The position numbers and the translations under genes were made by a program. This document shows, one piece after another, positions 1 to 64,000 of a stretch of 64,000 nucleotides of DNA. The notes beneath the pieces were generated by a model. It saw only the letters and a list, made by a program, of their open reading frames with translations. It made no database searches and had not been told where the DNA came from. The stretch is from a virus, in IMG/VR virus record IMGVR_UViG_3300019776_000961, positions 124,001 to 188,000 of that record; one strand, written 5' to 3'. Position 1 is the stretch's first letter, and each line of letters begins with the position of its first letter.

Positions 1-2379
1 GCGCTCAATATTAAATTTATCGACAAGTAGATTGTAAAAATAAGCAGCCTTTACATGATGTGGCATTCTTTTAACTGTCTGAAAGCCATTGCAATGGCGT
101 GCGTATTTTTCATAATCAGTAATACCTGATACTGATGCAATATCGTCGACAGATAGTGATTTGAATTCTTCATATGTCTTCATGAAGGCCTTATCCGTCT
201 CCTCTTTAGACTTTGTCAGTAGCATCGTTTCAACAATATTTTTTACATGCACCTTAATTGTAGCAGGCATTGTTGTGCGTACTACTTCCACACCTGTATA
301 CTTAAACTTACTACATGGTATACCTTCATCATCTAATACATGCAGGATATAGCGTTTCTTCTTTAAAAAGACACCCACATCAGCGATCTTCTCTCGCTTA
401 AAGTTTAACCTGCAGTCATTAGAGCCGAGCGATCGTGTACCCCACTCCTGAATATTCTTATTGAGATATTGTTCTATCTCCTTTACTGCATCATAATATT
501 CAGACGTAATCTTACCATCCTTTCCAACCATCTTAATACCAAGCTTGTTAACAAGATGCTTTACTGAGATGTATGAGCTATCGGTGTCGTTATAGATAAC
601 AGGGTTGTCCTTCTGAATATCATCATCTGTTAATTGTGCCTTATCCTTGATGTAATCAATAAGCAATTTGTTGGATTGTTTGATAGCAGCCTGACCAGTT
701 AAAGTAATAGACTCAGCAAGCTCATCGTCACCGAGAGGGCTATGCTTGTTACCAAAGTATCCATAAATTGTATTAATTAGAATCTTAATTGTATGCTGTG
801 TGATATTAAGATAGTCGATTTGATCTTCTAAATCTTTATACTCAGCTGTACCCTTAGTAAGGGTAAGAATCTTTCTTTTCGCTTTGGATAGTTGTGTTTT
901 TACTTCAACACGCTTTTTATAAAAGTGATCAACAGCTTCAGGAATGATACCTCTTTCTTTCTGTGAAAAAAGAACATATGCTCTCGAAACTGCTACATTT
1001 TCTTGCTTAATAAATGATGCAAACTTCTCTTTCGTGAGAGTGTATTCTGATCCATTTACATGCCTGATAGTAAGCTTACCGTCATCTGTATATTCAATCT
1101 CTCTCCTATCATTATTATTCTCATCTTTCCATTTACTGTGAACAATAGTACCGATTTTTGTCTCAGGAGAAAGATTGAGAGTAATCATCACGTTTGGGTA
1201 CAGACTATTAGCATCGAACGATACAATATGTTCCTGGAATCCAGGCTGCGGGTCACCAACGTATGCACCTGCATTCTGCTCTCCGCCTTCTATTACATCT
1301 TTCTTAAATGTAGGTATTCGTTGCCCTCTTCCACGAGCTCTAATAGCAGCAAGACCGGTAATAACACTTAGTGATCCTAGTGCTCCCTCAAACGTTGTGA
1401 GACCAGCATATGCAATAAAACGAAGCAATTGTATATATTTTAACTTTCGCTCCATCTTAACAAGAAGGTTAACGTCCTGAATGTTATATTCAATAAACAG
1501 ATCCCAGTTATCATCAGACAGTGTTGCGAGGTCTGTATCACCGTAATCAATCTTTGTTTCTTCAAGCTCAATCTCACCGATATAGCCTAATTTATATGAC
1601 TCACGCAATACAGGACAAAAACGTCTGTAGATTTGCATATAGTCAACACACGATACACCTTCAATATGCCATCGTGTTTGCTCACGACCGAACTTACCCA
1701 TAAACTTACGAGAACGGATTCTACCTATAGGTGATAGCCTTTTTGCTGCATCTTCACCGAGTATGCGTGTAATTCGATTAATGATATACGGCATATCGAA
1801 GAACTCACTATTCCATCCAGATAGAATATCAGGGTAATCATTGCAAAAATAATCGAGAAATTTATTAAGCAAGTCTTTTTCTGTTTTACATGCAATATAT
1901 GTTACATTGTCAAAGCTTTTCTTGCATTGCTTTGATCCCCAGGTTATAAATTTTTCAGTTAATGTATCATAAATTGTGATAACGTTAATAGGATGATTAG
2001 CTGTTTCAATATCAGGGAATGCGTCTGGGCTATATGTCTCAATATCGAGAAAATAAACCTTAAGAGGATATTTAGAAAAATCAGGCGTCTCGTTATTCTG
2101 ACCAAATTGATCAATAAGGAACTGTTGTTGAACACTTAAATTTTCAAAGACACGTACTATATCGTTATCTTTTAGATACTGTGATCTTTCTGCCTGATGG
2201 TTAAATTTTTTCTTACGAAGCTTTGTATTGAAGATACTCATACAGTCTTCGTTATGTGTTGTTTCTACATAAATGTACGGCTCAAAAGATGTATCGTATG
2301 ATACACGATTACCATTCTCGTCCCAGGAGAATAGACGCATGGATTGCTCACGCGGTAAATATGCTACGTTTCTATACAC
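1..2379 (-). CDS. 43: Family B DNA polymerase, gp43-like (3' end outside window)
   Basis: Replicative polymerase with 3'-5' exonuclease. The leftward reading frame stays open to the window edge, giving about 793 codons (T4 gp43 has 898), so the C-terminus is missing. Translation shows exonuclease motif I (FLDIETYSPDAF), polymerase motif A (FDANSLYPNVM) and motif C (YNDTDSSY). The start is a problem. Homology to T4-like polymerases appears to begin at FYTCSVYRNVAYL, but no ATG, GTG or TTG lies upstream of FYT before the in-frame TGA that ends the preceding glycosyltransferase at 2410-2412. The only nearby start codons are GTG at 2379, which falls inside the homologous segment, and ATG at 2340. 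GTG is used here. Gene identity is secure; the start is not. Confidence 0.93.
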   Translation of the reverse strand, partial: MYRNVAYLPREQSMRLFSWDENGNRVSYDTSFEPYIYVETTHNEDCMSIFNTKLRKKKFNHQAERSQYLKDNDIVRVFENLSVQQQFLIDQFGQNNETPDFSKYPLKVYFLDIETYSPDAFPDIETANHPINVITIYDTLTEKFITWGSKQCKKSFDNVTYIACKTEKDLLNKFLDYFCNDYPDILSGWNSEFFDMPYIINRITRILGEDAAKRLSPIGRIRSRKFMGKFGREQTRWHIEGVSCVDYMQIYRRFCPVLRESYKLGYIGEIELEETKIDYGDTDLATLSDDNWDLFIEYNIQDVNLLVKMERKLKYIQLLRFIAYAGLTTFEGALGSLSVITGLAAIRARGRGQRIPTFKKDVIEGGEQNAGAYVGDPQPGFQEHIVSFDANSLYPNVMITLNLSPETKIGTIVHSKWKDENNNDRREIEYTDDGKLTIRHVNGSEYTLTKEKFASFIKQENVAVSRAYVLFSQKERGIIPEAVDHFYKKRVEVKTQLSKAKRKILTLTKGTAEYKDLEDQIDYLNITQHTIKILINTIYGYFGNKHSPLGDDELAESITLTGQAAIKQSNKLLIDYIKDKAQLTDDDIQKDNPVIYNDTDSSYISVKHLVNKLGIKMVGKDGKITSEYYDAVKEIEQYLNKNIQEWGTRSLGSNDCRLNFKREKIADVGVFLKKKRYILHVLDDEGIPCSKFKYTGVEVVRTTMPATIKVHVKNIVETMLLTKSKEETDKAFMKTYEEFKSLSVDDIASVSGITDYEKYARHCNGFQTVKRMPHHVKAAYFYNLLVDKFNIER

Positions 2380-2409
2380 ACTACAAGTATAAAAACTGCT
2401 CGATAGAAA

Positions 2410-3633
2410 TCAAGCTATGATACCGTTAATAGGGTTAAGAAGCTTACGCTGTGGATCACCGTGCGGTAAAGTATAGAGTTCTACATACTTGTCGATATTG
2501 TTATCGTTCTCAAGCCAGCGTAACTCTGCTGTCTTTCGTGCTTTTGTCGAAAGATTCATATAACGGCCCTTCTTTGAAAGAATGTCGTCAAGTTGATCAA
2601 TCATCTCATCGCCTGTATTGAACTTAAATGGTGCATCTTCATATGTACAAAGGTCCTGACATACAATCGGTATACCATAACAATTTGCTTCAACTAGCTT
2701 TAGATCACTCTTAGCTTTGTTAAATGTATTATTCTGCAACGGTGCTACCATAGCATTGACTCTCAATGTATGAATCTTCTCTGGGTATGTATATAATCTC
2801 TCCCAAGGGTGGAACTCAGCTTCACCAGAAGTAATCATGTGCTGTAAAGGTAGAGGATAGGCACCGAGGAATACCCATTGATATTTGTGCTTTGTAGCTT
2901 CAATTACACGGCACACATGCGCAAAATCATCGTTTTGACCGACGCGATTATCTACATCGAAGTGAGCACCTGACCCTGCGTAGAGAATTCTCGGCTTCTT
3001 TTTGCTTATATCATAATTTTCAGAAATACGCTTTTCATTATAATAATTACCCATCCAGAATTTCGGTGGGTAGTTTGGTATGACAGTAATGTTTTTATTA
3101 CCTGTCTTACTCATATAATAATCTTTCATGAAATCACATGTAACAGTAATCTCGTCGCACATTTCCATAATTGCCTGTGCATGCTGACGAATCTCAGGAT
3201 CTGTAAACGCAGGCTTAAATTTATTATAATCAGGAATATCTTCACTAAAGACCAAATCATCAATTTCATAGATTAGTCGGAAACCGAATTCTCTACTCAA
3301 CTGTTTTAGAAATTCTACAAACTTACGTTGATGTATAGTAGCTTGACGTTGAATGCGTACAGCTTTTGTACCCCTAAAATAATTAGGATCAAAACTCATA
3401 ACAGTACTTCCATGTACGACTAGTTTTTGGTGAGCATTCATAATATGCTCAGGCCAAATCATTCTCCAAAAACCACACCCACTATAATCAGCATAATAAT
3501 TTATTACACGTGTAAGACCGAGCTCGGGTGGAGCAGGGAGAGTAGTAGGCTGAAGGGTTGTAGAAGCGATATTATTGCTAAAAGGAGCAGCAAACGGCGA
3601 TACAAACGGTGAAACAAAAGGAGATACGATCAT
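2410..3633 (-). CDS. GT4-like glycosyltransferase
   Basis: 407 aa. The C-terminal half carries the GT-B donor-site pattern (KSDLKLVEANCYGIPIVC), and the centre has ILYAGSGAH, typical of family 4 retaining glycosyltransferases. The acceptor and sugar are unknown; it could decorate DNA or virion proteins. The N-terminus has tandem SPFV repeats (SPFVSPFVSPFAAPF), unusual for this family and possibly an anchoring tail. It lies 13 bp downstream of gp46 in the leftward replication operon. Its TGA stop is in frame with the downstream polymerase. The family call is good; the specific function is not known. Confidence 0.75.
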   Translation of the reverse strand: MIVSPFVSPFVSPFAAPFSNNIASTTLQPTTLPAPPELGLTRVINYYADYSGCGFWRMIWPEHIMNAHQKLVVHGSTVMSFDPNYFRGTKAVRIQRQATIHQRKFVEFLKQLSREFGFRLIYEIDDLVFSEDIPDYNKFKPAFTDPEIRQHAQAIMEMCDEITVTCDFMKDYYMSKTGNKNITVIPNYPPKFWMGNYYNEKRISENYDISKKKPRILYAGSGAHFDVDNRVGQNDDFAHVCRVIEATKHKYQWVFLGAYPLPLQHMITSGEAEFHPWERLYTYPEKIHTLRVNAMVAPLQNNTFNKAKSDLKLVEANCYGIPIVCQDLCTYEDAPFKFNTGDEMIDQLDDILSKKGRYMNLSTKARKTAELRWLENDNNIDKYVELYTLPHGDPQRKLLNPINGIIA

Positions 3634-3646
3634 ATACTCTTACAAT

Positions 3647-5458
3647 TTAAGCTGCGTATTCCTTAAAATCTACACGTTTAGTTATACCATTATTCTTTTC
3701 TAGAAAAATAATCTCACCGGTTGCAGCTTTAGTACTTTCCTTACGGTGACTGATTACCATGATACATTCCTTATATTTCTCTACACGTTCTTTCAAGAGC
3801 GCTATAACTAACTCTACACCTCTCTCATCGAGACTTGAATCAAATAGTTCATCGTAAATACTAAAATTAAAACATACATCACCTTGTAGACGTCTCATAT
3901 CCATGAAAGTAAAGAGACACGCAAGATCAATATTCTTTCTTTCTGCACCACTAAAATTAAAATATGAGCAAGGCTTGCCTTTTGTATCAACGATTTCCTC
4001 TTCAAAGTATTCGTTAAATGTTACAACACAATTGGCATCCATTTTCTTAAGATAATAAGCTAGTTTGCTATTAAACAATTTAAGAATTTTCTTTACAACA
4101 TATGATTTAACACCCTCTTCTGAGACAACAAATTTAACAATATCGAGTGTATTGAGATCTTGCTTAATATTGTCAATAATAATCTTAATTGAATCTATTC
4201 TCTGTTTCTGATCATCTACCTGTGTGTCGTCTGTTACTGCAGCGTGTTCGAGATCTGCAATATCGTGCTCAAGCATATCAAGCCATGTAATTAACTGTAA
4301 TCGTCTATCATTAAGATTTTTTATCTCTTGTTTTTTTAGCTCGTTGCTATGAATCTCGTTCCTCATTTCCTTAATTTTAAGCTTAATCAATCTTTGCTTT
4401 TCTACATAGTCTGCTTCTTTAGCAGCTAATGTCTTTATATCTTCTGCATATTGTTCTGCTTCTTCTTTAAGTTTCTTTTTTTCGGATTTAATATAATTTT
4501 TATCATGTTCTTCAATAGAACGCAAACAAACAGGACATTTATCCTTATCAGTACCGATAGACGCTGATTGCTTGCTTATTTGTTGTATCTGTAGAGTCTT
4601 CTCGGTTTTTGCATCACGCTGTGATTGTATTTTTTCATCAAGTTTTATTACAGCAGCTTCAAGCTCATCAATCTTGCTGCGTAACTGCGTGTTATCAGTC
4701 TCAACAACGTCAGCGAGCTTTTCATCAATGCTTTCGACTTCCTCTTTATTATTTTTCTGACGCATTAAGTATTTTTCGCGCTTTTTACTTCTTTCCTCTA
4801 TAGCCGTAGTTCTCTGTCTTTCGAATGTCAAAAGCGTTCTTTCTGCCTCATCAAAGCGTGTTGTTTCAATATCAAAAGATTTCTTTTTCTCAGTAATATC
4901 ATTTTTGAGATAGGTAAGCATTTCGCTAAAAATGCTAAGGTTAAAAATATCCTCAATAAATCTACGCTTCTCTTGCTTCTTCTTTGCCATAAACGGTACT
5001 GTATTGTTTATGGTCATAATTACACAATTTTGAAATATCTCAGGCGTACATGTGAACTTCTTTTGAATAAAAGCAGTTGTATTAGACATACTATCTAATG
5101 TCTTATCTTCACCGTCTATATAGAGAAAACACTTAGATGGCTCCAATGTACGTACAATCTTAATACTCTCAGTTTTATCAAAGTGCTTAATTACTACGTC
5201 AAGCTCTACTTCACATCCCTTCTTATTGACATTATTAACAATATGTTCTTTCTTTAAATCACGTAGTGTTTCACCAAAGACAGCAAAATATACAGCATCA
5301 GCAATAGTAGACTTACCAACACCATTACGTCTATCTTCCTTATCCTTATTAATACCTGTAATAATATTGAGTCCTTGATTAAAGGATACACTTACAGGCT
5401 CTGTACCTACAGACAGAAAATTCTTTATCTTAACATTTTTAAAATTTATATATTTCAT
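3647..5458 (-). CDS. 46: Recombination endonuclease subunit gp46 (Rad50/SbcC-like)
   Basis: 603 aa SMC-type ATPase that partners gp47 in recombination-dependent replication and host DNA degradation. Walker A is at residues 44-51 (RNGVGKST). Two long coiled-coil arms flank a zinc hook CPVC at residues 308-311. The ABC signature (NFSGAERKNIDL) and Walker B (FSIYDELFDSSLDE) lie near the C-terminus. Its ATG overlaps the end of gp47 by 4 bp (ATGA type), indicating translational coupling. Slightly longer than T4 gp46 (560 aa). Confidence 0.95.
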   Translation of the reverse strand: MKYINFKNVKIKNFLSVGTEPVSVSFNQGLNIITGINKDKEDRRNGVGKSTIADAVYFAVFGETLRDLKKEHIVNNVNKKGCEVELDVVIKHFDKTESIKIVRTLEPSKCFLYIDGEDKTLDSMSNTTAFIQKKFTCTPEIFQNCVIMTINNTVPFMAKKKQEKRRFIEDIFNLSIFSEMLTYLKNDITEKKKSFDIETTRFDEAERTLLTFERQRTTAIEERSKKREKYLMRQKNNKEEVESIDEKLADVVETDNTQLRSKIDELEAAVIKLDEKIQSQRDAKTEKTLQIQQISKQSASIGTDKDKCPVCLRSIEEHDKNYIKSEKKKLKEEAEQYAEDIKTLAAKEADYVEKQRLIKLKIKEMRNEIHSNELKKQEIKNLNDRRLQLITWLDMLEHDIADLEHAAVTDDTQVDDQKQRIDSIKIIIDNIKQDLNTLDIVKFVVSEEGVKSYVVKKILKLFNSKLAYYLKKMDANCVVTFNEYFEEEIVDTKGKPCSYFNFSGAERKNIDLACLFTFMDMRRLQGDVCFNFSIYDELFDSSLDERGVELVIALLKERVEKYKECIMVISHRKESTKAATGEIIFLEKNNGITKRVDFKEYAA

Positions 5459-6501
5459 GCGTTAGTTGCTCTCTTGTATAAATCCATGCAGTAATTGATT
5501 ACTTCAGATTTGTTTTCAATATCGAGTACATTTACAAACTCTTCTATTGTCTTTTGTAAGTCAACACCGGTAGCGTCGTAATTTTGATCTTCTATTACAA
5601 TACTATCATCATAAAGAGAGTAATCAACCGAAACCGAAAACGGATTAAAATTAGATATCTTTTTTAGTAAACTATCTATATTGTCAGAGCTAACCTTTTT
5701 ATCGACAATAAGTTTAACTATATTATTTTTAAATACTTCCTTAATGTCAGCTTGTTTTGCAATTTCTGTAATACCGATTTTTTTATGCTTTGGTGAAATA
5801 GTATTTTCAATAAATTCATATTTACTACTATTAATATCTAATATATAATAACCCTTCGTTGTACCCGTATCACCAAAGTCCATCTCAAATGGGTTACCAA
5901 CATATACGATTGTACCGTTATCATAGACACGTTCATCTCTCAAATGAAAATGTCCTGTCAATATTAACTTTGATCTATCAAGAAGGTCACTTGTCTTTGT
6001 ACCGTGGTCACAAAGTTTAAAGCTATTCATCTTAAAGCTTTCAATCTCTAAGTGACCAAACATAATATCTGACTGAGGCAGGTCAGATATATTAGAACCC
6101 CAAGGAAGGAAGGTAAGTTTTTTACCAAGGACTGTAAATGTCGTTGGTTGTTCTATAACAGTTATATTATCTCTACCGTTAAGAATAGAAAGTGAATTGA
6201 TATCCGAGCGATCTTTATAATATGCATCATGATTACCGACTATAATAACAATATTAAATTCTTTCCATTTAGTAAGAATTTGATTTACAACATGAATAGT
6301 ATTAACTGCTACTTCGTCTCTATAATGAAATACATCACCAAGGATAAAAATATCTTTTATCTCCTTTGCGTTTAATTCACTCTTGAGCCATTCAGCCCAA
6401 TTAAGAGCTGTTTCATGCCAAAAAATACTATTCTGGTGTACACCGATATGTAAATCAGCAATACAGCATACTCGATTAGTGTTTAAGTGTAAGTCTTTCA
6501 A
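5455..6501 (-). CDS. 47: Recombination endonuclease subunit gp47 (Mre11/SbcD-like)
   Basis: 348 aa metallophosphoesterase nuclease. Motifs in order: ADLHIG near residue 16, GDVFHYRDE, VGNHDAYY and a later LTGHFHLRDE, which give the dimetal site. Length matches T4 gp47 (339 aa). Forms the Mre11/Rad50-type complex with the adjacent gp46; the stop overlaps the gp46 start by 4 bp, and the gene starts 2 bp after the end of gp55. Confidence 0.95.
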   Translation of the reverse strand: MKDLHLNTNRVCCIADLHIGVHQNSIFWHETALNWAEWLKSELNAKEIKDIFILGDVFHYRDEVAVNTIHVVNQILTKWKEFNIVIIVGNHDAYYKDRSDINSLSILNGRDNITVIEQPTTFTVLGKKLTFLPWGSNISDLPQSDIMFGHLEIESFKMNSFKLCDHGTKTSDLLDRSKLILTGHFHLRDERVYDNGTIVYVGNPFEMDFGDTGTTKGYYILDINSSKYEFIENTISPKHKKIGITEIAKQADIKEVFKNNIVKLIVDKKVSSDNIDSLLKKISNFNPFSVSVDYSLYDDSIVIEDQNYDATGVDLQKTIEEFVNVLDIENKSEVINYCMDLYKRATNA

Positions 6502-6503
6502 GA

Positions 6504-7121
6504 TTAATAATCGTCTTCTCCATCATCGCTTGGATCAACGTAGATATGTGCACCACCGTTTTCATCGGGGTTAAGCATCATTTCCGTATATACCTTCTCT
6601 TTGTATTCGTTAAGAGTCTCGTGATGTCGTTTTTCTTTCTTAATTCTATTAATAAACGCATGAAATGCAATAGTAGTAAAATATGAAAATGGGTTAAAAC
6701 CAGAATCAAGCTTAAATTTTTTATTCTTAAGAGCAGAAAACATTTTGACAATCGCATCACCAACCATTTCTTCTTTATAGGAATAATTGATGAAGTTACC
6801 AGCAAATGAAAGACCATGCGCTATCTTATTGATACTATCACCTAGTTTAAATGTAACATGTCCGGTTTTATAAAACTCTCGTATTTCTTCCTCAAACTCT
6901 CTACTATTGACATAATGCTCACGTTCACGTGGCTTTAATTTTTTAGCTACCGGTGCTTCTACTACACTCTCAACTGGCAGTATAATATCGCTAATAATAG
7001 CCTCATGCACTTCACCGCTATCAATAACATCCTCAATAGGAATATCAAGAACTGCAGGCTTTTCTTTTATGCTATTTTTCTGTGATTTCTTTGATAGCAA
7101 ATTTGATTTTTTCTTTTTCAT
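6504..7121 (-). CDS. 55: Late-transcription sigma factor gp55
   Basis: 205 aa. The central part (YVNSREFEEEIREFY, EEMVGDAIVKMFSALKNKKF, FNPFSYFTTIAFHAFINRIK) follows the reduced sigma70 region-2 layout of T4 gp55, which recognises only the TATAAATA element. The first 65 residues are a Lys-rich extension not seen in T4. It overlaps the upstream uvsW gene by 50 bp in another frame. Its presence fits the many TATAAATA elements ahead of virion genes in this window. Confidence 0.88.
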   Translation of the reverse strand: MKKKKSNLLSKKSQKNSIKEKPAVLDIPIEDVIDSGEVHEAIISDIILPVESVVEAPVAKKLKPREREHYVNSREFEEEIREFYKTGHVTFKLGDSINKIAHGLSFAGNFINYSYKEEMVGDAIVKMFSALKNKKFKLDSGFNPFSYFTTIAFHAFINRIKKEKRHHETLNEYKEKVYTEMMLNPDENGGAHIYVDPSDDGEDDY

Positions 7122-8550
7122 AAAGTGAGATACGTTTGTCGAGATGCGCTGAGCTATAGCGATAGTTATCAGCTACATCAAATATTATAAGTTGTGTCTT
7201 ATCCTTATGCAACCTAAGACCACGACCTATGGACTGTACTATTTTAATTTTCGCTTTACCGCCGCATGCAAAAATTATGTAATGTAAATTCTTAATATTA
7301 ACACCGGTAGAGAATATTTTAGAGATAGCGACAACTATAATATCATTATGTAGCTCCATTAATTGTCTAACTTTTTCACGCTCTGTAATTTCAACTTCTC
7401 CACGAATAAAAAATACCTGCTTACTAGGGTGTTGTTCTTTTATTATATCATACAACAACTCTCCGTGCTCTATATAATCAACCATTACCAGTGAGTTGTT
7501 CTTGAGGTTACCCATTAGAGTGCTTATTGTTCTATTTCTAAATTGACTCTGTATGAGATATTTGACTTCAGCTCGATATTTATCCGATGCATTATCACCT
7601 ATAGGCGGTATATCTCGCTCAGGTAGTTTGTGATTTAATTTAAGCACCTGTATTTGAGCACCTGTAATATAATTATCCTGTCTTAAATCATAACTATGCT
7701 TTTCATAGATGACAGGTCCAATTTTACCAATTATATTCCACTGATCGAGTTTATCTTCAGGCATTGTACCAGTAAATCCAAAGCGATGCGGTGTCTTAAC
7801 ACGCTTAAGAATTTTGTTAATTTCATTGCCCTTGCGTATTTTGTGTACTTCATCAACTACAAGTACATCAATCCCCTCTATCCAATCTAGATTAGAATTC
7901 TTACTCTGTAGAATGCCGATGTTTGCGACAATTACGTCAGAAGTAAGATCGAGGTCATCATCTCCTGTCCATTTTGATACCTTAAACGGAACGTTATAAT
8001 CAATAAAATCCTGTGATGTTTGCTCCACGAGACCACGATCAGGTACAATAAACAAACACTTAAATGTGTTTTTATTATATGGTGATTTGTATATGCTGTA
8101 TATTTTTGTTAGAAGAGAGGCAGATGTAAGTGTTTTACCACCTGCAGTAGCGAGTATAATAGTACCGCGGCCGTTGAATAGGCATTTCTTTACAATTTCT
8201 TCCTGATAATCTCTAAGAGGTATCTTGAGAGGTAATATTTCGTTCTTAAAATCTAGCTGCTGATGCCAGCCGTATCTTGCAGGGTAGACAGTATCAAATA
8301 AATCTTTACTAAAAATCTGACCACCTGTTATCTGCTTTTCGGTTATATATTTCTTAATCTCTTCAACTAAGCATGGTTCAAAGCGACCTGTAGGTGTTAT
8401 AGCATATGTACGCGGTGGTAAGAACCTACCATATCGTCGCATAAATTTAGCACCTTCATTCTTAACAGAAAAGTACTCACGAATATCATCAAAGTTCTCG
8501 CCTTTGAGAATACCCATTTTCTTTGTACTGTCAAAATCAAACTCTACCAT
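7072..8550 (-). CDS. uvsW: UvsW-like SF2 DNA helicase
   Basis: 492 aa from ATG 8550. Walker A is ATAGGKTLTSA, motif II DEVH, motif III FGFTGTMPE and motif VI QSIGRGLRLHK. N-terminal domain and length match T4 UvsW (502 aa), which remodels branched recombination intermediates and R-loops. ATG 8550 is chosen because it directly follows the uvsY stop (TAATATGG); a TTG at 8565 is an alternative. The 3' end overlaps gp55. Confidence 0.92.
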   Translation of the reverse strand: MVEFDFDSTKKMGILKGENFDDIREYFSVKNEGAKFMRRYGRFLPPRTYAITPTGRFEPCLVEEIKKYITEKQITGGQIFSKDLFDTVYPARYGWHQQLDFKNEILPLKIPLRDYQEEIVKKCLFNGRGTIILATAGGKTLTSASLLTKIYSIYKSPYNKNTFKCLFIVPDRGLVEQTSQDFIDYNVPFKVSKWTGDDDLDLTSDVIVANIGILQSKNSNLDWIEGIDVLVVDEVHKIRKGNEINKILKRVKTPHRFGFTGTMPEDKLDQWNIIGKIGPVIYEKHSYDLRQDNYITGAQIQVLKLNHKLPERDIPPIGDNASDKYRAEVKYLIQSQFRNRTISTLMGNLKNNSLVMVDYIEHGELLYDIIKEQHPSKQVFFIRGEVEITEREKVRQLMELHNDIIVVAISKIFSTGVNIKNLHYIIFACGGKAKIKIVQSIGRGLRLHKDKTQLIIFDVADNYRYSSAHLDKRISLYEKEKIKFAIKEITEK

Positions 8551-8551
8551 A

Positions 8552-8941
8552 TTACGTTGTCTCAAGCTTCATTATCTCTACTAAATTCTTGATATCAAAA
8601 GTAGTGCTGCTTAATGTCTTCTCTGTTTTTTCTAACAGCTCAATAACTAATTTCTTCTCTTCAATAGTTTGCTGCATTTCAATTAACTCGGGTCGCTGTT
8701 CAACAGCTTTTAAAATAACAGGCAACGAGAGATCAACTGTTGAACCTTTTTTAATCTCCTCTGTTAGTTTTGTCTTTAACGCATTAAGACGTCTTGTCTC
8801 TTGAGTTACTTCCATTTTTAATCGAATGAGCCTTCCTGCCCATTTGTGCTTAGTTGCAGGTAAGCGTAATTGATAATCTTTTAAATTAAGCTCATTAATT
8901 TTTAGATCCTCTTCTAACTCTTTTATATATTCTGCTAGCAT
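8552..8941 (-). CDS. uvsY: UvsY-like recombination mediator
   Basis: 129 aa, almost entirely helical with coiled-coil stretches. The C-terminal segment (LSSTTFDIKNLVEIMKLE) follows the pattern of the UvsY C-terminus in T4-like cyanophages, and the gene sits directly upstream of uvsW as in T4. UvsY loads UvsX recombinase on gp32-coated ssDNA. Sequence similarity is modest, so the call leans on length, helical pattern and synteny. Confidence 0.72.
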   Translation of the reverse strand: MLAEYIKELEEDLKINELNLKDYQLRLPATKHKWAGRLIRLKMEVTQETRRLNALKTKLTEEIKKGSTVDLSLPVILKAVEQRPELIEMQQTIEEKKLVIELLEKTEKTLSSTTFDIKNLVEIMKLETT

Positions 8942-8970
8942 TAACTTAAATAATAGTATAAGGACTCAAA

Positions 8971-9228
8971 ATGTCAACAAATCTTTTTAAAAATACGTTT
9001 TTACGAATGCTGTCTGAAGATGCAAATACAGCTGCAGGAGTCTTTGGTCCTGCTGCTGCGGCGGCTGCAGCTAATCCTGCAATGCAGGGTGATCAAATTT
9101 ATAATCCTGGTAACAGTCTGCCGGCTGATCCGGCGAGCCTTGCACTCGGTAAAAAGGTAGTCAAAGGTAAGGGTAAGAAAAACAAGTATAGATTCCCTAT
9201 TGCACGTAGACAAAGAATAAAAACATAA
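8971..9228 (+). CDS. Small virion protein with capsid-targeting-like leader
   Basis: 85 aa. The leader MSTNLFKNTFLRMLSE is amphipathic and ends in a gp21-type cleavage pattern (M-L-S-E before D). It is followed by an Ala-rich segment and a basic tail (KKVVKGKGKKNKYRF), which could bind DNA inside the head. A Shine-Dalgarno-like AAGGA lies 8 bases before ATG, and a CTTAAATA element is at 8945-8952. Function unknown. Confidence 0.6.
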   Translation: MSTNLFKNTFLRMLSEDANTAAGVFGPAAAAAAANPAMQGDQIYNPGNSLPADPASLALGKKVVKGKGKKNKYRFPIARRQRIKT

Positions 9229-9239
9229 TAATTAACTAC

Positions 9240-9671
9240 GTGGAACATGGTCACTGGATTCTGAATGAAAGCATCATTATTGATGAACGTACATTTGGCT
9301 TTATATACGAGATAACTAATAATATTCTCAATAAGAAATATATAGGTAAAAAGCAATGTATAAGCCGGATCAAGCGTAGACCTCTTAAAGGTAAAACACG
9401 CAACAGAATTGATCATAAGGAATCCGACTGGAAGACATATACAAGTTCATCTAATGAGCTTAATTTAGATATTGAAAAATACGGTAAAGATAACTTTACA
9501 TTCAAAATTATTAAAGCCTGCGGATCTAAGTGGGAGCTTGCATACGAGGAAATAAAAGAACAAATAAGTCAAAACGTCTTGTTAAGAGATGATTACTATA
9601 ACGGTATTATAAACGTACGAATTGGTACACCTCCTAAGGATATAAAGCAATCATACTTGAATTCCCTTTAA
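9240..9671 (+). CDS. GIY-YIG endonuclease-like protein
   Basis: 143 aa from GTG. The N-terminal GFIYEITNN and KKYIGKKQ are spaced as the GIY and YIG motifs. A downstream Trp-Lys segment (SDWKTYTSSS) and a later Glu in AYEEIKEQ complete the pattern of stand-alone phage GIY-YIG nucleases. It may be a free-standing homing enzyme or a processing nuclease; no intron is visible beside it. Confidence 0.72.
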   Translation: MEHGHWILNESIIIDERTFGFIYEITNNILNKKYIGKKQCISRIKRRPLKGKTRNRIDHKESDWKTYTSSSNELNLDIEKYGKDNFTFKIIKACGSKWELAYEEIKEQISQNVLLRDDYYNGIINVRIGTPPKDIKQSYLNSL

Positions 9672-9690
9672 ACCAATATACACTTAAGGG

Positions 9691-10248
9691 GTGGTAGATG
9701 ATATTATTTTTTCTGAATATAATTTTAGGTTAATAGACTTTTGTAGACTACTAAAAGCATCGGAAGTTACTATTATTAATGAAATGTATGTATATGGTTT
9801 GCTTGAAAAACCAAAAATTACAAAGGATGTAAAGAAAATTTTAATGCATCATATAACATTATGCTTGTGTTCTAAATTACTCACTGCTACAGGAAGAGAG
9901 AAATGGATTGTCTATTTTAATAAAGATGATCTCAATAATAGCCTACTTCATGAATATTTTCCGGAGATAGGCACATTAATAGAGTTGTTTCTTAATAAGT
10001 TAAAAAAACTTCTACCTGTAAGAATATTCACAAACGGAAAGACATTTAGTGAGTTACAGAAAATAGTATTAAAGAGAAACGGTGAAAGAGATGAGTTTAT
10101 AGCAAATATAAGACTCTTTTTAGAAAGCATTAATTTTAGTACATTTACATTTAGCAAAATAAAAATTTTTACGCAAAAACAAGGTTTAACGTTTTTAAAT
10201 AGGGAATTCTTTAATACACTTAAATCAAAACAGCTTCTTCTTACATAA
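9691..10248 (+). CDS. Hypothetical protein
   Basis: 185 aa from GTG (GGGGTGGTAGATG context). Mostly alpha-helical by composition, Lys/Leu-rich, with no signal peptide or recognisable motif. It follows the GIY-YIG gene by 19 bp on the same strand. No family recognised. Confidence 0.6.
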   Translation: MVDDIIFSEYNFRLIDFCRLLKASEVTIINEMYVYGLLEKPKITKDVKKILMHHITLCLCSKLLTATGREKWIVYFNKDDLNNSLLHEYFPEIGTLIELFLNKLKKLLPVRIFTNGKTFSELQKIVLKRNGERDEFIANIRLFLESINFSTFTFSKIKIFTQKQGLTFLNREFFNTLKSKQLLLT

Positions 10249-10251
10249 ATG

Positions 10252-10259
10252 TATAAATA
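10252..10259 (+). promoter_or_regulatory. Late promoter TATAAATA
   Basis: Perfect T4-type late element. With the standard -13 to -6 placement, +1 falls one base before the ATG at 10266. Confidence 0.85.
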
Positions 10260-10265
10260 CTTCAT

Positions 10266-10721
10266 ATGAGTTTTCTTAAGAAGTACCAAACGTATCTAAA
10301 TTTAGTTACTGAACAGGATGAACAAGGTGTTCAGCCACAGGATGCAACAGCACCTGATGCGGCCGCAGCTGTTCCTGCAGCACCAAGTGAGCCTACAACA
10401 GTAGCACCAGAGGGTTATGTGAACCTCGTTAAGCTTCTTGCAAAATCACTCGCAATGAATATTCCTGTTGGCAATATTGATGCGTTATTTGCTACAACAG
10501 AAGTTACAAGTGAGAATGCTTTTAATACGCAGGATGAGTTGGAGAAGTTTTTAAAGGAAAATGAAATACAATCTGATAATCCTGAAAGACTTGAAAATAT
10601 TAATTATAAAAAATTTATAAGTTCAGTTAATGCTACAAATTTTGAACAAAAATTAAAACAGTTAATTACAGCAATGGAGCAAAGAGATCCTTCTGTTAAA
10701 CAACTTTTCCCTACAAGCTAA
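10266..10721 (+). CDS. Internal virion protein with capsid-targeting-like leader
   Basis: 151 aa. The leader MSFLKKYQTYLNLVTE is followed by an acidic, Ala/Pro-rich linker (residues 17-45) and a helical C-terminal domain. The leader ends in V-T-E, close to the gp21 site. Its TAA overlaps the ATG of the next gene by one base (TAATG), so the two are co-translated. Late promoter directly upstream. Domain function unknown. Confidence 0.65.
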   Translation: MSFLKKYQTYLNLVTEQDEQGVQPQDATAPDAAAAVPAAPSEPTTVAPEGYVNLVKLLAKSLAMNIPVGNIDALFATTEVTSENAFNTQDELEKFLKENEIQSDNPERLENINYKKFISSVNATNFEQKLKQLITAMEQRDPSVKQLFPTS

Positions 10722-12049
10722 TGAAGTACAAGAGTTTAAAAGAAGTATATGCAGAAAAAAGTCTAGGTATTGTATTGCCGCCTCTTAGACGTCAACTTGC
10801 ATATCAGAATATTTTAATTAACGAAGGCGGTGCAGGTGGTAGTATGATCCATCCATTCGATGTACCAGGGGTACGAACAGGTACAGATCTAATAGATATA
10901 TTTGATGAAGCTGTAAAGAGTATTCAATCAGAAAGACCCGCGGTAAAGATTGATGGTGCAAATGTCTCTATTAAGATTGCACGCGATATTGAAGGTAATA
11001 TCAATCGTAATGCAGAAGGTGGAATGGAATTCGGTATTGAAAGAGGTACAAAGAAAGAAGATGATATAAAAGGTGTTACTCTTGACCGACTCGGATCACG
11101 TTTTGTTAATAAAGCTGATCCCTCAAAGCCACACGGTCTTATTGAAGCTGGTGGTATAATTCTCAATATTTTTAATACAGCATTACCATCGATTGAAGGT
11201 GATCTTCAAAAGCTAAAATTTTTCGGCAAAGAAGACCAGCGATTCTTCAATATGGAGTATGTTTATGGTCATACAAATGTCATCGGTTATGATAAGAACT
11301 TCCTCGCAATACACGGTATTAATGAAATTAATATAGTAACAAGAAAAGCGAAAGAAGTTGGCTACAATAAAAATGTACTTGAGAGTATTATAAAGAAGAT
11401 ACGCCCTATTGCAAAACAATATGGTTTTGATGTATATAGTACAATACCTGCAGAGTTTGATGAAGATAATACTGAGGTTGATTTCAGCCCGGCCCTTAGA
11501 ACTAATTTAACTGTAAGATATACACCAGAACATGCTGTTACAAAGTCTATTGCTGCGTGGTTAAAAGAGTGTAATAATCCGACAGGCAAGACAGTTGTAC
11601 TCGCTGACAATAAGCGCATAAGTGCTATGGGGTTACAGAATTATGGAATTATAATGCAAGGCACACCTCTCGATACAGCTATAAAAGACGGCAATGATGT
11701 ACAAATAAATGATGCGATCTGTGGTGCGGTATTTTTACATGCAACACTTCTTATGGGGCAAATACTTAAAAACTCATTGCGTTCTGATATTGGGCATGTA
11801 GGTGCGCATGAAGGTATTGTTGTACGTAATTTAATGTTTAAAGGCAAACCTGTCGGTGTACCTGTAAAATTCACAGGTGAATTTATCGTTGGCAAGGAAG
11901 CTGGTAAGTTTGCAAAGAGCCAGGATGATGAAGATGCAAATCAGCAAATGGTTAATAATTTAAATCGTGGTTATATGGCTGAACCACGGATGCCATGGTC
12001 AGGTCCAGGTGAAGGTAATCCTCCTGGTACAACAGGTGTTAATGTATGA
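10721..12049 (+). CDS. Ligase-superfamily nucleotidyltransferase (RNA/DNA ligase-like)
   Basis: 442 aa. Motif I of covalent nucleotidyltransferases is AVKIDGAN, with the adenylated Lys likely K76 (KxDG). Further motifs are MEYVYGHTN (motif III-like), GIVVRN (motif IV-like) and VPVKFTGEF (motif V-like). The first 35 residues end in LINE before GGAGG, matching an L/I-x-E/G prohead-protease site, so the enzyme may be packaged. The stop overlaps the next ATG by 4 bp. The substrate (RNA or DNA) cannot be told. The leader-cleavage idea is inference. Confidence 0.72.
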   Translation: MKYKSLKEVYAEKSLGIVLPPLRRQLAYQNILINEGGAGGSMIHPFDVPGVRTGTDLIDIFDEAVKSIQSERPAVKIDGANVSIKIARDIEGNINRNAEGGMEFGIERGTKKEDDIKGVTLDRLGSRFVNKADPSKPHGLIEAGGIILNIFNTALPSIEGDLQKLKFFGKEDQRFFNMEYVYGHTNVIGYDKNFLAIHGINEINIVTRKAKEVGYNKNVLESIIKKIRPIAKQYGFDVYSTIPAEFDEDNTEVDFSPALRTNLTVRYTPEHAVTKSIAAWLKECNNPTGKTVVLADNKRISAMGLQNYGIIMQGTPLDTAIKDGNDVQINDAICGAVFLHATLLMGQILKNSLRSDIGHVGAHEGIVVRNLMFKGKPVGVPVKFTGEFIVGKEAGKFAKSQDDEDANQQMVNNLNRGYMAEPRMPWSGPGEGNPPGTTGVNV

Positions 12050-12687
12050 AGTTTGATTTCCTATTTGAAGAATTAATTAATCAGTTTAAACCTTCAGGCG
12101 GCAAAACTGTCGCTATTTTACCTGGAGGATTTAAACCACCTCATAAAGGGCATTTTGATGCACTTAATTATCTTCTTGAAGAAGCTGATAGTGGTATTGT
12201 TTATGTAGGTGGTAAAGTAAGAGAAGGTGTCAATATTACAGCTGATCAATCAAAACAGATCTGGGATATTTATAAAAAGTATCTCAGCAAACCTGTTGAG
12301 GTTTATATAGCAACAGATATTAAGACAATACCTGGGCCGAACGGAGAACAGCCAAAAAATGAATACATACAATCACCCATTCAGGCTACCTACCAGTACG
12401 CCAATACACATAATAATGAAAATATTATTGTAGGTATCGGTCCGGAAGAAGATCCAAATGAATTAAAGCGTTATGCAACTTTTCAAAAGAATCCTGAAAA
12501 ATATCCGCTAGTAAAAATTGTGAATATACCGCCAATGCATAAAAGAATCTCTGGAACAGCAATACGTCAGAAGATTGCATCAGGTGCAAGGGATGCTGTC
12601 GAATACTTTATACCGACACATAATGATGGTAGTCAGTTAATTTCTAATCAAGATAAGCAGAAGATTGCTAAGATTCTTGGTATCTAA
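12046..12687 (+). CDS. HIGH-type nucleotidyltransferase (NMNAT/PPAT-like)
   Basis: 213 aa. GGFKPPHKGHFDAL carries the HxGH active-site motif (H33, H36), and KRISGTAIRQK near residue 170 is the ISSTxxR-like nucleotide-binding motif. Such enzymes transfer an NMP to a phosphorylated acceptor (NMN, pantetheine phosphate, glycerol phosphate). The MKFDFLFEELINQF N-terminus resembles other leaders here, but with no clear cleavage site. Coupled by ATGA overlap to the ligase-like gene. Confidence 0.75.
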   Translation: MKFDFLFEELINQFKPSGGKTVAILPGGFKPPHKGHFDALNYLLEEADSGIVYVGGKVREGVNITADQSKQIWDIYKKYLSKPVEVYIATDIKTIPGPNGEQPKNEYIQSPIQATYQYANTHNNENIIVGIGPEEDPNELKRYATFQKNPEKYPLVKIVNIPPMHKRISGTAIRQKIASGARDAVEYFIPTHNDGSQLISNQDKQKIAKILGI

Positions 12688-13332
12688 TTACTTCTTTGCT
12701 TCAAGAGCTGTAATTGTCTCATAGAGTACATTTTCAATTACATCTTTTGATTCTGTAGCTAAAAGTTTTTTAAGTACACTTAATAGTGAACCTCCTCCGG
12801 AAGAAATAGAATTATATAAATCATGTTCTGTTTCTTCCTCTATATTCTCGAGGTCACTATCTACTTTATTCTTAAACGCCTGATAGTCCTGATAACCATA
12901 TACTGATTCAATACCTTTTTGTGCTTCAACAATTTTAGCAAGAACCCATGGTTCAATATGTTCACTTCCTTCGATTAAATCATGTAACATTGCTGAAAGC
13001 TTTACTAAACGATATAAACTCTGTTTTGCCATATCAGCATTTTCATGTTCTTCACCACCAGGCACACCTATTTCACCTTCACAGGTTTCACATGCTTCAT
13101 TATCCATATAGCAGCTTTCACAATCCTCCTCCGGATTTGCATTGCCACACGATCCACCACAACCACAGCTACATCCTCTTACAGGTGGTTTAAAATCCTT
13201 AATTTGTGTACTGTGATCACCACCAAACTGACCAGGTCCATCAGCATCAACAGCATTATAATCAACAGTATCCTCTGTAATTATCTTATGTGTATATATC
13301 TCATTGAGAAGGTGATAATCTTTTGCAAACAT
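12688..13332 (-). CDS. Cys-rich, leader-bearing internal protein
   Basis: 214 aa from ATG 13332, chosen because an ACTAAATA late element lies at the leaderless distance and because MFAKDYHLLNEIY matches the leader family found at 57-62 kb. Upstream GTG/ATG codons would put the promoter inside the gene. A Cys cluster (CSCGCGGSCG, then CESCYMDNEACETC) suggests bound zinc. The C-terminal half is helical and acidic. Function unknown. Confidence 0.65.
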   Translation of the reverse strand: MFAKDYHLLNEIYTHKIITEDTVDYNAVDADGPGQFGGDHSTQIKDFKPPVRGCSCGCGGSCGNANPEEDCESCYMDNEACETCEGEIGVPGGEEHENADMAKQSLYRLVKLSAMLHDLIEGSEHIEPWVLAKIVEAQKGIESVYGYQDYQAFKNKVDSDLENIEEETEHDLYNSISSGGGSLLSVLKKLLATESKDVIENVLYETITALEAKK

Positions 13333-13339
13333 ATACAAA

Positions 13340-13347
13340 TATTTAGT
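13340..13347 (-). promoter_or_regulatory. Late promoter ACTAAATA
   Basis: Late-type -10 element; predicted +1 is two bases before ATG 13332. Divergent from the late promoter at 13358. Confidence 0.65.
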
Positions 13348-13357
13348 CTTTCTGCTG

Positions 13358-13365
13358 TATAAATA
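13358..13365 (+). promoter_or_regulatory. Late promoter TATAAATA
   Basis: Perfect element; predicted +1 coincides with the A of ATG 13371. Confidence 0.85.
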
Positions 13366-13370
13366 ATAAT

Positions 13371-13682
13371 ATGCGAGGTTTATTTGAGTCATACTTTATA
13401 TCGCTTTTAGAAGAAAAAAACGGACCAAGTCTTTCTATAAAACGCGGTGAGAAATTACCTGTAAGTAGAGGTGGAGGTCTAACAGCAAAGGGTCGTAGAA
13501 AGTATAATAGAGCAACAGGATCTAATTTAAAAGCACCTGTTACCGGAAAGGTAAAGAAAGGCTCAAAGGCATCAAAAAGAAGAAAAAGCTTTTGTGCACG
13601 CTCACGAGCTTGGATTCCAGCAGGTGGGTGTGCAGGTAAGAAAACACGTGGTTGCGCAGCAAGAAGGAGATGGAAATGCTAA
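13371..13682 (+). CDS. Basic leader-bearing protein, DUF6321-like
   Basis: 103 aa. The leader MRGLFESYFISLLEE is followed by a very basic, Gly/Ser/Cys-containing domain (GGGLTAKGRRKYNRATGSNL, KKGSKASKRRKSFCARSRAW, CAARRRWKC) resembling a small conserved domain of phage and bacterial proteins that I recall as DUF6321. High charge suggests nucleic-acid binding within the capsid. Overlaps the next gene by 7 bp. Confidence 0.68.
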   Translation: MRGLFESYFISLLEEKNGPSLSIKRGEKLPVSRGGGLTAKGRRKYNRATGSNLKAPVTGKVKKGSKASKRRKSFCARSRAWIPAGGCAGKKTRGCAARRRWKC

Positions 13683-14170
13683 CATTTAAACAATTTTTAG
13701 ACGAAAAGCATTGCTGGAAGGGCTATGTAAAGCGTGGTATGAAGAAGAAAGGTAACCGCATGGTTAACAACTGTGTTAAAGAGGATACTGAAAATCGTCC
13801 TATACTCGGTGTTGTAGAGGAAATGATTATAGATGGTGTTGGTAAGTGTCTCGCAAAAATTGATAGTGGCAATGAAGCTTATAATGTACTCCATGGCGTC
13901 GATGTTGTAATAGGAGATAAAGAATTCACATGTACAACTCTTAATGATAAACAAATACGCAAACCATTAATTAGTACAATTCAAATTAACATCGGTAGCG
14001 GTATAAAAGAAGAAAGACCGGTTACAACATTTGATATTGTTTTAGATGGCAAAACTTATAAGAATATACCATTTAGTATATCTGATCGTACTGAAAATGA
14101 AGAAAAGGTTCTCGTTGGAGAACCCTTTATTCGTGACTTAAATGCTCTTATCGATGTAGATAAGAAGTAA
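13676..14170 (+). CDS. Leader-bearing retropepsin-like protein
   Basis: 164 aa from ATG 13676, selected by a strong Shine-Dalgarno (AAGGAGA, spacing 5) and by the leader MLTFKQFLDE. Next comes a Cys/Lys/Gly segment (CWKGYVKRGMKKKG, VNNCVK), a motif I recall from T4-like internal proteins. The remainder has AKIDSGNEAYNVLHG, like the D-S/T-G site of retropepsin-like (RimB/DUF785) aspartyl proteases, and ends with VLVGEPFIRDLNALIDVD. Protease activity is inferred. Confidence 0.62.
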   Translation: MLTFKQFLDEKHCWKGYVKRGMKKKGNRMVNNCVKEDTENRPILGVVEEMIIDGVGKCLAKIDSGNEAYNVLHGVDVVIGDKEFTCTTLNDKQIRKPLISTIQINIGSGIKEERPVTTFDIVLDGKTYKNIPFSISDRTENEEKVLVGEPFIRDLNALIDVDKK

Positions 14171-14821
14171 TTACTTCTTCATATTTGAAATGAAGTCATA
14201 GAATTCTGCGCGTGTCGCAGCATCGTTGAGGAAATCACCGCTCAACTTACTAGTCTTCATCTCACAACCATCGTGCTTTACACCGCGGAGACAAGCACAA
14301 GTATGTGTAGCACTCACCATAACTGCAACCCCGTCATTCTGCTCACAAACATCATCAATTGCATTATGAATCTGAACCGTAAGGCCTTCCTGAATCTGAG
14401 GCCGGCGTGCGTAATGCTCTACAATACGATTAAGCTTTGAGAGCCCGATAACACGTCCTTCCTTGGAGGGTATATATGCAACGTGTGCTACACCGGTGAA
14501 AGCTAGATGATGATGACTACACATTGACTTTACAGGTATACCGCCCTGGAATACCATTCCATCATAACCGTTACTTGGAAATGATGTAATCTTCGGTGGT
14601 ACCTCATAACATCCAGCTGCAAGATCATTAACAAACGCCTTAGCAACTCTAAGCGGTGTACCAGTGCTATTAGGATCATCACGCCAATCAAAGCCGAGTG
14701 CATCCAGATATGCCTCATAAGCTTTAGCAGCTCTTTCAATTATTGATTGCTTTTCTTCAGTAGAGCGTGGGTGATTACCATTAGCTTCTTTAAGCTTAAC
14801 TTCTTTAGTATATTCTTCCAT
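14171..14821 (-). CDS. folE: GTP cyclohydrolase I
   Basis: 216 aa from ATG 14821. Converts GTP to dihydroneopterin triphosphate, the first step toward 7-deazaguanines as well as folate. The zinc site is visible: CSHHH (C101, H104) and HTCACLRG (C175). GLSKLNRIV and RRPQIQE are conserved FolE segments. Carries a sigma70-like promoter (TTGAAT-N16-TATTAT) resembling those of the other deazaguanine genes. A GTG at 14845 would lie inside the -10 region, so ATG 14821 is preferred. Confidence 0.95.
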   Translation of the reverse strand: MEEYTKEVKLKEANGNHPRSTEEKQSIIERAAKAYEAYLDALGFDWRDDPNSTGTPLRVAKAFVNDLAAGCYEVPPKITSFPSNGYDGMVFQGGIPVKSMCSHHHLAFTGVAHVAYIPSKEGRVIGLSKLNRIVEHYARRPQIQEGLTVQIHNAIDDVCEQNDGVAVMVSATHTCACLRGVKHDGCEMKTSKLSGDFLNDAATRAEFYDFISNMKK

Positions 14822-14834
14822 AGTTATACCTACT

Positions 14835-14862
14835 ATAATAACCACATATTGCTGTAATTCAA
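14835..14862 (-). promoter_or_regulatory. Sigma70-type promoter of folE
   Basis: TTGAAT (14857-14862), 16 bp spacer, TATTAT (14835-14840) on the minus strand. Expected +1 near 14828, a 7-base leader. Abuts the divergent late element at 14863. Confidence 0.7.
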
Positions 14863-14870
14863 CATAAATA
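14863..14870 (+). promoter_or_regulatory. Late promoter CATAAATA
   Basis: Predicted +1 is the G of the GTG start at 14876. Confidence 0.75.
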
Positions 14871-14875
14871 TTTTA

Positions 14876-15298
14876 GTGAAATACAATTTGGTTATTGAAA
14901 ATCAATTAAAGAGACTTACATCACTGCAGAAAGTACGTGTCAAAGTTGACCCAAGACATGTAAGCGCAGAATCTGATCTTAGTAATTGTCCATCATATGA
15001 AGGATATGTTCTAGAAGAAGGTTTATCAAAGCTTAAGATTCTTGTTATGCCACCGGATCTATCAATAGAAGAGATACCTGCAGAATTAATTGAATTCTTA
15101 GCAGACGAGCAAAAAGAAAATGTATATGAAGAGCTTATTGTACACATTATTGATAAGCTTAACCTTAAAGAGGGTGATCCGCTTATTCAGCAATTATTAA
15201 ATTGTAGCAATATAGATGAAATAGAACAATTTATAAGTAATCAGGGCGTAGATGATGAACAACTCTCAGAATTATATAAGGAGTTTATTATATCATGA
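14876..15298 (+). CDS. Hypothetical late protein
   Basis: 140 aa from GTG, the predicted +1 of a late promoter. Acidic, largely helical; no leader cleavage site and no recognised domain. The stop overlaps the ATG of the next gene by 4 bp. Likely virion or assembly protein from its promoter class only. Confidence 0.6.
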   Translation: MKYNLVIENQLKRLTSLQKVRVKVDPRHVSAESDLSNCPSYEGYVLEEGLSKLKILVMPPDLSIEEIPAELIEFLADEQKENVYEELIVHIIDKLNLKEGDPLIQQLLNCSNIDEIEQFISNQGVDDEQLSELYKEFIIS

Positions 15299-15873
15299 AT
15301 AAATTTGATCAATTAGCTAATGCAGCATTAGCTGAAGAAGGTATTGGAAGACATTTAAAGGCGATAGGTAGATCGGTCATATCACCATTAGCTATAGCAC
15401 AAGGTGCTGGCAGCGTCTTAAAAGGTGTAGGTAATGTAGCAGGAGCATTTGGTGCAAAGACTTGGCAGGATGTACTTTCAAAACCCGCTGACATTGCTGC
15501 ATCGGCAAAAGAAAAATACAAAGAATTTCAAAAATGGAAGCGTGACCCTGATTACTTGAGAGATAAGGAAAAATGGTGGGAAGGCGATGCAGGTAATATG
15601 GAGAAAAAATTACCAAGTAGAGGCGACATTTTTCAACTAGTTCTTAATAAAAAAGCCCTAAAAGGACAAGTCGTAAAAAAGAGAAAATCAGGTACTGATA
15701 TTATCTATAGCATTTTAACAAATGCAAAAGATGTAAAGTCAATTGAATTAATAATTAGTAAAGATGGCAGATTTACATCTAATCTACGTACGAAATCCGG
15801 CAACATTAAAACAAATATTAATGCAAGGCTTATGCCTACAGGTAAAAAGGGATATTGGATTTTAAAAGTATAA
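15295..15873 (+). CDS. Internal virion protein with capsid-targeting-like leader
   Basis: 192 aa. The leader MNKFDQLANAALAEE precedes GIG, a match to the A/L-x-E/G cleavage pattern. A hydrophobic Gly/Ala stretch (about residues 30-60) is followed by a basic segment and a beta-rich C-terminus. AAGGAG lies upstream of ATG. Function unknown. Confidence 0.62.
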   Translation: MNKFDQLANAALAEEGIGRHLKAIGRSVISPLAIAQGAGSVLKGVGNVAGAFGAKTWQDVLSKPADIAASAKEKYKEFQKWKRDPDYLRDKEKWWEGDAGNMEKKLPSRGDIFQLVLNKKALKGQVVKKRKSGTDIIYSILTNAKDVKSIELIISKDGRFTSNLRTKSGNIKTNINARLMPTGKKGYWILKV

Positions 15874-15876
15874 ATA
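15869..15876 (+). promoter_or_regulatory. Late promoter TATAAATA inside the end of the upstream gene
   Basis: Perfect element; predicted +1 is the A of ATG 15882, which decides that start over the upstream in-frame ATG at 15855. Confidence 0.82.
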
Positions 15877-15881
15877 TTTTT

Positions 15882-16103
15882 ATGCCATATAGAATTGTTA
15901 AATCAGGTAATAAGTTTAAGGTGATGAAGAAAGGTGGTGATGGCCATGTTTTTGGCACTCACCCATCCAAAAAAGCAGCTCAAAAACAAATATCTGCTAT
16001 ATATGCTAATGAATCAGAAGAGACCAAAACAAAGGTTAATGAATCATTTGATGATTTAGTCAATAATTTTTTAAGAAATATTCATTTTCCTAAAAATAGT
16101 TAG
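15882..16103 (+). CDS. Small basic late protein
   Basis: 73 aa from ATG 15882. The first half (MPYRIVKSGNKFKVMKK, THPSKKAAQKQISAIYANE) resembles the short conserved module in small phage proteins where a K/G-rich beta hairpin is followed by a helix. Leaderless late promoter. Function unknown. Confidence 0.6.
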   Translation: MPYRIVKSGNKFKVMKKGGDGHVFGTHPSKKAAQKQISAIYANESEETKTKVNESFDDLVNNFLRNIHFPKNS

Positions 16104-16131
16104 TTGCCTTTTATTCGGCACTCATTATAAT
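16104..16131 (+). promoter_or_regulatory. Upstream sigma70-type promoter before queD
   Basis: TTGCCT, 16 bp spacer, TATAAT. Would give about an 80-base leader to queD, in tandem with the promoter at 16183. Confidence 0.55.
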
Positions 16132-16182
16132 ATTAATAGATATAGAAAGAATAGTACTATCTGTTATTTTCTGATATATTAG

Positions 16183-16210
16183 TTGATTACAGAAAAAGCG
16201 ATAGTATACT
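16183..16210 (+). promoter_or_regulatory. Sigma70-type promoter of queD
   Basis: TTGATT, 16 bp spacer, TATACT; expected +1 at about 16217, two bases before ATG 16219. Confidence 0.72.
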
Positions 16211-16218
16211 GATATTAT

Positions 16219-16893
16219 ATGAATTTTAAAAGTACTAAGATTATTGAATTAGGGAGTTGTGCATTTAGACAATTCGGAGCCAATCATAGTCATTGTCAGT
16301 ATCTACATGGTTATCAGCTTAAAGCTAAATTTGTTTTTGGATCATCCTCATTAGATAGTAGAAACTGGGTTGTTGACTTCGGTGGTCTTAAGAAACTTAA
16401 AGAGACTTTACAAAATCAATTCGATCATACACTTTGTATTGCAGCAAATGATCCATGTATTGATCTTTTTAAACAACTTGAAAATGCAGGAGCATGTGTT
16501 CTTCGTATCATGCCTGATGGTGTAGGTATAGAGAAGACAGCAGAATGGTGTTTTGAAGCAGCTTCATCATTTGTTACACAACACTACGGTGATCGTTGTT
16601 GGGTAGAATCAGTTGAAGTATTTGAACATGAAGCAAATTCAGCTATTTACAGTAAACCAAAGGAAATAACTTATGCAAAAGCTGTTCATTCAGTTGACAC
16701 ACAAGATCTGCCAAATATTACATCGACAAATAATGTTCAGGAACCGGAAGTTAAAACAGTGGCTGAAAATACTATATCATCTGCAGCAGGAATTGATTCA
16801 GGTAATATACACCGGCCAGAGGGTGTACCACTGAGAAATCCAGTTACATCAGGATGGGGTAACCCGTTTAAGGGAACAAGTTGGGGTGTGTAA
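16219..16893 (+). CDS. queD: 6-carboxytetrahydropterin synthase-like QueD
   Basis: 224 aa, roughly 100 residues longer than E. coli QueD. The core shows FRQFGANHSHCQYLHGYQ, with catalytic Cys three residues before the HG motif, the DHTLC segment, and VESVEVFEHE toward the end of the fold. The usual HGH zinc pair reads HGY, so one zinc ligand appears replaced. The C-terminal extension after residue 150 is low complexity and ends in SGWGNPFKGTSWGV. Second step of the 7-deazaguanine pathway. TAATG overlap with the next gene. Confidence 0.85.
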   Translation: MNFKSTKIIELGSCAFRQFGANHSHCQYLHGYQLKAKFVFGSSSLDSRNWVVDFGGLKKLKETLQNQFDHTLCIAANDPCIDLFKQLENAGACVLRIMPDGVGIEKTAEWCFEAASSFVTQHYGDRCWVESVEVFEHEANSAIYSKPKEITYAKAVHSVDTQDLPNITSTNNVQEPEVKTVAENTISSAAGIDSGNIHRPEGVPLRNPVTSGWGNPFKGTSWGV

Positions 16894-17306
16894 TGAATGC
16901 AGAGCATTTGCATCAAATTTACGGCGGTGACATAGCCGATTACATTAACCTTCCTAAAGAAGGAATCAAAGCTGTACGAAACATTAATCAATTAATTGCT
17001 AGTGATAATGCACTAGAGAGTATATATGATAGTCAAGTTAAGCAAAAAGGTGCCATTGATACTTCTAACATATATGTTAATAGGCCAAATATGCAGAGCT
17101 TAATTGAACGTCAGCCTGATAAATTTGAACAGATGCTAGCTGATACACTCAATCGCGTAGCACGTGAAATTGGTGCTGTTGATGAGGTACCGGTACGCGA
17201 AGTACCTAGTGTGCAGCCGAGGGAGCAGACCCAGGACGATATTCGTCATGCACAAAATGAGATTGTCCGTGCAATGGCTGAGTTGAAGGACCTCGGAGCT
17301 CTTTAG
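16893..17306 (+). CDS. Hypothetical protein downstream of queD
   Basis: 137 aa, start overlapping the queD stop (TAATG). Acidic, helical, no recognised motif. Its 3' end overlaps the 3' end of the convergent phoH gene by 101 bp, which is unusually long for this compact genome. Linked to queD only by translational coupling. Confidence 0.58.
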   Translation: MNAEHLHQIYGGDIADYINLPKEGIKAVRNINQLIASDNALESIYDSQVKQKGAIDTSNIYVNRPNMQSLIERQPDKFEQMLADTLNRVAREIGAVDEVPVREVPSVQPREQTQDDIRHAQNEIVRAMAELKDLGAL

Positions 17307-18087
17307 TATTTGTTACAGGCATAATACCTTTGAATACATGTGTAACATAACGGCAGAGCTCTGAACGTACAATATGATCTTCAGTAAGTTCAACACAATG
17401 TACACCGTGTTGCTTTGCATCTTCATTATCGAATGCTTTATAGACAGTATTAAAGCCTGATTTACCACTTGGTAAATCTGATTGATCAGGGTCACCACAG
17501 ATAATCATTTTACTAAATTCACCCATACGTGTAAAGAGTGTCTGTAGTTCGCGAATTGTTAAATTTTGACTCTCATCACAGCATACAAATTTTACTGCAA
17601 AGTGTAAGCCACGCGCAAAGTTAATAGGACAAATAGTTATTCTATTATCTTTATGTAAGCGATGAATTTGTGGCTCTGTTACGAGCTCTGTAAATTTTTC
17701 ATTAAAAGGCGTCATATATACATTAACCTTTTCGTTAATGTCACCTGGTAAATATCCAAGCTTTGAATCTGAACTCTCGACTGCTGACCGTACCAGTACA
17801 ATATCTGATACTTTTCTTGTATTAAGAAGTTGCAAACCAAGATACATTGATAAAATTGTTTTTGATGTACCAGCAGGTCCCTTGAGAATCATAAGTTTTG
17901 TATTCTTATCAAGAAAGAGATTTATAATTTCCTTCTGCTTATCTGTCCAAGGAAGCTCTCGAACATTAAGAGTGAAATCAATTTTCTCTCTTTGGGCTAC
18001 GTAGGGCGAAGTGTCGTTAGAAACAGGCTCGACACTTTTCGCTAAGGGAGCGGAGGCAGCTGTTTTCACAGCTTTCTTCTTTTTCAT
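17206..18087 (-). CDS. phoH: PhoH-like P-loop ATPase
   Basis: 293 aa. Walker A is LKGPAGTSKTILSMYLG (Ser replaces the usual Gly before Lys). The second conserved block is FVCCDESQNLTIRELQTLFT, and MIICGDPDQSDLP is a PhoH hallmark. PhoH is a putative RNA-dependent ATPase common in aquatic phages; its role in infection is unresolved. The last 35 residues run into the convergent gene and look poorly conserved. Confidence 0.9.
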   Translation of the reverse strand: MKKKKAVKTAASAPLAKSVEPVSNDTSPYVAQREKIDFTLNVRELPWTDKQKEIINLFLDKNTKLMILKGPAGTSKTILSMYLGLQLLNTRKVSDIVLVRSAVESSDSKLGYLPGDINEKVNVYMTPFNEKFTELVTEPQIHRLHKDNRITICPINFARGLHFAVKFVCCDESQNLTIRELQTLFTRMGEFSKMIICGDPDQSDLPSGKSGFNTVYKAFDNEDAKQHGVHCVELTEDHIVRSELCRYVTHVFKGIMPVTNTKELRGPSTQPLHGQSHFVHDEYRPGSAPSAAH

Positions 18088-18114
18088 CTTAAATTATTTA
18101 ATCAAAGTTCACCG

Positions 18115-18142
18115 TTGATATCTACATAAAATAATCTATTAT
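18115..18142 (+). promoter_or_regulatory. Sigma70-type promoter of queE
   Basis: TTGATA, 16 bp spacer, TATTAT; expected +1 at 18149, one base before ATG 18150. Confidence 0.7.
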
Positions 18143-18149
18143 TATTGTA

Positions 18150-18914
18150 ATGAGTACTATTGATATTAATACAGAGAGTCTTTTTTTATCTGATGATAAA
18201 GTTTTTTATACTATAGAAGGGGAGGGTGAGTATGTAGGTAAGCCTTCTGTTTTTATGCGCATGTCAATGTGTAATTTAACATGCATTGGTTTTTCATCAC
18301 CTGATTCACCAAACGGTTGTGACTCCTTTGTATCATGGTCAGTAAAGAATAAAATGACATTTGCAGAAATTTTTAAGCTTATGGAAGATAATAACTACGT
18401 TCAGCATCTTGCTGATGGAGCTATTCTCAAGCTTACAGGTGGTGAACCTCTCATTCAACAAAAACAACTTATTAAGTTTGTTAAAGCATTCATGCAGAAG
18501 TATGAGATTCTTCCTATTATTGACTTCGAGACTAATGCTACATTAATGCCTGATCCAGAGTGGAGAGAGCTCTACGGTGCTACATTTACTACATCACCTA
18601 AGCTTCGTTCAAACGGTGATCCTGAGGATAAAACATATAAACCAGAAGTCCTTAAGTGGCATTCAGAGAATAATTCAGGATTTAAATTTGTCATTAATTC
18701 AGATAAGGATATTGAAGAGATTTGGGAGAAATACGTTAAAGATAAAAATGGTATTAATGTTAAGCTTAACCGTATTTGGTTTATGCCATGTTGCGGATCA
18801 CGTCAAGAACATTCTGAGCGCTCGGCTGCAGTTGCTGAGTATGCAAAGGCACTTCATGTTAATTTTAGTCCGCGTCTTCAGCTTGTAATTTGGGATAAAG
18901 CACTAAAGGTATAA
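18150..18914 (+). CDS. queE: 7-carboxy-7-deazaguanine synthase QueE (radical SAM)
   Basis: 254 aa. YTIEGEGEYVGKPSVFMRMS is the QueE N-terminal signature and KLTGGEPLIQQ the SAM-binding GGE motif. The cluster cysteines appear as CNLTC followed by a third Cys after an 11-residue insertion (SPDSPNGCDSF), different from the canonical CxxxCxxC and akin to insertion-bearing QueE variants. Makes CDG from 6-carboxytetrahydropterin. Divergent from phoH with a leaderless-type promoter. Confidence 0.92.
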   Translation: MSTIDINTESLFLSDDKVFYTIEGEGEYVGKPSVFMRMSMCNLTCIGFSSPDSPNGCDSFVSWSVKNKMTFAEIFKLMEDNNYVQHLADGAILKLTGGEPLIQQKQLIKFVKAFMQKYEILPIIDFETNATLMPDPEWRELYGATFTTSPKLRSNGDPEDKTYKPEVLKWHSENNSGFKFVINSDKDIEEIWEKYVKDKNGINVKLNRIWFMPCCGSRQEHSERSAAVAEYAKALHVNFSPRLQLVIWDKALKV

Positions 18915-18920
18915 TAAATA
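18913..18920 (+). promoter_or_regulatory. Late promoter AATAAATA
   Basis: Predicted +1 equals the G of GTG 18926, preferring this start over TTG 18923. Confidence 0.75.
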
Positions 18921-18925
18921 CTTTG

Positions 18926-19423
18926 GTGATAACGTTTAGAGAATATTATATAATAACTGAGGGTACAGACGTAGATAATGCGTTAACCACTCTACCAAAG
19001 AAAGAAGTAAATAAGGAACGGAATGCTTCCAAATATCTAGATATCTTACAACTTGCTCTTGATACAGCTGGTATTGTTACGACAGCAATACCACCTGTTG
19101 AAATGGGAATTAATGCAACAAACGCTATTATCTCAGCATTACGTGCTGCTGCTGAAAAGACACCAAATAAAAGAAAGAAGCATTTAATAAATGCAGGTAT
19201 TAATATTATATCTCTAATACCAGGTGCTTCTCTAATTAAATTTCTCAGATTACGCAAAGCACCAGCTGTTGCAAAGACAGTTATCAATCTTAAAAGATCA
19301 GTTGATACTTACAGTAAAGCACGTAATGCACAATCGGCGTATAAATTAGCTAAATTAACTAAAAAATCTTTACCAAAAGAAGTCAAGCGATTAGTACCAT
19401 CAGTATCTAATCCAGGTAGATAA
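18926..19423 (+). CDS. Hydrophobic internal protein with capsid-targeting-like leader
   Basis: 165 aa from GTG. The leader MITFREYYIITE precedes GTD, a good I-x-E/G gp21 site. The body has two hydrophobic segments (around residues 50-75 and 90-110: INIISLIPGASLIKFLRL) separated by a basic loop, then a basic C-terminus. The architecture is reminiscent of membrane-active or pretoxin-like regions, but no toxin domain is recognised. Probably carried in the head. Confidence 0.62.
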   Translation: MITFREYYIITEGTDVDNALTTLPKKEVNKERNASKYLDILQLALDTAGIVTTAIPPVEMGINATNAIISALRAAAEKTPNKRKKHLINAGINIISLIPGASLIKFLRLRKAPAVAKTVINLKRSVDTYSKARNAQSAYKLAKLTKKSLPKEVKRLVPSVSNPGR

Positions 19424-19430
19424 AAAAATA

Positions 19431-19458
19431 TTGCACCTAGGTTATTACTAATTAAATA
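19431..19458 (+). promoter_or_regulatory. Sigma70-type promoter
   Basis: TTGCAC, 16 bp spacer, TAAATA; expected +1 is ATG 19465. It also resembles a degraded late element (TTAAATAG). Confidence 0.5.
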
Positions 19459-19464
19459 GTATTA

Positions 19465-20202
19465 ATGAGAATCGCAATTGTAGGCAGTGCATGTCAGGGT
19501 AAGACTACGTTAGTAAACGATATAATAAAAAACTGGCCTGTATATACAGCGCATCAATCATCTTATCGTAAAGCTGTACGCGAAAAGAATCTTCCTATTA
19601 ATAAGGAGACAAATCAGAGTACGCAATTTGAGATTCTTAACTGTCTTATAAACGATCTCAAAGGTTATTCAAGTACTGATAATGTAATATTTGATAGATG
19701 TCCTCTTGACAATATAGTTTATTCATTATGGAGTAATGCAAAGAATGAATCTGATATTGACGATGAATTTATAAAAAAGTGTATACCGCTTGTGCAGGAG
19801 AGTATGCATAATTTGGATATCATTTTCTTTCTTCCAATTACAAGCGTCGCACCTGTAACAATAACAGAAAGAGCAGAGCGTGAAGTAGATCCTACTTATA
19901 TTCAAGAAATTGATAATATCTTTAAGGGCATATCACACAGTTATTATCGTACTGGAGTGTCACCGTTCTTTCCTGATGAAGACCGTCCACCTATTATAGA
20001 GATCTTTGGTAATCCACAGGAAAGAATAGAGATGATTAAACTCTACTTAGGTGAGACAGGTAGTTTAGTAGATGGTGATAGTATATTTACAGCTCAGAGT
20101 ATAGAAGAAATGGAGCAATTGTTAGAGATACAAAAGACTTTAGGTATTGAAGCTGAAAAAGAAAATAAGCTTAAAGACGAAATAATGCGCGGACATAAAT
20201 AA
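19465..20202 (+). CDS. P-loop kinase/ATPase (AAA_28/NadR-like)
   Basis: 245 aa. Walker A is GSACQGKTTL at residues 7-16; VIFDRCPLDNIVYSLW is the DR-type substrate segment of nucleoside or NadR-like kinases. Similar in fold to the smaller P-loop protein at 45.1 kb. A C-terminal helical tail follows residue 210. The substrate is unknown; a nucleotide kinase role is plausible. Confidence 0.72.
   Translation: MRIAIVGSACQGKTTLVNDIIKNWPVYTAHQSSYRKAVREKNLPINKETNQSTQFEILNCLINDLKGYSSTDNVIFDRCPLDNIVYSLWSNAKNESDIDDEFIKKCIPLVQESMHNLDIIFFLPITSVAPVTITERAEREVDPTYIQEIDNIFKGISHSYYRTGVSPFFPDEDRPPIIEIFGNPQERIEMIKLYLGETGSLVDGDSIFTAQSIEEMEQLLEIQKTLGIEAEKENKLKDEIMRGHK
20194..20201 (+). promoter_or_regulatory. Late promoter CATAAATA
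   Basis: Overlaps the end of the preceding gene; predicted +1 equals GTG 20207. Confidence 0.7.
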
Positions 20203-20206
20203 TTGT

Positions 20207-20422
20207 GTGGAACAATTTAATAAAGCATTAGAGCAAATAGAAGAAAATTTTAAGCCTATCAAGACCGTCAAGCGCGCTTTTTATCCGCGTAATTTTCAAC
20301 TATCTGAGGAGTTTGTAAATGCTTTTAGAGGTGAATATAAACGCCTTATTGATGAAGGTATTCAGCCTAATAAAGCCTTAAGTAGAATTACTAAGGCTCT
20401 TCTCTTTCACGTAAGAGATTAA
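20207..20422 (+). CDS. Small hypothetical late protein
   Basis: 71 aa from GTG, helical and basic in the middle (KTVKRAFYPRNFQ). Leaderless late promoter. No family recognised. Overlaps the 3' end of the convergent fibre-like gene by 4 bp. Confidence 0.58.
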   Translation: MEQFNKALEQIEENFKPIKTVKRAFYPRNFQLSEEFVNAFRGEYKRLIDEGIQPNKALSRITKALLFHVRD

Positions 20423-21309
20423 CTACCGATAGAATTCTGTGTAGTTAGTACTCTGTAGTAGATGTTTGTTGAAACAGCTAAGGCAGATGGTACACCAATA
20501 GTAAAGTTAAGATCGTATCCATTAATACCTACGACCACCGAGCCCGGTACAATACCCGGAACTATTGGCATTGTAGAAAGGGATGGTATCACTGTAATAA
20601 GACTAGTTAGTGCAGTAGTTAATGATGCATAACGATTTGAATTAACCGGTGAAATACCAGAAAGTGCCATTATTTGTGTTGCGACGTTAGCCAATGCGTT
20701 AATTGAAATAGTAGATATATCTTGTGTACGTGCTTCTGGTGTTAAGATAAACTGACTATAATCACTTGCATATTGAGAAACACTAAGCTGTGGATTTATA
20801 TAAAAGAAATTCGGAATAGATGCCTGTATTGTATTACTTCCTGCAGGAATAGTCGCAACACCAACAAAATATTCACTTGAATCAGTTACATTTTTAAACA
20901 GTGAAAGCATGTAACTTGTCACTGTTGGTATTGTTGTTTGTGTAATCTGCTTATAGACAGGGTTATTGAAAGTATTAGATGACGCACTTAATACAATACC
21001 TTTTGATATAGTAAATCTATCATAAAAATCATTTGATGAATCTGCACCTTCACCTTGACCTGTTGATACGCTAGCAGCTGTAAGTGAGTTAATAGAAGCG
21101 CTTCCAATTATAGTATTGGTACACGTGAGAGTACCTGTAATTGTTGCATTATCATTGATATCTGTTTCTACTACATTAAGATTGCCGAAATCAATTGTTT
21201 GAGTACCGTTTGGTGTTTGTACTAATATTAAGTCACCAGGTACAAGCAATTGAGCTTGTGGTAAGCTTGCAACATTAATTGCATTACTATTGGATGGATT
21301 GATTGCCAT
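20419..21309 (-). CDS. Beta-rich fibre-like structural protein
   Basis: 296 aa, rich in Thr, Ser, Asn and Ile with few charged residues. NATITGTLTCTNTIIGSASI is a short beta-repeat like those in tail fibres and spikes. The N-terminus (DLILVQTPNGTQTIDFGNL) resembles phage fibre attachment modules. No chaperone domain is seen. Strong late promoter directly upstream. Confidence 0.62.
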   Translation of the reverse strand: MAINPSNSNAINVASLPQAQLLVPGDLILVQTPNGTQTIDFGNLNVVETDINDNATITGTLTCTNTIIGSASINSLTAASVSTGQGEGADSSNDFYDRFTISKGIVLSASSNTFNNPVYKQITQTTIPTVTSYMLSLFKNVTDSSEYFVGVATIPAGSNTIQASIPNFFYINPQLSVSQYASDYSQFILTPEARTQDISTISINALANVATQIMALSGISPVNSNRYASLTTALTSLITVIPSLSTMPIVPGIVPGSVVVGINGYDLNFTIGVPSALAVSTNIYYRVLTTQNSIGS

Positions 21310-21315
21310 TATGAT

Positions 21316-21323
21316 TATTTATA
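21316..21323 (-). promoter_or_regulatory. Late promoter TATAAATA
   Basis: Perfect element on the minus strand; predicted +1 is one base before ATG 21309. Overlaps the -10 (TATACT, 21320-21325) of the rightward glycan cassette. Confidence 0.85.
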
Positions 21324-21341
21324 CTAAAATATCAAAAAACC

Positions 21342-22160
21342 ATGAATAATAAAATTGGAATCGGTATTGTAACGTGTAATAGGCCGAATTTTTTCGTTAA
21401 ATGCTTAAGATCAATGCCAGGTAACTACATAATTGCAGTAGTTAATGACGGATCTGATTTTGACAAAACAGATTTAAATAAATTACTAACAGAGAAAAAA
21501 TTTACATATATTCATAACACTGTTAATCAAGGAGTCGGCAAATCAAAAAATTTACTATTTAAAACCCTGCTCGATGCAGGATGTGATCATATCTTCATAG
21601 TTGAAGATGATATTATTGTTAAAGATCATAACGTTTTTGAAAAATATATAGAAGCTCGTAATATTACCGGTATACAGCATTTTAATTTTGGGTATCACGG
21701 TCCTGCAAATAAAGCAGGAATATCGGGTGGTAAGCCTGTGCCACGTCATGTAATTGATTACGGTTCAGTTAAGATAGCGCTCAATCAACATAGCGTAGGC
21801 GCCTTTTGTTATTATACACGCGAAGTTTTAGAAAAAGTTGGTCTTATCGACGAAGATTTTCATAATGCATTTGAGCATGTTGAACATGACTATAGAATAG
21901 CTAAAGCTGGTTACTGCACTCCATATTGGAATTGGCCAGATCTTGCCAATAGTATGGATTATTTAGATGAGATTGAATGCTCAGAAAAAAGTAGTGCTAT
22001 TAGACCGCGTAAAGATTGGCAAGAGAATATTCAGAAAGGTGCAAAATTGTTTCTTGATAAGCATGGTGTATTACCAGCCTGGCAGAATGCTGTACCTGAT
22101 ACTACAATCGATAACATAAAAACTATTCTCAAGAAAATATATAAGAAGTATGGAAGATAA
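21342..22160 (+). CDS. GT2-family glycosyltransferase
   Basis: 272 aa GT-A enzyme. GIGIVTCNRPNFFVKCLRS is the N-terminal nucleotide-binding motif, VVNDGSD follows, and IVEDDIIV supplies the DxD-like metal site. First gene of a nine-gene cassette; its end overlaps the next start by 11 bp. Donor and acceptor unknown. Confidence 0.8.
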   Translation: MNNKIGIGIVTCNRPNFFVKCLRSMPGNYIIAVVNDGSDFDKTDLNKLLTEKKFTYIHNTVNQGVGKSKNLLFKTLLDAGCDHIFIVEDDIIVKDHNVFEKYIEARNITGIQHFNFGYHGPANKAGISGGKPVPRHVIDYGSVKIALNQHSVGAFCYYTREVLEKVGLIDEDFHNAFEHVEHDYRIAKAGYCTPYWNWPDLANSMDYLDEIECSEKSSAIRPRKDWQENIQKGAKLFLDKHGVLPAWQNAVPDTTIDNIKTILKKIYKKYGR

Positions 22161-22977
22161 AATTGATTTAAAAGGTTTAACGTTTTTGTTTCATGTTAGA
22201 ATTGATACAGAGGAACGCGCAAGAAACCTACAAATAATAAACAAGTATCATAATAAGAATTTTACTAACTATAAAAACATTTACATCGAAGATGATGTAA
22301 AAATGAACATCCCTAAGTTAATAGATATCTCTGATAGAGATACTTACGTCTTTACGTACAATGATGATCAATGGAATAAGTGTGCATCGTTTAATAAAGG
22401 TATTGCATTAGCAAAGTCAGAGTTAATTGCATTTCATGATTTAGATGCGATTATATCGCCTGAACAGTTCACAGATGCAATTAATCAGTTACTTGAAGAT
22501 AAAGAAGCAGGCTTAGTTTATCCGTATAACGGTACATTCTTATGTGTTAATAAGCAGCTTAAAGATGAATTTGCTAATGAGCTTGATTCAAGCTATTTTA
22601 TAAAATACTGGCCGAGTGTAATGCAGGTTAACTATAGCGATGGTAATGTATTAGTTGGTAGTCTCGGTAGTGTAGGCGGCTGTGTTCTCGGTAGACGTGA
22701 TAATATAATAAAGGCTAATGGTTATAATCCAAATTTCAAAGGATGGGGGTACGAAGATAACGAATTTCCACGACGTGTTCATGTATTCGGTTTTTCGGTC
22801 TCCAAACTTACAAATAATAAGCATGTCTTATGGCATCTACCACACGATGGTCCGGGTGCTTCGGTTAAAGTAGAAAACCCTTATCATGAGCAAAATAGAC
22901 AAATCTGCTCATTCGTTGAAACAGCACCAAAGAGCGATGTTATCAAATATACAAAGGAGAGCTGGAATATAATATGA
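22150..22977 (+). CDS. Glycosyltransferase with galactosyltransferase-like C-terminal domain
   Basis: 275 aa GT-A type protein. LIAFHDLDAIISPEQF contains the DxD-like metal site, and KGWGYEDNEFPRRVHVFG matches the WGxEDxE acceptor motif of Glyco_transf_7C enzymes. AAAGGAG precedes the following gene, whose ATG overlaps this stop. Confidence 0.78.
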   Translation: MEDKIDLKGLTFLFHVRIDTEERARNLQIINKYHNKNFTNYKNIYIEDDVKMNIPKLIDISDRDTYVFTYNDDQWNKCASFNKGIALAKSELIAFHDLDAIISPEQFTDAINQLLEDKEAGLVYPYNGTFLCVNKQLKDEFANELDSSYFIKYWPSVMQVNYSDGNVLVGSLGSVGGCVLGRRDNIIKANGYNPNFKGWGYEDNEFPRRVHVFGFSVSKLTNNKHVLWHLPHDGPGASVKVENPYHEQNRQICSFVETAPKSDVIKYTKESWNII

Positions 22978-23756
22978 TTATACCGAGATTAAAAGGCGGT
23001 CTTTGTAATCAGATGTTTACAATCGCTGCAGCTGCAGCGAGAGCGAAAGATCTAGAAACTGAAGTATGTATCAATTATCGTGGCCTACCACATGTAGGTG
23101 GACAGGGATTTAATCCTTTACGATACAGGGAAACACTCTACAGTAATATTAAGGAAACAGATACTATGTTTCATAATGTTTATGCAGAACCCGACTGGTC
23201 TTATTCACCAATAACGTGTTCCGATAATACTATTATTGACGGGTATTTTCAATCTGAAAAACATTTTGCAAAGTATTCAGATTATATAAAAAATCTTTTT
23301 ATCTTTCCTGATGCAATAAGAAATAAGATCAACAACGCACTAACGAAATTTGATAAGAAAATATTAACTGTACACATAAGAATGGGTGACTACTTACAGC
23401 CAAGCTATATGAGTACGCATTTTATATGTAACCGTGATTACTACATTAATGCACTTAAGAATTACAATTTAAATGATTATACAATCATTGTTTGTACTGA
23501 CGATGTTGCAAGCTATACAAAATATATTAATATAGAAAATGCCATTCTTTGTAATAGCAAGGACGAGCTAGAAGACCTCTATATGCTCTCACAAGCAGAT
23601 TCATCCATTATGTCAAATAGTACTTTTTCTTGGTGGGGTGCATATCTAGGCAAAAATAAAGAAAAAATATGTGCACCTAGTCGTTGGTTTGGTGCTGATG
23701 GACCAAAAGACTATAAGGACATTTATAGAGATTGCTGGACAATTATAGACGTATGA
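22974..23756 (+). CDS. GT11-like alpha-1,2-fucosyltransferase
   Basis: 260 aa. LKGGLCNQMFTIAAA is the family 11 N-terminal motif, VHIRMGDYL the HxRxGD donor-binding motif, and SNSTFSWWGAYLG the conserved C-terminal block. Predicted to transfer a GDP-linked deoxyhexose such as L-fucose or L-galactose. ATGA overlap with the next gene. Confidence 0.85.
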   Translation: MIIPRLKGGLCNQMFTIAAAAARAKDLETEVCINYRGLPHVGGQGFNPLRYRETLYSNIKETDTMFHNVYAEPDWSYSPITCSDNTIIDGYFQSEKHFAKYSDYIKNLFIFPDAIRNKINNALTKFDKKILTVHIRMGDYLQPSYMSTHFICNRDYYINALKNYNLNDYTIIVCTDDVASYTKYINIENAILCNSKDELEDLYMLSQADSSIMSNSTFSWWGAYLGKNKEKICAPSRWFGADGPKDYKDIYRDCWTIIDV

Positions 23757-24577
23757 AACAAATTAACATAAGAGATAGTAATTTTGCACACCATCCTGAG
23801 TCAATGACTCATGAGAAGAAAGCAACATTCATTAAATGGTGCCGTGATAATATAGCTGTAAGTGATTCGTGTTTTATAACAGATCTACACTTACATGAAG
23901 TTGACAAGTGTCATGCAAAAAGAAAAATAGCGATGCTTGTAGAACCACGCGCTATTAATCCACACGCATATGCTTTCATTGAACAAAATCATAAAAAGTT
24001 TGATTATGTTCTTACTTTTGATAAAGAGCTTTTAGATCGAGGAGCAAATTTTTTATTTTATCCTTTTGGTGTTTGTTGGGTTAAGGATTTCTCAACACCT
24101 GTAAAGAGCAAAATATGCTCTATGATTGCTTCAAATAAACGAATGACACCTGGTCATAATTTTAGACAGGATGTTATTGAACGTTTTAGTGGACGTGTCG
24201 ATCACTTCGGTAACGGCTTTAAAAGAATTGAAACAAAGGAAGAAGGTCTACAAGACTATTATTTTTCTATCGTACTCGAAAATTCACGTAACGATTATTA
24301 TTTCTCTGAAAAAATAATTGACTGTTTTGCATGCAAAACAATTCCTATATACTGGGGTTCTAACGTTGAACCGTTTTTTGATACTTCAGGTATTATAGTA
24401 TTTAATACTATGGAGGAACTCGAGAATATATACAGCAAGCTATCTGTTGAGTTATATAACTCAATGAGTGAGGGAATGCAGAATAATTATAAAAAAGTAA
24501 AAGAGTATGAGATACCTGAAGACTGGTTATTTAAGAGGTACCCGTTTCTCTTCGACTCACCTCTTGCTATAATATGA
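23753..24577 (+). CDS. GT10-like alpha-1,3-fucosyltransferase
   Basis: 274 aa from ATG 23753, which overlaps the previous stop (ATGA); the longer frame starting 23732 is less likely. YYFSIVLENSRNDYYFSEKI and the following TIPIYWG form the family 10 fucosyltransferase donor-binding motif. Together with the GT11 gene it points to fucose-type glycan assembly. Confidence 0.85.
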   Translation: MKQINIRDSNFAHHPESMTHEKKATFIKWCRDNIAVSDSCFITDLHLHEVDKCHAKRKIAMLVEPRAINPHAYAFIEQNHKKFDYVLTFDKELLDRGANFLFYPFGVCWVKDFSTPVKSKICSMIASNKRMTPGHNFRQDVIERFSGRVDHFGNGFKRIETKEEGLQDYYFSIVLENSRNDYYFSEKIIDCFACKTIPIYWGSNVEPFFDTSGIIVFNTMEELENIYSKLSVELYNSMSEGMQNNYKKVKEYEIPEDWLFKRYPFLFDSPLAII

Positions 24578-25320
24578 AAGTAGCTGTTATACGTCAACCC
24601 GCTGGTTTAGGGGATATTCTATTTACCTATAAGGTTGCAGAAAAGATAAATGAAAAATTTAAACCTGAGCAAATAATATGGCCGGTCTGTAAGGAGTATT
24701 CTGATATTAAAGATTATATTGATACCCCGTCCAATATACATTTTGTTAATGAGGATAGTGAGTTTCCTGGTAAGAAGTTATATGACTCCTTTATTCGTCA
24801 AGTTGTAAATATAGATGATATAACCTATATACCTCTGCAATATAGTTGTGAGTCGACATATGGTTATTTTAATTTTCAAGAAAACCTATATTCAAAATAT
24901 AGCTTTGTCGGTCTAGATTATAAAAATTGGGCCGTTTATGTAAAGCTTAAACGCAATCACGAAAAGGAAGAAAGCTTGTTCAATCTCAAAGCTCCTAATG
25001 AACCGTATATTCTTGTTAACCGTAATTACGGTACAAATCCTCAGAAGAGACAAGATATTGCTCTTACATCAAAATATAAAATTGTAGAATTTGATTACGA
25101 GCCTGGGTATAATCTATTTGACTGGATAAAACTTATTGAACAAGCAGAAGAAGTACACACACTTCAGACATCCCTTGCTTATTTGCTCGACATTCTTGGT
25201 AAGCAAAGAGTACATATCTATCACAGAGCAGTAAAAAAAGCAGATATTGCCGGTACAGATCAAGACTCTTTTTACTATTGCAAAAAAATACATAACCCAG
25301 AATGGATTTTTGAATCTTAA
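24574..25320 (+). CDS. GT-B-fold glycosyltransferase-like protein (GT9-like)
   Basis: 248 aa. RQPAGLGDILFTYKVAEKI resembles the N-terminal GxGDxL motif of heptosyltransferase-like (GT9) proteins, and IEQAEEVHTLQTSLAYLLD the C-terminal donor region. The core is short, so activity is uncertain. Within the cassette, overlapping the upstream stop by 4 bp. Confidence 0.58.
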   Translation: MKVAVIRQPAGLGDILFTYKVAEKINEKFKPEQIIWPVCKEYSDIKDYIDTPSNIHFVNEDSEFPGKKLYDSFIRQVVNIDDITYIPLQYSCESTYGYFNFQENLYSKYSFVGLDYKNWAVYVKLKRNHEKEESLFNLKAPNEPYILVNRNYGTNPQKRQDIALTSKYKIVEFDYEPGYNLFDWIKLIEQAEEVHTLQTSLAYLLDILGKQRVHIYHRAVKKADIAGTDQDSFYYCKKIHNPEWIFES

Positions 25321-25330
25321 GCAATATAAT
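25303..25330 (+). promoter_or_regulatory. Sigma70-type promoter inside glycan cassette
   Basis: TGGATT, 16 bp spacer, TATAAT; expected +1 two bases before ATG 25339. Confidence 0.6.
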
Positions 25331-25338
25331 AATAGGGT

Positions 25339-26316
25339 ATGACATATCTAATCACTGGTATTACTGGCTTTGCCGGGCCACATCTTGCTAATCTTCTTAT
25401 TGAAAACGGACATACTGTTTACGGTCTTGTAAGAAACTCAAACGGTCGCGAGACAGATATTCTCGACGTTGTACCAGAAGAAAACTTTCAAAAAATTAAG
25501 TTCCTTTATAGCGACTTAACTAATTTCCGTACACTCAATAACCTTTTTAAGGAAAATAAGTTTGACGGTGTATTTCATTTAGCAGCACAATCTCACCCAC
25601 CAACGAGCTTTATTGACCCTATCGGTACAATGGAAGCCAATGTAATGGGTAGTGCGAATCTGATACAGGCAATTCTTGATAATCAGCCTGAATGTAAATT
25701 GATGTTCTGTAGTACTTCTGAAGTTTACGGTAATGTTGGTATTGACGGTCGTAAGATTAAGATCACTGATTTCTTACTTCCTGCTAACCCATACGGTGCA
25801 AGTAAGGCTGCTACCGATCTTTACTTACAGGAACGTTTTGAAAATAAGCAGCTCCGTGGTTATATTACACGTGCCTTCTCACACACCGGGCCTCGACGCG
25901 GCAAGACGTTCTCAATCTCATCTGATGCATATCAAATTGCAAAGATGATGAAGGGTCTTCAGGATAAGACACTTCTTGTTGGTAATTTAAAGTCAGTTCG
26001 TGTTGTGCTCGATGTTCGTGACATTGTTAATGCATATTATCTTTTAATGTTATCAGATAAATCTGATGGAAAGGTGTTTAACGTCTCCGGTGATGTGCCG
26101 CATGAGATGGGTGTATATACAGATATGCTTCTTGAGAAGAGCGGTTTGACAGATGTAGTAAAGGAGATTTCACCTAAGCTCTACCGTCCAATCGATATTC
26201 ATTATCAACACGGTGATTGTTCAGAGCTCGTTGACATTACAGGTTGGGCACCAAAGCGAACCCTCGACCAAACAATGGGTGATCTTCTCAATTATTGGCT
26301 CGGTAAAATTAACTAA
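25339..26316 (+). CDS. gmd: GDP-mannose 4,6-dehydratase-like SDR enzyme
   Basis: 325 aa extended short-chain dehydrogenase. TGITGFAGPHLA is the NAD(P)-binding Gly motif, CSTSEVYG with NPYGASKAA the catalytic Ser and Tyr-xxx-Lys, and RAFSHTGPRRGKTF matches the GMD/RMD family substrate loop. Predicted to make GDP-4-keto-6-deoxymannose, precursor of GDP-fucose, GDP-rhamnose or related sugars. An RMD-type reductase is the main alternative. Confidence 0.82.
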   Translation: MTYLITGITGFAGPHLANLLIENGHTVYGLVRNSNGRETDILDVVPEENFQKIKFLYSDLTNFRTLNNLFKENKFDGVFHLAAQSHPPTSFIDPIGTMEANVMGSANLIQAILDNQPECKLMFCSTSEVYGNVGIDGRKIKITDFLLPANPYGASKAATDLYLQERFENKQLRGYITRAFSHTGPRRGKTFSISSDAYQIAKMMKGLQDKTLLVGNLKSVRVVLDVRDIVNAYYLLMLSDKSDGKVFNVSGDVPHEMGVYTDMLLEKSGLTDVVKEISPKLYRPIDIHYQHGDCSELVDITGWAPKRTLDQTMGDLLNYWLGKIN

Positions 26317-26317
26317 T

Positions 26318-26923
26318 ATGGGTTCAATAAGAAGCTTTGATATCGCTGAAATTAAGCAGCGTACCGGAATTTCTACATTTGTAGAAACAGGTACACTCTA
26401 TGGCGATGGTGTTGATTATGCACTCTCTTGCGGTTTTGATAGAGTTATTTCAATTGAAATAGAACCTAAACTAGTTGTAAAGGCTGAGCAAAAATATAAA
26501 GATAATAATAAGGTTGAAATTGTTCACGGTGATTCATCAACAGTAATACCAGAGATTACTGAGTTTATGGAGGAACCGGCTTTATTTTGGCTTGATGCAC
26601 ACTTCCCTGGGGCTGATGCTGGTATTTGCGAATATACAGCAGAGCAAGATTATAATAGAAGACTTCCTCTTGAAGCCGAATTAAAAGCAATTCATAAGCG
26701 TGGCAAGCCTGATGTTATTATCTGTGATGATCTTTGGATATATGAAGACGGTGATTATGAATCCGGTAGCTTTAATGATCATTGCGCTCGTCACGGGCAG
26801 AATATGACAAGAGAGCAAATTTGCGGAAAAAATCTTGATGAAATTTGTGCTCTTTTTGAACCGACTCACAAGATTAAGAAATACTATCACCAACAGGGCT
26901 TTATTGTCTTCATGCCTAAATGA
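26318..26923 (+). CDS. SAM-dependent methyltransferase, class I-like
   Basis: 201 aa from ATG 26318, two bases after the previous stop. TFVETGTLYGDGVDYAL, RVISIEIEPKLV and VEIVHGDSS match motifs I-III of Rossmann methyltransferases, with ALFWLDAHFPG further on. It may O-methylate a sugar built by its neighbours; no substrate motif is visible. Confidence 0.75.
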   Translation: MGSIRSFDIAEIKQRTGISTFVETGTLYGDGVDYALSCGFDRVISIEIEPKLVVKAEQKYKDNNKVEIVHGDSSTVIPEITEFMEEPALFWLDAHFPGADAGICEYTAEQDYNRRLPLEAELKAIHKRGKPDVIICDDLWIYEDGDYESGSFNDHCARHGQNMTREQICGKNLDEICALFEPTHKIKKYYHQQGFIVFMPK

Positions 26924-27717
26924 AAGTTGTAACGAATTTTGATCATAACTATCACGACGACCCTATTCGATATTTTAAGTTCGAGGAGTTTCAGGATATT
27001 GCGGAGGATAGCATCCTCTTCGTAGGTGCACATCCGCATCAGAGTATTGCAGAACCTGCTGATGTACCAAAGTATTTCTTCAGTACAGAAGAGCAATCTT
27101 GGTCACAGGATGGTACTGATCAATATCTTTCCTTTGTAGATAAGATTCTTACGATATGTCCACCGAGTGTTACTGGTAGACAAAAAAGACAGGCAGCGTT
27201 CTTTCCCCTTAATACAAAAGATATACCATCAGATATAGAAAAAAAATATGATGTAATATATACAGGATTTGCTGGCGGTGATCATATCTCTAAATTATTA
27301 GATGTAATTAAAAATTTTAATTATAGATTAGTTAGCTTTAGCAGTCACGGTGGTCTTACAACAGACTTAAATGCATCATATAAGGATAAACTTAATTTAA
27401 TTGCACAATCTAAGCTTTGCATTACTCATAATCAAACCGGTACAGGCACACCTCAATTGAAGAGTAGAATTTTTGAAGCTGCATTTTGTAAGAGCCTCAT
27501 GCTTGTTCTTCGCGATGAATATAACATCGTAGAGGAATGGTTTACTCCAGAAGTTGATTTTATCTATTATGATATGGACAATCTTGAGCAAACAATAAAG
27601 GCTTGTCTACAGGAGCCTGAGGCATGTGAGGAAATAGCTAATAATGCATTTAATAAGGCAACTACTAATTATACGACAGAAAAGTTTATAGAAAAATATA
27701 TAGGATTTAAAAAATGA
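26920..27717 (+). CDS. GT-B glycosyltransferase-like protein
   Basis: 265 aa. The C-terminal half (ITHNQTGTGTPQLKSRIFEA, then LMLVLRDEYNIVEEWF) follows the pattern of group 1 glycosyltransferase donor domains. The N-terminal domain is short. Overlaps both neighbours by 4 bp. Confidence 0.7.
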   Translation: MKVVTNFDHNYHDDPIRYFKFEEFQDIAEDSILFVGAHPHQSIAEPADVPKYFFSTEEQSWSQDGTDQYLSFVDKILTICPPSVTGRQKRQAAFFPLNTKDIPSDIEKKYDVIYTGFAGGDHISKLLDVIKNFNYRLVSFSSHGGLTTDLNASYKDKLNLIAQSKLCITHNQTGTGTPQLKSRIFEAAFCKSLMLVLRDEYNIVEEWFTPEVDFIYYDMDNLEQTIKACLQEPEACEEIANNAFNKATTNYTTEKFIEKYIGFKK

Positions 27718-28649
27718 ACAAGTACATTGTAACAACAACTATTAATTCTCCAACTGAAGCAACGCTTAAGTTCTGTGAGAAGAAGGATTGGAATTTTATT
27801 ATTGTAGGTGATACGAAGACACCAGAGTCTGAATACCGTGAACTCGAAGATCGTTATCCAAATGTTGAATATCTATCACCTGCACAGCAGGAAGAGAAAT
27901 ATGATATCTTGAGCGATACTATTGGATGGAAGACAATTCAACGTCGTAATATCGGGTTTGTACATGCATATAATAAGGGTGCTGATGTACTCGCAACGGT
28001 TGATGATGATAATATTCCGTATGAAAATTGGGGTGAAAATCTTTATATTGGACAGGAGATAGAGTGTGATAGCTATACAACAGATAATCTAGTGTTTGAT
28101 CCACTTGCTGTAACTAATCACAACTACCTCTGGCATCGCGGTGTTCCAATTGAACTTCTTCAGAAAAAGAACAATGTAACATATACAGGTAAAACAAAAC
28201 GTAAAGTTTTGATTCAAGCAGATCTCTGGGATGGTGATCCAGATATTGATGCAATGGCTCGACTGACATATAAGTCACTCGTTAAGTTTAATATTACTCG
28301 ACCTTATTGCAGTAATGTAATTTCACCGTTTAATAGTCAAAATACATTTATTGCTCGCGAAGTAATACCGTATTATACGGTGCTACCCTACGTGGGACGC
28401 ATGGACGATATTTGGTCTAGTTATTACGTACAGACACTCTTCAAAGACAATCTTATCTACGCACCAGCATCGGTCTATCAAGATAGAAATGTACAGGATC
28501 TTATTACAAATCTAGAGAAAGAAGTTATTGGTTATCGCAACACGTTAAGCTTTATTCTTTCAAATTGTGATTATAACTGCAATTTTATTCCAGAAGAAAC
28601 AAGACAGTTCTTCAAGACATATAGAGCTTGCTTCTCCGATCAACTTTAA
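27714..28649 (+). CDS. STELLO-like (DUF288) glycosyltransferase
   Basis: 311 aa. VTTTINSPTEAT at the N-terminus, FIIVGDTKTP and TVDDDNIPYENWG (metal-binding DDD) match the STELLO/DUF288 group of putative glycosyltransferases. In the cassette, just before the epimerase gene. Confidence 0.72.
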   Translation: MNKYIVTTTINSPTEATLKFCEKKDWNFIIVGDTKTPESEYRELEDRYPNVEYLSPAQQEEKYDILSDTIGWKTIQRRNIGFVHAYNKGADVLATVDDDNIPYENWGENLYIGQEIECDSYTTDNLVFDPLAVTNHNYLWHRGVPIELLQKKNNVTYTGKTKRKVLIQADLWDGDPDIDAMARLTYKSLVKFNITRPYCSNVISPFNSQNTFIAREVIPYYTVLPYVGRMDDIWSSYYVQTLFKDNLIYAPASVYQDRNVQDLITNLEKEVIGYRNTLSFILSNCDYNCNFIPEETRQFFKTYRACFSDQL

Positions 28650-28660
28650 TAAAGTATAGC

Positions 28661-29656
28661 ATGAAGACAGCATTAGTATTAGGAGCCGGTGGCTTTATCG
28701 GTAATCATCTTGTTAACCGCCTCAAAGACGAAGGTTATTGGGTGCGTGGAGTTGATTTAAAATATAATGAATATCAGGAAACAAGAGCTGATGATTTTGT
28801 AATTGGTGATTTAACTGATACTTTAGTAGTGAGAAATGTTATGTGGGCACCAGAGCAAAAAAGCTATACTGAAGGTTCATTTGATGAAGTTTATCAACTC
28901 GCAGCTGATATGGGCGGCGCAGGTTATATTTTTAGCGGTGAGAATGATGCAAATGTTATGCACAATTCTGCAACAATTAATCTTAACGTTGCTGATACAG
29001 CTGTAAAGAATAATATTAAGAAGCTATTTTACAGTAGTAGTGCGTGTATGTATCCTGAGCATAATCAGTTAGATCCTAATAACCCAAACTGTGAAGAGAG
29101 TAGTGCATATCCTGCTAATCCTGATAGTGAATACGGCTGGGAAAAACTTTTTAGTGAGAGACTATTTCTCGCATATAATCGAAATTATAAGCTGAATGTG
29201 CGCATTGCACGCTTTCATAATATCTTTGGACCAAAGGGTTCGTGGAATAACGGTAAGGAAAAGTCACCAGCAGCAATATGTCGTAAGGTAGCTCAGGCAA
29301 GGACTGGTGAAGAAATAGAGATCTGGGGTGATGGTGAACAGACACGTAGCTTCCTTTACATAGACGAATGTCTTGAGGGTGTTCGTCGTTTAATGAATCA
29401 AGATGAATTTCTCGGCCCTGTTAATATTGGATCTGATGAAATGGTCACAATTAACAAACTAGCAGATATCGCATGTGAAATCGGAGGTAAAACACTTGTA
29501 AAGAAGCACATACCTGGTCCCCTCGGAGTGCGTGGTAGAAACTCTGATAACAATCTTATTTTTGCTAAACTTGGATGGAAGCCAACTCTTTCACTAAAAG
29601 AAGGTTTAACAAAAACTTACAACTGGATTAACGAGCAAGTTCATTTACAATCGTAG
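28661..29656 (+). CDS. GDP-mannose 3,5-epimerase-like SDR enzyme
   Basis: 331 aa from ATG 28661. GAGGFIGNHL binds NAD; YQLAADMGGAGYIFSGENDA and FYSSSACMYPE are close to GDP-mannose 3,5-epimerase (GDP-L-galactose forming). YGWEKL supplies Tyr-xxx-Lys. It could also act as the epimerase/reductase partner of the Gmd-like enzyme, since no separate GDP-fucose synthase is present. Confidence 0.83.
   Translation: MKTALVLGAGGFIGNHLVNRLKDEGYWVRGVDLKYNEYQETRADDFVIGDLTDTLVVRNVMWAPEQKSYTEGSFDEVYQLAADMGGAGYIFSGENDANVMHNSATINLNVADTAVKNNIKKLFYSSSACMYPEHNQLDPNNPNCEESSAYPANPDSEYGWEKLFSERLFLAYNRNYKLNVRIARFHNIFGPKGSWNNGKEKSPAAICRKVAQARTGEEIEIWGDGEQTRSFLYIDECLEGVRRLMNQDEFLGPVNIGSDEMVTINKLADIACEIGGKTLVKKHIPGPLGVRGRNSDNNLIFAKLGWKPTLSLKEGLTKTYNWINEQVHLQS
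29624..29651 (+). promoter_or_regulatory. Sigma70-type promoter
   Basis: TGGATT, 16 bp spacer, TACAAT; expected +1 is the A of ATG 29658. Confidence 0.62.
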
Positions 29657-29657
29657 T

Positions 29658-30245
29658 ATGATTGTAACAGATATTAAAAACTACGACGGAAGTATTCTAC
29701 ACTCACGATTTGCTTACAAGTACTTTCGTGACAGAACACTACCTATTGGTAATATTATTGCTTTCCGTGCACCTATGCATGTAGAGGCTGAGGGTATGAT
29801 TGACACAGAGGATGTACTCAATAATGATTATATCTATAGTGATGATGCAATTAATTTTTTATGGGAGATCCCTAATCTAGATTCTTTCGGTGCTGTCGCG
29901 TACCAGAGACTCCTCAATACACAGATTGCGAATATTCTAAGTATAAAGTACTTGAGAGCTCCCATTGAAGTTGATGGTGATGACCTTATTGTATATAAGG
30001 AGCATAATCAAGGCGGTGTCACACAGGTAAAGGGTAAGTGTAGTGTAAGTATTACCTATTCAAAGAATAATGTAGCTCTTGGACACACAGGTATTAATAT
30101 TGAAGCTGGAAAGAAGGCACCTGCCTTTGCATTCTCTACAAGACTTGGTGATACAGAAGCAGAAGAGTTGATGAAGACAGTAATTGATATCTTTTATAAG
30201 ATGAATGAAGATATCTTCCTCGCTACTACAAAGGTTATTAGCTAA
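29658..30245 (+). CDS. DUF366-like protein
   Basis: 195 aa. DIKNYDGSILHSRFAYKYF at the N-terminus, EDVLNNDYIYSDDAINFL in the middle and KCSVSITYSKNNVALGHTGI toward the end resemble the DUF366 family of small cytosolic proteins (distant biotin/lipoate-ligase-like fold). I recall no established function. Leaderless-type promoter; the next gene starts immediately after its stop. Confidence 0.6.
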   Translation: MIVTDIKNYDGSILHSRFAYKYFRDRTLPIGNIIAFRAPMHVEAEGMIDTEDVLNNDYIYSDDAINFLWEIPNLDSFGAVAYQRLLNTQIANILSIKYLRAPIEVDGDDLIVYKEHNQGGVTQVKGKCSVSITYSKNNVALGHTGINIEAGKKAPAFAFSTRLGDTEAEELMKTVIDIFYKMNEDIFLATTKVIS

Positions 30246-30608
30246 GTGACGATATTTGATGTTATTGCGAGCGTTCTTTTCAAGAACAAAAAGAATTGTC
30301 TAACATCTCATGATGAAGAGAGTACATTCTCACCATACCTTGTTAATAGGTGGGCAAGTATGTATTCTCCTCAGCTTGCAAAAGAAGCAAATACTTTAAA
30401 CAAGTATGTTGGTATCTTTGAGAATAAACTCGATCTTTATAATCTATTTGTTGCTTATTATTCAAAAGTTTCACCCAAAAAAATTCAATACTTTAAGAAG
30501 GTAAAGAAAACAAATGATGAAGAAGATCAGACAATTGCATTATATGCAAAGAATCTCGAACTATCAAAGCGTGAAATAAATGAATACATTGCCTTTTTAA
30601 AAAATTAA
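30246..30608 (+). CDS. 62: Clamp-loader small subunit gp62-like
   Basis: 120 aa from GTG (TAAGTG junction). FSPYLVNRWASMYSPQLAKE followed by an aromatic/basic segment (YYSKVSPKKIQYFKKVKK) and a helical tail follows the short gp62 of T4-like cyanophages, which works with gp44 to load the gp45 clamp. Similarity is by pattern only. Confidence 0.58.
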   Translation: MTIFDVIASVLFKNKKNCLTSHDEESTFSPYLVNRWASMYSPQLAKEANTLNKYVGIFENKLDLYNLFVAYYSKVSPKKIQYFKKVKKTNDEEDQTIALYAKNLELSKREINEYIAFLKN

Positions 30609-30620
30609 ATAAGTTCTTAT

Positions 30621-31085
30621 ATGTCTATCTCTATTGATAATTTAGCGCCACAGAAAAGTCTTATTGACTTTTCCGCTTTACCAAAAAATTCTTTTAATTC
30701 AGTTTTCTACGGTTACAATCTTAAGCAAGTTCTTGACGATATATTGCTCGTTAACTACGTTGATCAAACAGACGACGGTCGTGAAATTATACGTAATGGT
30801 ATTCACGTGCCTGTAAATGCTGAAACAAAGGCATGGAGAATTGGTAAGGTTATTCTAGCTGGACCGAACGTTCGTTTTACGAAGGTTGATGACTATGTCT
30901 GCTTTCCCAATAACCTAGGTGTACCGGTCGCTAATCTTGATATTGATGGTTACGGTACATTAAACTCTGGAATCTTTCTAAACGAACAACGCATTTTTGG
31001 TATTTGTTCTGTACGTACTGACGATAATGAAAGTGTCGCTGCCCACATTAAAAAATCTTCTACTAAGCAACGTCGCAGAGATTAA
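30621..31085 (+). CDS. GroES/gp31-like co-chaperonin
   Basis: 154 aa. DDILLVNYVDQTDDGREII, KVILAGPNVRFTKVDDYVCF and FLNEQRIFGIC give the beta-barrel pattern of GroES and T4 gp31, which caps GroEL for capsid protein folding. A mobile-loop-like segment lies between. An ATTAAATA element sits at 30604-30611. Moderate confidence because the family is divergent. Confidence 0.55.
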   Translation: MSISIDNLAPQKSLIDFSALPKNSFNSVFYGYNLKQVLDDILLVNYVDQTDDGREIIRNGIHVPVNAETKAWRIGKVILAGPNVRFTKVDDYVCFPNNLGVPVANLDIDGYGTLNSGIFLNEQRIFGICSVRTDDNESVAAHIKKSSTKQRRRD

Positions 31086-31404
31086 GTTCTATCGTCGTCG
31101 GCTTAAGCCGGGATCATCTCCTACAAGGAGAATGCTCTGTACGAATTCACTCAATTTACTCAATAGTGTTGAAGGTCGTCTCGCTTTAAACTATAGACGC
31201 GCTATCAACATGCCGAAGTTTGATCCTACACAAAAAAATCTAGTTATAACGTGGGATATTATAATGCAGGATTATCGATGTATAAATGCAAGTGCGTGTG
31301 ACCTTATACAGGTAATACCAGCGAACAAGGAATTCTGGAAATTTTTTAACGAAAAGTTAGCTGGTATGTCAGCCCCAGAAAAAATTAATTTCATGAACGT
31401 ATGA
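31027..31404 (+). CDS. DUF2693/WYL_2-like small protein
   Basis: 125 aa from ATG 31027, overlapping the GroES-like gene by 59 bp in another frame. Beta-barrel-like pattern (EIKFYRRRLKPGSSPTRRML, VITWDIIMQDYRCINASACD) resembles the small SH3-like DUF2693 proteins of T4-like phages. Function unknown. ATGA overlap with the following gene. Confidence 0.5.
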   Translation: MKVSLPTLKNLLLSNVAEIKFYRRRLKPGSSPTRRMLCTNSLNLLNSVEGRLALNYRRAINMPKFDPTQKNLVITWDIIMQDYRCINASACDLIQVIPANKEFWKFFNEKLAGMSAPEKINFMNV

Positions 31405-31748
31405 CATCAATAGATCAAATAGAAGAACATATTAAACCGCTTCTCCTCACTGAGACTACATTTACTCTCGAGGGTAAAAAAATAAAAGTCGGTCGCCTTA
31501 TTCTATTTTGCATACGTGATTTTTTCTGCGTTTTTACGTTTATCGATAGCGCAAAAAATAAGCGTACTACGTATGAGATACCTTATCCGTTTAGCATAGA
31601 AAAGGAAAATAATAATTTAATTTTCGATTATACTATTGAGGCGTTTAGTGAAAAAAACGCAGAAATACAAGCTCAGGCAAACGCTTTGCAGTTTCAGAAA
31701 GTTTCAAAACTTTTTAATAAAAAACTCATTGTTACTTCGCGCATATAG
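31401..31748 (+). CDS. Hypothetical protein
   Basis: 115 aa, ATGA-coupled to the upstream gene. A hydrophobic beta-rich centre (RLILFCIRDFFCVFTFID) and a helical C-terminus are visible. No recognised family. Confidence 0.55.
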   Translation: MTSIDQIEEHIKPLLLTETTFTLEGKKIKVGRLILFCIRDFFCVFTFIDSAKNKRTTYEIPYPFSIEKENNNLIFDYTIEAFSEKNAEIQAQANALQFQKVSKLFNKKLIVTSRI

Positions 31749-31756
31749 TATATACT
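31729..31756 (+). promoter_or_regulatory. Sigma70-type promoter of helicase
   Basis: TTGTTA, 16 bp spacer, TATACT; expected +1 is the G of GTG 31763. Confidence 0.6.
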
Positions 31757-31762
31757 ATAATA

Positions 31763-33391
31763 GTGCGAAGCAGTTTAAAGACATTATTTCCAAGCGACTA
31801 CGTCCCGACGCAGCAACAAGCAAAACTTTTAGATAAGATTGATATAGGTCTTCAGAAAAACAAATTTGTAATTTGTTGTGCACCAACTGGCTCAGGTAAA
31901 AGTATGCTAGCGCGTACAATAGCTGAATTATCAGATGAACCTACAGATACAACCCGTGACCTAATAACAAGCTATAGAGCTTTTAAGCAAGACTTCTCCG
32001 GTCAGTTTATACACGAACAAGATTGCCTTGCTGAGCCAGCGTTTGGCTCCTTCGTACTCACAATTACTAAATCTCTTCAGGACCAATATCTTAGTCTTTT
32101 TGAAACTACAGATATCTTAAAAGGAAAATCAAATTATATATGTGCAGTAGACGATAACTTCATGGTAGATTTAGCACCGTGTACGTTTGCTTCATCTATT
32201 AAAGATGATTGCTGGGCTAAGAATAAATGCGGTTACTATACAGCAAGAAATAACGCACTGTTGTCAAGATTCGCTGCATTGAATTATAAGATGTTTCTTG
32301 CCCTGCCTAATCACGTTAAAAGAAAAAATGTTATTATATGTGACGAGGCCTCAGAATTAGAAGACGAATTAATAAGGCAATTTTCTGCTGAAATAATATA
32401 TGAGAAGTTAAAGCAGTGTGATATTAAACACAAACAACTCATCACAGATAATCAAGAGCGAGCTCGCGCTTGGATATACGAACTACTTGAACGTATAACT
32501 AACTCATTAGAGGATATTATGACAATCGCAGCAAAGACACCAACAATGTTGTCACGAGCTGAAAAAATTAAATTTCAGTATCTTAAAAATTTACACAAGT
32601 CGCTAACTACAATTGATTCCATGTGGGATAAATGTGAATATGTTATCGACGTTGATGCAAATAAAGTATCTTTTACACCTCTGAAAGCCGATTCTCTTGC
32701 ACGACATATTTTTGATTACGCAGATAAGGTGGTTCTCATGTCTGCAACGATCATCGATCATGTACATTATGCGCGTTCATTGGGTATAAAAGACTACACA
32801 TATGTAGAAGAGGAGAGCGGTTTTGATCCGAATAAATCACCTATCTATGTTTCTACAGCTCTTAAGCTCAACCATAAAAATCTAAAAACTGAATTACCAA
32901 AGGTATGCGAACAGATTCGACAGATTGTTGATCATCATAAGAACGAAAAAGGAATTATTCATACCCATACACAAGAGATAACGAACTTTCTTCAAGAACG
33001 CTTTTGCGATAGTGACAGGTATCTGTACCGTGATATAGTTACAAACAATGAGGCAATTCTTAAAGAACATAGCGCAAGAAAGGATCCAACAGTTCTCGTA
33101 TCACCATCACTAACATACGGGATTGATCTTAAGGATGACTTAGCTAGGTTTCAAATTATAATTAAACTGCCATTCCTTCCGTTAGGATCAAAGCGTATTA
33201 AGAAAATGTTTGAATTAGATAAGGTGTGGTATGAAAATAAAATGTTAAATGCTATCGTACAGGCCTGCGGAAGAGCGACTCGCAGTAAAGATGATCATTC
33301 TGTAACGTATATTCTCGATGGAAATTTCATTAACGTGCTGAGGAATGCAAAGAATAAGCTACCAAAGTATTTTATAGATAGAATACATTAA
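31763..33391 (+). CDS. DinG/XPD-like SF2 helicase
   Basis: 542 aa from GTG. Walker A is CAPTGSGKSMLA and motif II CDEASELED. Four cysteines between them (CAVDDNFMVDLAPC, then CWAKNKCGYY) are placed like the iron-sulfur cluster of XPD/DinG helicases. The last motif has QACGRATRSKDD. Likely a 5'-3' DNA helicase in replication or repair. A leaderless-type early promoter precedes it. Confidence 0.85.
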   Translation: MRSSLKTLFPSDYVPTQQQAKLLDKIDIGLQKNKFVICCAPTGSGKSMLARTIAELSDEPTDTTRDLITSYRAFKQDFSGQFIHEQDCLAEPAFGSFVLTITKSLQDQYLSLFETTDILKGKSNYICAVDDNFMVDLAPCTFASSIKDDCWAKNKCGYYTARNNALLSRFAALNYKMFLALPNHVKRKNVIICDEASELEDELIRQFSAEIIYEKLKQCDIKHKQLITDNQERARAWIYELLERITNSLEDIMTIAAKTPTMLSRAEKIKFQYLKNLHKSLTTIDSMWDKCEYVIDVDANKVSFTPLKADSLARHIFDYADKVVLMSATIIDHVHYARSLGIKDYTYVEEESGFDPNKSPIYVSTALKLNHKNLKTELPKVCEQIRQIVDHHKNEKGIIHTHTQEITNFLQERFCDSDRYLYRDIVTNNEAILKEHSARKDPTVLVSPSLTYGIDLKDDLARFQIIIKLPFLPLGSKRIKKMFELDKVWYENKMLNAIVQACGRATRSKDDHSVTYILDGNFINVLRNAKNKLPKYFIDRIH

Positions 33392-33397
33392 TAAATA
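33390..33397 (+). promoter_or_regulatory. Late promoter AATAAATA
   Basis: Predicted +1 equals the G of GTG 33403. Confidence 0.75.
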
Positions 33398-33402
33398 ATT
33401 CT

Positions 33403-34212
33403 GTGCAGACTCAAACGTTTCACTTCGAGGTTAAGGATCTTCTTACGCAGTTTATAGCTGCGTTCGACGATATTATTATTAATCGCTACGATAAAAATAG
33501 AAACGTTGTAAGTAAACTACAAGTACGTTATGTTTATTCACCTAAGCAGCGTGTTATATATGATCTTGTTAATAAAGCTCAGAACATAACTATACCTGTT
33601 GTCTCCATTAGTATTAGTAATATCTCAAGAGATGAAAGCCGTGTTTTTAATAAGATCGGTGGTTATTTTTATGCTAAAGGAGCTAGTGATAATGACAAGT
33701 ATGCTACTTCTACCAGTTATAAGAGCCCGGTCCCTGTTAACATCGGCATTAACATGTCGATTCTTACTAAGTTCCAATCCGACATGGATCAAATTTTATC
33801 TAACTTCATTCCTTATAATAACCCATATATCATTCTCTCATGGAAGTTACCTGATGATGTAGCTACAGGTGGTTTTAGTGTACCGCAGGAAATTCGTAGT
33901 GAAGTGCTCTGGAGCGGGGATATATCTATGACGTACCCAACAGATATTAATGCTTCTGAAAAGTACAGAGTTGCCGGTGATACAACCTTTACAATAAAAG
34001 GATGGTTATTTCCGGCGCAGACAAACGATGTTGGCAATATTTTCTATATTGATACACACTTCTATAATTCAAGAAACGTAACATTGTATAATGATCTATC
34101 TGGTGAGACGTTTACATACCCTGTTTCGACAGGTCTCGTAAGTGATCAAGATAACATTACAATTAACGGTTACCCGCAGATTACCAATACAGGGTTTAAT
34201 TTAAACAGTTAA
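33403..34212 (+). CDS. 15: Tail terminator/sheath stabiliser gp15-like
   Basis: 269 aa from GTG, same size as T4 gp15 (272 aa). FIAAFDDIIINRYDKN, followed by a Tyr/Pro segment, SISISNISRDESRVF and FQSDMDQILSNFIPYNNPYI, is the layout of T4-like gp15, which caps the tail tube and joins sheath to neck. Placed directly before the portal gene. Confidence 0.68.
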   Translation: MQTQTFHFEVKDLLTQFIAAFDDIIINRYDKNRNVVSKLQVRYVYSPKQRVIYDLVNKAQNITIPVVSISISNISRDESRVFNKIGGYFYAKGASDNDKYATSTSYKSPVPVNIGINMSILTKFQSDMDQILSNFIPYNNPYIILSWKLPDDVATGGFSVPQEIRSEVLWSGDISMTYPTDINASEKYRVAGDTTFTIKGWLFPAQTNDVGNIFYIDTHFYNSRNVTLYNDLSGETFTYPVSTGLVSDQDNITINGYPQITNTGFNLNS

Positions 34213-34233
34213 TTTGAGTTTCAACCCTTTCTT

Positions 34234-34241
34234 TATAAATA
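34234..34241 (+). promoter_or_regulatory. Late promoter TATAAATA of the portal gene
   Basis: Perfect element; predicted leader of 10 bases to ATG 34257, longer than at most other sites. Confidence 0.82.
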
Positions 34242-34256
34242 ATTATTGCTTTTATT

Positions 34257-36038
34257 ATGGCTGATTCAACAAACCCGGATAGAGAGAGTACATTTGGTCG
34301 TAGTTTGATGAGATATATCTCGTCTAAACTCCCGTATCAATCTCTTAGCGTACAGGACAGGATTGAGCAGCTAAACCCTAAATACGATACATTTTTTGAT
34401 AAAGGTACTCATAGAGATGAAGCACTAATAAGACAGTCCATCTCATCATCATTTCAAACAACTGATGATCTTTATGCAAATGTAATTCAAAACAAGGATT
34501 ACCATAATTTCATGTATGCCAATATCCAGCCGGATAAAGGCAAGAGATTAATGGATTATCGTGTTATGGCAGCTTTCTCCGAAGTTGCTGACGCATTAGA
34601 TGAGATATGTGATGAATTTATTAATAAGGACGAAAACGGAGAAATTATTAAACTTCGTTTTGTAGAATCTGAATTATCAGAGGAGCAAAAAACAAAAGTT
34701 AAGAAAGAATTTAGAAAGTATGTAAATTTCTTTGATCTCGAACATAACGGATGGGAGTACATTAGACAGCTTCTTGTTGACGCTGAGCTTTACTTTGAAC
34801 ATATCATACATAAGAAGCATCCGAAGGAAGGTATTCTCGGTGTCGTAATGGTGCCATCCGATGTTATTGATCCAATTTTAGAAAATGTACAGAACATGGT
34901 CGTAAAAGGTTATCTACTAAGAAAGCCAATTTATGATGCAAAGAACCCTGGTAAGGTCGCAAAAGTAGAGATGATACCTATGGACGTAAATCAAATTACG
35001 TACATTAATTCAGGTATTTGGAACGAATCAAAAACTTTACGTTTACCGTTTATTGAAAATGCAAGACGTGCTTATCGTCAGTTGAGTCTTATTGAAGACG
35101 CTATCGTCATTTATCGATTAGTGCGTGCGCCAGAGCGTCTCGTCTTTAACGTCGATGTAGGTACAATGGCACCTGCAAAAGCTGAAGCGTATTTACGTAA
35201 GCTCATGACCAATTACTGGTCAAAGCGTACTTACGATGCTAATCAAGGTGCTACTGTTCAGAAGTTCAATCCTCAGTCCATGCTTGATAGTTTTTGGTTT
35301 GCAAAGCGTCAAGGATCAGAAGGTACATCTGTTACTCAATTACAAGGTGGAGCTAACTTAGGTGAGTTGACTGACTTAATGTACTTTGTAAAGAAGCTCT
35401 ACAAGTCACTCAAAGTACCTGCGTCTCGTCTTAACCCTGAAGAACAGTTTAAAGACGGTATGGATATTCTTCGTGAAGAGTTAAAGTTTGCTCGCTTCAT
35501 TATAAGACAGCAGCAGCGTTTTGCAGAAGGTCTGAAGAATGGATTTGTAACTCATTTAAAACTTCGTGGCATCTGGGAAGAGCTAAAGCTTCGCGAGACA
35601 CATCTCGATTTACATTTCAACCCACCGACAAACTTTTACGAACTACGCGAGCAGCAAAAGCTACAGCTCAAAGTTGAAAGCTTCAATGGCATTACACAGA
35701 GTGACTTTGTATCAAAGACATACGCACAGAAACGCTACCTCGGATGGTCTGATTCTGACGTTATGGCTAATAGAGAGTTCCTTAGAAAGGATCGTGAACT
35801 TATGTGGGAGCTTGATCAGATTACTAACGGTGGACCCAATTGGGATGAAATGGGTACAGCAGCTCCAGGTCAGGCACCAGCAGGTGGCGGAGGCATTGGC
35901 GGTGCGCCATCTGAAACACCACCGGCGTTTGGGCCTGCACCAACTGGCGGTGAAGCTCCAGAAGCTGGTGCACCAGAAGCAGCTCCTGCAGAAGCACCGC
36001 CGGCATCAGCACCAGCCGCTGGAACACCAACCGCTTAA
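34257..36038 (+). CDS. 20: Portal vertex protein gp20
   Basis: 593 aa (T4: 524). The N-terminal domain and EVADALDEICDEFINKDENG, then RLVRAPERLVFNVDVG, ATVQKFNPQSMLDSFWFAKR and VPASRLNPEEQF are gp20 hallmarks. The last 60 residues are an Ala/Pro/Gly/Glu-rich tail not needed for the fold. The dodecameric portal nucleates head assembly and is the DNA gate. Confidence 0.95.
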   Translation: MADSTNPDRESTFGRSLMRYISSKLPYQSLSVQDRIEQLNPKYDTFFDKGTHRDEALIRQSISSSFQTTDDLYANVIQNKDYHNFMYANIQPDKGKRLMDYRVMAAFSEVADALDEICDEFINKDENGEIIKLRFVESELSEEQKTKVKKEFRKYVNFFDLEHNGWEYIRQLLVDAELYFEHIIHKKHPKEGILGVVMVPSDVIDPILENVQNMVVKGYLLRKPIYDAKNPGKVAKVEMIPMDVNQITYINSGIWNESKTLRLPFIENARRAYRQLSLIEDAIVIYRLVRAPERLVFNVDVGTMAPAKAEAYLRKLMTNYWSKRTYDANQGATVQKFNPQSMLDSFWFAKRQGSEGTSVTQLQGGANLGELTDLMYFVKKLYKSLKVPASRLNPEEQFKDGMDILREELKFARFIIRQQQRFAEGLKNGFVTHLKLRGIWEELKLRETHLDLHFNPPTNFYELREQQKLQLKVESFNGITQSDFVSKTYAQKRYLGWSDSDVMANREFLRKDRELMWELDQITNGGPNWDEMGTAAPGQAPAGGGGIGGAPSETPPAFGPAPTGGEAPEAGAPEAAPAEAPPASAPAAGTPTA

Positions 36039-36044
36039 TAATAT

Positions 36045-37127
36045 ATGATGGACTGTACAGCAATTACACCTATAACCGCTTTTCAGAGCACAAACTTAAG
36101 CTCTAAAATCGATACATTTACACGACTTGGTCAGCGTATTACACGCTCACTAGGTGCACCAATGGTGAATGTCGAAATACACTCTGACCAGCTTTACGAG
36201 AACATTTCACAAGCTTGTGAACTATTTACAAAATATGCCGGGCAAACAGAAGAGTATATTGTCTTTAACTCTGATATCTATATTGATAATGTTGGTGTAA
36301 GACTGGATCAGTTATTCAGTGTTACACCTTACTTTAATAAGACAAACACAGTTTCAAAAACAGTCTATGTCGCTACATCAGCGATTCCTGGTGCGTACTT
36401 CGCTAACTCCAATCAACTTTCTGCTACATACATTAATGGTATTTTTGTAAATCAAATTCTAACTACAACAGATTACCTTAGTGTTATCAACTTTAATAGT
36501 GCAGCTGCATATACGTTTGCACCATCAGATGCCGATCAAACACAACGCGTTAATAGCTTCGACTATGACATCATGGATTATCGTAAGGTTGTCGATATCT
36601 TTAATTTTGAAGAAGGTACAAGTGATGGTGTCAACACACTCTTTACTATCGAACAGACACTAGCGCAGCAAACATATTTTAGTTATGCGATGGGTAACTA
36701 TGGTTTCGATCTTATCAGTTGGTACACATTGAAAAATTGGCTTGAAGTACGTGAGAAAATGTTAGCTATTCGCCGTTACTTTACATTTGATCCACGTACA
36801 CAAAATCTCGTACTTTATCCACCACCACGTACACCTGGATCAGGTAGTCATTTCTGGGGCATACTTGCATGTCACGTAGAAAGACCGCTACGTGATATTA
36901 TCAAGGAGCCTTGGGTATATCAATACGCTCTCGCTCTTTCAAAGATTACAGTAGGTAATGTACGCGGTAAATACAACAACACCCAGATGTTTGGCGGTGG
37001 TTCTATCAACGGCGGTGATCTATTACAACAAGGCCTTGCTGAAAAGCAAGCATTAGAAGATAAGTTGTTTACCGGAGCTTCACCCGGCTTTGGTGATGCT
37101 GATCCGCCACAATTCTTCATTGGATAA
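36045..37127 (+). CDS. 13: Neck protein gp13-like
   Basis: 360 aa. RLGQRITRSLGAPMVNVEIH plus SDQLYENISQACELFTKYAG resembles the start of T4-like gp13 neck proteins (GAP-x-NVE). RPLRDIIKEPWVYQYALALS near the end fits a helical neck core. Follows the portal by 6 bp. A divergent family member or other connector protein is possible. Confidence 0.65.
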   Translation: MMDCTAITPITAFQSTNLSSKIDTFTRLGQRITRSLGAPMVNVEIHSDQLYENISQACELFTKYAGQTEEYIVFNSDIYIDNVGVRLDQLFSVTPYFNKTNTVSKTVYVATSAIPGAYFANSNQLSATYINGIFVNQILTTTDYLSVINFNSAAAYTFAPSDADQTQRVNSFDYDIMDYRKVVDIFNFEEGTSDGVNTLFTIEQTLAQQTYFSYAMGNYGFDLISWYTLKNWLEVREKMLAIRRYFTFDPRTQNLVLYPPPRTPGSGSHFWGILACHVERPLRDIIKEPWVYQYALALSKITVGNVRGKYNNTQMFGGGSINGGDLLQQGLAEKQALEDKLFTGASPGFGDADPPQFFIG

Positions 37128-37141
37128 CAAAGAACTACACT

Positions 37142-37149
37142 CATAAATT
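37142..37149 (+). promoter_or_regulatory. Late-like promoter CATAAATT
   Basis: Predicted +1 equals ATG 37155. Confidence 0.55.
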
Positions 37150-37154
37150 ATAGT

Positions 37155-38576
37155 ATGATTTATGAGGCTTTATATAAGCTGTATATAACTACCGCTCTTA
37201 AAAATGGTATAACAGATATCATTAGTTACGAAGATTTTAAAAAAACTACCGCTGAGGTATATGAATTAACATATAAAAAATATTACCCTGATTTAGATTT
37301 AGAAAAATCGAACGTTGCTGATTTTGAAGGTAAGACTGACGCAGAGACAATAATTCAGTACGTTGTAAGCCATCACTGTAATAAACTAAAAAAAGATAAT
37401 AGCTTCTGCAGACCTCATAAGGAACAAATTGCACGTAAGCCATATTTTGCTGGAAAAAGATATGCGTGCATTGCTCCATACCGTACGCTGAGATTTGAAT
37501 TTAACGGTAATATGACTGTTTGTTGTGCTAACAAATATCACGTTATCGGTACGTATCCAGAAAACTCACCAAAGGAAGCGTGGGAAGGCAATCAACTAGC
37601 AATGTTAAGACGAGCAGTTGCAAACTATGATTTTCATCTTGGTTGCCAGACATGCATGCATCAAATTTTAATTGGTAACGAAATGAATACGATGATGGAG
37701 GCTGCAAATAGCCAAGATGAGTTGCTTAATAGTAAGAAGGCATGCGTTCAAAGTGAAAAGAAGTATCCTGCAGAATTAACTTTTCAATTACAAAATAATT
37801 GTAACTATGAGTGTATAATGTGTTCAGGTGAGTACTCGTCATCAATATGTAAAAACAGAGATGGCAAGTTACCGCCACCTAGCGTGTATGATGACACATA
37901 TATCGAGAAAATTACACCGTTTCTACAACATGCTGAAAGTTGTAATTTTCTAGGCGGTGAACCTTTCTTAATACCCATTTATTATAAAATGTGGGATATT
38001 ATTCGTGATATAAATCCAAATTGTGCTGTTAATATTACATCCAACGGCTCTATCTATACTAAGAGAATTGAAGATATGCTTTCAAATCTACCTAATGCAA
38101 GAATTATTATTTCACTCGATTCTTTAGTACCAGAAACATATGCGTATATAAGACGTAGAGGTGATCTTAATGTAGTGTTGAATAATATTGAAAAGTTTCT
38201 GGCTACAAAAAAACTCACCTCCCTTGCAGTCTGCCCTATAATACAAAATGTTTATGAGATACCTAATTTTGTAAAGTTTTGTGCTAAAAGAAATATTAAT
38301 ATTTGGTTTAATAATGTTACCGACATTATTAGTGATAATGATACCTATCATTATAAAGACCTTTACGAAAACGGTATAGCGGAAAATACTAATAAGGTAG
38401 TATATAACGAGGACCGTATTAATGAATTTAGGTTATGGACACTACCGCAAAAAGAAAAAATTAAAATCAAAAACGAATTATGTAGTCATTCGTATCCTCT
38501 TGAGTATCAAACAAAGGTTACGAGTTTTATAAACTTTTTATTAAATTATTCACGTGATACCGCTCCAAAAGAATAG
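37155..38576 (+). CDS. Radical SAM protein with N-terminal twitch/SPASM-like Cys domain
   Basis: 473 aa. The SAM cluster motif CNYECIMC (C216, C220, C223) is followed by NFLGGEPFL. Ahead of it an auxiliary Cys region (CIAPYRTLRFEFNGNMTVCC, then CQTCMHQ near residues 164-170) looks like a SPASM/twitch cluster domain placed N-terminally. These enzymes modify peptides or small molecules. It lies between neck and head-completion genes, an odd place for a metabolic enzyme. Overlaps gp4 by 23 bp. Confidence 0.82.
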   Translation: MIYEALYKLYITTALKNGITDIISYEDFKKTTAEVYELTYKKYYPDLDLEKSNVADFEGKTDAETIIQYVVSHHCNKLKKDNSFCRPHKEQIARKPYFAGKRYACIAPYRTLRFEFNGNMTVCCANKYHVIGTYPENSPKEAWEGNQLAMLRRAVANYDFHLGCQTCMHQILIGNEMNTMMEAANSQDELLNSKKACVQSEKKYPAELTFQLQNNCNYECIMCSGEYSSSICKNRDGKLPPPSVYDDTYIEKITPFLQHAESCNFLGGEPFLIPIYYKMWDIIRDINPNCAVNITSNGSIYTKRIEDMLSNLPNARIIISLDSLVPETYAYIRRRGDLNVVLNNIEKFLATKKLTSLAVCPIIQNVYEIPNFVKFCAKRNINIWFNNVTDIISDNDTYHYKDLYENGIAENTNKVVYNEDRINEFRLWTLPQKEKIKIKNELCSHSYPLEYQTKVTSFINFLLNYSRDTAPKE

Positions 38577-39012
38577 TAAATTTAGACAAGGCGTTTATAA
38601 GCCTAAGAACCTTAGCAAGTATATAGGAAAGGAGAACCCTGTGTATAGGTCAGGTTGGGAGTTAAAATTTTTCCGCTGGTGTGATGATAATACTAATGTT
38701 ATAGAGTGGGCGAGTGAAAGTATAATCATACCATATGTCAGTCCATTAGATGGTAAGGTGCATAGATATTATACAGATGGTGTAGTAGCTCTTAGAGAAG
38801 GAGATACAGTAACTAAGTATATTATAGAGATAAAGCCGAGCTCACAAGTATTACCGCCAAAACCTGGTAATAAACGCAAATCAACAGTAATTTATGAAAA
38901 TAGCAGATGGATACAGAATCAAGCCAAGTGGGCTGCGGCAAGAGAATGGTGTAAGAAGAAAAATTACAGCTTTAAAATCTTGACAGAAACAGAGCTCGGC
39001 TTAAATAAATAA
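38554..39012 (+). CDS. 4: Head completion protein gp4 (gp50)
   Basis: 152 aa, length of T4 gp4 (150 aa). NPVYRSGWELKFFRWCDDN, VIEWASESIIIPYVSPLDGK and YIIEIKPSSQVLPP match the gp4 family, which has a TnsA/PD-(D/E)XK-like nuclease fold and completes DNA-filled heads. The E-x-K of IIEIKP is retained. Confidence 0.92.
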   Translation: MIPLQKNSKFRQGVYKPKNLSKYIGKENPVYRSGWELKFFRWCDDNTNVIEWASESIIIPYVSPLDGKVHRYYTDGVVALREGDTVTKYIIEIKPSSQVLPPKPGNKRKSTVIYENSRWIQNQAKWAAAREWCKKKNYSFKILTETELGLNK

Positions 39013-39022
39013 CATCTTAAAC

Positions 39023-39030
39023 AATAAATA
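39023..39030 (+). promoter_or_regulatory. Late promoter AATAAATA of gp21
   Basis: Predicted +1 equals the A of ATG 39036. Confidence 0.8.
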
Positions 39031-39035
39031 TTTTT

Positions 39036-39695
39036 ATGTCATTACGCCTACTTGTAGAAACGCCCTCATTAGATCAATTCGAATACATTGAGGAGCAAAA
39101 GAATGTAAAAGGACCATCGACTCTCAAAATTCGTGGCGTGTATATGGAGTCAGAATCTGTAAACAAGAATCAACGTATCTATACAGAAGGTGATATGCGC
39201 CGTGAAGTTGACCGTTATATTAACGAAATGGTTAGACCAAAGCGTGCCCTTGGTGAATTAAATCACCCTGCCTCCGCGGAAGTAGATCTTGAAAGAGCAT
39301 GTCACATGGTAACCGATCTACACTGGGAAGGTAAGACAGTAGTTGGAGAATCAGTTGTTCTCTCCTCACCTACAGGTCAAATTGTTCGATCACTCATTAA
39401 TGACGGTGTTAAGGTTGGTATGTCAAGTCGCGCCCTTGGTCAACTTTCAGAAGAGGGTCACGGCATTAACCGCGTTAATGAGATGCGTCTTATCGCAGTT
39501 GACTGTGTTGCTGATCCATCTTGTCCTAAAGCTTTTGTAAACGGTATTCTTGAAAGTAAGCAATTCGTCATTAACTCTGACGGTCGACTTGAAGAATACT
39601 ACGACAGATTTGAAAACGCTCTCAAGAAGCTACCTCGCAATGATGTACAAGCATATCTTAAGGAGCAAGTAATGGCCTTCCTAAGTAAGCTTTAA
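39036..39695 (+). CDS. 21: Prohead core protease gp21
   Basis: 219 aa (T4: 212). Catalytic His in GELNHPAS (H77) and Ser in VGMSSRALG (S130/S131), with VDCVADPSCPKAF downstream, as in herpes-type S77/S78 prohead proteases. It should cut scaffold, capsid and leader-bearing internal proteins after L/I-x-E, giving a direct functional link to the leader family. Confidence 0.95.
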   Translation: MSLRLLVETPSLDQFEYIEEQKNVKGPSTLKIRGVYMESESVNKNQRIYTEGDMRREVDRYINEMVRPKRALGELNHPASAEVDLERACHMVTDLHWEGKTVVGESVVLSSPTGQIVRSLINDGVKVGMSSRALGQLSEEGHGINRVNEMRLIAVDCVADPSCPKAFVNGILESKQFVINSDGRLEEYYDRFENALKKLPRNDVQAYLKEQVMAFLSKL

Positions 39696-39699
39696 TTGT

Positions 39700-41031
39700 A
39701 TGTCAAAAAAAGCAGTAAATGAACAAATGAGTCTTGTACCGCCAATCGGCGGTGTGGGTACTGCTATTACTCCTACACAAAGTAGTACACTAGGTGTTGG
39801 TACAAAAAAATCACAAACCGCTGCTATTACACAAAATCTTGTAAAACAAATTAATGCAGTCTCTGCAGCTAGGAAAGTTAATCAACAGCAGTTACTTCAG
39901 CTTGTTAACCAGCTTAAGCAATCCATCGCTCAGGATGAATCAAACGAGGAAACATCAAAGCGCAAACTTACAAAAGAAGGCATTAAGCCGAGTACAATTG
40001 GTACGATTGGAGGCAGTATCATCGGCGGCGTAGCTGGTGGTGCGGCAGGAGCATTTGGTGGACCTGTGGGTATATTTGCAGGCAGAGCTGCAGGAGCAGG
40101 AATTGGAGGTGAAATCGGTAAACAGATTGCTAATAAAATTGCACCCGATAAAAACGGTGAAGATGATGAAGAAAAATCTAAGAAAAACAAGCGCCGTAAA
40201 CTAAATAATAAAAAAGACACTCTTATGGCTAACAAGAATTCAAAAAGCAACGTACAAGAAGGTACAATAGGCAGACTTGCAGGAAGTGCATTAGGTGGCG
40301 CAGGTGGCACTGTACTCGGCGGATTAGCGGGTACAGTAGTTGGCGGTCCCATTGGAGGTATTATTGGTTCTACTCTTGGCGGCGCGGCTGGTAGTCTTAA
40401 GGGTGCTCAGATCGCTGGCGGTGGTACAGGTATTAGCCCTGAGCAAAATGAACAGACATCTAAGCAAGGTCATTCTGTACACGCCCTTTTACAAAACGGA
40501 TTTCGCGTTACTCATACAAAGCATGAAGATCATGGTGATGTAGTTGTTCTTACAAAAAAGACCGATAAGCACACAACAAGAACAGCGGAAGTGGAGCCTG
40601 ATGGTTCTGTTTCTGGTGGCTCGCTTGATAGCTTCCTTGGCCACGATCAAGATGAAAATACTCTTGGTAGGACATTAGGTAAAGCTGCAGGCGCTGGTCT
40701 TGGTTCTGCCGCAGGACGAGTAGCAGGCGGTGCACTAGGACGTACAGCTGGTCTCCTTGGTGGTCCACTCGCTCCAATAACAGTACCGCTTGGTGGAGCT
40801 ATTGGTTCAGCTATAGGTGGAATGGGCGGTGCAAAAGCAGGCTGGAAGACCACAGGCGCTGTTCAAAAGAAAGCCGGTGAAATTGGCAAGAAGCTCATGC
40901 ATAAAGAAGCAGTAACTACAACAAACTTTTTAAAGGCGATTTCACAGAAAAATTACGCCCAGGCCGATAAATACTTAGGAAGTCTCGTTAATGAGAAACT
41001 AAAGCGTATTATTAACAAGGCCTCAAAATAA
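39700..41031 (+). CDS. Gly-zipper prohead core protein (gp67/68-like C-terminus)
   Basis: 443 aa. Three Gly/Ala-rich glycine-zipper blocks (about residues 105-145, 190-245 and 325-375), separated by charged segments, resemble membrane-inserting 2TM zippers. The C-terminal KAISQKNYAQADKYLGSLVN matches the NFL-x-KNYAEADKYL module of prohead core proteins in T4-like cyanophages. Sits between gp21 and gp22, the gp67/68 position. Several internal L/I-x-E-like sites could be cut by gp21. Confidence 0.65.
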   Translation: MSKKAVNEQMSLVPPIGGVGTAITPTQSSTLGVGTKKSQTAAITQNLVKQINAVSAARKVNQQQLLQLVNQLKQSIAQDESNEETSKRKLTKEGIKPSTIGTIGGSIIGGVAGGAAGAFGGPVGIFAGRAAGAGIGGEIGKQIANKIAPDKNGEDDEEKSKKNKRRKLNNKKDTLMANKNSKSNVQEGTIGRLAGSALGGAGGTVLGGLAGTVVGGPIGGIIGSTLGGAAGSLKGAQIAGGGTGISPEQNEQTSKQGHSVHALLQNGFRVTHTKHEDHGDVVVLTKKTDKHTTRTAEVEPDGSVSGGSLDSFLGHDQDENTLGRTLGKAAGAGLGSAAGRVAGGALGRTAGLLGGPLAPITVPLGGAIGSAIGGMGGAKAGWKTTGAVQKKAGEIGKKLMHKEAVTTTNFLKAISQKNYAQADKYLGSLVNEKLKRIINKASK

Positions 41032-41034
41032 ACA
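41027..41034 (+). promoter_or_regulatory. Late-like promoter AATAAACA
   Basis: One or two mismatches from TATAAATA; predicted +1 equals ATG 41040. Confidence 0.55.
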
Positions 41035-41039
41035 CTTTT

Positions 41040-41924
41040 ATGGAAAAAAACATCTCTCAAGTTCTTAAAGAAGCAACAAAAGACATCCTCACAGAGGACG
41101 TGCTTCAGGAAATCGAAGCTGCATTTAATTCTGCAGTAGAACAAAAAACACTCATTCACGTTGAGAAGGCTCTTAACGAACAGGATGAAGATTATGCCAA
41201 GAAGCTTGAGACATTAATCGAAGCAATTGATAGCGATCACACAAACAAGCTTAAGGCTGTTGTTGAAGCTCTTGATGCAGACCGCGCTGCTAAGCTACAG
41301 GCTGTAATCGAGAAGTATGAATCCGCTCTTGTTTCCGAAGCCAGTGATTTTAAAGGTACCCTAGTTGATCAAATCAGCAATTACCTTGACCTATATCTTG
41401 AAGAAAAACTTCCTTTTGCTGAAGTGCAAGAAGCAGTCAACAACAAGAGAGCAAATGCAGTTCTTAATGAGATCCGCAATATGCTTTCCGTTGATATGGC
41501 CCTTGCAAAGGACAGCATTAAGGATGCCATCGTTGATGGTAAGTCAAGACTTGATGAAGCTGCAACCCAGCTTGAAGCTGCTACTAAGCAGATTAACGAA
41601 CTAAAGAGTAGAGTAACTCGTGCAGAGTCAGAACTCATCCTCGAGAAGAAGCTTTCTTCACTCGAAGACGAAGAGAAGACATACATGAGAAAAATGCTCA
41701 ACGGCAAATCAGCCAAGTTCGTTGTTGAAAATTTCGATTACACACTCGGTCTTTTCAACAAATCTGAAGAAGAGCGGCTCAACAACCTCAAGACAGAGGC
41801 TATTACAGAAGCAGTTGCTTCTAAGGTCGATCGCCCAGTGATCGAAGAGTCTGTCGAAGAGGAGGTTGCTGGTGATTCAAATCCTTCATTTAATCTTTAC
41901 CTTTCTGAGTTAAAGAAATACTAA
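41040..41924 (+). CDS. 22: Prohead scaffold protein gp22
   Basis: 294 aa, highly charged and helical with long coiled coils. LEDEEKTYMRKMLNGKSAKF and VVENFDYTLGLFNKSEEERL match the conserved C-terminal half of gp22. Located between the core gene and gp23 as in T4. Expected to be degraded by gp21 during maturation. Confidence 0.93.
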   Translation: MEKNISQVLKEATKDILTEDVLQEIEAAFNSAVEQKTLIHVEKALNEQDEDYAKKLETLIEAIDSDHTNKLKAVVEALDADRAAKLQAVIEKYESALVSEASDFKGTLVDQISNYLDLYLEEKLPFAEVQEAVNNKRANAVLNEIRNMLSVDMALAKDSIKDAIVDGKSRLDEAATQLEAATKQINELKSRVTRAESELILEKKLSSLEDEEKTYMRKMLNGKSAKFVVENFDYTLGLFNKSEEERLNNLKTEAITEAVASKVDRPVIEESVEEEVAGDSNPSFNLYLSELKKY

Positions 41925-41952
41925 TTTGTATTTGAGGTATTACCTGAATAGA

Positions 41953-41969
41953 GGTACCACGTTGGTACC
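41953..41969 (+). promoter_or_regulatory. Hairpin abutting the major capsid start codon
   Basis: Perfect 7-bp inverted repeat GGTACCA-CGT-TGGTACC ending one base before ATG 41970. No Shine-Dalgarno or late element is visible in the 45 bases before the gene, so the hairpin probably governs translation initiation or marks an RNA processing site. Confidence 0.6.
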
Positions 41970-43493
41970 ATGGTCGACAAATCGAAAGAAATTAAATTAA
42001 CTATGTCAAGCATTCGTCCTTCTCAGTCTTACATCGATGAGAATCGCGCTAAGCTTCTTGTTGAAAAGTGGGCTCCAGTATTGGATTACACTTCAAACAA
42101 TGTAGCGGCGATCGAAGATGATCACACACGTCTTAACACAGCTATTCTTCTTGAAAACCAAGAAAAGTACTGTTTTGAGTCTGCCAACCAATCCGGTGGC
42201 ACAGGTGGCGTGTTCAACACAGGCAGCATCAATAACGGTGCATACGGCAATCAGTTCCCATCACAGAACGATAACGCCTATGCTCCTGGTGACGCCCGTC
42301 TTCCAAAGATCCTCATCCCGATGATTAGACGTACATTCCCTGAGCTTATCACTAACGAAATCGTTGGTGTTCAGCCAATGAGTGGTCCAGTTGGTCTTGC
42401 TTTTGCACTCCGTTATAAGTACGAAGGCTCACTCCTTGGTGCAACCAATGGCAATGGATCCGATGGATCCCTCAACGCTGGTTCAACAACAAGTTACAGT
42501 GCAGCTGCTTCTGGCGCTGAACTCGGGTATCAATATCTTGATACACGTTTCACAGGTGCTTCTTCACAGGCTCTTTCTGGTGCTCCGGGATACTTCCCGA
42601 TGGAGCCTCAGGATCAGGGTGTTGCAGCTCTCCTTAGCCAGTTCGAACTATCCAGTCAGATTCCTCAGATCGTTGTCTCCTTCGAGAAGACCGCAGTTGA
42701 AGCCGGCACACGCCGTCTCGCAGCTCGTTGGTCCGTCGAACTCGAGCAGGATCTTAAGAACATGAACGGTATCGATATCGATACTGAGCTCACAAACGCT
42801 ATGTCGTATGAGCTTCAGGCCGAAATCGACCGTGAAATGATCATCCGTATGGTACAGACAGCCCTTAACACAGGTTATGGTTCTGGCTTCTCCGTATGGT
42901 CACCTGCTTCGGCAGATGGTCGCTGGTTGGTAGAGCGTAATCGTGACTTCTATCAGAGACTCATCGTTGAGGCTAATCGTATTGCTGTACGTAACCGTCG
43001 TGGTGCTGCTAACTTCATTGTAGCAACTCCTCGCGTTTGCGCAATCCTTGAAATGCTCCCTGAATTCCAGTGGGTACCTGTTCAAGGTAACGTCAATACT
43101 CAGCCCGTCGGTGTTGCAAAGGTAGGTTCACTCGCTGGTCGCTTCAATGTATACCGTGATACACGTACAGAGGCACAATACGAAGCATCCTTCGGCAATA
43201 ACCTTGCCGGTGCACGCTTCCCAAGTGGCGCTACACGCTCCGCTCGCCTCGATTACGCACTTCTCGGCTACAAGGGCCCTGAGTTCTACGACACTGGTAT
43301 CATCTACTGTCCTTACATTCCTGTAATGGTTCAGCGTACCATTGGTCCTAACGATTTCTCACCTCGTGTTGGTCTATTAACCCGTTACGGCGTTGTAGAT
43401 AACATCTTCGGTGCAAATCTTTATTACCACGTCATCATCCTTCAGGGTCTTGGTGCAGCGTTCACACCTGCTACTCAGTCTGTATACTTCTAA
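41970..43493 (+). CDS. 23: Major capsid protein gp23
   Basis: 507 aa (T4: 521). LLVEKWAPVLDY, RRTFPELITNEIVGVQPMSG, RRLAARWSVELEQDLKNMNG and GLLTRYGVVDNIFGANLYYH are signature blocks of gp23. LLENQEKYC near residue 65 resembles the gp21 maturation site. Codons are visibly richer in C and G than in neighbours, consistent with very high expression. A strong terminator follows. Confidence 0.97.
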   Translation: MVDKSKEIKLTMSSIRPSQSYIDENRAKLLVEKWAPVLDYTSNNVAAIEDDHTRLNTAILLENQEKYCFESANQSGGTGGVFNTGSINNGAYGNQFPSQNDNAYAPGDARLPKILIPMIRRTFPELITNEIVGVQPMSGPVGLAFALRYKYEGSLLGATNGNGSDGSLNAGSTTSYSAAASGAELGYQYLDTRFTGASSQALSGAPGYFPMEPQDQGVAALLSQFELSSQIPQIVVSFEKTAVEAGTRRLAARWSVELEQDLKNMNGIDIDTELTNAMSYELQAEIDREMIIRMVQTALNTGYGSGFSVWSPASADGRWLVERNRDFYQRLIVEANRIAVRNRRGAANFIVATPRVCAILEMLPEFQWVPVQGNVNTQPVGVAKVGSLAGRFNVYRDTRTEAQYEASFGNNLAGARFPSGATRSARLDYALLGYKGPEFYDTGIIYCPYIPVMVQRTIGPNDFSPRVGLLTRYGVVDNIFGANLYYHVIILQGLGAAFTPATQSVYF

Positions 43494-43526
43494 GAGGTAT
43501 AATCGGAGATCGAAAGATCACAAAAG

Positions 43527-43560
43527 AAAACCCGGTCGAAAGGCCGGGTTTTCCCTTTTT
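43527..43560 (+). terminator. Rho-independent terminator after gp23
   Basis: Stem aaaacccgg/ccgggtttt (43527-43535 with 43544-43552), loop tcgaaagg, then CCCTTTTT. A smaller GATC-GAAA-GATC hairpin lies just upstream at 43507-43518. Confidence 0.92.
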
Positions 43561-43585
43561 AAAGTGAAATATTTTGTCAGTAGAG

Positions 43586-43593
43586 AATAAATA
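43586..43593 (+). promoter_or_regulatory. Late promoter AATAAATA
   Basis: Predicted leader of about 4 bases to ATG 43603. Confidence 0.75.
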
Positions 43594-43602
43594 TTTGTAC
43601 AT

Positions 43603-44082
43603 ATGGCTTACGAAACACTTTTAAACGTCACAGCACAACTCTCCGCTGTTAACGCATATTCTATTAATACAAGCAGTTTAGCTGCAACTCTCACATTTAA
43701 TATCAGTGGCACGACACTTGGTGCATCCCAAAATGATGAAGCTGCAAAGCTCACACTTTCCCTTGGTCGTGTAGGTCCATTAAGTGCTGCAACACTCAGT
43801 GCAACAACTGTTGCATTTACATTGAGTTCAGCAACAGCTGGTAATAATGATAATTTCGCAGCTGGTGTTGTTACATCAAGTCAGTTTGCTACTAACAGTG
43901 CTATCTTCACTGTAGCATTCCCAGCATCAAGAGATCTTCTCACAACAACATTGAGCTTCTCCGCCAATGCATCAACAATCGTTGTAACAAGCGGTGTGAT
44001 CGACAATTTCTTCTATCTTAACGATCTGCAGAAAGTTCGTACAACAGCTGGTCATTCGAGACTTGTCAGTTATCTCGGTTAA
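43603..44082 (+). CDS. Beta-rich structural protein, possible capsid decoration
   Basis: 159 aa, rich in Ser, Thr, Ala and with alternating hydrophobics (LAATLTFNISGTTLG, TLSATTVAFTLSSATAG), typical of beta-sandwich virion proteins. Own late promoter and strong terminators on both sides suggest abundant expression. Position after gp23 suggests a head-surface protein, by inference. Confidence 0.6.
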   Translation: MAYETLLNVTAQLSAVNAYSINTSSLAATLTFNISGTTLGASQNDEAAKLTLSLGRVGPLSAATLSATTVAFTLSSATAGNNDNFAAGVVTSSQFATNSAIFTVAFPASRDLLTTTLSFSANASTIVVTSGVIDNFFYLNDLQKVRTTAGHSRLVSYLG

Positions 44083-44103
44083 TCGTAATACATATAGAAA
44101 TAA

Positions 44104-44133
44104 AAAAAGAGGAGACTTTCGTCTCCTCTTTTT
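44104..44133. terminator. Bidirectional terminator
   Basis: 13-bp stem aaaaagaggagac/gtctcctcttttt with a TTTC loop; A-run and T-run on both sides serve the convergent structural gene and queF. Confidence 0.92.
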
Positions 44134-44152
44134 GTTTATATGTCAGTACCGA

Positions 44153-45082
44153 TTACTGACCCATTGCTTTTAACGTATAATTTTGAACACTAATTAAACC
44201 GACAGGTAGCAGATCAGCTCTACTAGCGCGTACAGGATTAATGTCGAGCGAACCACGTCGTGAATAGAGTAGTGATACACAGCAATCCTCAACCTCAGGA
44301 TGCTTCATAATACTTGTAAAGAGCTTCTCAGCACAGAACTCATGGAACTCGTTAACCTCACGCAAGGAGACAATCTCCTTAAAGAGTGACTCCGGATCTA
44401 CAGCCATTCCATCCTTTGAGATGATATGGATATAAGCAGCTCCTGTGTCCTTCTGCTTTGTATGACGGCAGCGTGAACGTAATGCGTTTGTAAAATACTT
44501 GCTTGATACCTTCTCACTATCTTCAGGATGAAGTTTTGCAAACTTAATATGACTCTCCTTAGCATTATAGTCAGTAATATTGACTGTATTAGCTCTATCA
44601 AGAAGCTCCCAGAATAAATCCTTATAACCTTCAAGAGGAAAAGTAAGAGGCTGGGTATCAGCACCTGATGGGAAGAACTTTACATCAACAGGTGATCCAA
44701 TACATGCAGTAAGATCGATAGCGATTTGCTTCTCGTAATTAGCGATAGCTTGTTTCACCGTTTCACCCATCTTACACATATCAAATGAATTCATATAAAG
44801 CTTGGCTGACTTTGACTCAACCATGAACTCTGAATCAGCTTTATAGGTGTACTTGACTGTACCCGCTACAGGATACCCATTATTAAGAAGGAATGTAGCT
44901 TCATGACAGTGCCATGTATCATAACCAAGAAACTCGCCACCAGTAATACCCCAATCCTTACGAGCAAGCTCACGAGGCATAGGGTTGAGAAGTGAAGGGT
45001 CAAATTGCTCGGTATAGACGGCATATGAAGCTGAAGACCCGAGCGTCTTCGATGCAATATCAGTTAGTGTAGTTGTGAACAT
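44153..45082 (-). CDS. queF: NADPH-dependent preQ0 reductase QueF
   Basis: 309 aa, the long bimodular (E. coli) type. FMVESKSAKLYMNSF is the family motif; ALRSRCRHTKQKDTG carries the nucleophilic Cys (C205) and Asp (D212), and NEFHEFC the catalytic His (H247). RRGSLDINPVR ends the fold. Reduces 7-cyano-7-deazaguanine to preQ1. Catalytic residues are intact. The start overlaps the upstream kinase gene end by 19 bp; its own promoter lies inside that gene. Confidence 0.94.
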   Translation of the reverse strand: MFTTTLTDIASKTLGSSASYAVYTEQFDPSLLNPMPRELARKDWGITGGEFLGYDTWHCHEATFLLNNGYPVAGTVKYTYKADSEFMVESKSAKLYMNSFDMCKMGETVKQAIANYEKQIAIDLTACIGSPVDVKFFPSGADTQPLTFPLEGYKDLFWELLDRANTVNITDYNAKESHIKFAKLHPEDSEKVSSKYFTNALRSRCRHTKQKDTGAAYIHIISKDGMAVDPESLFKEIVSLREVNEFHEFCAEKLFTSIMKHPEVEDCCVSLLYSRRGSLDINPVRASRADLLPVGLISVQNYTLKAMGQ

Positions 45083-45633
45083 AAAATCATTTTAATCTGT
45101 TCCATTCGTTGTTCAACTGTTCCTTTTACTCGAACAACTTTATTATGTAGAACACTTCCGTAAGTAGCTCCGCTCATTACTTCTTCAAATATCTCAATCA
45201 TCTTATTTCTAAATTCAACATCGATACTTCTCTCACCATCATCCACTAACTCAACGTCATAAGGATCAGGGTATATAATGTAATCGAGCTTATCAATGAG
45301 TTCACCATATACACCTTTTGCATAATCAAATACCCATTTAGATACTTTACCTTCTAAGTGTAAATACCCTGTATAACACAGTCCATCAAGAATACAGCGA
45401 TCTAAGATCAAACCCTGTTTCTCGTGCGATATAAGACTATTCTCAATATGTTTATTAATGATTAAGCACTGAGTAATATTACTACCAGCCTCGTTAATCG
45501 GAACATTGAATTCCCTCTTTACAAGTCTAGTTACTTCGTCAACAAAAGTAAATTGATCACTATAAAGCTCTTTACAAGCTTTCAATAGAGTCGTCTTACC
45601 TGTACACTGTGCTCCTGTAAAACTTACAATCAT
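45064..45633 (-). CDS. P-loop nucleotide kinase (AAA_28-like)
   Basis: 189 aa. Walker A is FTGAQCTGKTTLLKA; LILDRCILDGLCYTGYL is the DR motif of nucleoside/NadR-type kinases. Related to the protein at 19.5 kb. In the deazaguanine operon, so a deoxynucleotide kinase role is possible but not shown. Confidence 0.7.
   Translation of the reverse strand: MIVSFTGAQCTGKTTLLKACKELYSDQFTFVDEVTRLVKREFNVPINEAGSNITQCLIINKHIENSLISHEKQGLILDRCILDGLCYTGYLHLEGKVSKWVFDYAKGVYGELIDKLDYIIYPDPYDVELVDDGERSIDVEFRNKMIEIFEEVMSGATYGSVLHNKVVRVKGTVEQRMEQIKMILCSQLH
45089..45116 (-). promoter_or_regulatory. Sigma70-type promoter of queF
   Basis: TTGAAC (45111-45116), 16 bp spacer, TAAAAT (45089-45094); expected +1 equals ATG 45082. 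Confidence 0.6.
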
Positions 45634-45649
45634 TTAATGAGTATAATTA

Positions 45650-45997
45650 CTACTTCGCCCACTTGCCACGATGAACAATCTCAGCAATTATGCTGTATAC
45701 AGCTGCGTCAAGGAATGCATCAAATACTGATTCATTGGCAGACTCTAGACTATTCTTTCTTAGGACAAGATTAATGAGACGCTGCAACTTGTCATTCAAA
45801 CGGACAACAATTGCTGAAATAGATGCCTTGCGTTCCTCCTGAGTGTTGAGGGAGGAGCCAAGCGAGATGTTACCAGGACCGTAATCAAACTGCTTCTTAC
45901 AAAAAGTAGCATAATGATCAGCCTGAATCTTTTTGAATTCAGCACATGTTTCTGGATACTGTGTTTCGATTGTTTGGATTATTTCTTCAATTGACAT
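45650..45997 (-). CDS. DUF1599/Nmad1-like protein
   Basis: 115 aa. YATFCKKQFDYGPGNISLG and the later RLNDKLQRLINLVLRKN follow the DUF1599 pattern, also named nucleotide modification associated domain 1 because of its recurrent link to modified-DNA operons. Activity unknown. The start overlaps the formyltransferase end by 11 bp. Confidence 0.72.
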   Translation of the reverse strand: MSIEEIIQTIETQYPETCAEFKKIQADHYATFCKKQFDYGPGNISLGSSLNTQEERKASISAIVVRLNDKLQRLINLVLRKNSLESANESVFDAFLDAAVYSIIAEIVHRGKWAK

Positions 45998-46532
45998 AAT
46001 TTTTTAAAAGATCTCTCCAGAGGAGAATTGCTGCACTCTTAAGACGTGCGTTAAAATGTTGAAAGTTTGTTCTTGGGTTCTCTAACGGAAAACTTGCAAT
46101 AATCTCGCCTTCATCAACCTCCGGTGATACTCTGTGTAATACACACCCCACAACATCATGGTCTGCATTAAATGCTCTAATCTGTGGATCTTTACCTTTC
46201 AGTTCTGGATGCTCTGTAATTAAGCCAGGGTGTAAATTATAAATTTCATATTTTTCACATACTGATTTTGGAATTATACGCAGGTAACCATGTAAAGTGA
46301 CAATAGGATTCTCATACTGACTAAGAATGTCATGATAAACATTCTCATCAGGCTTAATATCAGTTTGAATAAGCTTACATCCTTTCTTTATGATTTCATT
46401 CATAAAGTAATCAATATCAGAAAGGTCTTGTTTATTTGTTACAATACAGTCTGGCTGAGTATTAAAATACATACAGAGATTTGCAATCTCTGATCCAGTT
46501 TGTGAAAAAAATGTAATCCAGGACCTCTTCAT
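45987..46532 (-). CDS. dpdN: Formyltransferase, DpdN-like (predicted preQ1 formyltransferase)
   Basis: 181 aa formyltransferase-fold protein. The catalytic N-x-H and D are present: YNLHPGLI (N99, H101) and VSPEVDEGEI (D140), as in GAR and Met-tRNA formyltransferases that use 10-formyl-THF. It overlaps the DpdA-like gene by 4 bp. DpdN is the published name for the formyltransferase predicted to convert dPreQ1 to its formylamino derivative in phage DNA; the assignment here rests on fold plus operon. Confidence 0.75.
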   Translation of the reverse strand: MKRSWITFFSQTGSEIANLCMYFNTQPDCIVTNKQDLSDIDYFMNEIIKKGCKLIQTDIKPDENVYHDILSQYENPIVTLHGYLRIIPKSVCEKYEIYNLHPGLITEHPELKGKDPQIRAFNADHDVVGCVLHRVSPEVDEGEIIASFPLENPRTNFQHFNARLKSAAILLWRDLLKNYVN

Positions 46533-47347
46533 CGACGAATAGTCTTTTTAAACATTGATGTATTATAGTTTACTGTCTCAAGCTGATCAACGCTAAATTC
46601 ATATTCAATTAAATCTGCTAGCTTTGTCGATGGCTTAAACGGCAAACCATAATCAGCATCATACTTTAAATTGTGAATAGCTGCAACAATTGGATTGCTC
46701 GTATCACAGCTTACAATGTTATGAATATTATTATCGACATAATAACGGAACTCTCTTGCAAGAGAACAACCAAGAAGGTGATGCGGTTTATCCCATCTCC
46801 AAGCACCGTATTCAATCAATTGACTAATAAACCGCTGACGACCGGAGCACCATCTCTCAAGAGAAGTCTTACCCTCACCTGTAATTTCATAGTAAGAGAA
46901 GTCGAAACTTATAGCAATCATATCTGCTGAATCTGCCATAAACATATAGCATGCAAGAAGATCATTCCACGTCTTACCCTGAACTGCACCAATTGCCTTT
47001 GTTATACAATGTTGCTTAACTTGATCAATCTTACCAGTCTCAACCCAATTACTAAAGCTTGTAACAGTACCAACAGTGTCCTCGAGAACATCAGGTACTA
47101 TAAACATATTTGGCTTAAGATCAACAGCCTCAGCTAAGAATTTATCAGAATCAAAAGAGTGTCCAAGTTCAAAGATTGAGTTGTCAAGAAGCACTTCCCT
47201 ATTATAGATCTCTCGTGAAGCTTTGAAGAAGTTTTTATATGTTGGATATTTCTCGAATAAATGTACGAGTGCGTAATCGAAATCATTATAACTACGTGAG
47301 CTTTCTAGAATAGAAATAGGAGATTCATGAGAGACTTTCATTAGCAT
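46529..47347 (-). CDS. dpdA: DpdA-like DNA guanine transglycosylase
   Basis: 272 aa TIM-barrel TGT relative. LLDNSIFELG (D55) and FIVPDVLED (D86) are the conserved substrate-binding acidic motifs; CSLAREFRYY and the NIVSCDTSNP segment fit the barrel's C-terminal strands. DpdA swaps guanine in DNA for a 7-deazaguanine base. ATG 47347 is chosen since a sigma70-like promoter puts +1 there; ATG 47341 is the alternative. Confidence 0.82.
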   Translation of the reverse strand: MLMKVSHESPISILESSRSYNDFDYALVHLFEKYPTYKNFFKASREIYNREVLLDNSIFELGHSFDSDKFLAEAVDLKPNMFIVPDVLEDTVGTVTSFSNWVETGKIDQVKQHCITKAIGAVQGKTWNDLLACYMFMADSADMIAISFDFSYYEITGEGKTSLERWCSGRQRFISQLIEYGAWRWDKPHHLLGCSLAREFRYYVDNNIHNIVSCDTSNPIVAAIHNLKYDADYGLPFKPSTKLADLIEYEFSVDQLETVNYNTSMFKKTIRR

Positions 47348-47353
47348 ATCTAA

Positions 47354-47381
47354 AATATAAATGTAAATAATAATAAATCAA
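47354..47381 (-). promoter_or_regulatory. Sigma70-type promoter of dpdA operon
   Basis: TTGATT (47376-47381), 16 bp spacer, TATATT (47354-47359); expected +1 equals ATG 47347. Its -35 overlaps the divergent late element of the spike gene. Confidence 0.68.
47372..47379 (+). promoter_or_regulatory. Late-like promoter AATAAATC
   Basis: Predicted +1 within a base of ATG 47384. A second candidate, TATAAATG at 47356-47363, would give a 15-base leader. Confidence 0.62.
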
Positions 47382-47383
47382 CT

Positions 47384-50300
47384 ATGGAATATCCGACATA
47401 TTATGGAAATTATATGGGTATCGTTGTACAGAACAACGATCCATTGCGCCAGGGTAGAGTAAAGGTATTTGTTCCACACATTACACCAACCGTGTATAGT
47501 GGGTGGACCGATCAACTCGGTAATGATGGTGATATAGCCTTTAAGTTTCTTGGTCAGAACGTCTTTAGTGATATTGATGCTAAAGTTCTTGAGAGTATTA
47601 AGAAGGTACTACCTTGGGCAAGCGTTGCTATGCCAATTGCTGGTGAAGTAGCATCCGGACGCTACCATAGTAGTGATGATTTTGGTACAACAAGTGATTC
47701 GAGTAATGTTGATGAACTACAAATTAAGGAAACAAATAAAAACCAAACAGGCGCTAACCCTGATGGTACAGGAGATAAACCTGGTAATCTTTTTGATCAG
47801 AATGCATTCATGCTTAGTGATGCATTTAATAATCCTGCTGATACCAACGTTAATAACGTTAATAAGTTAAGTTATAACTATAAGCCCGAGACATACAGTA
47901 ATAAAGCAAAAGGTGCATTTGCTATACCAAGAGTCGGTGCTCACGTTTGGGTATTTTTTACTGAAGGTGATCCTCTCAAACCTGTTGTGTTTGCCGCAGC
48001 ATTCGGTGCGAGTGATTGGGCTGGTATCTATGATGTACATTCAGATGATCTTGGTCAGGATTATCCAGGTGAATATGAAAATTTTAAAAATAAAACAAAC
48101 AATGGTGCGTATAATATCAATACCGAGACGTATAGAAACAAATACGTTATAAATCAAAAGGGAGGTACTCTATCGTTTGTTAATACTGATCAGCGCGAAC
48201 TTCTCAAGCTTACACATTTTTCAGGATCTTTTAAGGAATTTAATAATCAGGCAAATATTGAACTTGCCGTTAACAATGATCAAAAATTAGTTCTTGGTGA
48301 TTCATTCTCTACTGTACGCGGTACACGTAATGAATATTCACAGATGGACTATGACTGCGTGGTAGCAGGTGATAGTTATAGAAAAGTTGGTGACCCAGGT
48401 CGTGTCTTTTTATACGAACAGTGGAAGCAGAAAATGAATGATATAGCTGATACCAAACAATTGTTTGATATTCAGAGATGTGATGCAGTAAACGATAAAC
48501 TAAATACTAAGCTTCTTAAAATAAACTCTACCAAACAAAAGAAAGCTGGTGTGCCTGCTTTGTGTCCTGTATGTACAGATATTGATACATACAATAGATC
48601 TATTGCTGCAAATAATTTGTTTACCGATGTAACAGGTACTTTTGGCTACAAAGTTTCAGTTAGTACAAGTGATAATAATACCGGTTCAACAGGCGCAGGT
48701 GGCGGAACAGAGACATCCGGAGGCATATTACCTGTACATCAACTCGATGCAGCAGGTCATCCGTTGGATGGCCAAGCACTCTACGGTTGGACAATGACGC
48801 CGAGAGGTGTACTAATTAATAGTACTGGAGCTATTGTAGATAATGGATTCAAGCCATTAGTGCGTGTACCCGGGTTCATGCCCAACACTGTTCCTAAAGA
48901 AAAATGTCCATTATGTCTCGGACCATATGGTAAGCTACCTGGATTTAGTCCAAGCTCTTTCGGTGGCGTTTGGGTACCAGATCCTGAAAAAATTGCATTA
49001 CCTTTACAGTACGCAAGAATCATACCTGAGCTAGCAAAAATAGAAGCAGCAATGGGCAAAGGAGGTACAGAAGTAATTGAAATAGAAAAGAATAAGATTG
49101 AGACTATCGGCCTTGTAATGAACGACTGGGGTGCTATACGTGTCGATATGTTCGGTAAGTGTGAACCAGCTCAAGTTCAGGTTCATGAGACACACACTGC
49201 AATGGTTCAATGTCCAACACCCCTTGTAGAAGTTGTACAGGTTGATGATCTACCTGGTGGTACGTATACCTTAAACGTTGCAAATAGATATAGTCTTCTT
49301 GTTGGTGCAGGTGGTATGAACATGAAATCATACGGTGTTGTAAACATCTCCGGTGCCATGACAAACATTACAGGTGAACAAGTCAATATTGGTAGTGCAC
49401 TTGAAGTAACGATTGATGGCGGTAAGAGACTTGCACTTGTTGCTGACGTATTAACACTTACTCAGCGTGATAAAGATCAAGTTCTCGTTGACAGTGATCT
49501 TGGTGTTACTGGTAAGACAGTTATAAGAGGCTCACTATTCGTTGAGGGCCCTATCTTCTACAGTGAAGCTCACACTGTCGGTGCATTACACGCCACACTA
49601 CCTCACCAACACTCTGGTAGCGCTGCTCCTGGTACACCTGAGACAGGAAAAGTAACCCCAATGGGTACTGCAATAACAAGTGATACAGCTCATTTTGATG
49701 AAGTGACAGGTACACCTAGTATTGGTTCCGCTGGTGTTGATATAGGAGCTGATCCATTAACACCAGTATATATGGGCTACGGTGATACAGGTCGTGCCGT
49801 TGGTTGTTTACCGGAGGATTTATTTATTGGTGTAGCACCAACTGGAACTACGTATAATGCTACTATTCACTCTATTACTAACCCATTCCTTAACGGTTCC
49901 TGTACCATAGAAATCACATCACCTGTACCTGTGGTTGCAAAGCCTAACGTAATGCACGTTCAAACACAGTATACACCTACAACAGTAACAGCACCTGTCT
50001 TAAGTCTAACAGAGCTCGACATACAGCTTAGATCCATAGGTGACGAAATAGGTATCGTCACAGCAATTGGTACTAATATTAAAGGCGCATATATACCTGG
50101 TGCAGGTTATGGTGATATAGATACACAGTTAAATCTCCCTCTTCGCGGTCTACCAAAGATTCCAAGAGAAAAATTAATAAAAGAAATGGCAGTAAAACAA
50201 TCAGCCCTTAACGCGCCCATTGTATGTGTAGGTGATGGTGGTCATTATGATGCTATTACAATGGCACCAACCAAGTATTCATTCCTTGGCAGCAATACAA

Positions 50301-50419
50301 AGCTTGCTACTACTGTACAAGATCATAGAGCTGATTATATACGCGGTCTTGGTCAGCTGCAGGGTTCTAATGCTGCATTCAGTAACAATAGTAATGTTAC
50401 TGAATCATCGTTCACCTAA
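47384..50419 (+). CDS. Baseplate central spike/hub protein, gp5-like, no lysozyme
   Basis: 1011 aa. The N-terminus (YMGIVVQNNDPLRQGRVKVF, LPWASVAMPI) is the OB-fold of gp5/VgrG spikes, and GAFAIPRVGAHVWVFFTEGD closes it. No lysozyme motif is seen. Two Cys pairs, CPVC and CPLC, appear in the middle and could bind metal. Later parts have short beta repeats (VNISGAMTNITGEQVNIGS) and a PHQHSG motif as in spike tips. Pierces the outer membrane during injection. Confidence 0.78.
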   Translation: MEYPTYYGNYMGIVVQNNDPLRQGRVKVFVPHITPTVYSGWTDQLGNDGDIAFKFLGQNVFSDIDAKVLESIKKVLPWASVAMPIAGEVASGRYHSSDDFGTTSDSSNVDELQIKETNKNQTGANPDGTGDKPGNLFDQNAFMLSDAFNNPADTNVNNVNKLSYNYKPETYSNKAKGAFAIPRVGAHVWVFFTEGDPLKPVVFAAAFGASDWAGIYDVHSDDLGQDYPGEYENFKNKTNNGAYNINTETYRNKYVINQKGGTLSFVNTDQRELLKLTHFSGSFKEFNNQANIELAVNNDQKLVLGDSFSTVRGTRNEYSQMDYDCVVAGDSYRKVGDPGRVFLYEQWKQKMNDIADTKQLFDIQRCDAVNDKLNTKLLKINSTKQKKAGVPALCPVCTDIDTYNRSIAANNLFTDVTGTFGYKVSVSTSDNNTGSTGAGGGTETSGGILPVHQLDAAGHPLDGQALYGWTMTPRGVLINSTGAIVDNGFKPLVRVPGFMPNTVPKEKCPLCLGPYGKLPGFSPSSFGGVWVPDPEKIALPLQYARIIPELAKIEAAMGKGGTEVIEIEKNKIETIGLVMNDWGAIRVDMFGKCEPAQVQVHETHTAMVQCPTPLVEVVQVDDLPGGTYTLNVANRYSLLVGAGGMNMKSYGVVNISGAMTNITGEQVNIGSALEVTIDGGKRLALVADVLTLTQRDKDQVLVDSDLGVTGKTVIRGSLFVEGPIFYSEAHTVGALHATLPHQHSGSAAPGTPETGKVTPMGTAITSDTAHFDEVTGTPSIGSAGVDIGADPLTPVYMGYGDTGRAVGCLPEDLFIGVAPTGTTYNATIHSITNPFLNGSCTIEITSPVPVVAKPNVMHVQTQYTPTTVTAPVLSLTELDIQLRSIGDEIGIVTAIGTNIKGAYIPGAGYGDIDTQLNLPLRGLPKIPREKLIKEMAVKQSALNAPIVCVGDGGHYDAITMAPTKYSFLGSNTKLATTVQDHRADYIRGLGQLQGSNAAFSNNSNVTESSFT

Positions 50420-51369
50420 ACAGACTGAGTAAAGTATTTTACTTTACGTAGATCTTCTAGCTTTGTACCTCCTGCATAACTAATAGCGCTTTGCAGATCT
50501 TCTTGTATTTCTTGCATTTTTTGAAGATATGTCATTGTATCAGCTTCTATTAACTCTCGTTTTCCTTCAATGTTCTTATTGTGACCCTTATTGTAGAAGC
50601 TAGCTGATCCGTAGTATTCCTTTAATGTCTCACCAGTATGAGGGTCCTTAAATGTAGCTGATGGACTATCAGCGAGTTTTGCAAACATACTTCCTGCCAT
50701 AACCATTGATGCACCTGCAACAATTGCCTTAGCTATATCACCGTTACAACGAATACCACCATCGGCGATAATAGGTATATGAACAGGCATCTTATTAATA
50801 CATGAAAACATCGGCATTGTAAAACCTGTTTTATCTTTTGTTGTACAAACATACCCCTGACCAATACCTACCTTCACAACGTCAGCACCCCATTTAATTA
50901 AATCATATGCTGCTTCATTAGTTACAATATTACCAGCGATAATTTTTGTCCCGTTATCGCGAAACTTTTGTAAATGAGCTAGCGTATCCTTCATCTTCTT
51001 GTGGTGACCATGAGCAATGTCAACGGTAATAAAATCAACTCTATGTCCAGAGTTGTATAACTCTTGTAGTATTTTTATATCACTATCATTTACACCTACG
51101 CTAATTGACACAAGCCTCCAGCCCTCATAATTAGCAATTCTTACGAGTTCAACAGTATCAACATCAAAGCGATGCATGATGTAAAAATAACCATTATTAG
51201 ATAGCGTGCGAGCGGTATTAATATTAATAGTACACTTCATATTTGAAGGTACAACAGGTACGTTAAATTCAAAACCTGCGAGTTCTGTGGTTGTATTAGC
51301 GAGTGATCTTGAATCAAGATCGGAATAACTGGGTACTAAAACAACGTCTTTATAATGTAGTGCTTGCAT
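50416..51369 (-). CDS. guaC: GMP reductase (IMPDH/GMPR family, no CBS domain)
   Basis: 317 aa from ATG 51369. VPVVPSNMKC, the catalytic Cys loop GQGYVCTTKDKTG, IIADGGIRCNGDIAKAI and YYGSASFYNKGHNKNIEGK fit the Firmicute-type GMP reductase more than IMP dehydrogenase. Converts GMP to IMP with NADPH. In a phage that replaces guanine it may adjust the guanine nucleotide pool. IMPDH is the alternative. Confidence 0.8.
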   Translation of the reverse strand: MQALHYKDVVLVPSYSDLDSRSLANTTTELAGFEFNVPVVPSNMKCTININTARTLSNNGYFYIMHRFDVDTVELVRIANYEGWRLVSISVGVNDSDIKILQELYNSGHRVDFITVDIAHGHHKKMKDTLAHLQKFRDNGTKIIAGNIVTNEAAYDLIKWGADVVKVGIGQGYVCTTKDKTGFTMPMFSCINKMPVHIPIIADGGIRCNGDIAKAIVAGASMVMAGSMFAKLADSPSATFKDPHTGETLKEYYGSASFYNKGHNKNIEGKRELIEADTMTYLQKMQEIQEDLQSAISYAGGTKLEDLRKVKYFTQSV

Positions 51370-51385
51370 CACTACTAATAGTAGA

Positions 51386-51568
51386 TTACTGGTTCTTCTT
51401 TTTCAAGTAATCTTTTTTGTGGTACAACATCCAGTCGAGTAATGCCTTCTCCCAACCTACATCTCTACCTGCTTTTTCTGACAAATACCACTTATTTTCC
51501 TCTATCTGTTTCTTCTCCTCTCTGTATTTCTTAAAGAGGAGTGTATTTTCAAGAGGAAATTTCTCCAT
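51386..51568 (-). CDS. Small charged late protein
   Basis: 60 aa from ATG 51568, the predicted +1 of a CATAAATA late element; the in-frame ATG at 51592 would lie upstream of the promoter. Lys/Glu-rich and helical with a WEKALLDWMLYHKKDYLKKK tail. Function unknown. Confidence 0.6.
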   Translation of the reverse strand: MEKFPLENTLLFKKYREEKKQIEENKWYLSEKAGRDVGWEKALLDWMLYHKKDYLKKKNQ

Positions 51569-51573
51569 AAAAA

Positions 51574-51581
51574 TATTTATG
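51574..51581 (-). promoter_or_regulatory. Late promoter CATAAATA
   Basis: Predicted +1 equals ATG 51568. Confidence 0.75.
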
Positions 51582-51999
51582 GTTCCGGCCATATGTATTC
51601 TAAATTTGTAGGAACCTCAGGCCAAATATGCTTATAAAATTCAGGCTTCTTTTGTATAAGCATCGATTTGTGCGATATATGCAAATCAGTATTACCTAAC
51701 CAACCTGGCATACTATTCGTATCTCTCACATCATAATGTGCTTTAATTTTCTCTAAGCATGTGTCCTTATATCCCCTCGCTCTCCATGCAAGACAAATTT
51801 GCACACCATATTCAACCAAAGCGTTAGGTGTCTTGCTCCACATCTTCGTACAGGGATGATTAGACCAACCCCTGCCTTTTGACAAACCACGAATTTTATT
51901 AAGCATTTGTAAAACTTCCACTCGCTGCTTACCTAGGCGCTTTTGATCTAATACCTCGCCTGATTTATAAAAATCGTTATACGGAAGAAATGTTTGCAT
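51577..51999 (-). CDS. Pyr_excise/MSMEG_6728-like protein
   Basis: 140 aa. MQTFLPYNDFYKSGEVLDQK-RLGKQRVE, HPCTKMW and HISHKSMLIQKKPEFYKHIW match the family grouped with the pyrimidine-dimer glycosylase Pfam (Pyr_excise). It may act on damaged DNA, but it is not close to T4 DenV and activity is inferred from the family name only. Confidence 0.7.
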   Translation of the reverse strand: MQTFLPYNDFYKSGEVLDQKRLGKQRVEVLQMLNKIRGLSKGRGWSNHPCTKMWSKTPNALVEYGVQICLAWRARGYKDTCLEKIKAHYDVRDTNSMPGWLGNTDLHISHKSMLIQKKPEFYKHIWPEVPTNLEYIWPEP

Positions 52000-52034
52000 T
52001 TATATACAATAGAGTAATATTATTATTAATGCAA

Positions 52035-52080
52035 TAAAAAAAGGAACAGTAGTATACTACTAGTAACTTCCTCAGTTCCC
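52035..52080 (-). terminator. Terminator-like hairpin with palindrome
   Basis: On the minus strand GGAAC and GTTCC arms (52075-52079, 52043-52047) enclose the perfect palindrome AGTAGTATACTACT (52048-52061) and are followed by seven T. Ends the leftward gene at 52136. The remaining 55 bases to that gene hold no ORF I can support. Confidence 0.65.
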
Positions 52081-52135
52081 GCCAACCCGCCCCTAGTAGA
52101 ACATACTTCTGCTCCTTCGAGAAAAGTATTTAGTT

Positions 52136-52720
52136 CTATCCTCTACTCTTTTTGTAATTTTCTACTATTTGCTTTAAGGCTTTAAAATTAGAAGAGTTTG
52201 CAGTATTCTTATTGCTGAGAATAAAAATTGTAATATAGCCAACTGATTGAAAATATGGAATATCTTCACTTGAGAAAATATTCTCATACATTTTATTAAC
52301 TGAGATGTGCTCTTTAGCGAGGAGAGTAATGCACTCACTATCAATAGGATGCACACCTGGAGCTACATGTGTAGCGCAGTTATTACAGTGGAGGTCATAT
52401 TTTTTTAATACTTGTTTATATCGCTCTACAGTGTAATTGAGACCGGTATTGAGATCGTTTAAGTCATTAATTAGACCATTAAATGATGGGTGTAGATTAA
52501 ATGTTATACCTCTAAAAAATAATGGGTATACTTCTGGTTGATGTACGAAATGAATATAATCGTTTGATTTAAAATCCTTACCTAGATGATGACGAAGATG
52601 ATCATACTTGTCATTAATTTTAAATCCAATTAAGCAGAACGGATAATTGTCATCGGAAATTAACTCAAAGCCTGAAGGGTCAATTTCTTGGTCTACTGTG
52701 TTTGTATCGATTAAATTCAT
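52136..52720 (-). CDS. Hypothetical protein
   Basis: 194 aa from ATG 52720; a TATAAAAT element at 52729-52736 would give a 3-base leader. Contains HLRHHLGKDFK, CNNCATHVAPGVHP and a hydrophobic C-terminal strand (SVGYITIFIL). His/Cys richness hints at metal binding, but no family is recognised. Confidence 0.58.
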   Translation of the reverse strand: MNLIDTNTVDQEIDPSGFELISDDNYPFCLIGFKINDKYDHLRHHLGKDFKSNDYIHFVHQPEVYPLFFRGITFNLHPSFNGLINDLNDLNTGLNYTVERYKQVLKKYDLHCNNCATHVAPGVHPIDSECITLLAKEHISVNKMYENIFSSEDIPYFQSVGYITIFILSNKNTANSSNFKALKQIVENYKKSRG

Positions 52721-52756
52721 TACTACGCATTTTATACTAAGCGTAGGTAGAAGCAA

Positions 52757-53149
52757 CTATTTTACGTGTCGCAGGAATTCACTTATACAGACCGATAATA
52801 TCGAGCATACTCCAGCAATACAAGCAGCCATGACACTTGTCTTCTTATTCCAATTAATATGATGATCAGTTCTTCTCTTTTCAAACTCTTGAGTTATTTG
52901 GTATGAAATTAAATTGAATCGCTCATTAACAACATCGGTAATATTTTTAAACTTGAGCGTCATTTCAGTATCTATGGATTCAAAGCTTGAATCCATTTTT
53001 TCTTCCATGGTAGTTAGCCTATGCTCTAGTTTTGAGACCTGATTAACTAACGATGGTGCGCCGTTACCTTGATAAACCGTTCTATACAAGGAATCGAGAT
53101 CTCTGCGCATTTCTTCCATATCGCGCACTGCATAATCGTGCTCATTCAT
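52757..53149 (-). CDS. Coiled-coil protein with C-terminal membrane segment
   Basis: 130 aa. Heptad-like helices (residues 10-90) and a C-terminal hydrophobic segment (SVMAACIAGVCSILSVCISE) followed by a short basic tail. Resembles XhlA-like phage membrane proteins that act in lysis, but this is only architectural. An AATAAATA element at 53161-53168 gives a predicted 6-base leader. Confidence 0.6.
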   Translation of the reverse strand: MNEHDYAVRDMEEMRRDLDSLYRTVYQGNGAPSLVNQVSKLEHRLTTMEEKMDSSFESIDTEMTLKFKNITDVVNERFNLISYQITQEFEKRRTDHHINWNKKTSVMAACIAGVCSILSVCISEFLRHVK

Positions 53150-53159
53150 AGATTTATAA

Positions 53160-53447
53160 TTATTTATTGTTGATTGTAAAGCTATATGATAGTATGCCGT
53201 TTTTTAAGGAATATACTTTTCCAGTTGTTTTACCTTTGCTATCCTGTACAACTATTGTCAATTTATCCTGCGTTACAATAGGGCCGTTTATTATCATTAC
53301 ATTGCCGAGATTTATACTATATGATCTAACGCCACTATTTAAATCAAATACATTTATCTTATTCTTTCCGTCAATAACAGCTGAATATGCTTTAACAATT
53401 TGTGCTGGCTTATATTTTACAGCTGTTGGCGTTGATACTTTACTCAT
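53160..53447 (-). CDS. Small beta-rich late protein
   Basis: 95 aa from ATG 53447, fixed by a perfect TATAAATA element; the longer frame from 53489 would span the promoter. Alternating hydrophobic pattern (KLTIVVQDSKGKTTGKVYSL) suggests a beta domain. Probably a small virion or fibre-associated protein. Confidence 0.6.
   Translation of the reverse strand: MSKVSTPTAVKYKPAQIVKAYSAVIDGKNKINVFDLNSGVRSYSINLGNVMIINGPIVTQDKLTIVVQDSKGKTTGKVYSLKNGILSYSFTINNK
53161..53168 (-). promoter_or_regulatory. Late promoter AATAAATA
   Basis: Lies within the end of the upstream leftward gene; predicted leader of 6 bases to ATG 53149. Confidence 0.6.
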
Positions 53448-53452
53448 ATAAG

Positions 53453-53460
53453 TATTTATA
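53453..53460 (-). promoter_or_regulatory. Late promoter TATAAATA
   Basis: Predicted +1 equals ATG 53447. Confidence 0.85.
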
Positions 53461-53475
53461 ATTCCCAGGGTATCT

Positions 53476-53483
53476 AATAAATA
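53476..53483 (+). promoter_or_regulatory. Late promoter AATAAATA of the fibre gene
   Basis: Predicted leader of 5 bases to ATG 53494; divergent from the element at 53453. Confidence 0.78.
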
Positions 53484-53493
53484 ATTCAATAAT

Positions 53494-54837
53494 ATGGCTA
53501 ATCAAATTGTTAAGATTCTTTTTAGAAGTGGTACCGATCTACAGCGTAGAGAGGCTTTAGGTACTGGAATTACATTTACAAATGGTGAGCCAGCATGGGT
53601 TGTTGATACACAGCGCCTCTTCGTCGGTGACGGACAGACCACAGGTGGTATACCTGTTGATACCAAAAATTTCGGATCTATTGGTACGTTGTTTGGCAAT
53701 TACGGTGGTACAGGTCTATCACAAGAAGCATATTATACATTGACGGGCGCTGAAATTGGTGACTTTGTATACGATCGGTCAACACGCGGTATTTATGCAC
53801 TTTCAAGTAAAAGCGCAGTACCTCCTCTTGCTACTGATTTTGAAAATTACAGCTTCACTGTATTGATAAATCCTGAAGTCTTTTATTTTGACAATTTAAA
53901 GCAACTTCAAATTCAACAAGGTGGTATTATACCACAATATATTTCCCAAGGCTGTGTAGGTGGAGGGTTAGTAAAATATGATGCAAATGCACCTATTACT
54001 ATTGCAGTAAACGGAGTTGATAATTCATTGCTAGCAACCATGCCTGCTAATACTGTTAAATTAAATCCTAGCTTCAATACAAATAATGTAACAGACATGG
54101 TCGTAGGACCTGGTCAGTTCGTAGGCAGAACAGATATATCAACAGTAACAGCACTAGACTTTTCTGTACTACTTGCTCAAGCAAACTTCCAAGGCACGAA
54201 CGGCGTTATAGTAAACAGACCTACTGCAACATCAACTACTGTAAGTTTATGCTCTAACGTATTTTTATTAAATCCTACAGCAACAACTTTAAATATATTC
54301 CCTTCTACTACAATAAATTCGTCTCTTAGTGTAACAGGTAATATTAATAATATAGGAAGGATTACCGCTACTGATACGATTAGTGCGCGTGGTAATTTGT
54401 ACGCTGGTGGTACATTAACCTGTGGTAATGTGACATGTGGTTCAGTCTTTACACAAGATAATGATATAACTACAGGAACAGGTAATGTATATACTAATAA
54501 CATTTTTGCAAACGGTGATATAACAGCGTTCTATACTTCAGATATACGTCTTAAGGATAACGTTAAACCAATTAATAATGCTCTGCATACACTTGATAAC
54601 ATCAACGGTTATACATTTACCTGGAATGCATCAGCAAGTAACACCGGCGAAGATATCGGGTTAATTGCTCAAGAGATACAAAATACAATACCACAGGCTG
54701 TAAGTATTAAATCTAATGGTTATCTTGGTGTAGATTATCAACGTATTGTGCCGTATCTTGTATCATGCTTAAAAGAGCTAAAAATTGAAGTCGAATCACT
54801 AAGAGGTGAATTAAATGCAATTCGAAGCAACAGTTAA
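53494..54837 (+). CDS. Tail fibre with S74 intramolecular chaperone
   Basis: 447 aa. The N-terminus (LRREALG-like repeat, GEPAWVVDTQRLFVGDGQTT) is a common fibre attachment module. The middle is beta repeats. The C-terminus has TSDIRLKDNV, with the Ser-Asp self-cleavage site, then EDIGLIAQEIQNTIPQAV and a final coiled coil, the peptidase S74 chaperone layout. Likely trimeric receptor-binding fibre. Confidence 0.88.
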   Translation: MANQIVKILFRSGTDLQRREALGTGITFTNGEPAWVVDTQRLFVGDGQTTGGIPVDTKNFGSIGTLFGNYGGTGLSQEAYYTLTGAEIGDFVYDRSTRGIYALSSKSAVPPLATDFENYSFTVLINPEVFYFDNLKQLQIQQGGIIPQYISQGCVGGGLVKYDANAPITIAVNGVDNSLLATMPANTVKLNPSFNTNNVTDMVVGPGQFVGRTDISTVTALDFSVLLAQANFQGTNGVIVNRPTATSTTVSLCSNVFLLNPTATTLNIFPSTTINSSLSVTGNINNIGRITATDTISARGNLYAGGTLTCGNVTCGSVFTQDNDITTGTGNVYTNNIFANGDITAFYTSDIRLKDNVKPINNALHTLDNINGYTFTWNASASNTGEDIGLIAQEIQNTIPQAVSIKSNGYLGVDYQRIVPYLVSCLKELKIEVESLRGELNAIRSNS

Positions 54838-55045
54838 AGAGCTTCTCGAAGGTTATAATGTATCGGGAAGAACTGGAGCACCTCCAGTGCCTGGTGATGC
54901 TGGTGATACGCGACAGTTAGGTGGAGCAGGCGGTACAGGCTATATAGGCAATACTCTTGAAACTATCACCATTGATGATAGACTTCTTAACAAGAAGAAG
55001 AGATTGAAATTACGACGTAACAAGATTCGCAAGAGAGTCAGTTAA
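54815..55045 (+). CDS. Small leader-bearing basic protein
   Basis: 76 aa, overlapping the fibre gene by 23 bp. The leader MQFEATVKELLE precedes GYN (L-x-E/G site), followed by a Gly/Pro linker and a very basic tail (KKKRLKLRRNKIRKRVS). Likely an internal head protein with DNA-binding tail. Its 3' end overlaps the convergent gpt-like gene by 36 bp. Confidence 0.62.
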   Translation: MQFEATVKELLEGYNVSGRTGAPPVPGDAGDTRQLGGAGGTGYIGNTLETITIDDRLLNKKKRLKLRRNKIRKRVS

Positions 55046-55495
55046 ATTATCCCAAGGAAATTCTAACCATACACTACTGTCGAATATATCAACAAAGTGA
55101 TCTGGTAACAAAGCTGTACCATTCTTCACGTAGAGAGTACAAAATTGGGGGTGTATTTTATAACCAGCTAAATACCTTTTAATAAAAGCGAGTGTTGTGC
55201 CCTTATCAGAAAGATCATCAACCACAAGTATATTCATATTTTTACTTGCTGCAAGAAAGTCACTATCAGGGTATTGATGTACGACGATATTATTCTGTGT
55301 TTTGTCATCACTATAACTTTGTATAGCGAAGTTCACGACCGTCTTTACGTTTAAATGATACGCAAGAAGTGCACCGGGTATACATCCACCACGACTTACT
55401 GTTATAATAGCGTCAATATCCTTTAATTGCTTAGAAAGCAATAATGTATCGGTAATTATTTTACCCCAAGAAATAACGGTCTTTTCGCTAGACAT
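55010..55495 (-). CDS. gpt: Xanthine-guanine phosphoribosyltransferase-like
   Basis: 161 aa. ITVSRGGCIPGALLAYHLNV and the PRPP-binding loop NILVVDDLSDKGTTLA are the Gpt signature. Salvages guanine, xanthine or hypoxanthine with PRPP. Guanine freed from DNA by a DpdA enzyme would be a natural substrate, which is inference. Confidence 0.83.
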   Translation of the reverse strand: MSSEKTVISWGKIITDTLLLSKQLKDIDAIITVSRGGCIPGALLAYHLNVKTVVNFAIQSYSDDKTQNNIVVHQYPDSDFLAASKNMNILVVDDLSDKGTTLAFIKRYLAGYKIHPQFCTLYVKNGTALLPDHFVDIFDSSVWLEFPWDNLTDSLANLVTS

Positions 55496-55526
55496 GCCAA
55501 CATTATAGAAAGAATATCGCTACTTT

Positions 55527-55802
55527 CTACTGTAAAATTTCATTAATGTCTTTTATTACGCTATTAAGCGTATGTAGAATTACAGCGTAATCTTCCTTCC
55601 GACCAACGGTACTTCTATTGGAACACTCCATTAATTTTTTTGCAATTACTGTCTTTAATGAACGATGTGTTTCTTCCGCTTGATTATAAACTTTTGAATA
55701 TTCATTTGGCGTATACATATAGGAATCTGTATTACGTGTAGTATTATTGATACCGAGTTTACTCTCATATATCATATAAATTGACTTCGATGCATCGTTC
55801 AC
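55527..55802 (-). CDS. Small late protein with leader-like N-terminus
   Basis: 91 aa from GTG 55802, the predicted +1 of an ATTAAATA element. MNDASKSIYMIYE before SK is similar to the leader family. The rest is helical. Function unknown. Confidence 0.6.
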   Translation of the reverse strand: MNDASKSIYMIYESKLGINNTTRNTDSYMYTPNEYSKVYNQAEETHRSLKTVIAKKLMECSNRSTVGRKEDYAVILHTLNSVIKDINEILQ

Positions 55803-55807
55803 CTAAT

Positions 55808-55815
55808 TATTTAAT
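55808..55815 (-). promoter_or_regulatory. Late promoter ATTAAATA
   Basis: Predicted +1 equals GTG 55802. Confidence 0.62.
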
Positions 55816-55817
55816 AA

Positions 55818-56063
55818 ATGCCTAAGAAAAAGAAAGAAATCATTGAGAAACTAATTAATGATCACGTACGCGAAACAACCTTAGATTATATAGTCAATAC
55901 ATATTATCTATATAAGGTTTGTGAGGGGTGTGATGCTGTACTATTATATGAGCGAGCCATATGCCCGCGCTGCAAGGCTTATAGATTTGAGAGCGGTAAA
56001 AAGATCATAAAGAAGCAAGTTGAACTCGCTAAACAAAAGAAGGATGTCTATTTCGATCTTTGA
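55818..56063 (+). CDS. Small zinc-ribbon protein
   Basis: 81 aa. CEGC and CPRC pairs about 13 residues apart form a zinc-ribbon; both ends are Lys-rich. Could be a transcription or replication accessory factor. No clear promoter or Shine-Dalgarno was found before ATG. Confidence 0.68.
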   Translation: MPKKKKEIIEKLINDHVRETTLDYIVNTYYLYKVCEGCDAVLLYERAICPRCKAYRFESGKKIIKKQVELAKQKKDVYFDL

Positions 56064-56212
56064 GCTTCCTCATCCACAAAATGATTGAGCTTTGTAGATA
56101 GGTATTTGACTCTATTCATAGCGAGAGTCTTTTCACTACCTTTAAGTTTTTTAGCAGCAAGATATTCATCAATAACATAATCAGCTGTTACTTTGACGTT
56201 CTTCTTTTTCAT
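56048..56212 (-). CDS. Small hypothetical protein
   Basis: 54 aa (MKKKNVKVTADYVIDEYLAA at the start), helical and basic. Overlaps the zinc-ribbon gene end by 16 bp. The promoter TTGAAG-N16-TAATTA puts +1 next to its ATG, which supports expression. Confidence 0.6.
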   Translation of the reverse strand: MKKKNVKVTADYVIDEYLAAKKLKGSEKTLAMNRVKYLSTKLNHFVDEEAQRSK

Positions 56213-56219
56213 GGCAAAA

Positions 56220-56247
56220 TAATTAATCAGCGTATTAATTTCTTCAA
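56220..56247 (-). promoter_or_regulatory. Sigma70-type promoter
   Basis: TTGAAG (56242-56247), 16 bp spacer, TAATTA (56220-56225); expected +1 at about 56213, next to ATG 56212. Confidence 0.5.
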
Positions 56248-56618
56248 CCTTTATAGGTTAATTTAGTTTTAGGATCTACATCCATCTCTGCTGCAACAAG
56301 CATATATTTGAGAGTACTAAAAGCTACTTCATACTCTTCTTTATCTATAATACCTTCCTTAAAAGCATCAGCAAGGCTATCAGAGGTTTCTACAACATAG
56401 TTCTTTACAAACTGTAATGTACTGTAGGGAGTATCTTCTGCATACTTTGCTACAAGATTTTTAACAAGTTTGGTATCATGTGGACTTTCATTACCCTCAT
56501 GAAGGTTATCTTGTAAATCACTTACGTATGAGTCTTCACGCTTTTTATGAAAATCTTTAAGCTGCTGTCTAAGATCATCAAACATCCGCTCATGAATGAT
56601 TTCTGCGGATAGTTTCAT
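56244..56618 (-). CDS. Helical hypothetical protein
   Basis: 124 aa, acidic and helical (MKLSAEIIHERMFDDL at the start, EVAFSTLKYMLVAAE near the end). Follows the next gene by 8 bp in a leftward late operon. Unknown. Confidence 0.58.
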   Translation of the reverse strand: MKLSAEIIHERMFDDLRQQLKDFHKKREDSYVSDLQDNLHEGNESPHDTKLVKNLVAKYAEDTPYSTLQFVKNYVVETSDSLADAFKEGIIDKEEYEVAFSTLKYMLVAAEMDVDPKTKLTYKG

Positions 56619-56626
56619 ATACTTTC

Positions 56627-56947
56627 TTACTTCTTTCTATGAAGTCTGTTGCTTGTACGGATCTCTTTAAGAACAAGATCTTTTAGTGCATCTGTAGCGC
56701 ACATATTATTAAGAAGTTCTACTATTAAAATTGCAGCCATTCTTGCCTGAAATGGTGTATGAATAAAAGGAAGTCTTATCCAGTCCTTTATATCTTTCTT
56801 TGGCTGCTCTACTGCCTTCTGCTCATTTTGACTACCAATAGGTGTACCGAGTACAGGTGATTGTGTAGTTGCGACAGTAGCACCTGGTACAGTTACTTCC
56901 TGTACGAATGTATAAGCATCAGCAATATATCTACTATCTTTTAACAT
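56627..56947 (-). CDS. Internal-type protein with leader
   Basis: 106 aa. The start MLKDSRYIADAYTFVQE is a divergent member of the M-x-K-D...EAY leader family, followed by a Thr/Pro/Gly linker and a helical domain. Late promoter two bases upstream of the leaderless position. Confidence 0.6.
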   Translation of the reverse strand: MLKDSRYIADAYTFVQEVTVPGATVATTQSPVLGTPIGSQNEQKAVEQPKKDIKDWIRLPFIHTPFQARMAAILIVELLNNMCATDALKDLVLKEIRTSNRLHRKK

Positions 56948-56954
56948 ATATTAA

Positions 56955-56962
56955 TATTTATT
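56955..56962 (-). promoter_or_regulatory. Late promoter AATAAATA
   Basis: Predicted leader of 2 bases to ATG 56947. Confidence 0.75.
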
Positions 56963-56976
56963 CAACAAATGTTACT

Positions 56977-57390
56977 TTATATCTGTCGACCACGTGGTAC
57001 AGGAATTAAAGCAGGTATTGTACCCGGTGCTGCTTCATCAGAAGTATAAATCGTATCACCAATTTTTGTTATGTTCGAAGTAACAAAGCGCTGATTGTTA
57101 TTATGTTTGATAAGCTCGCGTATTCTTGATGCATGTTCCTCAAGATCACTAATATTAAAAATCATATTTTTATCACCGCTAAAAACTTTAGAACCCTGAG
57201 GCGGCTGTTGCAGTTTAGATGGCTGCGCTGTACCCTCTGGTGGTATGACCGAAGTAGGTGTAACTGGCTCTGCTTGCTTTGCAGTTTCAGATTGATCATT
57301 ACTCTGACCCATCATGTCATTCTCAACAACCGGCTTATACATATCGTTATAAGCCTTAGCAAGATAAATTTTGTCTCTTAAGCCTATCAT
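56977..57390 (-). CDS. Internal-type protein with leader
   Basis: 137 aa. The leader-like MIGLRDKIYLAKAYNDMYKP is followed by a Gln/Pro/Thr-rich linker (residues 25-65) and a domain with SDLEEHASRIRELIKHNNNQ. ATG overlaps the upstream stop (4 bp). Fourth gene of the leader operon that starts at 59024. Unknown. Confidence 0.6.
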   Translation of the reverse strand: MIGLRDKIYLAKAYNDMYKPVVENDMMGQSNDQSETAKQAEPVTPTSVIPPEGTAQPSKLQQPPQGSKVFSGDKNMIFNISDLEEHASRIRELIKHNNNQRFVTSNITKIGDTIYTSDEAAPGTIPALIPVPRGRQI

Positions 57391-57914
57391 TGTTTTAAAA
57401 GGCGATCACTTGAATAGTCGTATTGATTTAAACGACCAACGTTAACAGAGCTTCCGATATCAGTAATGTATTTGTCATCCTGTGGTGGAAATATAACCTT
57501 TGGCCCGCGTTTTGGATAATACTTGATAACATAATCAAATGTAAAATCTTTACCCTTACTACCAAACTTATTTGGTACCACACTACTATTTGGACCTGAT
57601 TGATTTACCTGATCGGGTCCTGAACGCATACGTACAAGAACCTTACCTGGTGCTACAATCTTTTGTATCTCACCATATGCGGATATCTTCTGATTATAAC
57701 CTTCAGGTTGATATATTACATTTACATATTTTGTACCCGTCTGATACTTAAAAATCTTTTCGTCATGCTCAATCTGATCGACATCATTTTGTTCTTTTTC
57801 GAGATCTTCATGCTCTTGGGCACCAGCGCGTATATCTTCATCTCTAAAATCAGCATCTGACTCAAGATATATTCTTGAATAAGCTTCAGCAATAAGGTGT
57901 AAATCGTTTTTCAT
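57387..57914 (-). CDS. Internal-type protein with capsid-targeting-like leader
   Basis: 175 aa. The leader MKNDLHLIAE precedes AY, an exact L/I-x-E/A site. The C-terminal half has beta strands with basic residues (VIKYYPKRGPKVIFPPQDDK). One base separates it from the upstream gene. Function unknown. Confidence 0.65.
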   Translation of the reverse strand: MKNDLHLIAEAYSRIYLESDADFRDEDIRAGAQEHEDLEKEQNDVDQIEHDEKIFKYQTGTKYVNVIYQPEGYNQKISAYGEIQKIVAPGKVLVRMRSGPDQVNQSGPNSSVVPNKFGSKGKDFTFDYVIKYYPKRGPKVIFPPQDDKYITDIGSSVNVGRLNQYDYSSDRLLKQ

Positions 57915-57915
57915 A

Positions 57916-58686
57916 TTATGAAAGCCCGTTAATAATAACTTTATTTAAACCTTCTTTATGAGCTAGCTCAAATGCTGCATTAACAGCTGCACTATTGTAG
58001 TATGACTCACCACCCCAATTATACCAGAGTATACCGGTTTCTGGGTCCTGGGCGTTAGTTATAGATGGTCCGCGATCAGCGCGATCCTCACTATACTCCT
58101 CATGAGCCTGTAAGCAGTGGGCTTCATAAGCACTAACTGCATCCTGTACCTTGCTATCAAAATAGCTATACCCCATGTTATCTAACATACTATAAATAAC
58201 ACTAGAATAGATACCAACAATACCTGGGTAGTATCTAGACTCTTCACCCTTTGTCTTAAAAGCATCTTCAACAATACGGTGAATATCATTTGCTGTTAGG
58301 GGCTTATTTGCCTCTTCTGCGTTCTCACCTCTTGCATTACGTTCCTTCATACTATTCCATGTACGGAGGGTATTAGCAAGGTGAACGGCAACCTCGGCAA
58401 CAGAATATTCTTTATATGGAAACCTTTGCTTACCGACACCAATTTGATGATTACTTACGTCTTGGTGCTCTTCATAGAGACCATTCTTTAGATCATCTGC
58501 GTCTGTAGGCTTATATCTTTCAATCACCTGGATAATAGCATCTTTAACATCTTGAACTGAGCAATTGCTCTTATATTTTTCAAGAGCTGCTTGAATCTCT
58601 TCATCAGATGGTATCAATGTACCTTCTGCGTTTTCTGTTAGCTTCTTTTTATAAGCTTCAAAAATTAAATGTATATCTTTATTCAT
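57916..58686 (-). CDS. Internal-type protein with capsid-targeting-like leader
   Basis: 256 aa. The leader MNKDIHLIFE precedes AYKKKLTENAEG, nearly identical to the next upstream gene. The body is helical and polar, with conserved-looking Trp/Tyr patches (TGILWYNWGGESYYNSAAVN). Shares one base with the upstream stop. No domain recognised. Confidence 0.66.
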   Translation of the reverse strand: MNKDIHLIFEAYKKKLTENAEGTLIPSDEEIQAALEKYKSNCSVQDVKDAIIQVIERYKPTDADDLKNGLYEEHQDVSNHQIGVGKQRFPYKEYSVAEVAVHLANTLRTWNSMKERNARGENAEEANKPLTANDIHRIVEDAFKTKGEESRYYPGIVGIYSSVIYSMLDNMGYSYFDSKVQDAVSAYEAHCLQAHEEYSEDRADRGPSITNAQDPETGILWYNWGGESYYNSAAVNAAFELAHKEGLNKVIINGLS

Positions 58687-59024
58687 TATACAACACCTGG
58701 TTGAATTGATCCATCACCCTCTATACCAACCCCGCACTCATCATCAGCGCCTGGAACTTCTTCGTTCTCCGGATGACGAGCATGAGCTGATTCAGCACCG
58801 TCATTCCAGACAGTCTGACACCATTGATGAAAATCTTCCTCTGTCCATGCACCTTCTTTTACAGCGTGATATGCATCCCAGAATGGATAATTATGAAAGC
58901 TAATGTCTTTTTTAGCCTGGTCGTATTCAGCTACCTCCTTAGGATCGAGACCGAGTTCTGTCTCAGCATTTTCGGTAATAGCTTTTTTATAAGCCTCAAA
59001 TAAAAGATGGATATCTTTGTTCAT
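58686..59024 (-). CDS. Internal-type protein with capsid-targeting-like leader
   Basis: 112 aa. The leader MNKDIHLLFE precedes AYKKAITENAET. A helical acidic body (FWDAYHAVKEGAWTEEDFHQ) and a C-terminus with DDECGVGIEGDGS follow. First gene of a four-gene leftward operon of leader proteins. Confidence 0.66.
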   Translation of the reverse strand: MNKDIHLLFEAYKKAITENAETELGLDPKEVAEYDQAKKDISFHNYPFWDAYHAVKEGAWTEEDFHQWCQTVWNDGAESAHARHPENEEVPGADDECGVGIEGDGSIQPGVV

Positions 59025-59037
59025 AAATTATCATAAG

Positions 59038-59045
59038 TATTTATT
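59038..59045 (-). promoter_or_regulatory. Late promoter AATAAATA
   Basis: Predicted leader of about 8 bases to ATG 59024; heads the leader-protein operon. Confidence 0.75.
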
Positions 59046-59063
59046 TCTCCACCTACCTAATTA

Positions 59064-59071
59064 AATAAATT
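59064..59071 (+). promoter_or_regulatory. Late promoter AATAAATT
   Basis: Predicted leader of 4 bases to ATG 59081. Confidence 0.65.
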
Positions 59072-59080
59072 TATTAATAT

Positions 59081-60118
59081 ATGTTATCTTTTAGTCAATA
59101 CCTTACCGAAGCTGTAGCACCTAATAAAGGCGATGTTTTTGAATTTGTCTTCGCAGCAGCCTGTATCGCCTATATCCTTAACCCAGGTAGTGTTACTACT
59201 AAGCAAGTATCAACAATCATGGACAACTACTTCCAGAAGAAGTATACATATAAGTCAGGTGATAAAACAATAACATTTAATACTGCAAAACTTCCAGAGG
59301 CTGCTCTTCTTGCCCTACAGAATCAAAAATATAGAAATTCACCAGAGGTTAATCAGATTAAGGATTCGGCAATTCATTCCGTAACATCTGCATCAACCAT
59401 ACTCGATGAGGTTAATGAGATGAAAGGCAATATTGCTGTAGCACCAATTGGTACTTCAGATCAATCAGGTACAAAGTCAGACGTTGATATTTTAGTTGAT
59501 AACAAGGTTGTGAAGAGAATCTCATTAAAGTACGGTTCAAAGACATTTGGTCAATGGGCAGGGACTGATGTTGCAGTTCAAATTAAAGAGGCATTAGCTA
59601 ATATTGGTATTAAAGTAACCCCTCAAGACCTCTCCGTCCTCGATCCAAAGACATTAAAGCTAGTTGGTATCTATACCGATAGAAATGATCCTAACTATAC
59701 AACCAATGATAAGCTTAAGCTCTTCAAGGCCGTACAATCAATATTTGATAAGATCCAGAGTAAGAAACCAAACCCACAAGTCATTAATGATGGTTTTCGG
59801 GCCGCTGTACAAGGTGAGGAGCCAGATATTATAGCAATATCGGCAGCAGGAAAGGCGGTACAAATCTTTGATCCTAAGTTCTTCAGTAAGTTTGAAACCG
59901 GTCTTAAGAGCTCAGTGCTTGATTGGGAGACAGAGAGTGAGGGTGGGAACCCATCATTAGTACTTCGTGCTCACTCCAGGAAGGATAACAAGTCATATAA
60001 GCTATTCAAGATCCGTTTTAGATTTGACGCCGATGCTAAGAAGGATGGTTATAAGCTCCGTACACGCACCTATCTGGAGATCTACCCGGAGATTAACAAA
60101 TTTATTTCTCAATTCTAG
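59081..60118 (+). CDS. Leader-bearing PD-(D/E)XK nuclease-like protein
   Basis: 345 aa. The leader MLSFSQYLTE precedes AVAP, a textbook L-x-E/A gp21 site. GDVFEFVFAAACIAYIL is a helix; KSDVDILVDNKVVKRISLKY gives D136 and the S-L-K150 of a PD-(D/E)XK core, followed by FGQWAG. Likely a nuclease packaged in the head and injected. Catalytic assignment is by motif only. Confidence 0.68.
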   Translation: MLSFSQYLTEAVAPNKGDVFEFVFAAACIAYILNPGSVTTKQVSTIMDNYFQKKYTYKSGDKTITFNTAKLPEAALLALQNQKYRNSPEVNQIKDSAIHSVTSASTILDEVNEMKGNIAVAPIGTSDQSGTKSDVDILVDNKVVKRISLKYGSKTFGQWAGTDVAVQIKEALANIGIKVTPQDLSVLDPKTLKLVGIYTDRNDPNYTTNDKLKLFKAVQSIFDKIQSKKPNPQVINDGFRAAVQGEEPDIIAISAAGKAVQIFDPKFFSKFETGLKSSVLDWETESEGGNPSLVLRAHSRKDNKSYKLFKIRFRFDADAKKDGYKLRTRTYLEIYPEINKFISQF

Positions 60119-60232
60119 GAGTTCCCCTACACACGCCCGGCTCCCGAGCCTTGCGCCTGGAACGAGGAGGAATACTGATTGTTCCGATAGTACATCCGGT
60201 AAATCAGTAACTCCTTTAATCAGAAGAAGTTA
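60119..60232. other. Short intergenic stretch
   Basis: Convergent gap of 114 bases, GC-richer than its surroundings. A 22-codon leftward ORF starting near 60201 is too short to call. No clear hairpin-plus-T terminator or tRNA cloverleaf is seen. Confidence 0.4.
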
Positions 60233-60475
60233 TTAGTTTTCTCTTACGTGCCCTTTAGCCAGTTTAGAACGCTTATACCAGACACACCACCCACGAGGTG
60301 AGATCGAGCCCTTGACGGCGGTACACTGATTAGGGGCACGAAACATGGTACAGTTCTGACAGATCTGACCATTACGAGGACGGGCTTGGTATTCAGCGTC
60401 TTCTTTAGAGTGCTTGGGGTGGTGCCTATAAGCTCTCTTCTCTAATAAAAATTCTACTATACGGTTAAAGATCAT
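60233..60475 (-). CDS. HiPIP-like small Cys protein with leader
   Basis: 80 aa. MIFNRIVEFLLE before KRAY is leader-like. CQNCTMFRAPNQC, SPRGWCVWY give four Cys spaced as in high-potential iron-sulfur proteins. Could bind a 4Fe-4S cluster. Overlaps the AdoMetDC-like gene by 4 bp. Confidence 0.65.
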   Translation of the reverse strand: MIFNRIVEFLLEKRAYRHHPKHSKEDAEYQARPRNGQICQNCTMFRAPNQCTAVKGSISPRGWCVWYKRSKLAKGHVREN

Positions 60476-60927
60476 TCTTTTTCAGCCTCAATTTCTTTTT
60501 GGGTCTCTACCTTTAAAGCAGAGGTTCTATCAATAAAGACTTCCTTTATATTCTTTACCTTAAGAACGGAATTAACAAAGTCAATTACCTTCTTCTTCGA
60601 GAACGCATTACAGGAAAAGATATCTACCTGCATTAAAGGAGGCTTAGACTTATTCCAGGTATGGACGGAGATATGGGAGCTAGTAATAATAGCAAAACAG
60701 GACCAGCCTTCGGTTTCAGGGTACGGTAAATGGATAGCCTTTGGTCCATAGACAATCTTCATTCCAATCTCGGTAGCTAGATCATCGACAAAGCTAATGA
60801 GGTCTTCTGCCTTATTAGGCATCTCCTCAAGCTCCAAACGTATAATAAGGTGGTAGTGCGGACGATCATCCTCCTCCACAATCAATTTAGTATAGGCTTC
60901 ATTAAGAAGCTCAATATCCTTATTCAC
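60472..60927 (-). CDS. S-adenosylmethionine decarboxylase-like with capsid leader
   Basis: 151 aa from GTG. Residues 1-10, MNKDIELLNE, precede AY, a member of the leader family. The rest is the small prokaryotic AdoMetDC fold: ITSSHISVHTW (pyruvoyl-forming Ser S84, catalytic H89) and VDIFSCNAF (C106). The usual Glu before the processing Ser reads Ser. Would make decarboxylated SAM for spermidine. A packaged version is surprising. Confidence 0.75.
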   Translation of the reverse strand: MNKDIELLNEAYTKLIVEEDDRPHYHLIIRLELEEMPNKAEDLISFVDDLATEIGMKIVYGPKAIHLPYPETEGWSCFAIITSSHISVHTWNKSKPPLMQVDIFSCNAFSKKKVIDFVNSVLKVKNIKEVFIDRTSALKVETQKEIEAEKE

Positions 60928-60932
60928 ATAGG

Positions 60933-60940
60933 TACTTATC
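60933..60940 (-). promoter_or_regulatory. Late-like promoter GATAAGTA
   Basis: Two mismatches from TATAAATA, but predicted +1 equals GTG 60927 exactly. Overlaps the end of the upstream gene. Confidence 0.45.
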
Positions 60941-61208
60941 CCCCGGCAATAGCCGGAACAATAGATACCTCATCCTTTTCGCTTATACACGCATCGGTTC
61001 CCGCCCCGAACCGGATATCCTCTCCGTTCACGTATATATTAATAAACCGGTTAATTGAGTCATCGGAAGCACAGATTCGTTCCTTCATACCAGGGTAACC
61101 AAATTCTAGATTCTCAATAAGCTCTCTAATGGTTCCGGCTTCACAGAAAACAGTATCAGCTCCATTGGTTAGCTTACGTAAAGGAACGGGAATTAATACA
61201 GTAGCCAT
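60936..61208 (-). CDS. MoaD/ThiS/CysO-like ubiquitin-fold protein
   Basis: 90 aa ending in AIAGG directly before the stop, the C-terminal Gly-Gly of sulfur carriers. ICASDDSINRFINIYVNGED and DEVSIVPAIAGG follow the MoaD/CysO pattern. Needs an E1-like activator for thiocarboxylate formation; none is in the window. Possible sulfur delivery or protein tag role. Confidence 0.8.
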   Translation of the reverse strand: MATVLIPVPLRKLTNGADTVFCEAGTIRELIENLEFGYPGMKERICASDDSINRFINIYVNGEDIRFGAGTDACISEKDEVSIVPAIAGG

Positions 61209-61209
61209 A

Positions 61210-61491
61210 TTAAGATACTACCTCCCATTCCTTCCCTAGATATCCCATACTATATTGACCCCAGAACCCAGATTCACTACCGGACTTCTTATAGATATCA
61301 AAGAGTTCCTTTTCATACTGTTTGAATGCATGGTGACCGGGAATAACAATACAAAACAGTTTTTCCTGGAACATAGCCTTAAGAATCTTAATGCTCTGAA
61401 TACTATATGATTCAATCTTCTCCTTAATACCAGGAACAATATCAGATACAAAGATACAATAGCTTTGTTGGAATAACTCAGATTTAAGCAT
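61210..61491 (-). CDS. Hypothetical protein upstream of MoaD-like gene
   Basis: 93 aa, mixed alpha/beta (KLFCIVIPGHHAFKQYEKEL), ends one base before the MoaD-like ATG, so it is probably in the same operon. No family recognised. Confidence 0.58.
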   Translation of the reverse strand: MLKSELFQQSYCIFVSDIVPGIKEKIESYSIQSIKILKAMFQEKLFCIVIPGHHAFKQYEKELFDIYKKSGSESGFWGQYSMGYLGKEWEVVS

Positions 61492-61520
61492 ATCTCTAAT
61501 ATAGATACAAGATTATCTAA

Positions 61521-61549
61521 TTGCAATGGTGAAATGATGTAGATATAAT
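61521..61549 (+). promoter_or_regulatory. Sigma70-type promoter
   Basis: TTGCAA, 17 bp spacer, TATAAT; expected +1 three bases before ATG 61559. Confidence 0.68.
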
Positions 61550-61558
61550 ACTACGTAT

Positions 61559-61696
61559 ATGGCAACACAAAAGACTAAAAACAATATCGTATCTAACGGC
61601 TCAAGAGGGGCTCAGAAGTTCATGGCCGCCTATCACCGGAATGCTGGTATTAAATCGAGGGCCCAGAGATCGGATGCCGGTAAGAAGAGGAAGTAA
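61559..61696 (+). CDS. Tiny basic protein
   Basis: 45 aa (starts MATQKTKNNIVSNGSRGAQK, ends KSRAQRSDAGKKRK), very basic, with a strong sigma70-type promoter. Could bind nucleic acid. It is the only rightward gene in this part of the window. Confidence 0.6.
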   Translation: MATQKTKNNIVSNGSRGAQKFMAAYHRNAGIKSRAQRSDAGKKRK

Positions 61697-61701
61697 GCTA
61701 A

Positions 61702-62043
61702 TTAGTACGCACCAATGAGTGCGTTGGAGGTATACTCTTCTGGTATATTAGGGGTGGCAATGTACCAGGCACTAGTATCAATTCTCTTTGCCAGAGATGG
61801 ATAGGTTTCAATCAAATCTTCACCGATAACAACCTTAACTGGTAACCACCTAGTAACAGGTGAACCGGTGGCTTTGCCGGCTAGAGCGTAGCGCACGTCT
61901 ACCTTCTTATATGGGTTAACAAGATAGGCTTCCATATCTTCAGGAAATACAATGAACTTATAACGTTCAGGTGAAACGGGTACAAGACGTGCGGAATTCG
62001 TACGAATATATGCCTCGTTTAATAGATGACTATCATTATTCAT
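61702..62043 (-). CDS. Internal-type protein with capsid-targeting-like leader
   Basis: 113 aa. The leader MNNDSHLLNE precedes AYIRTN. A beta-rich body (KFIVFPEDMEAYLVNPYKKV, WLPVKVVIGEDLIETYPSL) follows. A perfect late promoter lies upstream. Function unknown. Confidence 0.64.
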   Translation of the reverse strand: MNNDSHLLNEAYIRTNSARLVPVSPERYKFIVFPEDMEAYLVNPYKKVDVRYALAGKATGSPVTRWLPVKVVIGEDLIETYPSLAKRIDTSAWYIATPNIPEEYTSNALIGAY

Positions 62044-62052
62044 ATATATTAG

Positions 62053-62060
62053 TATTTATA
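62053..62060 (-). promoter_or_regulatory. Late promoter TATAAATA
   Basis: Predicted leader of 4 bases to ATG 62043. Confidence 0.82.
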
Positions 62061-62079
62061 GGTTTAATAAAGTAGAAAT

Positions 62080-62307
62080 TTACTTCTGCGGTAAATTAAT
62101 AGTAATGATAACGGTGTTAGTATCTCTCTTTGTAGATGTAGATATAACACTACTTGTAGTAGCACTATCACTGATAATACCACCCCCTGTCTTGTTAAGG
62201 AGGGAAGCTACACTTCCGGCGATATCAAAGATTGTATAAGCAATACAAAACAGAGCTATACAGAGAAACGGGTTGAGTCTATTGAGGCTAAAATCAAACT
62301 TCATCAT
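62080..62307 (-). CDS. Small single-pass membrane protein
   Basis: 75 aa. One hydrophobic segment (PFLCIALFCIAYTIFDIAGS), then a Ser/Thr-rich stretch and NTVIITINLP at the end. Leaderless late promoter; ATG 62307 or 62304. Could act in lysis or injection. Confidence 0.62.
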   Translation of the reverse strand: MMKFDFSLNRLNPFLCIALFCIAYTIFDIAGSVASLLNKTGGGIISDSATTSSVISTSTKRDTNTVIITINLPQK

Positions 62308-62312
62308 ACGGG

Positions 62313-62320
62313 TATTTATA
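62313..62320 (-). promoter_or_regulatory. Late promoter TATAAATA
   Basis: Predicted +1 equals ATG 62307. Confidence 0.82.
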
Positions 62321-62495
62321 CCGAGGAGCCTATATAGAAAATCCTCGCAGACGCGCTAAAAAAAATTTTGCTAAAAAAAGTTGGCATGGGGCCTATAGAA
62401 TTCCAACCCCCTTTCCCTATATGGTTAAATTCCCGTGCTTGGGGATATATCCCCGTGGGGGTTTTAGAACCCCCTATACGGTTCTAGAAACCCAC
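62321..62495. other. Non-coding stretch with palindromes
   Basis: No ORF of note. Holds the perfect palindrome GGGGATATATCCCC (62441-62454), a hairpin GGGGGTT-TTAG-AACCCCC (62457-62474), A/T runs around 62358-62387 and several CTAG sites. May terminate the leftward early genes or be a replication or packaging element; nothing decides between these. Confidence 0.5.
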
Positions 62496-62678
62496 CTAGC
62501 GCTCTAGAAGGTGTATGCTATAGCGGAGAGATGGCTTACTAGTAGTACCATCTACTATACGATGATAGATCTTATTGGAGAGGTATCCAATAAGGTACCA
62601 GCATAGTAGACCTATCATACTGGCTATGATCCATGATACGATCTTCACCTTACTATACCTATAGCCTTCTTCAATCAT
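62496..62678 (-). CDS. Small membrane protein
   Basis: 60 aa with one strong hydrophobic segment (IVSWIIASMIGLLCWYLIGY) preceded by a basic stretch. Overlaps the upstream gene by 4 bp. Function unknown. Confidence 0.58.
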   Translation of the reverse strand: MIEEGYRYSKVKIVSWIIASMIGLLCWYLIGYLSNKIYHRIVDGTTSKPSLRYSIHLLER

Positions 62679-62914
62679 ACAGCAATGGCTAGCTCTTTGA
62701 GCTCATCATCCACAGTGGCGTACGCCCTATTAAGAGCGTCTTGAATACCGCTACTATAACCCTTAACCTCCCAATCAATAATGGCCTGGAGAGTACCCAG
62801 AGCATAGCTGTGGGCGTACTGGCGATTGTTCTTCTTATCCTGGAGCTCAACAATCTTGTTAACCAGCTCCTGGACGGTGATATCTTTCTCTGTGTGCTTT
62901 ATTTTATTTTTCAT
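62675..62914 (-). CDS. Small early protein (MKNK family start)
   Basis: 79 aa from ATG 62914, chosen because the shared early promoter cassette ends there; the upstream ATG at 63004 is inside the next gene. Helical and charged (VQELVNKIVELQDKKNNRQY). Unknown. Confidence 0.62.
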   Translation of the reverse strand: MKNKIKHTEKDITVQELVNKIVELQDKKNNRQYAHSYALGTLQAIIDWEVKGYSSGIQDALNRAYATVDDELKELAIAV

Positions 62915-62920
62915 ACGATG

Positions 62921-62949
62921 ATTGTATATGGAATCTGTTTGAACCTCCA
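62921..62949 (-). promoter_or_regulatory. Early promoter cassette
   Basis: TGGAGG (62944-62949), 17 bp, TACAAT (62921-62926), then 6 bases to ATG 62914. Similar to those at 63147, 63393 and 63803. Confidence 0.58.
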
Positions 62950-62951
62950 GC

Positions 62952-63140
62952 TTAAACGGCCTGGGCGTACGACTCATGCGTCTTCCAAAGGTCTCGCATC
63001 TCACGTCTTAGCTTATTGTATTCAGCAGAGCGTTCGGTGCTGGATGTAAACTTAGCCATCCTCTCATAGTACTCCTCAAGAGTCTTGGCCGCCTTGGTTA
63101 CGTTGTCGTAGTATTCGTCTACTGTGTTCTTATTTTTCAT
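62952..63140 (-). CDS. Small early coiled-coil protein
   Basis: 62 aa, starts MKNKNTVDEYYDNV; highly charged and helical. Shares start and promoter with its neighbours. Unknown. Confidence 0.6.
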   Translation of the reverse strand: MKNKNTVDEYYDNVTKAAKTLEEYYERMAKFTSSTERSAEYNKLRREMRDLWKTHESYAQAV

Positions 63141-63146
63141 ACGATC

Positions 63147-63175
63147 AGTATAAGGTCTAAAGGTGGAACGGTCAA
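63147..63175 (-). promoter_or_regulatory. Early promoter cassette
   Basis: TTGACC (63170-63175), 17 bp spacer, TATACT (63147-63152); expected +1 equals ATG 63140. Confidence 0.8.
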
Positions 63176-63182
63176 GCCTCTT

Positions 63183-63386
63183 CTACCAACGCACCCTCCG
63201 CTTGCTATAGTATTCCTCGACCGTGCACCCGGTTTCGTATTCCCCGAGCATCTCGTTCTCCGATTGCTGCTCACGAAGACTGTCCAGCTCGTTATTGATT
63301 CGGCTGAGCTCTCCAAGCCCCCTTGCCAAGTTGGCCTGAGCTTCAAGTTGCATGATTCGGTATTGGATAGTGTTCTTATTTTCCAT
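63183..63386 (-). CDS. Small early protein
   Basis: 67 aa, starts MENKNTIQYRIMQ; helical with LSRINNELDSLREQQSENEM. Leaderless early promoter. Unknown. Confidence 0.6.
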   Translation of the reverse strand: MENKNTIQYRIMQLEAQANLARGLGELSRINNELDSLREQQSENEMLGEYETGCTVEEYYSKRRVRW

Positions 63387-63392
63387 ACTATC

Positions 63393-63421
63393 AGTATAAT
63401 GGAATCTGGCCGAACGGTCAA
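63393..63421 (-). promoter_or_regulatory. Early promoter cassette
   Basis: TTGACC (63416-63421), 17 bp spacer, TATACT (63393-63398); expected +1 equals ATG 63386. Confidence 0.8.
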
Positions 63422-63687
63422 GCCCCTTCTACGACAAATCCATGCATGTCCCGGACAGTGTTCCGCTCCTCCAGGGCCTCTTCATCCTCTCTTAACTCCT
63501 CCTCGAAGACATTAACCAGATACTCCCATTGAGCGTTAGTGTACTTAAAAGGATCCAAGGCCGCGCGGACATAGTTGATGTTACCAGTCCTAATGGACTT
63601 CCTCCAGACGCTATTCAGGTACTCGTCGTTGTCAATCCAGAGCTCAAGCTCGCGATCGGAATGAATGGTAAGGTCTAGGTTTCTCAT
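63418..63687 (-). CDS. Small acidic hypothetical protein
   Basis: 89 aa, acidic (VNVFEEELREDEEALEERNT). Starts one base after the stop of the preceding small gene. Acidic small early proteins can be DNA mimics, but nothing specific supports this here. Confidence 0.58.
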   Translation of the reverse strand: MRNLDLTIHSDRELELWIDNDEYLNSVWRKSIRTGNINYVRAALDPFKYTNAQWEYLVNVFEEELREDEEALEERNTVRDMHGFVVEGA

Positions 63688-63688
63688 A

Positions 63689-63796
63689 TTAGCGAGGCAT
63701 GAGGGCGAAGGCTACGATGTTAATAACAACCACGGCTGAGGTAGCAGCAAGGAGCCAGAGGTTGATCGGGTTATTGACGTTGTTCTTATTTTTCAT
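63689..63796 (-). CDS. 35-residue membrane peptide
   Basis: Starts MKNKNNVNNPINLW and is followed by a single hydrophobic helix (LLAATSAVVVINIVAFALMP). ATG 63796 is set by the early promoter cassette; the longer frame from 63901 would contain it. Confidence 0.58.
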   Translation of the reverse strand: MKNKNNVNNPINLWLLAATSAVVVINIVAFALMPR

Positions 63797-63802
63797 ACTA
63801 TC

Positions 63803-63831
63803 AGTATAAGGGAATCTGAAAGGAACTTCCA
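63803..63831 (-). promoter_or_regulatory. Early promoter cassette
   Basis: TGGAAG (63826-63831), 17 bp spacer, TATACT (63803-63808); expected +1 equals ATG 63796. Confidence 0.65.
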
Positions 63832-63833
63832 GC

Positions 63834-63995
63834 CTAGAATCCGTATGATCGAAGAACCAGATAGGCATGTCCTTCATCCAGGACATCGTTGTACTTATCA
63901 ATGGCTACAGACATATGATTAACGCCACAGAAGTCATCCCTATCAGGATCGTATACAGTGACGTCATCATTGAGACGGTCTACCGGGATCTCCAT
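63834..63995 (-). CDS. Small hypothetical protein, possibly extending beyond window
   Basis: 53 aa from ATG 63995 (MEIPVDRLNDDVTVYDPDRD at the start). The frame is still open at the window edge, so the true start may lie outside. Acidic, no family recognised. Confidence 0.5.
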   Translation of the reverse strand: MEIPVDRLNDDVTVYDPDRDDFCGVNHMSVAIDKYNDVLDEGHAYLVLRSYGF

Positions 63996-64000
63996 GAGAG

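What the first reader, a model, noticed from the sequence alone, without database searches (positions are those of the whole stretch)
10721..12687. Packaged-looking ligase plus HIGH nucleotidyltransferase pair
A KxDG ligase-superfamily enzyme (K76) with an N-terminal segment ending LINE/GG is translationally coupled (ATGA) to an HxGH nucleotidyltransferase. The operon starts from a late promoter with a leader-bearing protein. Late expression plus leaders suggest enzymes injected with DNA to act at once on host RNA, NAD or nucleotides.
Basis: partly seen in the sequence, partly recalled or inferred. Interest (0 to 1): 0.62.

Follow-up and report, generated by a model that had tools for sequence, protein, structure and literature searches.

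The report
Head-packaged phage ligase–nucleotidyltransferase pair
A T4-like environmental phage makes two linked enzymes, a ligase-like protein and a nucleotide-adenylating protein, each led by a short tag of the kind that sends T4 proteins into the virus head, and hundreds of uncultured phages carry the same ligase, so it looks like a widespread, barely described cargo delivered into bacteria at the start of infection.

Summary
P0001 (10721-12049) has ligase-superfamily motifs I (K76-IDG), III (NME), IV (EGIV) and a single-lysine motif V (KFTG); P0002 (12046-12687, ATGA overlap) is a HIGH adenylyltransferase whose predicted fold matches NaMNAT/PPAT. Neither is well named by Pfam or PHROGs, but 543 environmental viral stretches encode P0001 relatives. 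In the 80 closest, chosen without using the leader, every ligase not cut off by the sequence end (74) is adjacent or fused, in either order, to a HIGH NTase. Seventy-seven of 80 carry [L/I/V]xE|GG just before the ordered core, the T4 gp21 rule; the other three begin Met-GGAxGHM, at the predicted mature end. The predicted site is disordered, the genome encodes an S77 prohead protease and gp55-like late sigma, and TATAAATA 6 nt upstream of the operon also precedes portal and sheath genes. In cyanophages a DUF6267 + 'cytidyltransferase' pair has the same layout, and published mass spectrometry finds that NTase in virions. Head-targeted, protease-processed cargo is the best reading (about 0.7). 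Virion presence and processing were not shown for this phage. The substrate is unknown: nucleic-acid end repair with NAD- or CoA-type adenylylation is my best guess (about 0.3).

The parts
10252..10259 (+). TATAAATA, T4-type late promoter -10 element (predicted), 6 nt before the ATG of the first gene of the operon
   Evidence: sequence; same element 5-21 nt before 14 gene starts incl. portal and tail sheath; reversed word 12, so suggestive only
10266..10721 (+). first gene of the operon, 151 aa, leader MSFLKKYQTYLNLVTE|Q, Ala/Pro-rich, unknown function
   Evidence: ORF; homologues in L004, L007, L008 keep a leader ending LNE|Q, LHE|A, LNE|Q
10721..12049 (+). P0001, ligase-like covalent nucleotidyltransferase, 442 aa
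   Evidence: motifs I, III, IV, V invariant in 45 relatives; AF2 pLDDT 83.9
10721..10825 (+). N-terminal leader of P0001 (residues 1-35) ending in the predicted prohead-protease site LINE|GG
   Evidence: helix 6-13, residues 19-39 pLDDT <50; [L/I/V]xE|GG in 77 of 80 relatives chosen without it
10946..10957 (+). motif I KIDG, predicted nucleotidylated Lys76
   Evidence: invariant in A1 and A2
12046..12687 (+). P0002, HIGH-superfamily adenylyltransferase, 213 aa, with an N-terminal helical leader (residues ~1-15) overlapping the ligase by ATGA
   Evidence: HxGH and SGTxxR; profile hits NaMNAT/PPAT/NMNAT in PDB (E 2.4e-7); AF2 pLDDT 87.9; Foldseek NaMNAT/PPAT E 3.6e-6
6504..7121 (-). gp55-like late sigma factor, the predicted reader of TATAAATA
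   Evidence: phrog_234 late sigma E 3.9e-26
39036..39695 (+). prohead protease (Peptidase_S77, gp21 type), predicted to cut the leaders
   Evidence: Pfam S77 E 1.6e-36; phrog_207 E 1.3e-51
13371..13682 (+). neighbouring leader-bearing gene (DUF6321), same syntenic block
   Evidence: Pfam DUF6321 E 2.9e-17; conserved order in L004, L007
12688..13332 (-). convergent leader-bearing gene MFAKDYHLLNEIY..., same block
   Evidence: homologues in L004, L007, L008 in the same place

Best explanation
The two genes encode a paired enzyme cargo of the phage head. A late promoter drives a translationally coupled operon. The N-terminal leaders act as capsid-targeting sequences that put the proteins into the prohead core, and the gp21-type S77 protease then cuts after L/I-x-E, leaving a ligase that begins GGAxGHMxHPF (inferred from conservation and leaderless relatives). 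The enzymes are packed with the DNA and enter the host with it (inferred from T4 and cyanophage precedent). The ligase-like protein forms a lysyl-nucleotide on K76 (inferred from motifs), and the HIGH enzyme transfers AMP to a small phosphate substrate of the NMN or phosphopantetheine kind (inferred from fold and signature). Because they are always neighbours or fused, they serve one pathway. My best guess is repair of nucleic-acid ends together with restoring or feeding an adenylylated cofactor, at the moment when host defences cut RNA or drain NAD. Approximate likelihoods: packaging 0.7, common pathway 0.85, this particular substrate guess 0.3.
For: Linkage: 74 of 74 uncut loci of the 80 closest have the NTase adjacent (42) or fused (16 N-terminal, 16 C-terminal). 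Leader site: 77 of 80 have [L/I/V]xE|GG (P3 L 61, I 14, V 2), and 3 of 80 start Met-GGAxGHM; in 45 dereplicated relatives P3 is L/I in 40, P2 is free, P1 is E in all. The site is disordered while the core is ordered from residue 41. S77 protease in this genome and in 13 of 18 related records. Late sigma and TATAAATA spacing. In a rumen contig (L101) the ligase sits in a run of leader-bearing genes beside prohead protease and major head protein. T4 gp21 cuts after L/I-x-E and the first 10 residues of IPIII suffice for packaging (PMC9026906). The homologous NTase class was found in virions of S-SM1 (PMC3037559), S-SZBM1 (PMC9146016), S-CREM2 (PMC10665884) and S-SCSM1 (PMC9602691); the S-SZBM1 and S-CREM2 copies begin MRFRQFIIE|A and MKNFSSFLTE|A. 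NTase fold and profile.
Against: No virion data for this phage or for any member of the P0001 family. In S-SZBM1 the DUF6267 partner has no leader and is not among the MS rows that I read. Ligase fold support is weak in the PDB (T7 DNA ligase rank 3, E 0.11, probability 0.13), motif V has one lysine instead of KxK, and no OB-fold domain is evident. P0002's own leader lacks a clean L/I-x-E|G/A site (LFE|E). No NadV-like gene weakens a NAD salvage reading. Relatives are related sequences, not independent draws.
Confidence: 0.62

Rival explanations
1. The pair is ordinary intracellular enzymes (nucleic-acid ligase plus NMN/NaMN adenylyltransferase) made during infection; the leader-like N-termini are structural parts and not propeptides.
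For: Cyanophage DUF6267 partners mostly lack leaders. P0002's leader has no clean cleavage site. The authors of the virion studies themselves allow carry-over of abundant proteins (PMC10665884, PMC9602691).
Against: The segment with the site is disordered and the fold starts after it. L/I-x-E|GG is kept while the leader sequence and length vary, and leaderless relatives start at the predicted mature end. Leader-bearing genes cluster with the prohead protease in L101.
Confidence: 0.22
2. A self-contained NAD+-driven ligase: the ligase takes AMP from NAD+, releasing NMN, and the NTase turns NMN plus ATP back into NAD+.
For: Explains the universal linkage of the two enzymes and the NMNAT-like fold and signature.
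Against: No Ia NAD-binding domain: no Pfam match in P0001 and no PF01653 in the genome. The Foldseek match to PPAT is as good as to NaMNAT, so NMN specificity is unproven.
Confidence: 0.12
3. The ligase-fold protein is not a nucleic-acid ligase but an AMP- or GMP-transferase that caps RNA, or modifies a protein or small molecule; the NTase makes its donor.
For: Motif V is single-lysine and no OB-fold domain is evident. Capping enzymes and ligases share the fold, and the BFVD list includes DNA ligase, RNA ligase and capping enzyme at weak scores.
Against: No direct evidence for any acceptor.
Confidence: 0.2

Closest known systems
Cyanophage DUF6267 (PF19782; T4-GC 71) + cytidyltransferase (T4-GC 190) gene pair
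   Same: Ligase-like KxDG protein next to, or in S-PM2 fused with, a HIGH NTase; HLEHPED before motif I resembles HMxHPFD; motif IV EGFV; the NTase has a leader and is found in virions
   Different: P0001 gives no DUF6267 Pfam hit; profile comparison is weak (probability 8); DUF6267 proteins mostly lack a leader; motif V differs (KIVDR against KFTG)
T4 internal head proteins IPI-III and Alt (capsid-targeting sequence, gp21 processing)
   Same: Short N-terminal leader ending L/I-x-E, late expression, gp21-type protease in the genome
   Different: Cargo is a ligase-like enzyme and a HIGH NTase, not a nuclease inhibitor or ADP-ribosyltransferase; virion presence not shown
Polyvalent proteins of phages and conjugative elements (PMC5512222)
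   Same: Relatives are fused into multi-enzyme chains of up to 1483 aa with DUF192, SOD, cupredoxin or GNAT domains
   Different: Here the linkers between domains carry L/I-x-E|G/S/A/N sites, which suggests cutting into separate enzymes in the prohead; no NTase-ligase architecture appeared in the passages I read
ATP-dependent DNA/RNA ligases and mRNA capping enzymes
   Same: Motifs I, III, IV and part of V in order
   Different: No match to PF01068, PF09414 or PF01653 in the genome; only weak fold matches
NaMN/NMN adenylyltransferase and phosphopantetheine adenylyltransferase
   Same: HxGH, SGTxxR, Rossmann-like fold
   Different: about 14-18% identity over the aligned fold; substrate pocket not assigned

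Membership tests
T4-type internal (capsid-targeted) head protein | short N-terminal leader ending L/I-x-E | tested here: met
   P0001 LINE|GG; 77 of 80 relatives
T4-type internal (capsid-targeted) head protein | gp21-type prohead protease encoded in the genome | tested here: met
   S77 E 1.6e-36
T4-type internal (capsid-targeted) head protein | late promoter | tested here: inconclusive
   TATAAATA 6 nt upstream, as for sheath; genome-wide count not above control
T4-type internal (capsid-targeted) head protein | presence and processing in the virion | not testable with these tools
   only for the homologous cyanophage NTase class, from papers
Ligase/capping covalent nucleotidyltransferase superfamily | motifs I (KxDG), III (E), IV (EGxV) | tested here: met
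   invariant in 45 sequences
Ligase/capping covalent nucleotidyltransferase superfamily | motif V KxK | tested here: not met
   one invariant lysine, K-x-T-G
Ligase/capping covalent nucleotidyltransferase superfamily | ligase fold | tested here: inconclusive
   Solivirus DNA ligase E 4.6e-3 in BFVD, T7 DNA ligase E 0.11 in PDB
DUF6267 (PF19782) | Pfam profile match | tested here: not met
   no hit for P0001; hhalign probability 8
DUF6267 (PF19782) | gene pair or fusion with a HIGH NTase | tested here: met
   74 of 74 uncut loci; cyanophages
NAD+-dependent DNA ligase | Ia/adenylation domain PF01653 | tested here: not met
   no hit
HIGH adenylyltransferase (NMNAT/PPAT class) | (H/T)xGH and SxTxxR motifs and fold | tested here: met
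HIGH adenylyltransferase (NMNAT/PPAT class) | NMN or phosphopantetheine as substrate | not testable with these tools
   needs an assay

The most novel reading that the evidence does not exclude
An uncharacterised enzyme system, an NTase and a ligase always paired, built as polyproteins or operons, cut apart inside the prohead and injected to perform a two-step nucleotidyl-transfer reaction (for example a cofactor-recycling ligase or a new nucleic-acid capping or end-protection reaction) that no known phage or host pathway does.
Probability: 0.2. Interest if true: 0.85.

Novelty: new variant of a known kind. Interest (0 to 1): 0.62.

Why it matters
At least several hundred uncultured viral stretches encode this ligase family, yet Pfam and PHROGs gave no match and among 50,697 phage records I found only three with a relative. 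It ties a recurring but unexplained finding, 'cytidyltransferase' or NMNAT-like proteins in cyanophage virions, to a partner enzyme and to a delivery route. It gives a precise prediction (mature N-terminus GGA) that one mass-spectrometry run can test, and a route to what phages do to host nucleotides in the first minutes.

Tried and rejected
Single-sequence tblastn of P0001 against cultured phages gave nothing at 1e-5 and only weak hits at a loose limit. PDB sequence searches for the ligase gave only chance hits, such as ribosomal protein S7. The TATAAATA count over the genome was no better than its reversed control; only the position near gene starts is informative, and weakly. A permissive count of [ILV]xE[AGSN] in N-termini of all predicted genes gave 35 against about 20 expected, a modest excess, so I rest the leader claim on conservation instead. 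A replicative DNA ligase role was considered: the genome has no other recognised ligase (PF01068, PF09414 and PF01653 absent; the PF09511 test was uninformative because its control never rang), so a role in the phage's own DNA cannot be excluded, but cargo-type leaders argue against it as the only role. NAD salvage by the NadV route was rejected for this genome.

Full report
What is there. The window lies in a 193,220-base virus record with T4-type head genes: portal, S77 prohead protease and major head protein, plus a gp55-like late sigma factor. The finding's coordinates are exact. Three genes are joined by overlapping stop and start codons: a 151-aa protein with a leader (10266-10721), the ligase-like protein P0001 (10721-12049) and the HIGH nucleotidyltransferase P0002 (12046-12687).

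The ligase-like protein. P0001 has no Pfam or PHROG match. Alignment of relatives shows invariant motif I (K76-x-D-G), motif III (N177-x-E179), motif IV (E364-G-x-V) and a single-lysine motif V (K383-x-T-G). AlphaFold2 gives mean pLDDT 83.9; the ordered part begins at residue 41, and residues 19-39 are disordered. Foldseek finds nothing significant in the PDB (T7 DNA ligase is third, E 0.11, probability 0.13). In the viral library the best hits are unnamed phage proteins and cytidyltransferase-like fusions, with S-PM2 (E 1.5e-3) and a Solivirus DNA ligase (E 4.6e-3) lower down. So the motif reading is good, the fold reading is only suggestive, and the substrate is open.

The nucleotidyltransferase. 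HxGH and SGTxxR are present, and 31 relatives keep the catalytic positions. A profile finds NaMN adenylyltransferase (E 2.4e-7), phosphopantetheine adenylyltransferase and archaeal NMN adenylyltransferase in the PDB. The model (pLDDT 87.9) matches NaMNAT and PPAT structures equally well (E 3.6e-6 and 4.1e-6). NMN specificity is therefore not established.

A large linked family. A second scan, whose patterns did not include the leader, found 543. I analysed the 80 closest of these, many of them close relatives or contigs already seen. In all 74 that are not cut off after the ligase, a HIGH NTase is adjacent downstream (42) or fused at the C-terminal (16) or N-terminal side (16). Among the 50,697 phage records I found relatives only in Microcystis phage Mel-JY01 and two uncultured megaphages, and among genome contigs one that also carries prohead protease and head protein. 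Some relatives are single chains of up to 1483 aa that also hold DUF192, superoxide dismutase, cupredoxin or GNAT domains.

The leader. T4 gp21 cuts after L/I-x-E, and the first 10 residues of IPIII suffice for packaging (PMC9026906). Seventy-seven of the 80 relatives have [L/I/V]xE|GG just upstream of HMxHPF. The other three (L168, L182, L183) begin with Met directly before GGAAGHM and have no leader. In 45 dereplicated relatives P3 is L or I in 40 and P2 is free. The EGG letters themselves were used in the first scan, so only the second scan counts for them. In the fused chains the linkers also carry L/I-x-E|G/S/A/N sites. S77 protease is present in 13 of 18 related records, and the five without it are partial contigs of 11-130 kb. 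In L101 the ligase lies in a run of genes that share a leader of the type MKSIxxYIxE, next to the protease. P0002's own leader has no clean site (LFE|E), although the L004 and L007 copies have LE|S there.

Late expression. TATAAATA lies 6 nt before the first ATG. The word is not in excess genome-wide, but 14 genes have a copy 5-21 nt before their start, including portal and sheath. The reversed word precedes 12 genes in the same 60-nt window, so this is supportive only.

Link to cultured phages. In cyanophages a DUF6267 protein and a cytidyltransferase are neighbours (P-SSM4, S-SSM4, Sf-CH3, S-SZBM1) or one chain (S-PM2). tblastn with the S-PM2 protein matched 547 records, 201 of them over at least 80% of the query. 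DUF6267 has KxDG, EGFV and a lysine in motif V, and HLEHPED before motif I, which lines up with HMxHPFD in a weak profile alignment. I take it as a likely distant relative, not as a proven member. Published virion mass spectrometry reports the NTase in S-SM1 (PMC3037559), S-SZBM1 (PMC9146016), S-CREM2 (PMC10665884) and an NMNAT in S-SCSM1 (PMC9602691), with the authors' own caution about carry-over. The DUF6267 partner of S-SZBM1 has no leader and does not appear among the MS rows I read, which fits the idea that leader means packaging.

Interpretation. Shown: the genes, motifs, linkage, leader conservation and NTase fold. Inferred: cleavage, packaging, ejection, lysyl-nucleotide chemistry and common pathway. 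Guess: end repair with cofactor restoration. The genome has no other recognised ATP- or NAD-dependent ligase and no NadV-like gene. No paper in the held library mentions DUF6267, and I saw no description of this pairing as a ligase-NTase cargo; that is absence from one library only.

Noticed in passing
window 8971-9228 and 41970-43493: A small basic leader-bearing protein; its homologue in L004 (1394-1666) contains GNQFPSQNDMAYAPGDAR, almost identical to GNQFPSQNDNAYAPGDAR near residue 95 of this phage's major head protein.
   Followed up: partly
L101:176-8276 (rumen contig titled uncultured Firmicutes RUG343): About a dozen consecutive small genes share N-termini like MKSIxxYIxE / MKDIxxYLxNEA next to a prohead protease and major head protein: a likely array of head-targeted proteins in a large phage binned as a bacterium.
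   Followed up: partly
window 56977-62043: Several minus-strand genes share the N-terminus MNKDIHLIFEAY / MNNDSHLLNEAY, a second leader type in the same genome.
   Followed up: no
L012:4259-6395, L019, L024: HIGH NTases fused to metallopeptidase-like domains (IrrE/M78, M91) and, in Flavobacterium phage immuto, to a Pol-beta-like NTase region; a zeta-toxin-like kinase lies next to one. Possibly related head cargo.
   Followed up: partly
L090:1428-5660: One 1411-aa chain joins HIGH NTase, Fe/Mn superoxide dismutase, plastocyanin-like, ligase-like and GNAT domains.
   Followed up: partly
window 21342-29656: A long run of sugar-related genes (glycosyltransferase-like, epimerase-like) inside the phage genome, judged by eye only.
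   Followed up: no
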